Positions 1 through 32,678 of a DNA stretch of 32,678 nt are shown piece by piece. Position 1 is the first letter of the stretch; each line of letters starts with the position of its first letter. The notes under the pieces are model-generated. The model saw only the letters and a list, made by a program, of their open reading frames with translations. It did no database searches and had not been told where the DNA came from. Source of the DNA: Candidatus Latescibacterota bacterium (lineage in GTDB: Bacteria > Latescibacterota > UBA2968 > UBA8231); the NCBI GenBank assembly GCA_022825185.1, contig JAJDYK010000309.1, positions 1 to 32,678 of the forward strand, in the 5' to 3' direction. A program made the translations under genes and the position numbers.

Positions 1-300
1 TAATTCGCCTCGCTTAAACAGGATGTTGCCGATCCCCACCTGCGCTCCGGTATGGGTGGAATCCAGCGCCAAGGCTCGGCGAAAGGACTGTAGGGCCTCG
101 GGGTAGCGCGCTTGTTCGTGGTACACTTGGCCGAGCGCGTAATGGGCCTCGGCGTCCGTCGGATCTTCCGCGATTTGGTGCTGATAGCGGATCTCCCGCT
201 CGCCTAGGGTCTCTTCGGTGGGTGTACACCCGTTGAGGAGGGCTAGCAGGCAAGCAACGGCCCAACAGCGCCCTTGGATCCTTTTCCACTGGTTGCTCAT
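1..300 (-). CDS. TPR-repeat lipoprotein, N-terminal part (runs off the left edge)
   Basis: The frame is open from an ATG at 298-300 to the window edge, giving exactly 100 codons with no stop. Residues 1-25 form a lipoprotein signal peptide (K6, R7, R11, then a hydrophobic stretch) ending in the lipobox LLNGC, with C25 as the lipidated cysteine. From about residue 46 the sequence shows a tetratricopeptide repeat: A50-x-A52-H-Y-A-L-G-x-x-Y60, then Y66-x-E-A-L-x-x-F-x-x-A-L-x-L79-D. A second repeat starts at the edge. TPRs are protein-binding scaffolds, so this is probably a membrane-anchored periplasmic or surface adaptor. The start lies 2 nt past the TGA of the CRTAC1 gene upstream, which suggests one transcript and coupled translation. 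No strong SD is visible. The missing part could add more TPRs or another domain. Confidence 0.8.
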   Translation of the reverse strand, partial: MSNQWKRIQGRCWAVACLLALLNGCTPTEETLGEREIRYQHQIAEDPTDAEAHYALGQVYHEQARYPEALQSFRRALALDSTHTGAQVGIGNILFKRGEL

Positions 301-302
301 GC

Positions 303-1946
303 TCAGCCGGAGGAAGGTGGTTCTTCCACTTGGTGGATTTGGTCGATGGGCACTTGTACGAGCGTCTGCACGATTCCGCTGGGCCAGCGGATCTGGACGC
401 GATCCACCTGTTTGCGCTGGCCCAAGCCGAAGTACACTCGCAGATCGTTTTGCGAGAGATAGCTGCTGCCGCTGCGCACCTCCTCGACTTGCACCAAATC
501 GCCGCTTACCACTCGGATCACCGCCCCAATCCCGTCCCGGTTGCTGACCCGGCCGACGGTCTTAAAGGCGATCCAGTGGTTGTGCTGGCCGCTGTCGTTG
601 CGCAGCAAAAACGCCCGCTGGTTGTTGTTGGAGACAAAAGCATCTAGGTCGCCGTCGTTGTCGATGTCGGCAAAGGCTGCGCCCCGGCCGACTCCGCCCA
701 AGGCAGTAGTCGGCACGAGCGCAAACCGCCCGGCCCCGTCGTTGGCAAAGAGTTGGTCCGGCTGCGGATAGGACGCGGCTTGGTCGAACGCCTGCACTTC
801 TGGATGGACGTGGCCATTGGCCAGATAGAGGTCTAGGTCTCCGTCGTTGTCGTAGTCGAAAAAATCCGTGCCAAAAGTCAAAGTCGCAAGCGTAGGCTCG
901 CCCAATCCCGACGGAAAGCTCAGGTCGGCAAATGTGCCGTCGCTATCGTTGCGATAGAGGCGGCAGCTTTCCCACTGGAAATTGCAGACCACGATATCCA
1001 AATCGCCGTCCCGGTCGCAGTCGCCAAAGTCCGTGCCCATGCCGGCCTCGGGGCGAGCGCTCTCGCTGAGCGCCACCCCCGCGCTCAATCCCACTTCGGC
1101 GAACCGCGTTGCGCCGTCGTTGCGGAAGAGGAAATTGGCCTTCATGTCATTGGCCACATACAGGTCTGCGTCGCCGTCCCCGTCGTAGTCGCCAAAGACG
1201 ACGCCCAATTGGCGGCCGGCTTCGCTGTACACGCCGGCTGGCCGGGTAATATCGGCGAATTTCCCGCCCAGATCGTTGCGGAAGAGGGCACCGGATTCTC
1301 CTTTGTACTGAGTGGGGGCGCAATAGACCGGGATTTCCCCTTGGCGACATCCTTCATCGTACGCTAGATCAACGAAGACGTTGTTGGCAACATAAAGGTC
1401 TAGGTCTCCGTCGTTGTCGATGTCGGCAAACGCCGCGCTAGTACTCAGGCGGGGATCGCCGACCCCGGCGTCGGCAGTCTGATCGGTGAAGGTTCCATCA
1501 CCCTGATTATGATACAGGACGTTGGGACCGAAGTTGGTCACGTACAGATCCACGTGCCCGTCGTTGTCGATGTCCCCGACGCAGGTACCCATGCCATAGC
1601 CCGGATGGCCCGTCCGCGTTTGCGCAGTCACATCGGCAAAGGTACCGTCGCCTCGGTTGCGATAGAACGCGTTGGTGGGGAGGTCCTCGGCGACAAAACC
1701 CGGCAGCGGCGCGCTGTTGACCGCATAGAGGTCTTGGTCGCCGTCGTTGTCGTAGTCGAGGAAGGCCGCGCCCGACCCGTAGGTTTCTACATAATAGTAG
1801 CGCCCGCTCGCCCCATTCTGATGGTGGAATTCAATGCCCGCCTCCTGCGCCACTTCTACAAACGCTGGTCCGATCTCTGGTTCTGTTGGCCCGCATCCTG
1901 CGCCGCTCACGATGAGCAGTGCCCACAAAGACAAAACCGCGGCCAC
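303..1946 (-). CDS. CRTAC1 family lipoprotein with FG-GAP/VCBS repeats and ASPIC/UnbV C-terminus
   Basis: A 547-residue exported protein. The N-terminus (GTG start) is hydrophobic and ends in SGAGC, a lipobox, with the cysteine at residue 18. It is followed by seven FG-GAP-type repeats with the calcium-loop signature F-x-D-x-D-N-D-G-D-x-D-L-Y-x-x-N, which fold as a beta-propeller. An insertion carrying two cysteines (EGCRQGEIPVYCAP) sits between repeats, as is usual for CRTAC1 proteins. The last ~75 residues match the ASPIC/UnbV module (NRDGIGA, SGSSYLSQND, FGLG, VRWPSG-like). The family is common on bacterial surfaces; its biochemical role is unclear, and binding is more likely than catalysis. 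The start is uncertain: GTG has no clear SD and the signal peptide has no basic residue, but no ATG lies between it and the upstream in-frame stop. It sits in a run of lipoprotein genes. Confidence 0.88.
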   Translation of the reverse strand: MAAVLSLWALLIVSGAGCGPTEPEIGPAFVEVAQEAGIEFHHQNGASGRYYYVETYGSGAAFLDYDNDGDQDLYAVNSAPLPGFVAEDLPTNAFYRNRGDGTFADVTAQTRTGHPGYGMGTCVGDIDNDGHVDLYVTNFGPNVLYHNQGDGTFTDQTADAGVGDPRLSTSAAFADIDNDGDLDLYVANNVFVDLAYDEGCRQGEIPVYCAPTQYKGESGALFRNDLGGKFADITRPAGVYSEAGRQLGVVFGDYDGDGDADLYVANDMKANFLFRNDGATRFAEVGLSAGVALSESARPEAGMGTDFGDCDRDGDLDIVVCNFQWESCRLYRNDSDGTFADLSFPSGLGEPTLATLTFGTDFFDYDNDGDLDLYLANGHVHPEVQAFDQAASYPQPDQLFANDGAGRFALVPTTALGGVGRGAAFADIDNDGDLDAFVSNNNQRAFLLRNDSGQHNHWIAFKTVGRVSNRDGIGAVIRVVSGDLVQVEEVRSGSSYLSQNDLRVYFGLGQRKQVDRVQIRWPSGIVQTLVQVPIDQIHQVEEPPSSG

Positions 1947-2003
1947 GGGACTAGTAGGGAGCGGAGGAATTGAGATGAACGTGGGTTGCCTCGACGAGTG
2001 ATG

Positions 2004-3689
2004 TCATGGGCTAGCGGGGCTGGCGTCTAGTCTGCCCAACTGCTCTTCAAACACCACAACCCGATCGGCGTATTGATTCCTGAGCCGGGTGAACAAGGAG
2101 TCGAAGAGGGCCTTTTCTTGCTGTTTCTGCACCCACCACCGCGCCCGCGAAGCCGCCTGTGCAAAAGGCGTGGGACGCGGGGGAATGCGCTTCTGCACCT
2201 CGAATATCGAATAGCCTTCGTCGAGGGCCACTGGTCCGGTGAGCACTCCCACCGGCGCGGCGACCACCGAATCGTAGAAGGCTCCGAAAACCCGCCGCTC
2301 GGAAGGGTGGTTGTGGATGTGGTATTGCCCGTGCCCGCCCTCGGCATCCGTGCGGAGCGTGTGGCGGGCGGCCAGCTTTTCTAGGGGGTCGCCGGTGCGG
2401 ACCCGCTGCAAGAGTTGTGCCGCTTCGGCGTGGGTCGCCACTAGCACCTCCGCCACCTGAATCTCTTCTAGTTCCATAAACTGTTGCGGATGGTCGTCGT
2501 AATATTGGCGGGCCATGGCGCTATCGACTTCGGTCCGCTCTACGACTTCCTCTCTGCGGAGAGCTTCGAGCAGCAGCGATTTTTTCTTGTCCTGCAACCA
2601 GGCTGCTATGGTCGAATCTTGGTCCAAGCCTTCCTGCAAAGCTGCTTGATAGACGAGGGTGCGCGGCAAGAGGTCCCGGTGGATGAACTCGGCAATCCCG
2701 CTGCTGTCGAAGGAAACCGAGCGGATGAACCAATAGGCGTTATAGGTTTCGGCGAAATCCAGCAGCGTTACCTGCCCGCCCTTGAAGCGGCAGAGGATCA
2801 CTTCCTGTTCTTCGGGACCCAACAGCATCCCGCGACCGTCGGATTCGGCCATCCGATCGACTAGCAACCGGATCGCCTCGCCATCTAGCTGGGCGTTTAG
2901 TCGCTCTTTGAGCTGTGCGATCAGCTCATTCCAGCGGGTGCGGAACTCGTTCCAGTACTGCTCGCGGAGAAAGGCCGCTCGGTAGTGCGTAGGTGCTGGG
3001 CCTTGGGACAGGACCTTGAAAATCTCGTAGTGTTCCCCCACGAGTAAAGGCTGACTCAAATCTCCAACCTGTAGGTCGAATATCTGCTCTCCCACTTCTA
3101 AAGGCAGCCCCATCTCCTCCAAGTTGCCGCGTCCGTACCAGGCATCAATCGCCCCGCCGTGGGCGGCTGTCGGCGCGATAGAATACCTGCGGGCCACCTC
3201 GGCAAAATTCCACCCCTGCTCCAAGTCGCGCATGGCCTTTTGGGCTTCTGCCGCGCTGGCGGTGCGGATATGGGCCAAGCGCAACATCCGATTCCACTTG
3301 TTCGTCGCAAAATTCTGACGCATACCATCCACGGCGAGATCTACATCCGCGAGGATGGTCCGCACGGCGTACTCATCGACCAGTTTCTTGCGCCGTTCCC
3401 GATCCCATTGACGCATGAACTCCACTGTCTGATCCAGTCGCTGCTCCTGCGCGTCGATGAGCATCAGCTTCATGTCGATCATCGTCTGCAAGTAGAAACG
3501 CCACGCTTGGAGGCCCTCTTCAGGGTCGCGGTAATTGGCGGTGGATTCTTCGCGGAACTGGCGCAGGTCTGCGAGCTCGATTTTTTCGTCGCCTACTCTA
3601 GCGACCACGTCGGCATCCACTTGTGGCCCGCAGCCACTCCACCACAGCGACGCGAGGGCGATTCCCATAACGGACCGAGCGCGCACCAT
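2004..3689 (-). CDS. Lipoprotein with two PpiC/parvulin-type peptidyl-prolyl isomerase domains
   Basis: A 561-residue SurA/PrsA-like folding factor. Residues 1-20 are a lipoprotein signal peptide ending in WWSGC (C20). Residues 25-130 form a helical SurA-N-like region. The first parvulin-like domain lies at about 135-230 (LAHIRTAS, HGGAIDAWYGRGNL, VGDLSQPLLVGEHYEIFKV). The second lies at about 408-502 (VAEVLVATHAEA, GGHGQYHIHN, VGVLTGPVALDEGYSIFEV). A charged helical segment follows. Such proteins help outer-membrane or surface proteins fold in the periplasm, fitting the many exported products here. The first domain keeps the GG-x-x-x-W-Y/F pattern; the second is more divergent and may be structural only. 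The ATG overlaps the TAA of the upstream gene by one base (TAATG) and has GAGGA as SD, so translation is coupled. Confidence 0.88.
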   Translation of the reverse strand: MVRARSVMGIALASLWWSGCGPQVDADVVARVGDEKIELADLRQFREESTANYRDPEEGLQAWRFYLQTMIDMKLMLIDAQEQRLDQTVEFMRQWDRERRKKLVDEYAVRTILADVDLAVDGMRQNFATNKWNRMLRLAHIRTASAAEAQKAMRDLEQGWNFAEVARRYSIAPTAAHGGAIDAWYGRGNLEEMGLPLEVGEQIFDLQVGDLSQPLLVGEHYEIFKVLSQGPAPTHYRAAFLREQYWNEFRTRWNELIAQLKERLNAQLDGEAIRLLVDRMAESDGRGMLLGPEEQEVILCRFKGGQVTLLDFAETYNAYWFIRSVSFDSSGIAEFIHRDLLPRTLVYQAALQEGLDQDSTIAAWLQDKKKSLLLEALRREEVVERTEVDSAMARQYYDDHPQQFMELEEIQVAEVLVATHAEAAQLLQRVRTGDPLEKLAARHTLRTDAEGGHGQYHIHNHPSERRVFGAFYDSVVAAPVGVLTGPVALDEGYSIFEVQKRIPPRPTPFAQAASRARWWVQKQQEKALFDSLFTRLRNQYADRVVVFEEQLGRLDASPASP

Positions 3690-4453
3690 TAGAGTTCCTC
3701 GGCGCGGCGTTGCTTGGCCAGGTACACTTCGCGCGTAAATGGGTAGGCGATGTCGATGGTCTCTACCGGCTGATCGCGGTAGTCGAAGCGCAGCACCATC
3801 TCTGGGATCCGCACTTCAAATGCTTCGACATCGTTAGCTAGCGGGGCAAAGGCGATGAAGCCTTCGCGCTCTTGGCCGCTGAAGATCATCTCGTCTTCTG
3901 GATACATGGTGCGGGTCAGCAGATCGCGCCGCTCGCGGAAGGGAAGGAAGGTATTGCCGGCATAGCCTATGGCATACGGGGCAAAGTACTCGTCTAGCGC
4001 CAGTCGGGTGAAGGCTTGGTAGCGCCGACCATTGGCGCTGGCGATTTCTATGGCGTAGGGATTGAGCCACACCTTGGGATAGGCGTAGTTCTTGACCTTG
4101 AGTAGAAAGACCGTAAAGCGGGTGGGATGTTCCTCTTCCCAGCCCGGCTTCCAGTCGCCGTAGGTGTAGGGATTGACTGGCGCGAGATAGGGGTTGGGAT
4201 CGTGAAAGCCCTCCGGCTGCTGCGAATGGCCGCTTAGCTGCCGATTGAGCATGGCCACGGTCAGCGGCAACAAACTCACTTCCAAGCGGTTTTTGACGAA
4301 GGTGATGCTGTGGTCGTCGCGGACGACGAAATCCGCTCCCGCCAAATTAGTGGCCGGCAATATGGGACCGGCAAAGTGGCGGTAGCCCAATTTGTGCCCG
4401 CAGCCTCCGGCGAGTAGCGCGGCGCACAGCAGACAGCCTATCCATGTTTTCAT
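3689..4453 (-). CDS. Lipoprotein of unknown function
   Basis: A 254-residue protein with a classic lipoprotein signal peptide: MK at the start, a hydrophobic stretch, and LAGGC with C18 as the lipid site. The mature part is rich in aromatic residues and beta-forming stretches. It contains patches such as RFTVFLLKVKNYAYPKVWLN and ends with a basic tail. I do not recognise a family; the fold may be a single beta-sandwich. It lies 18 nt after the surface-protein gene and overlaps the PPIase gene by one base, so it is the second gene of the five-gene minus-strand run. A role as an accessory subunit of the surface assembly is a guess from position only. Confidence 0.8.
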   Translation of the reverse strand: MKTWIGCLLCAALLAGGCGHKLGYRHFAGPILPATNLAGADFVVRDDHSITFVKNRLEVSLLPLTVAMLNRQLSGHSQQPEGFHDPNPYLAPVNPYTYGDWKPGWEEEHPTRFTVFLLKVKNYAYPKVWLNPYAIEIASANGRRYQAFTRLALDEYFAPYAIGYAGNTFLPFRERRDLLTRTMYPEDEMIFSGQEREGFIAFAPLANDVEAFEVRIPEMVLRFDYRDQPVETIDIAYPFTREVYLAKQRRAEEL

Positions 4454-4471
4454 TGCGTTTGACTCTTTCGT

Positions 4472-6499
4472 TCAATAGATCACGGCGACGGGTTGTAGGC
4501 GCACCGCTCGCCCCTGATCCGTTTCCACTTCCACGCGCGCTAGGTACACGCCCGGGCGGACCAATTGCCCAGCCGCGTCCCGACCGTCCCAGTGGACCGC
4601 ATGGCGTCCTGCGCCCTGCACACTGGGCGGTGCTTGCCATACCGGCCGGCCGTCGAGGGCGTAGAGGCCGACTTGTACTTGGGACGACTCACGCACCCGG
4701 AAGAGGGTGTATTGTATGGACAACAGGTCGTTTATGCCATCGCCTTGGGGGGTAAACGCGCCGTTACCTGCCTCGACGTCTCCCAACACTCCGCCCGTGG
4801 AGGCGGCAGATGCCACGACGAGCAACTGGTTGGAACCTAGCTCTGCGCTGACATCCCCTCCTTCGACGCGCTGCAACAAGCTCGGCTCGTGGCGGTTGAA
4901 GACCTCGCCGCCAAATTCGCCAGCTTCGCCGTACAGCACGGCTTCGAGACCGATGCGCAGTCGCTGGTCGCCGCTGGGGTGCAAGGGGCGCGGCAAGAAC
5001 ACCACAAAGCCGCTTTCTTCGCGTAGCAAACTGTCCGGCTCTACGGCGCTGAGCGGGTCGCCCATCTCCAAATAGCGAAATGTGGCTTCCGCTGGCGCTG
5101 AGATGCGCACGGCGTCGCAGCCGATGCGGTCCGCGCTGGCAAATTCCACGCCTAGGTCGTACGTGAATGGGGTTTTCGCGCCCGCTGGGACGCGCACTTG
5201 TCCGCCTTGGGGGTGGGGTTCCGCCGCGAGGACGATCTCGCCGACGACCCGGTCGGCTAGCAGGGGCGCGATCTCGATTTGCAGGGAATCGAGGCGGGCA
5301 AATTCCCATAGCTCGTCCGTTGCTAGCTGGATGCGCAATTGGAAATATCGGCCCCACGGCAGGCGCGGATGCTGGCCCGAGTCCTCCAACGGCAGCGACC
5401 AGAAGCTCCAGTTTTGCAGGTCTTCGGCCACTGGACCGCGAAAGCCGACCGCTATGGTAGCGCCGCGCGTCTCTAGCGGTATCAGTCGATCCCACTGCCT
5501 CTTGGTCACCTCTACGTGGGCACCCAGATCGTCAAAGCCAAAATAAGCCGTTGGGGTGTCGTCGCGCCCGGTGCGGATTTCCACTTGAGCGCGGGTTGGG
5601 CCGTCGGACGGCAGCAGTTGCTCTCCGTCCTTGCGCCATTTGCTCACCGCTAAGCGCACCTGCCCGAAGTTGACCTCTCGTCCCAAATCTATGACCTGCG
5701 ACTCATAGGTCGCCTGCGGCGCGAAACCCCGGCCGTAGATTTCCATCTCGGCAAAGGCCGAGCGCGTGACAATGGGGTCGCCGTACAGGGTAAATCCGTC
5801 GGGAATGGCGATTAAGCGGAAGAAGCGGAGGTATTGGGTGGGAAACGCGATTTCGGTCACCACGTCGGCATTGCGCTCCTCGTAGCCGAGGGGGATGGCC
5901 AGCGGACAGCACGGCCCGTCGCCCCGCCAGACGAACCCGCGCTCTATTTCCTCTTGCATAATGCCGGTCTCGGCTTTGGCGGCCGTCAGACTATAGGACT
6001 TGAGGATGTAATTGGGCCTGAAAGGCTCGTCGCTTTCGGGGCTGACGCCTTCGGGAGGGAAAAAGACGAAGCGCTCTACGGGCACTTGGGTGCCCATGTC
6101 TATGGTATAGAAGATGCCAGCTAAGTCCCGCCGCTCTATGTACGTGGTTGGATCCCCATCGACGAAGAGAAAGCTTTCCGTGGCTTGGTATAGGGTATTG
6201 TGATTGATGTCCGTCCAGAAGCGCGGATGACCGGGACGAAATTGCGGGTCGGTGGGAAAGCGCCAGCGCTGCCAAGGGCCGAGCTGGGGCAAGATGTTTT
6301 CGTTCGGGTCGAATTCAAAAGGCTGGAGGGCGTGGGAAGTGTCGTCGATCATTAGGCTGAAGTCCACCACGTCCGCTGGCGCGACGCCACCCTGCCCGCC
6401 GAGTTGCCACCACTCTTGTGCCGCCCCAGGGCTACAAACACCTATCAGCACAACACAGGCTAAAATTGCGCCTTTAAGAATTTCCAGAGGGCTTCTCAC
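4472..6499 (-). CDS. Large secreted surface protein with galactose-binding-like domain and C-terminal FlgD-like Ig tail
   Basis: About 675 residues from the GTG at 6497-6499. I prefer this start because GGAG lies 9 nt upstream and it gives a clean signal peptide (RSPLEILKG, hydrophobic stretch, SPGAAQ). A longer reading from 6571 would begin inside a terminator hairpin. The mature protein opens with WWQLGG. It then has a discoidin/F5-8C-like region (VDGDPTTY; IDMGTQVPVERFVFFP), a central segment with RTGRDDTPTAYF and NWSFWSLP, a beta-sandwich region starting at VVGEIVL, and a last ~95 residues with GDGIND, LYALDGRPV and HWDGRDAAGQLVRPGVYLAR. That tail matches FlgD-type Ig/T9SS-like C-terminal domains and ends in VAVIY. 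The same order of modules occurs in the proteins at 12429 and 14363, so the three are paralogues. First gene of the minus-strand run. Confidence 0.82.
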   Translation of the reverse strand: MRSPLEILKGAILACVVLIGVCSPGAAQEWWQLGGQGGVAPADVVDFSLMIDDTSHALQPFEFDPNENILPQLGPWQRWRFPTDPQFRPGHPRFWTDINHNTLYQATESFLFVDGDPTTYIERRDLAGIFYTIDMGTQVPVERFVFFPPEGVSPESDEPFRPNYILKSYSLTAAKAETGIMQEEIERGFVWRGDGPCCPLAIPLGYEERNADVVTEIAFPTQYLRFFRLIAIPDGFTLYGDPIVTRSAFAEMEIYGRGFAPQATYESQVIDLGREVNFGQVRLAVSKWRKDGEQLLPSDGPTRAQVEIRTGRDDTPTAYFGFDDLGAHVEVTKRQWDRLIPLETRGATIAVGFRGPVAEDLQNWSFWSLPLEDSGQHPRLPWGRYFQLRIQLATDELWEFARLDSLQIEIAPLLADRVVGEIVLAAEPHPQGGQVRVPAGAKTPFTYDLGVEFASADRIGCDAVRISAPAEATFRYLEMGDPLSAVEPDSLLREESGFVVFLPRPLHPSGDQRLRIGLEAVLYGEAGEFGGEVFNRHEPSLLQRVEGGDVSAELGSNQLLVVASAASTGGVLGDVEAGNGAFTPQGDGINDLLSIQYTLFRVRESSQVQVGLYALDGRPVWQAPPSVQGAGRHAVHWDGRDAAGQLVRPGVYLARVEVETDQGRAVRLQPVAVIY

Positions 6500-6556
6500 C
6501 AGCGAGGTCTCCACAAGATGCTCTCCATCGCCCGAACGGGCGACGCAAATGATTAA

Positions 6557-6584
6557 GGGGAAGGGGCGCACATGCCCCTTCCCC
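6557..6584 (-). terminator. Hairpin terminator after the CBM9-like gene
   Basis: A perfect 11-bp inverted repeat (GGGGAAGGGGC / GCCCCTTCCCC) with a 6-nt loop at 6568-6573. On the minus strand it lies 24 nt past the stop of the 6608 gene and is followed by TTAATCATTT, a weak T-rich tail. It separates that gene from the surface-protein gene further downstream, and it argues against starting that gene at 6571. Confidence 0.65.
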
Positions 6585-6607
6585 TCATAACAGATTCTAC
6601 TGAATTG

Positions 6608-7516
6608 CTACTTGAGGCGTTGGGACATGTTGTTTTTGATGTGGCCCCAAGTGTCATTTTCCACGTTAGTCTCGGTCGCCGCCAGCGCCCAGAAGTCGGG
6701 CATCTGCGAGGCATCGACGTCCTGCGACTGGCTGCCGTCGTTGATGTACATGGAGTGCTTGCGTCCACCGCCGGGCTGGTCGGCGTCGAGCGGGCGATAG
6801 CCGAGGTGGATCACGTCGTCTTCGGCGAACGTGTGCCGCGTGCTCTCGGATTCGCTCAGGCCCCAGATGTCCCACAGGGCACCTCGCCACTCATAGGTGT
6901 ACGTAACCCCGACCGTCAGGTTCTCAGCACCTGCTGGCAGGACGGTCCACGCAGCCTCGAAAAACTCCGGCTCCACGCCCCACAGCAGCTCTTGGGAGTC
7001 GATGAACTCTAGCTGGCTGTAGAAGAAGCAGGTCTGGTTGGGCAACAGGGACTCGCCAGCCGGCGGGAAGATGCGCACGTGCCAGCGCTGGCCATTGGCG
7101 ATCTGCTCGAGGTCGGAGCCGAGGATATTGCCGCCGAGGTGATCGGCGTCAACGGTGATCTGCAAGCAGTCGTCTTTCCACCACTCCTTGACGGGCGAAT
7201 CGTACTTGAGGGTGTCATCGACAAAGCGCGCAAAGCCGTACCACTTGTTGTCTGGCGGTGCCGACCAACCGTTGAGGATGGTAAAATCGTAGTCCGACAA
7301 CTCGACGAAATCGCTGGCTCGGTCGAAGAAATCGGGTTGATTGAGGGCGAGAGCCGGGTCGTACCAACCCCAGTCGTCGTCGTTGCCGTCGATGGTGATG
7401 GCCGCCGGATCGGGTACCTGGGGGTAGAACACGGTCACGCCTACGTGGGCAAAAGCCGCCGTGCTCAACAGGCAGGCCAACCCAAAGGACAAGGCGAAAA
7501 AGCCGAACTTTCTCAT
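6608..7516 (-). CDS. Secreted CBM9-like (carbohydrate-binding family 9-like) protein
   Basis: 302 residues from the ATG at 7514-7516, which has a near-perfect SD (AAGGAGC, 7 nt upstream) and begins a textbook signal peptide: MRKFGFFALS, hydrophobic stretch, TAAFA/H24. The mature protein starts HVGVTV, followed by VPDPAAITIDGNDDDWGWYD. That resembles the first strand and W-containing start of CBM9-like or DOMON-like beta-sandwiches, which bind sugars or similar ligands. Later landmarks are WWKDDCLQITVDADH, VTYTYEWRGALWDIWG and GGGRKHSMY. It is a clear paralogue of the protein at 16795. An in-frame TTG leader upstream would add about 25 residues before the signal peptide and is less likely. Ligand unknown. 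A terminator follows, so it may be made in larger amounts than the genes behind it. Confidence 0.83.
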   Translation of the reverse strand: MRKFGFFALSFGLACLLSTAAFAHVGVTVFYPQVPDPAAITIDGNDDDWGWYDPALALNQPDFFDRASDFVELSDYDFTILNGWSAPPDNKWYGFARFVDDTLKYDSPVKEWWKDDCLQITVDADHLGGNILGSDLEQIANGQRWHVRIFPPAGESLLPNQTCFFYSQLEFIDSQELLWGVEPEFFEAAWTVLPAGAENLTVGVTYTYEWRGALWDIWGLSESESTRHTFAEDDVIHLGYRPLDADQPGGGRKHSMYINDGSQSQDVDASQMPDFWALAATETNVENDTWGHIKNNMSQRLK

Positions 7517-7793
7517 GCTATACGCTCCTTGATTGGAAGATATGGAGAAAGGAAAAGGAATATGGGAAGTGTCGTTCAACAAGCTATGCAACCTCCTTTC
7601 GGATTAATGCGTTTGCTAGGAAGGCTTTACATTAACAAAAAAACAAAGGCAATACAAATTTATGCAAAGAAATGCCGTTTTTGCGGGCGCAACAGCGCGG
7701 TTCTGACTTGGTAGGCAGTGGGAACGGGGCGTATATTGTCAGCCGATGGTGCTCGCAGACTTAGGCGGGCTTTTCCCCATTAGGAGATGGATC
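7517..7793. promoter_or_regulatory. Divergent intergenic region between the two arms of the surface locus
   Basis: 277 bp with no convincing gene, locally AT-rich (7620-7680) in an otherwise GC-rich window. It must hold the promoters for the minus-strand CBM9-like gene and the plus-strand barrel operon. A good plus-strand promoter is listed separately. For the minus strand I see an extra AAAGGAGG at 7592-7599, about 75 nt ahead of the real start, but no convincing -35/-10 pair. Confidence 0.6.
7708..7737 (+). promoter_or_regulatory. Candidate sigma70-type promoter for the barrel operon
   Basis: TTGGTA at 7708-7713, an 18-nt spacer, and TATATT at 7732-7737. Transcription would start near 7744, leaving a leader of about 50 nt that contains AGGAG at 7782-7786, 7 nt before the ATG at 7794. 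A second promoter with the same spacing and the same -10 lies at 12374-12403. Confidence 0.45.
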
Positions 7794-10433
7794 ATGAGGC
7801 TGACAACCCTTTGGAGCAGAGGGCCGATCTTGCTGTTGTGGTGCGCGTTTATACTCTCGGAGTCCACGGCTTTCGCCCAGCTATCGACGGGCTTTCGGCC
7901 AGTTGAGGAACCCGGGATTCGCGGGGTGCGCATCCATCCCGGTGCCTTGGCACCCAACCGGCGCAAATGGTACTTGCCGCAGAATCTGTACTACGAATAC
8001 CAGTGGCGCGGCTGGGAGTACAGCAACTACGCGCGCGACAACTACGAGCGCTACGTCAACATCCTGCTCGAAGGCACTCGCAACTACAACCTCTTCGGCC
8101 AGTACATCAATCGCGGCTGGGTCATCTACGACTGGACTGAAACCAGCCCTCTGCGCCAGGGCAGCGCCCTCTTGAAGGGCACCCGCTTTGGCCGGTGGTT
8201 CGACAGCCTCGTCATCTCGTCGGCCAGCCACGGCCAGTTCCACACCTCCCTGACGGTGGGCGACGCCATCCGCACGACGCTCACCCCTTTGACTTTTTCC
8301 AAACCCACGTTCAACGGGTTGCAGTGGGATTTTCTCGCCGATAAGTACGCGCTGACCCTGCTTGGCTCGCGGCTCAACGCGCCGGGGTTTACCGCGCTCA
8401 ACGAGGCGGGCGGGGCTTCGGCGATCGAAAACACGACCCGCCTCCTTGGGGCGCGCGGCGTAGCTCAAGTGGGCGATTTTGCCAAGCTGGGCCTGACGTG
8501 GGTCAATGTATCCAATACCAGCAGCGAGCTGAGCCTCGGCGACAACTCGCTCAAGGGCCTGCTGACCGGCCCGCAGAACACGGGCAATGTCGAGCGGGTC
8601 ATCATCCGCATTGCCGACGATTCGCCTGAGTCCGAGGAAACCGGGGCCTCGTTTTTCGTCGATCAGGTGATCATCGACGGAGAGCTGCACCCGGAGATCG
8701 TACCCTTGGTGCGCGGCGGCGTGCGGCGCGAGGGCATTTTGGAAGTGAGCGGCTCGGACGTAATTGAGCTTATCTACGACATTCGCAACGATTTTAGTCC
8801 AACCGAAAAAGTGGGCACTTTCCGCGAAGCCAAGAAGCTCGAATTCGAACTGGTGGTGTCCAACGACTACCGCATAGAGATCGCCTCCAACCTCCAGACC
8901 AATGCCCGGGGCGAGCAGGTCTTCTTGCCGGTGGCCCAGGCCCGCGACGAGATCACCGATGGCTCCAACCAGACCTTTGTGCGCTTTGCCTACGGCCTGC
9001 CGACTGGGCACGAGGTGATCGGTATGGACCTGGAGCTGATCAACCTCGCCCACTTTGACTTGCGGGCCGAATGGGCCCTCAACCGCCGCTTCCGCCGCTT
9101 CCCCAACCAAAACTTCCGCAAGCTACCCGCGTATAAGGAAACGGCCGAAGCCGGGTACGTTACGGCCTCGTATCAGCGCTACCCCTTCTTTGCGTACGGC
9201 GAGGCGTTCACCATAGATCCCGATTACAGCACCACGGCCTTTATCGCCGATCCGGGCGGGGTCATCGACTACGCCAGCGAGACCCAAAACCTCTTTGAGT
9301 TTGTCGATGACAACGACGACCAAGACCGCTACACCGACTGGCAGCGCTATCGCCAGAGCCAAGGGTTTGGCGGCGAGGGCGGCTCGCAGGGCCGCGACAC
9401 GGAGATTTTTCCCGGGCTGGACGAGAACAACGATTTTATCTCCGACTTCAACCAAAACCAAAACAGCCGTCCGGATTACGTCGAGCCTTTCCTGCGCTAT
9501 CAGGTCGATCCGCCAGAGTTTCTCTTTGGCATGGACATGAACAACAACACGATTATCGACCGCTTTGAGGACGACCGCCTGCCCGACTACCCCTACGAGC
9601 GCGACCATCGCGGGTACAACGCGTACGGGGGATTGAAAATCACCGAGAGCTCCCGGCTGACCGTTGGTCGGCTCGCCGAGCACCAACTGAGCAGTGACCG
9701 CGAGAGCCGCTCGTTTTACGGGCTGCTGACCGTGGAAAAATCCTATCCCGGGCTAGATATATCCCTTTTTGAACACGCCAAACTAGTGGCCGACAACTTG
9801 CCCGAAGACCGCATCGTCTGGCGCGATCCCATCGGCCTGACGGATTTTGCCGATCCGCTCGACAATCAAGATACCTTTGTCAACTCGCTGTACTTGCAGG
9901 CCCGCTACTTTCGCATCCGCAACCTGAACGTCGAGGGCAAGCTGAAGTACGAGCGCTTCGACCAGCTCGGTGATCAGACCCGCCTCAAGCGCGACCGCTC
10001 GTTTTTGGGCCTGATCAACAAGGCCGATTACGCCATCCGCCCCAGCGACCGGCTCGCTCTCTATCCCAAGTGGAAGAGCATGTACGAGCGAGAAACGCCC
10101 ACCGCGCTGGCCGGTTTGGAATCCAATGAACTGACCGAGAGTTTTTTCTTTTTGGGCCAGTACGCGCTTTTGCCGAAGACGCTCTTGGACTTCGGCGTTG
10201 AATTCAGTCTCTTCGAGAACTTAATCGAGCGTCCAGCCGAGGCGTCGCCGAGCTATGTCGATGACTTTCGCAGCCTCGTGTTTTCAGCCCTGCTGACCAA
10301 TGTGTCGTCCTATCAGGGGTACGAGCTGACCATGAACGCGGGCTTCTTGTTAGAACGCCAATTCTTCGCGGAGCAAACCCAGAAGCAATCAATCGTCTTC
10401 GTCCGCATCTTTGCTGCCACCGGCGGAGTGTAG
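7794..10433 (+). CDS. Probable outer-membrane beta-barrel protein with an Asp/Asn-rich extracellular insertion
   Basis: 879 residues from the ATG at 7794 (SD AGGAG, 7 nt away); an ATG at 7746 would put ~16 odd residues before the signal peptide. The signal peptide MRLTTLWSRG...STAFAQ is clear. The mature chain is rich in alternating aromatic/polar stretches typical of outer-membrane strands, above all at 60-240 and in the last 230 residues. In the middle (roughly 500-610) is an acidic block with DDNDDQDRYTD, DENNDFISDFNQNQN and DMNNNTIIDRFEDD. These read like degenerate calcium loops of the kind seen in SprA-like and thrombospondin-type proteins. I cannot assign a family. First gene of the plus-strand arm, followed at 3 nt by the transporter-like gene. 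It could be the outer-membrane port or anchor for the FlgD-tail proteins. Confidence 0.72.
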   Translation: MRLTTLWSRGPILLLWCAFILSESTAFAQLSTGFRPVEEPGIRGVRIHPGALAPNRRKWYLPQNLYYEYQWRGWEYSNYARDNYERYVNILLEGTRNYNLFGQYINRGWVIYDWTETSPLRQGSALLKGTRFGRWFDSLVISSASHGQFHTSLTVGDAIRTTLTPLTFSKPTFNGLQWDFLADKYALTLLGSRLNAPGFTALNEAGGASAIENTTRLLGARGVAQVGDFAKLGLTWVNVSNTSSELSLGDNSLKGLLTGPQNTGNVERVIIRIADDSPESEETGASFFVDQVIIDGELHPEIVPLVRGGVRREGILEVSGSDVIELIYDIRNDFSPTEKVGTFREAKKLEFELVVSNDYRIEIASNLQTNARGEQVFLPVAQARDEITDGSNQTFVRFAYGLPTGHEVIGMDLELINLAHFDLRAEWALNRRFRRFPNQNFRKLPAYKETAEAGYVTASYQRYPFFAYGEAFTIDPDYSTTAFIADPGGVIDYASETQNLFEFVDDNDDQDRYTDWQRYRQSQGFGGEGGSQGRDTEIFPGLDENNDFISDFNQNQNSRPDYVEPFLRYQVDPPEFLFGMDMNNNTIIDRFEDDRLPDYPYERDHRGYNAYGGLKITESSRLTVGRLAEHQLSSDRESRSFYGLLTVEKSYPGLDISLFEHAKLVADNLPEDRIVWRDPIGLTDFADPLDNQDTFVNSLYLQARYFRIRNLNVEGKLKYERFDQLGDQTRLKRDRSFLGLINKADYAIRPSDRLALYPKWKSMYERETPTALAGLESNELTESFFFLGQYALLPKTLLDFGVEFSLFENLIERPAEASPSYVDDFRSLVFSALLTNVSSYQGYELTMNAGFLLERQFFAEQTQKQSIVFVRIFAATGGV

Positions 10434-10436
10434 TCC

Positions 10437-12377
10437 TTGCAACCCCCAGCGGCCCGAGTTTTCACGCCTAAGGCGCTGATCCTCGGCTGCCTGTTCACGT
10501 TTTTCGTGGCCGCAGGCGACTCGTATGGGGTCTTCTTTCTGCGCGGCTCGTACATGACGCTCGGGACCAGCACGGTCGGTGCCCTGTTCTTGCTCTTCTT
10601 TCTCGCTGGTTTGATCAACCCGCTGCTCAAGCTGGTCCATCCGCGAGCGGGGCTGAACCGCGGCGAGTTGCTACTCATCTACATAATGATGGTCATGGCC
10701 TCGCCCCTGCCGGTGTTTTTTGCCGGCCGGTTCATCGGCACGATCCTCACCCCCTTTTACTTTGCCACGCCGGAAAACGACTGGCACACACTTATCCAAC
10801 CCCACCTAGCGGACTGGCTGGAGCCGCGCGACCTAGCAGTCATGTGGCCTTTTTACGAGGGCTTGGAGCAGGGCCAGTCCATCCCGTGGGCTGGCTGGCT
10901 GCCGATGTTTTTGCGCTGGGCACCGCTCGTGTGGGCTTTGTTCTTGGCGATGATTGCCGCGATGGCGATTCTGCGCAGGCAGTGGAACGACTACGAACGG
11001 CTGACCTATCCGCTGGTCCAGGTGCCGATGGCCCTCACCGAGCAGGACGCCGGGGGGGACCGCATGGCCCCATTCTTCAAAAACCCGGTGATGTGGACCG
11101 GCTTTTCCGTGCCGGCCATCTGGGGCACCCTGCACGGGCTACACAACTACTTCCCGGAGACCGTGCCCATTGCCACCAATGTCGATCCCATCCATTTCAT
11201 CTTGCCCATATTCGACAACCTGTCCGAACTGCAATTCAAATTTCGCTTCAACATTTTGGGCTTTTTCTACTTTCTCAAAACCGAAATCGCCTTCAGCCTG
11301 TGGTTTTTCAACCTCTTCGCCAATGCCCTGCGCACCACATTCGCCGTTCTAGGCGTCACCAGTTCGGAGATGATGGGGGGTGGGCACTCGATTATCGACC
11401 CGATCCTCGTCCACCAGTCGATGGGCGGCATGTTGGTGCTGTTTCTATTTGGCCTGTTCGCGGCCCGCAAGCACCTGTGGGCGGTCTGCCGCAAGGCCCT
11501 GTGGGGGGATCCAACGGTGGATGACTCCGGCGAAATTCTCTCCTACCGGACGGCTGTGTTCATCTTGGTGGGGAGTAGCGCGGTGATGGTCGCGTGGCTC
11601 GCGCTGGCGGGTCTGCCCGTCTGGGTTGCGCTAGCGTTTCTCTTTACCGCTTTCGCGCTTTTTGTAGGGTTTACGCGCCTGATCGCCGAAGGGGGGCTTT
11701 CGGACGGTTCGGTCCCGGTCGGCTCGGCTGCCATCGTCGTCTCCGCGGTTGGCTCGTCGGCCATTGGTGCCCAAGGCTTGGTCGTGCTGGCGACGACCTA
11801 TTTCTGGACGACTGGTCGCAGTTTTGCGATGACGTCAGCCGCCAACAGTCTCAAGTTAGGTGAGGGGTTTGGCGGTTCCAAGCGCCCGCTGTTCTGGACG
11901 ATGATCTTGGCCATGGCCGTCGGGATGGTCTCGTCGATGTGGGTGGTGATGGAACTGGGCTATTCGTACGGGGCGCTCAACCTAAAAATTCCCGGGGGCC
12001 AGCACGGGTTCTACGACTATGCTGCTGGCTTGATTCGCACGCCGAGCGAGCCGCATTTGTGGGGTTGGATCAACACCGGGATTGGGGCCGGCGTGATGCT
12101 GCTGTTGATGTTGGCGCGCTGGTACTACGTCTGGTGGCCCCTCCATCCCCTCGGCTACCCGATTGGCCCGACCGGGATTATGGATCACCTGTGGTTTGAT
12201 ATGTTCTTGGCGTGGCTGATCAAGGTGTCGGTGCTGCGCTACGGCGGCGTGGCGCTCTACCGCAAGACGCGCCCCTTTTTTATGGGCATGATTGCCGGGC
12301 ACATCGTGCCGGGGGGCCTTTTCCTGTTTGTCGATCACTTTACCGGCATGGTCGGCAATGTGATTTTCTGGGGTTGA
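10437..12377 (+). CDS. Polytopic membrane protein, DUF6785/DUF6784 type (transporter-like)
   Basis: 646 residues with about 13 hydrophobic segments spread along the whole chain, so an inner-membrane protein. The TTG start is supported by GGAG 8 nt upstream, inside the end of the barrel gene, and lies 3 nt after its TAG, implying coupled translation. Conserved family landmarks as I remember them: Y-x-A-T-P-E-N-D-W near residue 107, FYEGLEQGQSIPWAGW near 135-150, LRRQWNDYERLTYPLVQVP near 178-195, and an Asn/Gly-rich C-terminal half with HPLGYPIGPTG. These proteins are frequent in Lentisphaerae, Planctomycetes and related candidate phyla next to catabolic genes, and look distantly like oligopeptide transporters. 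Substrate unknown. The coupling to an outer-membrane barrel suggests a two-membrane uptake route, which is inference. Confidence 0.8.
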   Translation: MQPPAARVFTPKALILGCLFTFFVAAGDSYGVFFLRGSYMTLGTSTVGALFLLFFLAGLINPLLKLVHPRAGLNRGELLLIYIMMVMASPLPVFFAGRFIGTILTPFYFATPENDWHTLIQPHLADWLEPRDLAVMWPFYEGLEQGQSIPWAGWLPMFLRWAPLVWALFLAMIAAMAILRRQWNDYERLTYPLVQVPMALTEQDAGGDRMAPFFKNPVMWTGFSVPAIWGTLHGLHNYFPETVPIATNVDPIHFILPIFDNLSELQFKFRFNILGFFYFLKTEIAFSLWFFNLFANALRTTFAVLGVTSSEMMGGGHSIIDPILVHQSMGGMLVLFLFGLFAARKHLWAVCRKALWGDPTVDDSGEILSYRTAVFILVGSSAVMVAWLALAGLPVWVALAFLFTAFALFVGFTRLIAEGGLSDGSVPVGSAAIVVSAVGSSAIGAQGLVVLATTYFWTTGRSFAMTSAANSLKLGEGFGGSKRPLFWTMILAMAVGMVSSMWVVMELGYSYGALNLKIPGGQHGFYDYAAGLIRTPSEPHLWGWINTGIGAGVMLLLMLARWYYVWWPLHPLGYPIGPTGIMDHLWFDMFLAWLIKVSVLRYGGVALYRKTRPFFMGMIAGHIVPGGLFLFVDHFTGMVGNVIFWG

Positions 12378-12403
12378 GGTTCTAGGTGAAAACGGGCTAT
12401 ATT
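12374..12403 (+). promoter_or_regulatory. Candidate internal promoter ahead of the FlgD-tail gene pair
   Basis: TTGAGG (12374-12379, overlapping the TGA of the transporter gene), an 18-nt spacer, then TATATT at 12398-12403. The same spacing and identical -10 occur at 7708-7737. Transcription would begin near 12410, giving a short leader if the GTG at 12429 is used. Confidence 0.42.
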
Positions 12404-12428
12404 TCGCAGTAAAGTGAGGGAATTGCTT

Positions 12429-14348
12429 GTGTCCGCATTCAAACTGTTTTTTGCCGCTGCTGTCGCGTGGTGGGCCACTGCGGCCGAGGGCGAGGTGCGG
12501 CAGTGGGAATTGGGCGGTGCGGGCCGCTCTTGGCAGGACGACGAGCTAAATTCCACGGCCATCAGCTTTGATGCCGCCGGGGCGATTCAATTGGTGGGTT
12601 TTAATCCCAACGACAATATCGTCCGGCAGCTAAGGTGGAGCGAGGGCTTTCCCTTGGACTTCGTCAGTGAGGTGGCCGAGGCGCGGGTGTGGGACAACGT
12701 GCCCTTCAAGCAGAGCAATGCCCCGCTCGTCGATGGCGACGCGCAGACCTCCAGCGAAAATCGCTTCAAGGATTTCGGGGTGCTGCAAGCGGGCCGGGCC
12801 TTTTTCTTTGACTTGGGCACGCGCTTCCCCATCAATCGCATCTCGTTTTTCCCGCGCCCAGCAGGAGCCGACAGCCGCGGGCGGCCCTTTGCCGACGACT
12901 TCATCCGCGGCTATAAAATTCAGGTCAGCGATGGCGTGAGCTTCACGCCGGAAAATCTGCCGGTGTACAATCTGCTGACCCAGGTGGATTTCACCACGGA
13001 AAGCGTGGCGCAAATTCCCTTTCCCTTGCAATTCGTCCGCTACATCCAACTCAACGTGACCTCGACCAATCCCTTTGAGATCGCCGAGTTTGAGGTGTAC
13101 GGAGCGGGCTTTCCGCCGGGGGGGCGCTATCGGTCCAAGATCATCGACTTGGGCGAAGTGGCCAACTTCAGCCGCCTGCTGTGGACGACCGAGACCTTGC
13201 GCCAGCAAGAAGGCCGCATCGACGTCGAGCCAATGGCCGATGCCGACGTTTCCATTCGCATGCGCACGGGCCGCGACGATACACCGCAAGTGTTCTACGA
13301 AATCGTCAATGTTTTCACCGGCGATGTGCAGGAAGTCTCAGAGAGCGACTACGGCCGGCTGGGCCTGAACGTGCGCGGCCCGGTCGAAGACGACCAAGTC
13401 AATTGGAGCGAGTGGTCGCCGCCCTTTGCCGAGTCCGGCCAGCGGATTGAGCTGCCTAGCCCGCGTCGTTTCTTCCAACTCGAAATCGCACTCACCAGTC
13501 ACTCCATCCTCGACGGCATCCGGGTCAACTCGCTGGTGGTCGAGCACTCCATCCCGCCGTTGGCCCAGCAGCTAATAGGGGAAATCTCCGCGCTGGAAAC
13601 CCCCCGCCCCTTGGGCAACAAGCCCCGAGTGCCGGCCGGCGAACTCTCGACGTTTGCCTACGACATCCGCGCCGATATCAGCGAGACGGACGTGGGCTTT
13701 GACGCCTTGGAGATTCTCACGCCTGCTAGGCCGCAGTTCAGGGAAATGTTCATCGGCGATCCGCCCGTCGCCACCGCGCCCGACAGCGTTGTCGAGGGTG
13801 AGCGGAGCCTGAAGCTGTTCTTTCCCAGCCAACGGCTGACCCATCAATCGCCGAGTGCGTTGCGCGTTGTTTTCGACGCCGAAGTCTTCGTCCAATCCAC
13901 GTTCTTTCGCGCCCGAGTATTTGACACTCAAAGCGACGAGGCTCCGCAGCAGGTCCTGCCCGGAGATGCCAACCCCACGGTCCTGACTAATGACCTACGA
14001 GTGCTGACCACGGCCGCTTCGGCGCGCAACCTGCTGCCATTTTTTGCCGTGCAGCCGGCCGTGGTAACGCCCAATGGCGACGGGATCAACGAGCGCGTGC
14101 GCATTTCCGGTACTTTGGTCCAGCTCCAGCAACCCGTGCAGTTGACCGTGCGGATTTTTTCGCTTGGCGGCCAGCGGGTGCGCACCTTGTTTGCCGGCGT
14201 GCGCGGCAGCGGCTCTTTTGCTTGGGAATGGGACGGGCGCGACGACAGCGGCAATCCGGTGCCCGTGGGGATCTACCTCGCCGAGGTGACGGCTGACGCC
14301 GAGCGCGAGCGCTTCACGCGCCTCGGTGCAGTGGGCGTTGCCTACTAA
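12429..14348 (+). CDS. Secreted surface protein with galactose-binding-like domain and FlgD-like Ig tail
   Basis: 639 residues from the GTG at 12429, chosen because GAGGG precedes it by 8 nt; an in-frame GTG at 12414 would add five residues and has no SD. Signal peptide SAFKLFFAAAVAWWATAAEG. The order of parts matches the 4472 paralogue: WELGGAG opening, FNPNDNIVRQL, a discoidin-like region (VDGDAQTSSENR; FFDLGTRFPINRISFFP; IAEFEVYGAGF), RTGRDDTPQVFYE, NWSEWSPPF, a sandwich from LIGEISA, and a C-terminal FlgD-like domain of about 95 residues (TPNGDGINERV, IFSLGGQRVRTL, WEWDGRDDSGNPVPVGIYLAEV) ending VGVAY. F5/8C-like domains usually bind sugars or lipids, and such tails often serve as attachment or export signals. 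Third gene of the plus-strand arm, with its own candidate promoter. Confidence 0.82.
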   Translation: MSAFKLFFAAAVAWWATAAEGEVRQWELGGAGRSWQDDELNSTAISFDAAGAIQLVGFNPNDNIVRQLRWSEGFPLDFVSEVAEARVWDNVPFKQSNAPLVDGDAQTSSENRFKDFGVLQAGRAFFFDLGTRFPINRISFFPRPAGADSRGRPFADDFIRGYKIQVSDGVSFTPENLPVYNLLTQVDFTTESVAQIPFPLQFVRYIQLNVTSTNPFEIAEFEVYGAGFPPGGRYRSKIIDLGEVANFSRLLWTTETLRQQEGRIDVEPMADADVSIRMRTGRDDTPQVFYEIVNVFTGDVQEVSESDYGRLGLNVRGPVEDDQVNWSEWSPPFAESGQRIELPSPRRFFQLEIALTSHSILDGIRVNSLVVEHSIPPLAQQLIGEISALETPRPLGNKPRVPAGELSTFAYDIRADISETDVGFDALEILTPARPQFREMFIGDPPVATAPDSVVEGERSLKLFFPSQRLTHQSPSALRVVFDAEVFVQSTFFRARVFDTQSDEAPQQVLPGDANPTVLTNDLRVLTTAASARNLLPFFAVQPAVVTPNGDGINERVRISGTLVQLQQPVQLTVRIFSLGGQRVRTLFAGVRGSGSFAWEWDGRDDSGNPVPVGIYLAEVTADAERERFTRLGAVGVAY

Positions 14349-14362
14349 AAAAAGGAGAGGCT

Positions 14363-16735
14363 ATGCAGCGCATTCCATTCCTCCTATTCGCGGGTTTGAG
14401 TTTGGCGGCCCTCGTGCTGGCGGCTTACGCCCAGACTCGGAGCGCTGATCTGGAAGTGTACCGGGTCGATCGCAGAGCCGAGTGGCAGCAGTGGACCTTC
14501 CCGGCCGGTACCCTCGCAATTTCCCCAACCGGCTCAGTGACTCCCGCCGAATTCAAGGGCATGCACAACGCCGCAGTCAATGCAGATGAATTCACCCACG
14601 AACTGGTGAGCGGCAAAGAGATGCGCGGTGGCGCGTGGAAGGCCGGCACCAACCTCGCAACAGCCGGCCGGGCCATAGACGGCCGCGCTCAGACCTTTTG
14701 GCAACCCGATCCGGACGCTCCCTTAGAGGACTGGTGGATCGAGATCAATCTAGGAAGGGCTGTACTCGTGTCGGAGATTCGCCTCGTTTTCCCCGATCAA
14801 GAAGGCGCACAGCCCTTCCGCGAGTTTCGCGTCTTCGGGTCCGAGGGACGCCGCGTGACGCGCCAAGACATATTCTCTTTTCACCTGATAGGCGGCACCA
14901 CCAAGCCCATTGACGAGACTGAGGTGATTTACGACGTGAAGCCGCTGGTGAGGGAGGTGACGCGGGTGCAGGGCGCGCGCGAGGAGGGCACTGCGGACAC
15001 TACCTATGATCTGCTGCAATTCATAAGGATTTTGGTAGATGCCAAGACGCCGGACGCAGCCCTTGCCGAGGTGGAAGTGTACACGCTCGGGGAAAACATT
15101 GCCTTGCAGACCCTAGAGCGCGGCGGCGCGATTCAGGAGCGCTCGGGCCGGGGCTTTCCCTTCAAGATGGCCGACGGCAACGCCAATACCGATTGGGGAG
15201 CACGGCGGGAGCGCGGCCAAGATCCCATTGCTTGGGACTGGGATTTGGGCGCACTGTTTTGGGTGGATCGGATCGTGATGCGCACTTCGGACTTTCTGCT
15301 CCGCACGCTGACGTACGGCTCCAATCTGCCCCAGATACGCACTCATAGCTTGAGCGTTTCCAACGGTCGTCGCACGCTGACGGGCGAAGTTGATTTTGAC
15401 CAGCTCTTCGTCGGCGATACAGATGCCTTACTCGCGTCTTCGACCGAGTTCCCCGGCCAATTGACGTATCTTTTTGAGCCGCGCCCTGTGCGCTTTATCG
15501 CGGCCGAATGGGTTGGTGGTGGCGGCTCGCAGACCAGCTTTCAGTATCAGAGCGGCTTTTTGATCGAGACGCTGATGTTTGCGGTGGGCCACGTGGCCCA
15601 AGTGGAGATGAGTTCGGACTTTATCGACTTGGGGAGAATTGCCGGCGACAACCGGGCGAAAGTGATCAAATCCCTGCGCTGGGAAGCCGACCTGCCCCCG
15701 GGCGCACGCATTCAGGCACGCACTCGTTCGGGCAACGAACTGCAAGAAAATTTTCGCTACTTCCGCAAGGATGGTACCGAGGTGACAGCCGAGCAGTTTG
15801 ACCAAATGCCGAAGGCGCTACGCGGCGAAACCCAGAGCACCATCGGTATTGGCGAAGACTGGAGCGAGTGGAGCAACTTTTACCAGCGATCCGGCGAACA
15901 GTTCCTCTCCCCCAGCCCGCGCCGCTTCGTCCAAGTCCAGCTCATCCTCAGCTCAGACCGCCCGACCACCGCGCCGACTGTGCGTGTCTTGGAGATCGAA
16001 TTTACCGACGCCTTTCTCGCTGGAGTCACCGGCGAGGTGCTGCCGCGCACGGCCGAGGCGGGCGTGCGCCAGCTTTTTTCGTTCCACATAACGCCGGAGT
16101 TCGCGTCGCGCAACCCCGGGTTTGATCGCATTCTGCTGCAAACTCCATCGCCCGTCAATCCCGACTCGCTCGCTCTTACCATAGGCGGTGCCGAAGCCGA
16201 GCCAGCCTCGGTGCGCGTCGCCGGCGATTCGCTGCTGGTGGAACTGCCGCGAACAGTGCGGCGCGAGGAAGTCGCGCTGACATTTAGTACGGTCGTAGAG
16301 CGCAATGCCACGCTCTTTCGGGCCTTCGTCGGCAACGAGGGGCAGCTAGCGGTGTGGCAGCCGGTCGATCCGATGCGCCGCGCCGCTACGACCGTGTATT
16401 TGCCCAGCGTCCCGGGTACTGACCAGTTGATCACCAACCTCGCGGTGCAATCGTTCATCAGCCCCAATGGGGATGGGATCGGCGACGCTGCGGAAATCCG
16501 CTTCCACGTCCTGAAGACGGACGCGCCGGCCCAAGTGCAGATTTACACCCTCGATGGCCGACTCGTCCGCACCCTTGAAGGCCAGCGCCAGCCCGACCAG
16601 ACCTATCTATACATTTGGACCGGCCAAGACCAAGACGAGCGCGTAGTTCCTCCGGGTTCATACCTGTGCCGAGTGGAGGTGGAGGCCCAAGCTGGGGCCG
16701 CGAGCCAGCACCGCATTATCAGCGTGGCGTACTAG
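14363..16735 (+). CDS. Large secreted surface protein with two discoidin-like domains and FlgD-like Ig tail
   Basis: 790 residues, ATG preceded by AGGAG. Signal peptide MQRIPFLLFAG...AAYAQ. Two F5/8C-like regions can be seen: one around residues 105-160 (AIDGRAQTFWQPD; WWIEINLGRAVLVSEIRLVFP; FREFRVFG) and one around 265-330 (MADGNANTDWG; WDWDLGALFWVDRIVMRTS). These are followed by FIDLGRI, QARTRSGNE, DWSEWSNFY, a sandwich region from VTGEVLP, and a C-terminal FlgD-like domain (SPNGDGIGDAAEI, IYTLDGRLVRTL, VVPPGSYLCRVEVE) ending ISVAY. It is the longest of three paralogues (with 4472 and 12429) and has one extra binding domain. Only 14 nt separate it from the gene before, so they are probably co-translated. 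Likely a cell-surface or secreted binding protein; no catalytic motif seen. Confidence 0.82.
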   Translation: MQRIPFLLFAGLSLAALVLAAYAQTRSADLEVYRVDRRAEWQQWTFPAGTLAISPTGSVTPAEFKGMHNAAVNADEFTHELVSGKEMRGGAWKAGTNLATAGRAIDGRAQTFWQPDPDAPLEDWWIEINLGRAVLVSEIRLVFPDQEGAQPFREFRVFGSEGRRVTRQDIFSFHLIGGTTKPIDETEVIYDVKPLVREVTRVQGAREEGTADTTYDLLQFIRILVDAKTPDAALAEVEVYTLGENIALQTLERGGAIQERSGRGFPFKMADGNANTDWGARRERGQDPIAWDWDLGALFWVDRIVMRTSDFLLRTLTYGSNLPQIRTHSLSVSNGRRTLTGEVDFDQLFVGDTDALLASSTEFPGQLTYLFEPRPVRFIAAEWVGGGGSQTSFQYQSGFLIETLMFAVGHVAQVEMSSDFIDLGRIAGDNRAKVIKSLRWEADLPPGARIQARTRSGNELQENFRYFRKDGTEVTAEQFDQMPKALRGETQSTIGIGEDWSEWSNFYQRSGEQFLSPSPRRFVQVQLILSSDRPTTAPTVRVLEIEFTDAFLAGVTGEVLPRTAEAGVRQLFSFHITPEFASRNPGFDRILLQTPSPVNPDSLALTIGGAEAEPASVRVAGDSLLVELPRTVRREEVALTFSTVVERNATLFRAFVGNEGQLAVWQPVDPMRRAATTVYLPSVPGTDQLITNLAVQSFISPNGDGIGDAAEIRFHVLKTDAPAQVQIYTLDGRLVRTLEGQRQPDQTYLYIWTGQDQDERVVPPGSYLCRVEVEAQAGAASQHRIISVAY

Positions 16736-16794
16736 GCTGCGACGTGCCCGAAGCGGCTATCAATTCAGTCGGCTAAATCAATGCGAGGGAAGAT

Positions 16795-17739
16795 ATGACG
16801 ATGGCTAGCGACATGTACGCGCATTGCTGCGCTCCGTTCAGGGCCTTCCTCTTAAGCTTAGTCCTAACCGTTCCCATAACCAGTATCGCGTCTGCCCATG
16901 TAGGCGTCACGGTCCCCTTCGTCGAGGTGCCCGATCCCGCGGCGATAACCATAGATGGAGACGATGGAGACTGGGCCTTTTTCGACCCTCGTCTCGCGTT
17001 GGACCGGGAGGGATTCTTTGACCGCGAATCGGACCACGTCGATGCGGCCGACTTCGACTTCACCATCTACACTGCTTGGAGTCCGCCCCCCGACAATAGC
17101 TGGTACTGCTTCGCCCGGATCAGCGACGATACTCTCAAAATCGAAAACGAAGATCCGCTCAAGTGGTGGCAGGACGATACGCTGTCGATTACTGTGGATT
17201 CCGACCACTCCGGCGGCAGCATCTACGGGTTCACCCGCGAGGAACTGGTCAATGGCCAACGCTACTACGCCCGGGTATTGCCGTTGAAGCACCCGCGCCT
17301 GCCTCACGGTCAGGCTGGCTTTCTCGACCAGCACCACGACCCTTTCTTGGAGGAGTTCCTGTGGGCGATGCACAAACCCCACTTCGACATCGCGTGGACG
17401 ATGCGCCCGCCCGACGCGGCCAACGGTGCTTTGCACGTCGAATATACCTTCGAGTGGAAAGCGGCCTTGTGGGATGTGCTGGGGCCGAGCTTGGAGGAGA
17501 GCAAACGGCACGTTTTCGCGCTGGGGCAGACACTGCACATGGGATTCCGGCTGCTCGATGCCGACCGACCGGGGTCGGGTCGCAAGCACTCGATGTACAT
17601 CTTGGGCGGACATCAGCATCAGGATCGCAACGCCGACCGGATGCCCGATTTTCACACCATTACTTTAGATGAGGCGCAAAACTGGCGTATGCCTGCGGAG
17701 CAGGATGCGGTACAACCGTCCTCTGTGGACAGTAAATGA
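16795..17739 (+). CDS. Secreted CBM9-like (carbohydrate-binding family 9-like) protein, paralogue of the 6608 gene
   Basis: 314 residues; ATG with GAGG 6 nt upstream. The N-terminus has a longer n-region than its paralogue, then a hydrophobic core and SIASA/H35, so the predicted mature protein again begins HVGVTV. Shared blocks with the 6608 protein include VPDPAAITIDGDDGDW, FFDRESD, DFDFTIY, WSPPPDNSWYCFARISDDTL, WWQDDTLSITVDSDH, YTFEWKAALWD, FRLLDADRPGSGRKHSMYI and RMPDF near the end. The fold is probably a CBM9/DOMON-like beta-sandwich for extracellular ligand binding. Last gene of the plus-strand surface arm, followed 35 nt later by metabolic genes, which ties surface binding to catabolism. 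Confidence 0.82.
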   Translation: MTMASDMYAHCCAPFRAFLLSLVLTVPITSIASAHVGVTVPFVEVPDPAAITIDGDDGDWAFFDPRLALDREGFFDRESDHVDAADFDFTIYTAWSPPPDNSWYCFARISDDTLKIENEDPLKWWQDDTLSITVDSDHSGGSIYGFTREELVNGQRYYARVLPLKHPRLPHGQAGFLDQHHDPFLEEFLWAMHKPHFDIAWTMRPPDAANGALHVEYTFEWKAALWDVLGPSLEESKRHVFALGQTLHMGFRLLDADRPGSGRKHSMYILGGHQHQDRNADRMPDFHTITLDEAQNWRMPAEQDAVQPSSVDSK

Positions 17740-17774
17740 GCTGCACGGCATACTCAAAAAAGGAGCGATTTCCG

Positions 17775-18605
17775 ATGATTATCGATACCCATACCCATTT
17801 CTACGATCCATTCAGACCCCAGGGCGTGCCTTGGCCGGAAAAAGACGACGAAATTCTCTATCGGCGCGCGCGGCCCGAAGACTACAAGGCCCTAGCCGTG
17901 CCCGAGGGCGTAACGGGTACGGTCATGGTCGAGTGCAGCCCGTGGGTTGAGGACAATCAGTGGGTGCTCGACTTGGCCGCCACCGATCCATTCATCGTGG
18001 GTTTGGTCGGCCACCTCGAGCCTGACGACCCGGACTTTGCCGCACATTTGGAGCGATTTGCCGCCGACCCTGTTTTCGTCGGCATCCGCGCCCGCGTACA
18101 TGCAGCGGAAAGTCACGGCTTAGCCGCCGCTGAGCTGCTAGTAGCCCATGATCTGGAACTGGACACGGGTTTACACGAAGGCGTGCCCGCGCTGGCGGCG
18201 CGCTTCCCCGAGTTGCGCATCGTTGTAAACCACATCGGCGGCATTCCCATCGACGGCGGCCCGCCCGATCCGGCGCGGCTGGAATTGATGTGCCAAGCTG
18301 CGGCCCATCCGCAGGTTTATTGCAAGGTGTCGGGGCTGATGGATTTGCGCAGTCAAGTCAAGCCAGCGCCGACGGATGTGGACTTTTACGCTCCGGTGCT
18401 CGACGCGCTATGGGATATGTTCGGAGAGGACCGGCTGATTTACGGCAGCGACTGGCCGGTATCCGACCGCAGTGGCCGCGAGTACGCAGACATACAGCGC
18501 TTGGTGATGACGTATTTTACCGCACGCGGCGAGGAGGCGACGGAGAAATACTTTTGGCGCAATGCCAAAGCCGCCTACAAGTGGATTGATCGCGCTGGCG
18601 CATAG
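17775..18605 (+). CDS. Amidohydrolase family (COG3618-type) metal-dependent hydrolase, lactonase-like
   Basis: 276 residues from the ATG at 17775 (AGGAG, 9 nt spacer; M-I-I-D-T-H-T-H is the usual start of the family). It is a TIM barrel of the amidohydrolase-2 type. Visible metal and active-site residues are H6-x-H8, H134 in TGLHEG, H153 in NHIGG and D226 in YGSDWP. The family includes L-fucono-1,5-lactonase, L-rhamnono-lactonase and 2-pyrone-4,6-dicarboxylate hydrolase, which open lactone rings in the cytoplasm. No signal peptide. With the galactonate-dehydratase-like gene at 24354 it could form two successive steps, sugar-acid lactone to acid to 2-keto-3-deoxy acid. That is inference, and the exact substrate cannot be read from sequence. 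A start at 17736 would add 13 residues without SD. Confidence 0.85.
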   Translation: MIIDTHTHFYDPFRPQGVPWPEKDDEILYRRARPEDYKALAVPEGVTGTVMVECSPWVEDNQWVLDLAATDPFIVGLVGHLEPDDPDFAAHLERFAADPVFVGIRARVHAAESHGLAAAELLVAHDLELDTGLHEGVPALAARFPELRIVVNHIGGIPIDGGPPDPARLELMCQAAAHPQVYCKVSGLMDLRSQVKPAPTDVDFYAPVLDALWDMFGEDRLIYGSDWPVSDRSGREYADIQRLVMTYFTARGEEATEKYFWRNAKAAYKWIDRAGA

Positions 18606-18693
18606 CGATTATTAATGTGGAGAACCTTCTTGATTTGTGGTTGCGCTGTAAACCTCCCTTGGGATTCGCGTGTTATCAAAAAAGGAGGCATCT

Positions 18694-19404
18694 ATGTCCA
18701 ACATCCAAATTCCCATTCGCTATTACAAGGATTATCCCGGCGGGTACGACTACGGGTACGAGACCCTGACCCTAAAGTTCGCCGAGTGTGCCTTTCTTTT
18801 AGTCGATGTCGATGGGCGCTCGCCCAATCCAACGACTAAAAACTTCATTGCGCCGGCTTTGCAAGCCGCCCGCAGCAGCGGGATGCTGGTCAATTACGTC
18901 CACAACGACCTGCGTCTAGTGGCCGACCCCGGCAACATCGTGGGCGAGATTTGGGGCAAGACCAAGGGCGGTGGCGGCAACGGCATTGCGAGTTGGGCGC
19001 GGCAAGAATACAAACCCGAGTACCTCGACTACGTGGCTCCCCGCGAGGGCGAGCGCAATTTCCCCAAGTGGATCTGGAGCGGCTTCCACGACACCTTTTT
19101 AGATCAGCACTTGCGCAGCTATGGCATTAGGACGCTGTTCGTGGTTGGCTATAGCCGGCGAGCCTGCTTGCACTACACCTGCGCCGAAGCCGTGGGGAGG
19201 AATTACCGCGTCATTCTATTGCGCGATTGTTCAAACGCTCCCGGTACGATCGAGATGCCAGACACGCTAGACGACAGCCTGCCGGAAGGCGGTTGGATCA
19301 ACCGGATCACGCTGCGCAACTTTGAACATCTGATCGGTTATACCACCACGGCTGAGGAATTCATTGTTGCGTGTCAGCAGGTGGGAGAGGGGAAGGTCGC
19401 GTGA
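18694..19404 (+). CDS. Isochorismatase-fold cysteine hydrolase
   Basis: 236 residues from the ATG at 18694, preceded by AAAGGAGG with good spacing. The isochorismatase-like triad is visible: D38 in FLLVDVDG, K125 in FPKWIWSGFHDT and C158 in VVGYSRRACLHYTCAEA. The last has the family spacing G-x5-C followed by a helix with A-x-x-A. Members hydrolyse vinyl ethers (isochorismate), amides (nicotinamide, N-carbamoyl compounds) or ureas; N-carbamoylsarcosine amidase-like or biuret-hydrolase-like activity is as likely as any. The first strand has DVDGR in place of the common DMQ. Cytoplasmic. It lies between the lactonase-like gene and the AB module and is probably part of the same catabolic unit. 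Substrate not assignable. Confidence 0.82.
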   Translation: MSNIQIPIRYYKDYPGGYDYGYETLTLKFAECAFLLVDVDGRSPNPTTKNFIAPALQAARSSGMLVNYVHNDLRLVADPGNIVGEIWGKTKGGGGNGIASWARQEYKPEYLDYVAPREGERNFPKWIWSGFHDTFLDQHLRSYGIRTLFVVGYSRRACLHYTCAEAVGRNYRVILLRDCSNAPGTIEMPDTLDDSLPEGGWINRITLRNFEHLIGYTTTAEEFIVACQQVGEGKVA

Positions 19405-19491
19405 CTCGGGGAAGTGGTCGCGGCTGGCGGCTGGCTGGTGGCCGATTACATGGACAGCTTGCTGACGCAGATCTGACTAGGAGATATACGA

Positions 19492-20562
19492 GTGAGTAAC
19501 ACATGGTGCCGCATTGCTGTTTGCGTCTTTTTCTGCATGTCGGCGAGTGCTTTCGCTGCTTCTGCACAGGAGACGGGTTTTGTGCTTGTGGCCTTGGAGC
19601 AACTGCGCGACCGGATGGAGCGGGACGACAAGGGCACGTTGGACGAGTTCGTCGCGGATGTTAGTTCGGCGTCTGGATTGTCCGCTGCTGCGAGTCGGGA
19701 TTCTTTGGTTTCGCTATTGCGGGACTTAAAGACTCATTGCAAGAAATCTACGGCCCTCGGCGAACAGCTTTTTGCGCTACACGGGGAGCATTTTTCTGAG
19801 TGCGAGGCCAAGGCGTATTTGGTGCGGGTCGTGGATATGGCTGGCGACTTATTAAAGAAAGAGGAGAACGTTGGGTTGGAGCCGCTGATCGCGAGGGCGG
19901 CGAGCAAAAGTAAGCTGCTCAAGTTTCAAGCGTTGGACTATACCGCGGCGCTGCTGGTTCCGTTCGTGGGGTCGCCGGTGGTGGAAGAGCTGGTTGAGGA
20001 GGAGAGCGCAGTAAATGTTCCGACTGGAACCTTTAAGGTGTTGGTGAGGACACGTAACAGTGAGGGCTTGTCTGACTGGGTTAACAGCCTAGTTGAGGGA
20101 TACGGAGATTTAGGAGATATAGATGATGAAATCTCTGGAGAGGATGCCGCCATCTTTTTTAGGATATTTAAGGTCTTCCCGCAAAAAAGAATGCAGGCTA
20201 AGAGAAAGCTGCTTGCCCTGCATGAGTCGGTTCGACCGGCGCTTTTGGACGAGCTCAAACGGTTCCGTCGCGTCCGCGTCACCACGGATCCTGCGGCCAA
20301 GGACATCCGCTATACCTTGGATTATATTGTAAATTCGTACTGGGTTGGCGGACATTATGATGTCGAACGACATACGCTACAAAGCCGCGTGCGTTTGGTG
20401 GTACAGGATGTGTTCAAGGACGAAGCGGTGCTGGAGCAGGAACTCATCATTGGGAAGCATTTCATAGCGCAGCTCAAGTCGGACGATGATTCCATTCTCG
20501 ATAATTTTTACCAAGAAGCCGCTCGCAGTGTGGCACAAGAAGTGTCGCCGTTGTTTGACTGA
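19492..20562 (+). CDS. Module protein A1: secreted protein of unknown function
   Basis: 356 residues; GTG start with AGGAG 8 nt upstream. The signal peptide NTWCRIAVCVFFCM...FAASAQ predicts export to the periplasm or beyond. The mature part looks mostly helical: amphipathic stretches such as LVALEQLRDRMERDD, SLVSLLRDLKTHCKK and YLVRVVDMAGDLLKKEEN, then a more mixed C-terminal half. I recognise no domain. It is a close copy of the protein at 21944: the first ~175 residues differ at only about a dozen positions, while the C-terminal half is much less alike, keeping HES-[VI]-RP-x-LLDELK, RYTLDY and DDFYQE-like blocks. It is always followed by a B gene. Base composition is more AT-rich than the flanking metabolic genes, hinting at acquisition. 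Confidence 0.8.
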   Translation: MSNTWCRIAVCVFFCMSASAFAASAQETGFVLVALEQLRDRMERDDKGTLDEFVADVSSASGLSAAASRDSLVSLLRDLKTHCKKSTALGEQLFALHGEHFSECEAKAYLVRVVDMAGDLLKKEENVGLEPLIARAASKSKLLKFQALDYTAALLVPFVGSPVVEELVEEESAVNVPTGTFKVLVRTRNSEGLSDWVNSLVEGYGDLGDIDDEISGEDAAIFFRIFKVFPQKRMQAKRKLLALHESVRPALLDELKRFRRVRVTTDPAAKDIRYTLDYIVNSYWVGGHYDVERHTLQSRVRLVVQDVFKDEAVLEQELIIGKHFIAQLKSDDDSILDNFYQEAARSVAQEVSPLFD

Positions 20563-20590
20563 AAACGCTCATATCCGTCGCTGAGTGCAT

Positions 20591-21844
20591 ATGCACCGGT
20601 CCTCGACCAAAACCAAGAGACTGGCCGTCTGCCTATTCCTCTCGGCCCTCCTGCATTTGGCTGTGGTCTTGTTGACCCCTTCCACACCCGACCCGCAACC
20701 AGCCCTTCAGGTGGTTTTTCGTCTGCCGCCGCGTGTACTAGAAATGAGGGCCTTTGATCCTACGAAACCAGCTTTGCACCAGCGGCAAATGCAGCGTTTG
20801 GTCGTCAAGGCTGCGCCATTGCAGCTTGCTCAGGAACCCGCCGAATCCGTTCCTCTTGGCGAGATTGCAGAGCAACTGCCGCCCGAGGCCCGCTCCGACA
20901 TGGCGCACTTGGAAAAGAGGATGCAGATAGAGTGGTCTGACTATGTGAATATCGACTCTTTGCTGTTGGCATATATGGCCGAGAAGGAAAACTTTCGCGA
21001 GGACTACGCGCGTTTTCCCTTAGCCAGGATAGGCGCAGACCGCGACCGGGCCTTGGAGGTGATAGAGCGGGCGATTGAAGCTATGGGCGGTAGGAAGCGC
21101 CTACTCGCAATAAAAGAAATGAGCGCGATGGTGTGGATAGAGGTCAACTTAAAGGAGCTAAGAATGCCTTCTTGGCAAAATGGTGTTCCTCTATCGGTGA
21201 TTTCAGTGAACCCCTATCTGTACCCGGTGGCGACTTGGCACTACGAAGGATGGGGAAATCACGCGGTATCTAAAAAAGAAAAATACAAGGTAGAGGTTTC
21301 GTTCGACCCGGCGGTCCCCAACCCGTCTTATGTGAGCAAAAATCCCAAGCGACAACCGAGAATATTCGAGACGCTCTTTAACGATCGCTGGAGTCAGTAT
21401 GGAAGCAACCTGCCTCCTAATTTAGCCGCCATGCGCCACCGGGGTGAAGAGGTCCGTTGGCATTTTATCGACCGTTTTCTGGGCGAGGGCGTGGCCTTGG
21501 ATTACTTGGGGCAAGAGCGCAGTCGAGACGGGACTTGCTATGAGGCCGTGCTGGTCGATGACCGGAAGTTTGGACACTATTTTGAGGCGCTCTTTGACTG
21601 CCGCACGGCGCTCCTATCCGTCACCAGAGAGAAGCTGACGTCCCAAGAAGAGCAATGGTTTAGGCAAGCCAATCCCAAGGTCAATCCGCCGACTTGGATC
21701 ACGGTTTACGATCGCTACCAAGCAGTGCAGGGTGTGTTGACGCCCCATCGCTGGGAACGGGCACAGGGGAGGAATACCATCGCTGTATATTTGCAATGGG
21801 CGTATAACGGCGCGGAGCCGTCAACTGCCGAACCTGTTCGATAG
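20591..21844 (+). CDS. Module protein B1: TonB-like N-terminal membrane helix joined to a LolA-like domain
   Basis: 417 residues from the ATG at 20591 (the GTG at 20585 is also possible; no strong SD at either). A basic start (KTKR) leads into one transmembrane helix, AVCLFLSALLHLAVVLL, so the protein should be inner-membrane anchored with its bulk in the periplasm. The helix has Ser18 and His22 spaced as in the TonB transmembrane motif (S16/H20 in E. coli). A linker with two PPEAR/PPR-type stretches follows instead of a long Pro-Lys rod. From about residue 160 the sequence (AIEAMGGRKRLLAIKEMSAM ... WHFIDRFLGEGVAL ... CYEAVLVDDRKFGHYFEALFDCRTALL ... YDRYQAVQGVLTPHRWE) follows the pattern of LolA/LolB-like lipoprotein-carrier beta-sheets. 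No TonB_C domain. Paralogue of 23045. Confidence 0.78.
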   Translation: MHRSSTKTKRLAVCLFLSALLHLAVVLLTPSTPDPQPALQVVFRLPPRVLEMRAFDPTKPALHQRQMQRLVVKAAPLQLAQEPAESVPLGEIAEQLPPEARSDMAHLEKRMQIEWSDYVNIDSLLLAYMAEKENFREDYARFPLARIGADRDRALEVIERAIEAMGGRKRLLAIKEMSAMVWIEVNLKELRMPSWQNGVPLSVISVNPYLYPVATWHYEGWGNHAVSKKEKYKVEVSFDPAVPNPSYVSKNPKRQPRIFETLFNDRWSQYGSNLPPNLAAMRHRGEEVRWHFIDRFLGEGVALDYLGQERSRDGTCYEAVLVDDRKFGHYFEALFDCRTALLSVTREKLTSQEEQWFRQANPKVNPPTWITVYDRYQAVQGVLTPHRWERAQGRNTIAVYLQWAYNGAEPSTAEPVR

Positions 21845-21872
21845 GAAGCAGTGCAAAAGGAAAGTTAGTGCG

Positions 21873-21947
21873 ATGAAAATACGCGATAATGTGAGCGGCG
21901 TCCCCGGTATTATCGTATATCTATTGTGCAAGGAGGTAGATGCGTGA
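21873..21947 (+). pseudogene. Relic of the enolase-family gene start, now a 24-codon mini-ORF
   Basis: ATGAAAATACGCGATA at 21873-21888 is identical to the first 16 bases of the enolase-family gene at 24354. The 5' flank is similar too (GTGCAAAAG, then TAG-x-GCG just before the ATG). After base 16 the match is lost, and the frame runs 24 codons to a TGA at 21945-21947, which overlaps the GTG start of A2 (GTGA). Most likely a breakpoint fragment left by the AB duplication. It may still be translated and couple ribosomes to A2. Confidence 0.6.
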
Positions 21948-23026
21948 ATAACACATGGTGCCGCATTGCGGTTTGCGTCTTTTTCTGCATGACATCAAGT
22001 GCTTTCGCCGCTTCTGCACAAGAGGCGAGTTTTGTGCTCGTGGCCTTGGAGCAACTGCGCGACCGCATGGAGCGGGACGACAAGGGAATGTTGGATGAGT
22101 TCGTCGCGGACGTCAGTGCCGCGTCAGGGTTGTCGGCTGCCGCGAGTCGGGATTCTTTGGTCTCACTGTTGCGGGATCTAAAGACTCATTGCAAGAAATC
22201 CACGGCCCTCGGCGAACAGCTCTTTGCGCTACACGGCGAACATTTTTCTGAGCGCGAGGCCAAGGCGTACTTGGTGCGGGTTGTGGATATGGCCGGCGAC
22301 CTGTTAAAGAAAGAAGAGAATGTTGGGCTGGAGCCGCTGATTGCCAAAGCGGCGAGCAAAAGCAAGCTGCTCAAATTTCAAGCATTGGATTATACAGCGG
22401 CGCTGCTGGTTCCGTTTGTCGGGTCGCCGGTGGTGGAAGAGCTGGTTGAGGATGAGGGCGCAGTAAACGCCCTAGCGGGACCTATTCGCGTGTTAGTGAA
22501 GACGCGCAATAGTGGGGACTTGCAGGCCGTTCTCGATCAAGGTCTTATATTGTCTGGCCGATCTGGCCACCATCGAATAGATATAGACAGTGTGATAAAC
22601 AATATGGTCTTTTCTAAGATATTTAAGGCCGCTTCATCTCAGACGACAAAAAAGAAAATTCTCCTTGCAATGCATGAGTCCATTCGACCAGTCCTCTTGG
22701 ACGAACTCAAACAGTTCGACCGCGTTCATTGGACCACGGATATCGCATCTGTCAAGGACGCCCGCTATACTTTGGATTACTTGGCAGACTGGTACTCATT
22801 CGGCAAGGATAATGACCAGCAACAATTCAAGCTACAAACCTCCGTGCAGTTGGTAATGAAAGATGTGCTTGAGGACAAAGAGTTACTGAATAAGTGGCTT
22901 GTCGTTAATGCGGATTTTGAGATGGACAAGGCACCTATTCCCGATGATTTTTACCAAGAAGTAGCCAGCACTGTGGCGCAAGAAGTGTTCGACTGTTTGC
23001 TTGAAAACGGTCGTCTGCGTCGCTGA
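21944..23026 (+). CDS. Module protein A2: secreted protein of unknown function, paralogue of A1
   Basis: 360 residues from the GTG at 21944, which has a strong SD (AAGGAGG, 7 nt) and aligns with the A1 start; a TTG at 21926 would read through the SD and is rejected. The signal peptide NTWCRIAVCVFFCMTSSAFAASAQ is nearly identical to that of A1. Residues up to about 175 are almost the same as in A1 at the protein level, while many DNA differences between the copies are silent, which points to purifying selection on this half. The C-terminal half has diverged and gained a few residues (GRSGHHRIDIDS region); it ends DDFYQEVAST...LENGRLRR. Function unknown; probably partner of B2, whose ATG is 18 nt downstream. 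Confidence 0.8.
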   Translation: MNNTWCRIAVCVFFCMTSSAFAASAQEASFVLVALEQLRDRMERDDKGMLDEFVADVSAASGLSAAASRDSLVSLLRDLKTHCKKSTALGEQLFALHGEHFSEREAKAYLVRVVDMAGDLLKKEENVGLEPLIAKAASKSKLLKFQALDYTAALLVPFVGSPVVEELVEDEGAVNALAGPIRVLVKTRNSGDLQAVLDQGLILSGRSGHHRIDIDSVINNMVFSKIFKAASSQTTKKKILLAMHESIRPVLLDELKQFDRVHWTTDIASVKDARYTLDYLADWYSFGKDNDQQQFKLQTSVQLVMKDVLEDKELLNKWLVVNADFEMDKAPIPDDFYQEVASTVAQEVFDCLLENGRLRR

Positions 23027-23044
23027 GCGCGAAAGGAGGTCGCT

Positions 23045-24328
23045 ATGCAGTGGTCCACAACTGAAACCAAGAGAGTAGCTGTCTGCCTATTCCTCTCGGT
23101 CCTTCTGCATTTGGCCGTAGTCTTGTTGACTCCTACTATGCCTGACTCGCAACCGGCCTTTCAGGTAGTTTTTCGTCCGCCGCCGCGCGCACTGGAAACG
23201 AGGGCCTTCGATCCGACGAAACCCGCTTTGCACGAGCGGCAAATGCAGCGGTTGGTCGTCAAGGCTGCGCCATTGCAGCTTGCTCAGGAATCCGTCGCAT
23301 CCATTCCTCTTGACGAGATTGCAGAGCAATTGCCGCCCGAGGCACGCTCCGCCATGGCGCACTTGGAAAAGAGGGTACGGATAGAGCGGTCTGGCGATGT
23401 GAATATAGACTCCTTGCTTTTGGCGTTCGTGGCCGCTGAGGGGAACTTCCGCGAGGACTACGCGCGCTTTCCCCTCGCCAAGATGGGCGCAGACCGCGAC
23501 CGGGCCTTGGAAGTAGTAGAGCGGGCGATTGAAGCTATGGGTGGTAGGCAACGCCTGCTTGAGATACGAGCAATGAGCGCGATGGTGTGGATGGAGGCCA
23601 GTGTAAGAGATTTGAAAAAGCCTTCTTGCCAAGGTGGTGTTTGCCTATCGGCGATTCCAGTGACCCCTTATCTGTATCCGGTGGCGACTTGGCACTACGA
23701 GGGATGGGGAGATCGCGCTGTCTCTACCAAAGAAAAATACAAGGTAGAGGTTTCGTTCGATCCTGCGGTCTCCAATCCATCTTATGTGAGCAAGAATCCC
23801 TCCATCCGGGAGCGGGGTACATTTGAGGCGCTCTTTGAAGATCGCTGGGGACGGTATAGAGACATCCTGCCTCCTGATTTGGCCGCAAAGCGCCACCGGG
23901 GCGAAGAGGTCCGCTGGCATTTCATCGACCGCTTTATGGGCGAGGGCGTGGCTTTGGATTATCTCGAGCAGGAGCGCCATAAGGACGGAACTTGCCATGA
24001 TGTCTTGCTGGTAGATGATCGGAAGTTCGGGCATTATTTCGAGGCGCTCTTTGACTGTCGCACCGCGCTCTTGGCCGAGACCAGAGAGAAGCTAACGCCT
24101 CAAGAAGAGCAATGGTTCAAGCAAGCCAACCCCAACTTTCTGCCGCCGACTTGGATCACTACTTACAATAGCTACCAAGAAGTGCAAGGCGTGTTGACGT
24201 CCCATTGCTGGGAACGGACGCTGGATATGCCGGGGGGGCGTACCAGCAAAAGACACTCGACCAGCCATATACACTTGCAATGGGCGTATAATGGCGCGGA
24301 GTTGTCAACAGCCGAACCTACCCTCTGA
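23045..24328 (+). CDS. Module protein B2: TonB-like N-terminal membrane helix joined to a LolA-like domain, paralogue of B1
   Basis: 427 residues; ATG with AAAGGAGG directly upstream, a far better SD than B1 has, so B2 may be made at a higher level. Same plan as B1: basic ETKR, one membrane helix AVCLFLSVLLHLAVVLL with S18 and H22, a PP-rich linker (FRPPPRALETR, LPPEARSAMAHLEKR), a helical stretch, then the LolA-like region (AIEAMGGRQRLLEIRAMSAM, WHFIDRFMGEGVAL, CHDVLLVDDRKFGHYFEALFDCRTALL, YNSYQEVQGVLTSHCWE). The two B proteins are alike over the full length, unlike the A proteins. Near the end B2 carries an insertion (LDMPGGRTSKRHSTSH) absent from B1. It could carry a lipid or lipoprotein across the periplasm using ExbBD energy; this is inference. 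Confidence 0.78.
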   Translation: MQWSTTETKRVAVCLFLSVLLHLAVVLLTPTMPDSQPAFQVVFRPPPRALETRAFDPTKPALHERQMQRLVVKAAPLQLAQESVASIPLDEIAEQLPPEARSAMAHLEKRVRIERSGDVNIDSLLLAFVAAEGNFREDYARFPLAKMGADRDRALEVVERAIEAMGGRQRLLEIRAMSAMVWMEASVRDLKKPSCQGGVCLSAIPVTPYLYPVATWHYEGWGDRAVSTKEKYKVEVSFDPAVSNPSYVSKNPSIRERGTFEALFEDRWGRYRDILPPDLAAKRHRGEEVRWHFIDRFMGEGVALDYLEQERHKDGTCHDVLLVDDRKFGHYFEALFDCRTALLAETREKLTPQEEQWFKQANPNFLPPTWITTYNSYQEVQGVLTSHCWERTLDMPGGRTSKRHSTSHIHLQWAYNGAELSTAEPTL

Positions 24329-24353
24329 CCTTCACAGTGCAAAAGCTAGGGCG

Positions 24354-25475
24354 ATGAAAATACGCGATATTGATACCATTCTGATCGACTCGCCGGGCCG
24401 CAAATGGACGATTGTGCGAGTCTTTACAGACGAAGGCCTAGTGGGTTTGGGCGAGGCCACGTATTCCCAAAAGGAGCCGGTGGTAGTCGCCGCGGTCGAT
24501 CACCTCAAGCAAGAGCTGATCGGCGAAGACCCGGCGCGCATCGAGTACTTGTGGCACAAGCTCTATTTGCGCTCCTCGCTGAGCTGCATTTGGCGCATGG
24601 CGGGTCCCGTGTGGATGAGCGCCATGAGCGGCATTGACCAAGCGCTGTGGGACATCAAGGGCAAGGTGGCGAACCTGCCGGTGGTCGAACTGTTGGGCGG
24701 CAAGTTCCGCGACCGGGTCGAGGTCTATACGCACTTTGGCGGTGCCACGCCCGAGGATTCGGCGAACATGGCGCGGGAAAAGGTAGCAGAGGGGTACACT
24801 GCGCTTAAAGGCGGAGCGCGGTCGCGGAGTGGGGCCGACTTTGGTCAATACGCGGACGACGGCCATCCGACCGAGACGGCAGAGCACTTCGCCGCAGTGC
24901 GGGAAGCGGTGGGGCCGGATGTCAAGCTGCTGATTGATTGCCACGGTCGCTTCACAGTGGCCCAGTGCATCCGCTTGGCCCGCGCGATAGAGGCGTATGA
25001 TCTCTATGTGTTTGAAGACCCTGTGCCGCCGGAAGACCTGAACGCCTATCCAAAAGTGCGGCGGGAAATTTCCATTCCGGTCATGGGCAGCGAGCGGCTC
25101 AACACCAAGAGCCACTACCGCCAATTGTTGGAGCTAGATGGCATCGACGTGGCGCAACCGGATCTAATGTACGCCGGCGGGATTACCGAAGTGCGCAAAA
25201 TAGCGGCCATTGCCGACACCTTTCACGTGCCTATCTCGCCGCACAACACCAAAGGCCCGGTCGGCATCATTGCGGCTGCACATTTGATGGCCTCCATACC
25301 GAATGTGGCTCCCATGGAATTCGTCACCGGCATTGCGTGGCGGGACGAGATCATCACCGAGCCGCTGCGGGTGGAGGGCAGTTGCATTGTGTTGCCGGAA
25401 GGCCCGGGTTTGGGAATTGAACTGGACGTGGATGGGGTGGAAAAGCACCGCTGGCGAGTGGGCGATCCACACTGA
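24354..25475 (+). CDS. Enolase-superfamily (mandelate racemase/muconate lactonizing) enzyme, D-galactonate dehydratase-like
   Basis: 373 residues from the ATG at 24354 (MKIRDIDTILID is a usual start for the family; upstream in-frame starts lie inside B2). An N-terminal capping domain (to about 120) is followed by a TIM barrel. Metal ligands and acid/base residues I can place are D195 (LLIDCHGRF), E221 (YVFEDPVPPED), E247 (VMGSERL) and H297 (SPHNTKGPVG). The D-x-H-G-R motif with H197 and the PHN-x-x-GP motif are those of the acid-sugar dehydratase group typified by DgoD. Expected chemistry is removal of water from an aldonic acid to give a 2-keto-3-deoxy acid, in the cytoplasm with Mg2+. Substrate unproven. 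The same ATG-proximal 16 bases occur as a relic at 21873. Pairs logically with the lactonase-like gene at 17775. Confidence 0.87.
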   Translation: MKIRDIDTILIDSPGRKWTIVRVFTDEGLVGLGEATYSQKEPVVVAAVDHLKQELIGEDPARIEYLWHKLYLRSSLSCIWRMAGPVWMSAMSGIDQALWDIKGKVANLPVVELLGGKFRDRVEVYTHFGGATPEDSANMAREKVAEGYTALKGGARSRSGADFGQYADDGHPTETAEHFAAVREAVGPDVKLLIDCHGRFTVAQCIRLARAIEAYDLYVFEDPVPPEDLNAYPKVRREISIPVMGSERLNTKSHYRQLLELDGIDVAQPDLMYAGGITEVRKIAAIADTFHVPISPHNTKGPVGIIAAAHLMASIPNVAPMEFVTGIAWRDEIITEPLRVEGSCIVLPEGPGLGIELDVDGVEKHRWRVGDPH

Positions 25476-25494
25476 ATTAGGAATTAGGAATACT

Positions 25495-25508
25495 TGGCAT
25501 AAATGCCA
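25495..25508. other. Small inverted repeat between convergent genes
   Basis: TGGCAT-aa-ATGCCA, a perfect 6-bp stem between the end of the enolase-family gene and the end of the minus-strand small gene. Possibly a weak shared terminator, but there is no good T tract on either side. Confidence 0.25.
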
Positions 25509-25513
25509 TATTG

Positions 25514-25714
25514 CTATAGCAGATATTTCACAAGAGCTATCGCGGCTGTGACCGCAACTATCGTGATGTAAAGATTGTGCCTTAATCCTTTATGTAACTC
25601 CGACTTAAGCTCTCCCTTGAGTTCGGCAATATCGGCCTTAGTCGCTAGATGCTCATAGACCCCTTCAAGTCTGGATAGACGTTCTTCAGGAGTCAGGGGA
25701 GTGGGGGTAGTCAT
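25514..25714 (-). CDS. Small coiled-coil protein with C-terminal membrane helix
   Basis: 66 residues from the ATG at 25712-25714, which has AGGAG 8 nt upstream; a longer frame from 25783 adds 23 residues with no SD. A polar start (TTPTPLTPEERLSRLEG) leads into a heptad-like helix (YEHLATKADIAELKGELKSEL) and ends in one transmembrane segment, NLYITIVAVTAAIALVKYLL. This layout is seen in many short bacterial proteins near the DUF1640/XhlA-like group, which oligomerise at the membrane; the function is unknown. It stands alone on the minus strand between two plus-strand genes. Confidence 0.7.
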   Translation of the reverse strand: MTTPTPLTPEERLSRLEGVYEHLATKADIAELKGELKSELHKGLRHNLYITIVAVTAAIALVKYLL

Positions 25715-25741
25715 ATGGCGGTTCTCCTCTGGTGTATCACG

Positions 25742-25771
25742 AAGGTACTGGACGGTACGGTACAGCGTCAA
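25742..25771 (-). promoter_or_regulatory. Candidate promoter for the small coiled-coil gene
   Basis: Read on the minus strand: TTGACG (25766-25771), an 18-nt spacer, TACCTT (25742-25747), about 28 nt before the start at 25714. The -35 is good and the -10 is weak. Confidence 0.3.
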
Positions 25772-25804
25772 CAGAAAAGTCATAATAAGTAGAAATCACT
25801 GCTA

Positions 25805-27424
25805 GTGCCCGCGTTTTCCCAAACTATAGCCGGCGGCCTTTGCGTCCTATGGACGTGCTGCGCCGCAGCCGAGCCGCTTGCGCCCTTCGTCGATGTGGCC
25901 GCCCAACTCGGCCTGACTCGCGTCCACACGAGCGGGAGCTTGGAAAAGGGCTATATCCCCGAGGCCAAAGGCGGCGGCACAGCCTCGCTCGATTTTGACC
26001 GCGATGGGGACCAAGACTTGTACTGGGTCAATGGCAAAGGCGGTGGCCACGCGCTTTTCCGCAACGACGGTCCGGCTGGCTTTGTCGATGTGGGCGAGAC
26101 GCTTGGGACTGCGGATCGCGGCTGGGGCATGGGTGCGACTAGCGCGGACTTTGACAATGATGGGGACCAAGATCTGTACGCGACCCAATTGCGGGAGAAT
26201 CTGCTTTACCGCAACGACGGCGATCGCTTTGTCGATGTGGCCGCAGCGGCTGGCGTGGCTGCGCCTCATTGGAACACGGGCGCGGCTTGGGCCGACTACG
26301 ACCGCGACGGCGACCTCGACCTATACGTGGCGAGCTATGCGGTATTCGATTCGACTGAGGTCGAACGCTTGGGGGCGCAGTGGAAGGGGGTAGAGGTCTT
26401 CGTCGGCCCGAGGGGATTGATGGGAGCTGCGGATGTGTTTTATCGCAACGACGGCGACGAGTTTGCCGACATCACTGCTTGGGCGCGCCTCAACCATCCT
26501 TCCCCGGGCTACGGGTTGGGCGTCCTGTTTGCGGACGCGGATGCCGATGGCTGGCCCGACTTATTCGTGGCCAACGACTCCAGCCCGAACTTTTTTTATC
26601 GCAATCGCGGCGATGGCCGCTTTAGCGACCGCTCTCTTCCGGCCCGCTTGGCCTATGGCCGCAGCGGACAAATCCAAGCGAGCATGGGTATAGCTTGGGG
26701 CGACTACGATAACGACGGCCACCCCGATTTGCTCGCTACGCATTTTGAAGACGAGTACAATACTCTCTATCGCAACGAGGGCGATGGCACTTTTGCGGAT
26801 GTCAGCGCGGAAGCTGCTTTGGGGCGCGCGGGATGGGCGCACGTGGGCTTTGGCGCGGGTTTTTTCGACTATGACCACGATGGCGACCTCGATCTGTGGG
26901 TGGCAAACGGACACGTGTATCCGCAGATCGACCGCGCCGGCAGCGGTAGTGCGTACGCCCAGCCCAATCATCTTTTTGCCAATGTTGGCGACGGAAGGTT
27001 TACGCAGGTCGCGCTCGGCTCCGAGGTGCCTCGCGTCAGCCGAGGAGCCAATGTGTTCGACTTTGACAACGACGGCGACTTGGACGTCTTCGTGGCCAAT
27101 CTCGACGACCGTCCCTCGCTGTTGCGGAACGATGTGGGCAACCGGCAGAATTGGCTGGGCCTGCGCTTGGTCGGTACGCGCGGCAACCGCGATGGCATTG
27201 GTGCCCGCGCACGACTCGTTGCTGGCAAGCGGACGCAGATCCGCGACCTCATCTGCGGCAGCAGTTTCCTCTCCAGCGAGGACCGCCGCCTGCACTTCGG
27301 GCTGGGACGCGTCGAGCGGGTCGATACGCTCGAAGTGCGCTGGCCCAATCAGCAGCGAGAAATTTTTACCGACCTGCCGGTCAACCGGTACTTGACGATA
27401 GAAGAGAGAAATAGCGATCCGTGA
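25805..27424 (+). CDS. Secreted CRTAC1 family protein with FG-GAP repeats and ASPIC/UnbV C-terminus
   Basis: 539 residues with a GTG start; no clear SD, but the signal peptide (SQTIAGGLCVLWTCCAAAEP) begins right there. It has seven FG-GAP calcium loops (SLDFDRDGDQDLYWVN, SADFDNDGDQDLYATQ, WADYDRDGDLDLYVAS, FADADADGWPDLFVAN, WGDYDNDGHPDLLATH, FFDYDHDGDLDLWVAN, VFDFDNDGDLDVFVAN) and a C-terminal ASPIC/UnbV module (NRDGIGARARL, CGSSFLSSED, FGLGRVE). It is a distant paralogue of the lipoprotein at 303-1946 but appears to be a soluble export with no lipobox, and it lacks the two-cysteine insertion of that protein. It is followed by an exported metallo-hydrolase gene 34 nt downstream. Probably an extracellular binding protein; the role is unknown for the family. 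Confidence 0.88.
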   Translation: MPAFSQTIAGGLCVLWTCCAAAEPLAPFVDVAAQLGLTRVHTSGSLEKGYIPEAKGGGTASLDFDRDGDQDLYWVNGKGGGHALFRNDGPAGFVDVGETLGTADRGWGMGATSADFDNDGDQDLYATQLRENLLYRNDGDRFVDVAAAAGVAAPHWNTGAAWADYDRDGDLDLYVASYAVFDSTEVERLGAQWKGVEVFVGPRGLMGAADVFYRNDGDEFADITAWARLNHPSPGYGLGVLFADADADGWPDLFVANDSSPNFFYRNRGDGRFSDRSLPARLAYGRSGQIQASMGIAWGDYDNDGHPDLLATHFEDEYNTLYRNEGDGTFADVSAEAALGRAGWAHVGFGAGFFDYDHDGDLDLWVANGHVYPQIDRAGSGSAYAQPNHLFANVGDGRFTQVALGSEVPRVSRGANVFDFDNDGDLDVFVANLDDRPSLLRNDVGNRQNWLGLRLVGTRGNRDGIGARARLVAGKRTQIRDLICGSSFLSSEDRRLHFGLGRVERVDTLEVRWPNQQREIFTDLPVNRYLTIEERNSDP

Positions 27425-27458
27425 CCCATTTCTTAATTAATCACAGGGGTAAAGAAAC

Positions 27459-28334
27459 ATGCGCTTCTTAAATGCTTGCTCATTAATCGCGGCACTGTTC
27501 GCTGCTAGCCCAGCGACCGCCGAATTGTCGCTCCACCAGCTCAGCGACGCGGTGTATGTGTTGCAAGGCGGTGGCGGCAATGTGGGGGTTTGCGTCGGCG
27601 ACGATGGCATTCTTTTGGTGGATGCCAAATTGGCGTCGCAGACCGATGCGGTGCGCGCCGCGCTCGCCCGTTTTGACGGCCAGCCCCAGTACATCTTCAA
27701 CACGCATTTCCACGGCGATCACATCGGCGGCAACCGCGTCTTTGGCCAGCACGCGACGATTTTGGCTCACGTCAATGTCCGCAAACGCTTGGCGACGGGC
27801 GGCGAATTTGGCAAGCGGCACGTTGAGCCTGAGCCAGCGGTTGCCTTGCCCGTGATTGCGTTTGAGCAGTCGGCGTCCGTGTTCTTCAACGATGAGGAAA
27901 TCCGCGCCGTTCACTTTCCCCGCGCCCATACCGACGGAGACATCGCCGTATTCTTCGTCAACGCCCAGATCGCCCATCTCGGCGACCTGTTCTTCAACGG
28001 CATCTTCCCCTTTGTCGATCTAGAGTACGGCGGCGATGTCGAGACCCTGACGCAACACATCGCCGCGCTTATCGGCCAGCTTTCCGCAGACACCAAAATC
28101 ATCCCCGGCCACGGCCCGGTCGCCACGCTCGACGATTTGAAGGCTTACCATCGCATGTTGGTGGAAACTACGGCTAGCGTGCGCACGCGCCGGAGCGCGG
28201 GCATGTCACTCGACCAGATCAGCGCCGAGGGACTCGACGCTCAATGGGCGTCTTGGGAGTGGCCTTTCGTGCCAGCGCGGCGCTGGATCGAAACGGTCTA
28301 TTGGAGCTTGGAGGCGGGTGGAGGAAGCGATTGA
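27459..28334 (+). CDS. Exported metallo-beta-lactamase-fold hydrolase
   Basis: 291 residues; signal peptide MRFLNACSLIAALFAASPATA. Zinc-binding residues of the MBL fold are complete: H83-x-H85-x-D87-H88 (THFHGDHIGG), H157 (HTDGD), D176 (LGDLFF) and H218 (IIPGHGP). The HTDGD and PGHGP motifs are typical of the periplasmic MBL-fold group that includes subclass B-like enzymes and quinoprotein-relay-associated hydrolases, rather than of true beta-lactamases, although hydrolysis of a lactone, ester or lactam cannot be excluded. It lies 34 nt downstream of the CRTAC1 gene, so both may be co-transcribed and act outside the cytoplasm. Substrate unknown. Confidence 0.87.
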   Translation: MRFLNACSLIAALFAASPATAELSLHQLSDAVYVLQGGGGNVGVCVGDDGILLVDAKLASQTDAVRAALARFDGQPQYIFNTHFHGDHIGGNRVFGQHATILAHVNVRKRLATGGEFGKRHVEPEPAVALPVIAFEQSASVFFNDEEIRAVHFPRAHTDGDIAVFFVNAQIAHLGDLFFNGIFPFVDLEYGGDVETLTQHIAALIGQLSADTKIIPGHGPVATLDDLKAYHRMLVETTASVRTRRSAGMSLDQISAEGLDAQWASWEWPFVPARRWIETVYWSLEAGGGSD

Positions 28335-28409
28335 TGCGAAGCTGTGGATGCGCTCTACGCCGAGGGTTTCTCCGCGAAAAATCCGGCTATCCGACCTCTT
28401 TTGCCGCTC

Positions 28410-28438
28410 TTGACAGCAGAGATAGAGCGTTCCATAAT
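28410..28438 (+). promoter_or_regulatory. Candidate sigma70-type promoter of the molybdenum hydroxylase operon
   Basis: TTGACA (28410-28415), a 17-nt spacer and CATAAT (28433-28438). This is the best promoter match in the window. Transcription would begin near 28445, about 42 nt ahead of the TTG start with its GAGGAGG SD. The rest of the 152-bp gap (28335-28486) shows nothing else I can name. Confidence 0.55.
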
Positions 28439-28486
28439 TAGGCGCGAACTTCAGCGATCACTACTTACAAGCGAGGAGGTTTTTCC

Positions 28487-29395
28487 TTGAAAGATTTTGC
28501 ATACTGCGCCCCCAGCACGTTGCGCGAGGCCGTGGCCCTCAAGGCCGAGAAGGGCGAGGCCGCCCGCGTCCTTGCTGGCGGCACCGATTTGATCGTCCAG
28601 TTGCGCGGGAAGCGTTTTACGCCCGATTGCGTCATCGACATCAAGAATGTCCCCGAGGCCAACGAGCTTTCCTATGGCCCCCGCCGGGGTTTGGTCATTG
28701 GCGCGGGCGTGTCCTGCTGGCGCATCTACAACGACCCCGAAATCGTCGCGCGATACCCTGGGCTCGTCGATTCGGCTGCCATCATCGGCGGCATCCAAAT
28801 ACAGGGCCGCGCCACCTTTGGCGGCAATTTGTGCAACGCCTCTCCGAGTGCGGACACGATCCCCAGCCTGATTACCCACTCGGCCGTGTGCCACATTGCC
28901 GGGCCGGATGGCAAGCGTCAAGTCGCGGTAGAGGATTTTTGCACTGCTCCGGGCCGCAGCGTGCTCGCGCCCGGCGAGATCTTGGTTTCTCTCCAGCTTC
29001 CGATTGCGAGGAAGAACACGGGCTCTCATTACCAGCGCTTCATTCCGCGCAACGAGATGGACATCGCCGTCGTCGGAGTGTCCTCCCATGTCACCTTGGC
29101 CAATCGCGGCAAGGAGTTTAAGGCCGCGCGCATTGCGCTCGCCGCAGTCGGCCCCACGCCGATTTTTGCGCGCGAGGCCGGCGACAGCCTAGCGGGCCAA
29201 GCCGTTTCAGACGAGGCCATTGCCGCGGCTGCGGCCGCAGCCCAGAGCGCGGCCAGGCCGATTTCCGATATGCGCGGCCCAGCCGAGTTCCGCACGCATC
29301 TCGTCGGGGTGCTGGTCAAGCGCACTCTCGCGGGTGCTGTGGCTCGGGCCCGCGGCCAGTTCGTCGCCAACGCCGTGCAGGAAGCGGCTGGCTAG
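28487..29395 (+). CDS. FAD-binding subunit of a xanthine dehydrogenase/CO dehydrogenase-type molybdenum hydroxylase
   Basis: 302 residues; TTG start with a strong SD (GAGGAGG, 8 nt). It is the medium (CoxM/XdhB-like) subunit that passes electrons from the iron-sulfur clusters to an acceptor. FAD-binding landmarks are A30-G-G-T-D-L35 and Q106-G-R-A-T-F-G-G-N-L-C-N-A-S-P-S-A-D-T124, the usual pyrophosphate/flavin-contact motifs; the C-terminal CO-dehydrogenase flavoprotein domain follows (about 180-290). Length is normal for the family (about 270-300). First gene of an M-S-L-MoaD order with its own promoter. Cytoplasmic, no signal peptide. The substrate is set by the large subunit and is not known. 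Confidence 0.92.
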   Translation: MKDFAYCAPSTLREAVALKAEKGEAARVLAGGTDLIVQLRGKRFTPDCVIDIKNVPEANELSYGPRRGLVIGAGVSCWRIYNDPEIVARYPGLVDSAAIIGGIQIQGRATFGGNLCNASPSADTIPSLITHSAVCHIAGPDGKRQVAVEDFCTAPGRSVLAPGEILVSLQLPIARKNTGSHYQRFIPRNEMDIAVVGVSSHVTLANRGKEFKAARIALAAVGPTPIFAREAGDSLAGQAVSDEAIAAAAAAAQSAARPISDMRGPAEFRTHLVGVLVKRTLAGAVARARGQFVANAVQEAAG

Positions 29396-29408
29396 AGTTA
29401 AAAGTGCA

Positions 29409-29424
29409 CCGACCATGCGGTCGG
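29409..29424 (+). other. Small stem-loop between the FAD and 2Fe-2S subunit genes
   Basis: CCGACC-ATGC-GGTCGG, a perfect 6-bp GC-rich stem with a 4-nt loop, 14 nt after the FAD-subunit stop. It lacks a T tract, so it is not a terminator; it could act as an RNA-stability or processing element that tunes subunit ratios. Confidence 0.3.
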
Positions 29425-29479
29425 CGATAGAAGATTCTCACTCGCCGCAACAAGCGGCCCAAATTTGGAGTTAAGGTAC

Positions 29480-29959
29480 ATGAGCAAAACACACGTCCAA
29501 ACCACGATCAATGGGGAGCCGACCGAGTTTCTCTGCGAGCCGCGCCAAAGCCTGCTCGAGGTATTGCGCGAGACGCTCGGCTTCACCGGCACCAAGGAAG
29601 GCTGCAACGACGGCAACTGCGGCGCGTGTTCCATCGCCGTTGACGGCGTCCTCGTCGATTCTTGTCTGATGCTGGCCGTCGAGGCCGAGGGCAAGGAGAT
29701 TGGCACGGTCGAGGGCCTTGCCAGCCCGGATAGCCTACACCCAGTGCAGCAGAAGTTTCTCGAACACGCCGCGCTGCAATGCGGCATCTGCACGCCGGGC
29801 TTTTTGGTGGCCTCCAAAGCCCTGCTCGACCACAATCCCAACCCTTCCGAGCACGAAGTGCGGCACTGGCTGGCCGGCAACTTGTGCCGCTGCACGGGCT
29901 ACGACAAGATCGTCCGCGCCGTCCTCGACGCCGCTGAGGAAGTGCGCCAAAGCGCCTGA
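29480..29959 (+). CDS. [2Fe-2S] subunit of the molybdenum hydroxylase
   Basis: 159 residues from the ATG at 29480 (GGAG 9 nt upstream; a TTG at 29465 would start before the SD). All eight cluster cysteines are present: C42, C47, C50 and C62 in the plant-ferredoxin-type domain (GCNDGNCGACS ... DSC) and C101, C104, C136 and C138 in the helical domain (QCGICTPGF ... NLCRCTGY). Length and order match CoxS/XdhC-like small subunits. It carries electrons from the molybdenum site to FAD. Followed 20 nt later by the large subunit. Confidence 0.95.
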   Translation: MSKTHVQTTINGEPTEFLCEPRQSLLEVLRETLGFTGTKEGCNDGNCGACSIAVDGVLVDSCLMLAVEAEGKEIGTVEGLASPDSLHPVQQKFLEHAALQCGICTPGFLVASKALLDHNPNPSEHEVRHWLAGNLCRCTGYDKIVRAVLDAAEEVRQSA

Positions 29960-29979
29960 ACCCAACGAGGAGGAACGCC

Positions 29980-32262
29980 ATGCCTGCCAACAACGGCTAC
30001 AAAGTCATCGGCACTCGCCCCATCCGCCACGACGGCGTTGACAAGGTCACTGGGCGCGCCATTTACGGCGCTGACACCCAGTTGGCCGGCTTGCTCTACG
30101 GACAGGTCCTGCGCTCGCCCCACGCCCATGCGCGCATCAAGTCCATAGACACTTCTAAAGCCGCGGCCCTGCCTGGGGTTAAAGCCGTCCTTACGGGCAC
30201 CGATCTGCCCGATGCCGGCGACCAAATGGTTGATCTCGGCGAAGGCCCGGCCCGGCTCAAATACCTGCGCGACAACGTGCTGGCCACGGATAAGGCCCTG
30301 TACAGCGGGCATCCCGTCGCCGCGGTTGCCGCGACTAGCGTCCACATTGCCGAAGAGGCGCTCGACCTGATCGAGGTCGAGTACGAGGAACTAGAGGCCG
30401 TGCTCGATGTGCGCGAGGCCATGCAGGAGGGCGCGCCCCAACTCCACGACGACATGACTACCCAAGAGTTTGGGGAAGACACTGGCCGCAAGAGCAACCT
30501 CGCCACTCACTTCGAGCACCGACTCGGTGATGCCGACAAAGCCTTTGCCGAGGCCGATGTGATTGTGGAGCGCGAGTTTCAGACCGCCACTGTGCATCAA
30601 GGATACATTGAGCCGCACAACGCCACGGCGAGCTGGAACGCCGATGGCCAACTGACAGTATGGACCAGCACCCAAGGTTCGTTCACCGCACGCGCCCAAC
30701 TCGGCGCGGTCTTGGACATGCCAATTTCCAGGATCAAGGTCGTGCCCCAAGAAATTGGCGGCGGCTTTGGCGGCAAAATCCCGGTTTACTTAGAGCCAGT
30801 CGCCGCCCTGCTCTCCAAGGCGAGCGGCCAACCCGTCAAGATGATTATGACCCGGCCAGCCGTCTTTGAGAGCACCGGCCCGACGCCCGGGTCGTACGTC
30901 AAGATCAAGATGGGTGCGGACAAGAGCGGCAAGATCGTGGCCGCCGACGCCTATATCGCCTTTGAGTCCGGGGCGTATCCCGGCGGCTTGGTCGGTGCAG
31001 CCGCGATGTGCGTGTTCTCGTGTTACGACATCCCCGATGGCCGGATCGACTGCTATGACGTAGTGGTCAACAAGCCGCGGAGTTTTGCGTATCGCGCCCC
31101 AGGTTCGACGCAGGTGGCTTTTGCCACTGAGCACGTAGTTGATTTGCTGGCCGCCGAACTGGGGATGGAGCCGCTGGAGATCCGGCTCAAGAACAGCGCG
31201 ACGACCGGCACCCGCCGCATCGACGGCGTGGTGTATCCGAAGATGGGCTGCAAGGAGGTGTTGGAGGCCATCCGCGACTCAGAGCACTACCAGAGTCCAG
31301 CGCCCACTGGTTCCAACGGAGGGCGCGGCATCTCGGTCGGCTATTGGTTCAACGTCGGGCTCAAGTCTTCCTGCACGGCCAGCGTCAATGCAGATGGCAC
31401 GGTCAGCTTAGTCGAGGGTTCGACCGACATCGGCGGCACGCGCACATCGGTTGCCATGCAGTTTGCCGAGACCTTGGGCCTACAGGCCGAAGACGTCAAA
31501 CCGCAAGTGGCCGACACGGACTCGATTGGCCACACGGACGTAACCGGCGGCAGCCGCGTGACGTACGCCACTGGCTGGGCCGCGTACAAGGCCGCCCTCG
31601 ACGTGCGAGACCAGCTCTGCGAGCGCGCGGCCCAACTGTGGGAAGTCGAAGCAGGCCAAGTCGAGTTTGACGATGGCGTCTTCCGTTCCGGCGACAACGA
31701 GCTGACCTTTAAGGAACTAGCTGGCCGACTCGAAGAGACCGGCGGCCCCGTCATTGGCCGCGCCACTGTGGATCCGGACTCGGGCGTCGGCGGCTCCTTT
31801 GCAGCCAATATCGCCGATGTCGAGGTCGATCCCGAGACCGGCAAGGTCGAGATTGTGCGCTTTACGGTCGTCCAAGACGCGGGCCGGGCCATTCACCCGG
31901 CGTACGTCGAGGGCCAGATGCAGGGCGGCTCAGTGCAGGGCATTGGTTGGGCGCTCAACGAGGAGTACTTCTACAGTGGAGACGGCCACCTCGACAACTC
32001 CAGTTTTCTCGACTACCGGATCCCGACCAGCCTCGACCTGCCGATGATTGAGACCATCATCGTCGAGGTTCCCAATCCGGGCCATCCCTATGGCGTGCGC
32101 GGCGTTGGCGAGGCCAACATCGCCCCGCCGCCCGCGGCCATCGCCGCGGCCATTGAGGCTGCTGTTGGCGTGCGGCCGCAGGAATTGCCCATGAAGCCCG
32201 ACCGCATTGTCGCCGCGTTGCAGGCGCACGAGGAACGGGCCGCGCAGGCTGCTGGCGGTTAG
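29980..32262 (+). CDS. Molybdopterin-binding catalytic subunit of the molybdenum hydroxylase
   Basis: 760 residues; ATG with GAGGAGG upstream. It is the large (CoxL/XdhA-like) subunit: an N-terminal a/b hammerhead domain (about 20-130; GRAIYGADTQL, LRSPHAHARI) and then the two molybdopterin-binding domains. Landmarks are GGGFGGK (260-266), AYRAPGSTQ near 370-378 in the active-site loop, and the catalytic Glu in GVRGVGEA (about E711). These enzymes hydroxylate a C-H bond next to a hetero-atom or aldehyde carbon with water as oxygen source. The loop AYRAPGS differs from the AYRCSFR of true CO dehydrogenase, so CO oxidation is unlikely; an aldehyde, purine or N-heterocycle is more likely. Cytoplasmic. 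No XdhC-type chaperone gene is in the window. Confidence 0.93.
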   Translation: MPANNGYKVIGTRPIRHDGVDKVTGRAIYGADTQLAGLLYGQVLRSPHAHARIKSIDTSKAAALPGVKAVLTGTDLPDAGDQMVDLGEGPARLKYLRDNVLATDKALYSGHPVAAVAATSVHIAEEALDLIEVEYEELEAVLDVREAMQEGAPQLHDDMTTQEFGEDTGRKSNLATHFEHRLGDADKAFAEADVIVEREFQTATVHQGYIEPHNATASWNADGQLTVWTSTQGSFTARAQLGAVLDMPISRIKVVPQEIGGGFGGKIPVYLEPVAALLSKASGQPVKMIMTRPAVFESTGPTPGSYVKIKMGADKSGKIVAADAYIAFESGAYPGGLVGAAAMCVFSCYDIPDGRIDCYDVVVNKPRSFAYRAPGSTQVAFATEHVVDLLAAELGMEPLEIRLKNSATTGTRRIDGVVYPKMGCKEVLEAIRDSEHYQSPAPTGSNGGRGISVGYWFNVGLKSSCTASVNADGTVSLVEGSTDIGGTRTSVAMQFAETLGLQAEDVKPQVADTDSIGHTDVTGGSRVTYATGWAAYKAALDVRDQLCERAAQLWEVEAGQVEFDDGVFRSGDNELTFKELAGRLEETGGPVIGRATVDPDSGVGGSFAANIADVEVDPETGKVEIVRFTVVQDAGRAIHPAYVEGQMQGGSVQGIGWALNEEYFYSGDGHLDNSSFLDYRIPTSLDLPMIETIIVEVPNPGHPYGVRGVGEANIAPPPAAIAAAIEAAVGVRPQELPMKPDRIVAALQAHEERAAQAAGG

Positions 32263-32268
32263 CCCATC

Positions 32269-32538
32269 ATGCCCGTAGCTTGGATTCCCTCGCTAATGCA
32301 GAAGCTGACTGCTGGCCAGCAGCAAGTAGAGGTAGAGGGCGCGACCGTGCGCGAGGTCGTTGCCGCACTCGACGCCCGCTACCCTGGCTTCAAGGAGCGG
32401 GTGCTCGACGGCGACCGCATCAAGACCGAGATTGCCGTCGCCGTGGATGGCGAAGTGGTCGCGGCTGGGCTGCGGGCTAAGGTGGGGCCGCAAAGCGAGG
32501 TCCACTTCCTGCCGGCTATATCGGGGGGTGCGAGTTAG
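32269..32538 (+). CDS. MoaD/ThiS-family ubiquitin-like sulfur carrier
   Basis: 89 residues starting 6 nt after the large-subunit gene. Family marks are a beta-grasp pattern (VEVEGATVREVVAALDARYPGFKERVL), the acidic/polar middle (EIAVAVDGE) and the end VGPQSEVHFLPAISGGAS. In MoaD and ThiS the C-terminal Gly-Gly is adenylated and thiocarboxylated to carry sulfur for molybdopterin or thiamin. Here two residues, Ala-Ser, follow the Gly-Gly, so the protein would need trimming first, as known for QbsE- and CysO-like carriers that work with a JAMM protease. Its place at the end of a molybdenum enzyme operon points to molybdopterin supply. No clear SD, so probably translated by coupling. Confidence 0.85.
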   Translation: MPVAWIPSLMQKLTAGQQQVEVEGATVREVVAALDARYPGFKERVLDGDRIKTEIAVAVDGEVVAAGLRAKVGPQSEVHFLPAISGGAS

Positions 32539-32560
32539 TTAGCTGTACGGATGCAACACA

Positions 32561-32605
32561 AAGGGGCCGGTACTCCAACAAGAGTACCGGCCCTTTCTTC
32601 TTTCC
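32561..32605. terminator. Bidirectional terminator between the Mo-hydroxylase operon and dut
   Basis: Stem 32561-32575 / 32582-32596: a 12-bp perfect pairing (GGGCCGGTACTC region) extended by one G-U and two A-U pairs, with the 6-nt loop CAACAA. On the plus strand it ends in TTTCTTCTTT. On the minus strand, AAAGAAGAAA precedes the stem and TTTGTGTTG follows it, so it can also stop the convergent gene. Confidence 0.85.
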
Positions 32606-32623
32606 ACCCGCTTTTGAACAGTT

Positions 32624-32678
32624 TCAGCGCCTCCCCGTCGAGCCAAAGCCGCCGCTGCCGCGCTCCGTTTCCGCAAGC
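32624..32678 (-). CDS. dut: dUTPase, C-terminal end only (runs off the right edge)
   Basis: On the minus strand the frame enters at the right edge and ends with TGA at 32624-32626. The 17 visible residues, LAETERGSGGFGSTGRR, are the conserved motif V of trimeric dUTPases (R-G-x-G-G-F-G-S-T-G). This Arg/Phe-bearing tail closes over the active site. dUTPase hydrolyses dUTP to dUMP and pyrophosphate. The fragment is short, but the motif is highly specific. Convergent with the molybdenum enzyme operon. Confidence 0.82.
   Translation of the reverse strand, partial: LAETERGSGGFGSTGRR

Follow-up and report, generated by a model that had tools for sequence, protein, structure and literature searches.

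It has long been asked how bacteria supply energy for the traffic of lipids to the outer membrane. The LolA-type carriers known so far either draw on ATP (LolCDE) or work with RND pumps; the known targets of the Ton and Tol motors are TonB-dependent transporters and the TolB–Pal system, on which they exert a pull. The locus described here, found in uncultured bacteria, raises the question of whether a carrier fold and a motor-docking helix can occur in one protein. We analysed 32,678 nucleotides of DNA from a Candidatus Latescibacterota bacterium (assembly GCA_022825185.1, contig JAJDYK010000309.1), hereafter the window, whose forward strand carries two tandem gene pairs, A1–B1 followed by A2–B2 (Table 1). 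An earlier note, made from the sequence alone, had read the B proteins as lipid or lipoprotein shuttles coupled to the proton-motive force (PMF).

Table 1. Positions of genes, predicted domains and motifs of the A–B pairs within the window.
Feature	Position	Strand	Remarks
A1, partner upstream of B1	19492..20562	+	356 aa; export signal by eye
A1 C-terminal domain	20023..20559	+	residues 178-356; PqiC/LptE/CsgG/TolB-N-type fold
B1, LolA-like protein with TonB-type anchor (predicted)	20591..21844	+	417 aa from ATG 20591; in-frame GTG at 20585
B1 N-terminal transmembrane helix	20603..20674	+	model residues 7-30 (numbered from GTG 20585); pLDDT about 88
B1 S-x3-H motif, Ser18...His22	20642..20656	+	numbered from ATG 20591; codons 20642-20644 (Ser18) and 20654-20656 (His22)
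B1 periplasmic linker	20675..21028	+	about 118 residues (about 31-148), mostly low confidence
B1 LolA-like domain	21029..21823	+	model residues 149-413
Remnant 3' of B1	21861..21888	+	93% over 28 bp to 24342-24369
A2, second A copy	21944..23026	+	start at GTG 21944 approximate; ORF tool gives 21926
B2, second B copy	23045..24328	+	427 aa, ATG 23045
B2 S-x3-H motif, Ser18...His22	23096..23110	+	numbered from ATG 23045; codons 23096-23098 (Ser18) and 23108-23110 (His22)
B2 LolA-like domain	23483..24307	+	approximate limits via B1 alignment; fold taken from B1 model

A duplicated gene pair and its relatives

B1 and B2 were 75.5% identical over 417 aligned codons, and A1 and A2 were 70.1% identical over 345. 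The start of A2 was placed at its GTG, where it aligns with A1 and is preceded by GGAGG (21932–21936). The counterpart of the 28-bp remnant behind B1 lies further downstream, where a mandelate-racemase-type gene begins, and the remnant is likely the scar of an A–B tandem duplication. As the sequence around ATG 24354 is repeated in this scar, that codon is the likely start of the mandelate-racemase-type gene (24291–25475), as against 24291, which lies inside B2.

A contig scan found seven further B-encoding loci (L001–L007), all from metagenome-assembled genomes of Latescibacterota/Latescibacteria or Gemmatimonadetes/Gemmatimonadota. The gene order of the window from 12414 to 32262 is kept in L001, with about 92–99% protein identity (76–93% for the A and B proteins). 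Copy patterns varied between AB-AB (L001 and L003), AB-AB-A (L004), AB-A (L007) and AB (L005 and L006); L002 holds one more B, cut by the contig start, and in L006 the A gene runs through two reading frames. Comparison of the window with five of the seven loci gave dN/dS values of 0.14–0.36 in 13 of 13 comparisons, showing purifying selection by this computation. More widely, a B profile matched 23 of 64 genomes in the phylum of one relative (G006) at E 1e-5 or better, with matches reaching the LolA-like core in 16 of these genomes and covering the helix–linker part only in seven.

Two other window proteins (12414–14348 and 14363–16735) end in FlgD_ig and CHU_C. Genomes G005 and G006 each had at least 150 FlgD_ig matches, a large stock of proteins with type IX-like C-terminal domains. 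Chance alone should place such proteins beside B, and a functional tie of B to CHU_C/FlgD-type secreted neighbours was dropped.

Ser and His are the conserved residues of the B helix

Both B proteins had been described as having one N-terminal helix with Ser18 and His22; the codons were located in both genes, and the predicted structure of B1 contains one N-terminal helix. Searches for homologues gave at least 101 proteins with B2 as query and at least 69 with a seven-row alignment of distant members, many of them common to the B2 set; these lists are perhaps incomplete, because each protein search scored about 8,000 candidates. Of 139 proteins, 135 were examined for the motif, with P0103 (partial), P0105 (an A–B chimera) and both A proteins set aside beforehand. 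A hydrophobic segment near the N terminus was present in 122 of the 135, and S-x3-H lay inside it in every case (122/122). Most of the other 13, which have no such segment, begin after the helix, and P0099 has an extra N-terminal stretch. The open reading frames P0105 and P0099 combine sequence of A with sequence of B; such chimeras would stem from the assembly, from frame breaks or from tandem copies that recombined.

Conservation was examined further in alignment A3, comprising 74 proteins hand-chosen from the homologues with a mean column identity of 37%. Ser20 and His24 (GTG numbering) were the only N-terminal positions before residue 100 conserved at 90% or more, and both residues were kept in all 17 rows sharing less than 60% mutual identity, with no other helix position invariant. 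The earlier note had staked its reading on conservation of these two residues in other genomes, and they are conserved. After removal of family hits and duplicates, 263 unrelated open reading frames of at least 150 aa remained at the same loci; 72 of them had an N-terminal hydrophobic segment, and S-x3-H occurred in none of the 72. The motif in the B helix is more than chance.

The remainder of the SHLS motif is not kept in the B family: of 18 listed members, two had Leu at H+7 and none had Ser at H+11. According to passages of a review of TonB, the Leu of SHLS makes no contact with ExbB, and the last Ser touches the N-terminal amphipathic helix of ExbB (PMC12905483). In a crude pattern test, alternation resembling a D-box strand followed the helix in 6 of 17 B rows versus 5.1 expected from shuffles, and the idea of such a strand as a second contact with the motor was set aside. 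Among TonB_C proteins of the relatives' genomes, one of five listed N termini had S-x3-H (L034); Ala replaces Ser in L032 and Asn replaces His in L038, and L033 and L040 have neither residue. With the motif in only one of five, S-x3-H is not strict here even in likely true TonB proteins, and is looser than in the B family.

A LolA-like tip on a flexible linker

The earlier note had taken the last ~260 residues of B to be LolA-like and had proposed structure prediction as the check. In the predicted B1 model, a LolA-type half-barrel was found over residues 149–413 (~265 aa), and structure comparison gave LolA-like proteins and DUF1329 as the nearest folds, suggesting that the tip very probably has a LolA-superfamily fold. 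Foldseek with the B1 model also listed the mycobacterial lipoproteins LprG/LprF, which have the same superfamily fold. The linker between helix and tip had pLDDT block means of 36–54, as predicted for a long and flexible segment.

Homology to LolA at the sequence level was rejected, as Pfam, hhalign and a sequence search of the PDB all failed to detect any. Pfam searches with 74 B members gave no LolA-type or TonB_C/TolA family among weak matches to E 1 (best E 0.021), bearing out the claim that B has no TonB C-terminal domain; vWA was likewise absent from these matches. Nor did B match the LolA_like and LolA proteins of the relatives themselves, in a weak test with single sequences. LolA, LolB, LolA_like (PF17131) and DUF1329 proteins are soluble or lipid-anchored, whereas the LolA-like domain of B is tied to a motor-type helix and has no match to them at the sequence level.

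The helix–linker part resembles proteins encoded with exbB and exbD

At the genome level, our statements rest on relatives of the window's genome. ExbD (5–11 matches per genome) and TonB_C were present in six of six relative genomes, and MotA_ExbB had seven matches in each of the two relative genomes searched; the exbB and exbD genes that the earlier note had suggested seeking elsewhere in the genome are thus present in the relatives. Five phmmer queries found no exbB or exbD near B in the window or in the fetched B loci, ExbB/ExbD matches being limited to L044–L047 and L105.

Searching the relative genomes with B2 gave a weak match (E 0.009) to a 453-aa protein encoded directly downstream of exbD, which has an S-x3-H helix, a B-like linker and a DUF4159 tip (E 9.5e-25). 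In L044–L047, from four genomes that carry B, the gene order is TPR protein, exbB, exbD and DUF4159 protein, and in L105 (5025–6719) exbD adjoins the gene of a 417-aa DUF4159 protein. For the five exbD-linked DUF4159 proteins of L044–L047 and L105, a profile of the B linker only, without the helix, gave E values from 5.5e-5 to 3.9e-4. Two longer DUF4159 forms scored 0.0011 and 0.008, and the first unrelated open reading frame of 322 appeared at 0.19. Other longer DUF4159 forms (0.2 or worse) and several distant true B members did not rise above chance. By these computations, the helix and linker of B are similar in sequence to those of proteins encoded in exbB–exbD operons.

All 13 DUF4159-type proteins examined had S-x3-H, and DUF4159 was above cut-off in all 13; the motif count is partly an effect of choice, because the queries used to find these proteins include the helix, and the 13 are not independent, several being near copies. 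Nine of them came from the phylum search, eight of 577–616 aa and the 417-aa protein of L105. As in B, the remainder of SHLS is absent (Leu and Ser each in 0 of 12 listed types), and the crude D-box-like pattern was found in one of eight versus 2.2 expected from shuffles. Longer S-x3-H DUF4159 proteins (585–616 aa) occur in L089, L101, L102, L103, L104, L106 and L107; neighbours in several longer-DUF4159 loci resemble, by eye from their sequence starts, genes of the 2-oxoglutarate dehydrogenase complex.

The exbD-linked DUF4159 protein looks like a motor-driven transducer. Its likeness to B in helix and linker is the strongest reason to think that the B helix meets an ExbBD motor; coupling of B to such a motor is probable.

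A is a candidate partner in close relatives

A lies directly upstream of all 10 full-length B genes in L001–L007. The predicted structure of A1 was of moderate overall quality (pLDDT 69.8, pTM 0.49), with an extra N-terminal helical part of low confidence at about residues 25–160. Fold matches of the C-terminal domain comprised the TolB N-domain, PqiC, LptE, CsgG, FlgT, TraT and HpaA, so that likeness to TolB is not specific. A shares with PqiC (DUF330), LptE, PelC, CsgG and the TolB N-domain the fold of residues 178–356, and differs from them in its N-terminal helical part, in belonging to no Pfam family (no match of A1 at 0.001; best weak match DUF6879, E 0.0031) and in having no lipobox visible by eye. 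Judged from its export signal, A is probably exported.

An A profile matched L001–L007 and the window but only one of 12 distant B loci (L093). With A missing from the other 11, we rejected the idea that A partners B throughout the family. In that distant genome, an A-like N-terminal sequence (L093:7568–7952, E 2.9e-6) begins where a long B gene ends and is cut by the contig end. The lipoproteins encoded next to B in L090 and L092 resembled neither A nor one another.

Long B forms of 527–646 aa, with a LolA-like core and an extra C-terminal part, are encoded at L048:2135–3745, L093:5692–7632, L097:5522–7129, L098:5645–7228 and L099:825–2426. The extra part is possibly an A-like domain. Its equation with A in the long (about 530 aa) forms was tried and set aside, as hhalign gave a probability of 1.7% and P 0.029, which is not significant; the alignment, at that same level, follows the expected strand order.

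Discussion

We propose that B is an inner-membrane-anchored force transducer that would work in the manner of TonB or TolA. Its helix would dock through Ser18 and His22 on a pentamer of the ExbB type whose gene lies at another genomic site, its flexible linker of approximately 118 residues would span the periplasm, and a LolA-like half-barrel would replace the TonB or TolA domain at its C-terminal end. Cycles of the motor could extend and retract this tip, or pull it off a partner, and would thereby hand a lipid or lipoprotein over between the inner membrane and the side of the outer membrane. In close relatives of the window, the tip may meet the PqiC/LptE/TolB-N-type domain of the probably exported A. 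We infer docking on ExbBD, use of the PMF, the type of cargo, its direction and A as the receiving partner, and we give the whole reading, B as a PMF-coupled, motor-driven LolA-like carrier with A as receiver, a probability of roughly 0.47. For the cargo itself, a lipid or lipoprotein is an even bet.

Like TonB and TolA, B has a single N-terminal S-x3-H helix, a long low-confidence linker and a globular C-terminal tip, and motor genes are present in the relatives' genomes; unlike them, it has no TonB_C or TolA domain, lacks the L and final S of SHLS and is not encoded with exbBD. A 2025 study predicted SHLS transducers with a vWA tip, often encoded in the PVC group downstream of a TPR gene, a tolQ-like gene and two tolR-like genes, and stated that such transducer systems await discovery (Williams-Jones et al.; PMC12204202). 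B resembles these proteins in its predicted motor-docking helix, a linker of about 100 residues and a tip unrelated to TonB or TolA; it differs in having a LolA-like rather than a vWA tip and in lying outside a motor operon. The order TPR–exbB–exbD–DUF4159 is close to that of the vWA transducer operons. The word LolA is absent from the main text of that study; B would extend its idea to a LolA-like tip, as the sibling would to a DUF4159 tip. In the literature searched (titles and starts of abstracts, with preprints and most subscription journals outside it), no motor-helix LolA-like protein was described and DUF4159 was not mentioned; a word search of the available text of a paper on sponge-associated Latescibacterota (PMC12993501) found no TonB, ExbB, LolA, lipoprotein or outer membrane.

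The nearest rival to the carrier reading keeps the motor and drops the cargo: the LolA-like head would grip A or an outer-membrane lipoprotein, as TolA grips TolB. The TolB-type matches of A would fit, but they are not specific, and the nearest folds of the tip, LolA-like and DUF1329, are commonly lipid or lipoprotein carriers; we consider such a tether possible and somewhat doubtful. Less likely still, B would be a LolA-like chaperone that is held at the membrane and uncoupled from any motor, its Ser and His kept for helix packing or for another partner. That exbBD is not beside B, that SHLS is only half kept, that the crude test found no enrichment of a D-box-like strand and that S-x3-H is loose in the relatives' own TonB_C proteins all speak for a passive anchor; against it, Ser and His are the sole invariant helix residues over 17 divergent rows, and a related module, with S-x3-H in all 13 examined proteins, is encoded with exbB–exbD in the DUF4159 branch, leaving this explanation improbable. 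LolA-like domains also occur in RseB/MucB, which bind an anti-sigma factor, and B might similarly report the state of envelope lipids or lipoproteins. However, RseB/MucB-type matches had lower Z than carrier-type matches and no sigma or anti-sigma family was found in the ten other window proteins scanned, making a sensor very improbable.

The motor-driven carrier proposed here follows the earlier shuttle reading, which is partly supported: it is favoured by the fold, the Ser and His, the relatives' exbB and exbD and the presence of a related helix–linker module in an exbB–exbD operon, and is weakened in that only the S and H of SHLS are kept. That reading had left out A, with its PqiC/LptE/TolB-N-type fold, and the other architectures of the module. 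Taking these in, we suggest, tentatively and at less than even odds, that Latescibacterota-type bacteria fit one motor-docking helix–linker module with different tips (a LolA-like domain, alone or followed by a further domain, or DUF4159), and that in the window this module would form an ExbBD-driven lipid or lipoprotein shuttle across the periplasm to a PqiC/LptE-like partner, without the ABC (LolCDE, Lpt) or RND engines on which LolA-type carriers are known to run.

If this is true, a LolA-like domain on a motor-docking helix would directly join the Ton and Tol motors to lipid and lipoprotein carriers. B would also take the group of force transducers other than TonB beyond the vWA-tipped proteins put forward in 2025 (PMC12204202). 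Together, the joined helix and modelled carrier fold suggest that a proton-driven motor could power the movement of lipids or lipoproteins towards the outer membrane.
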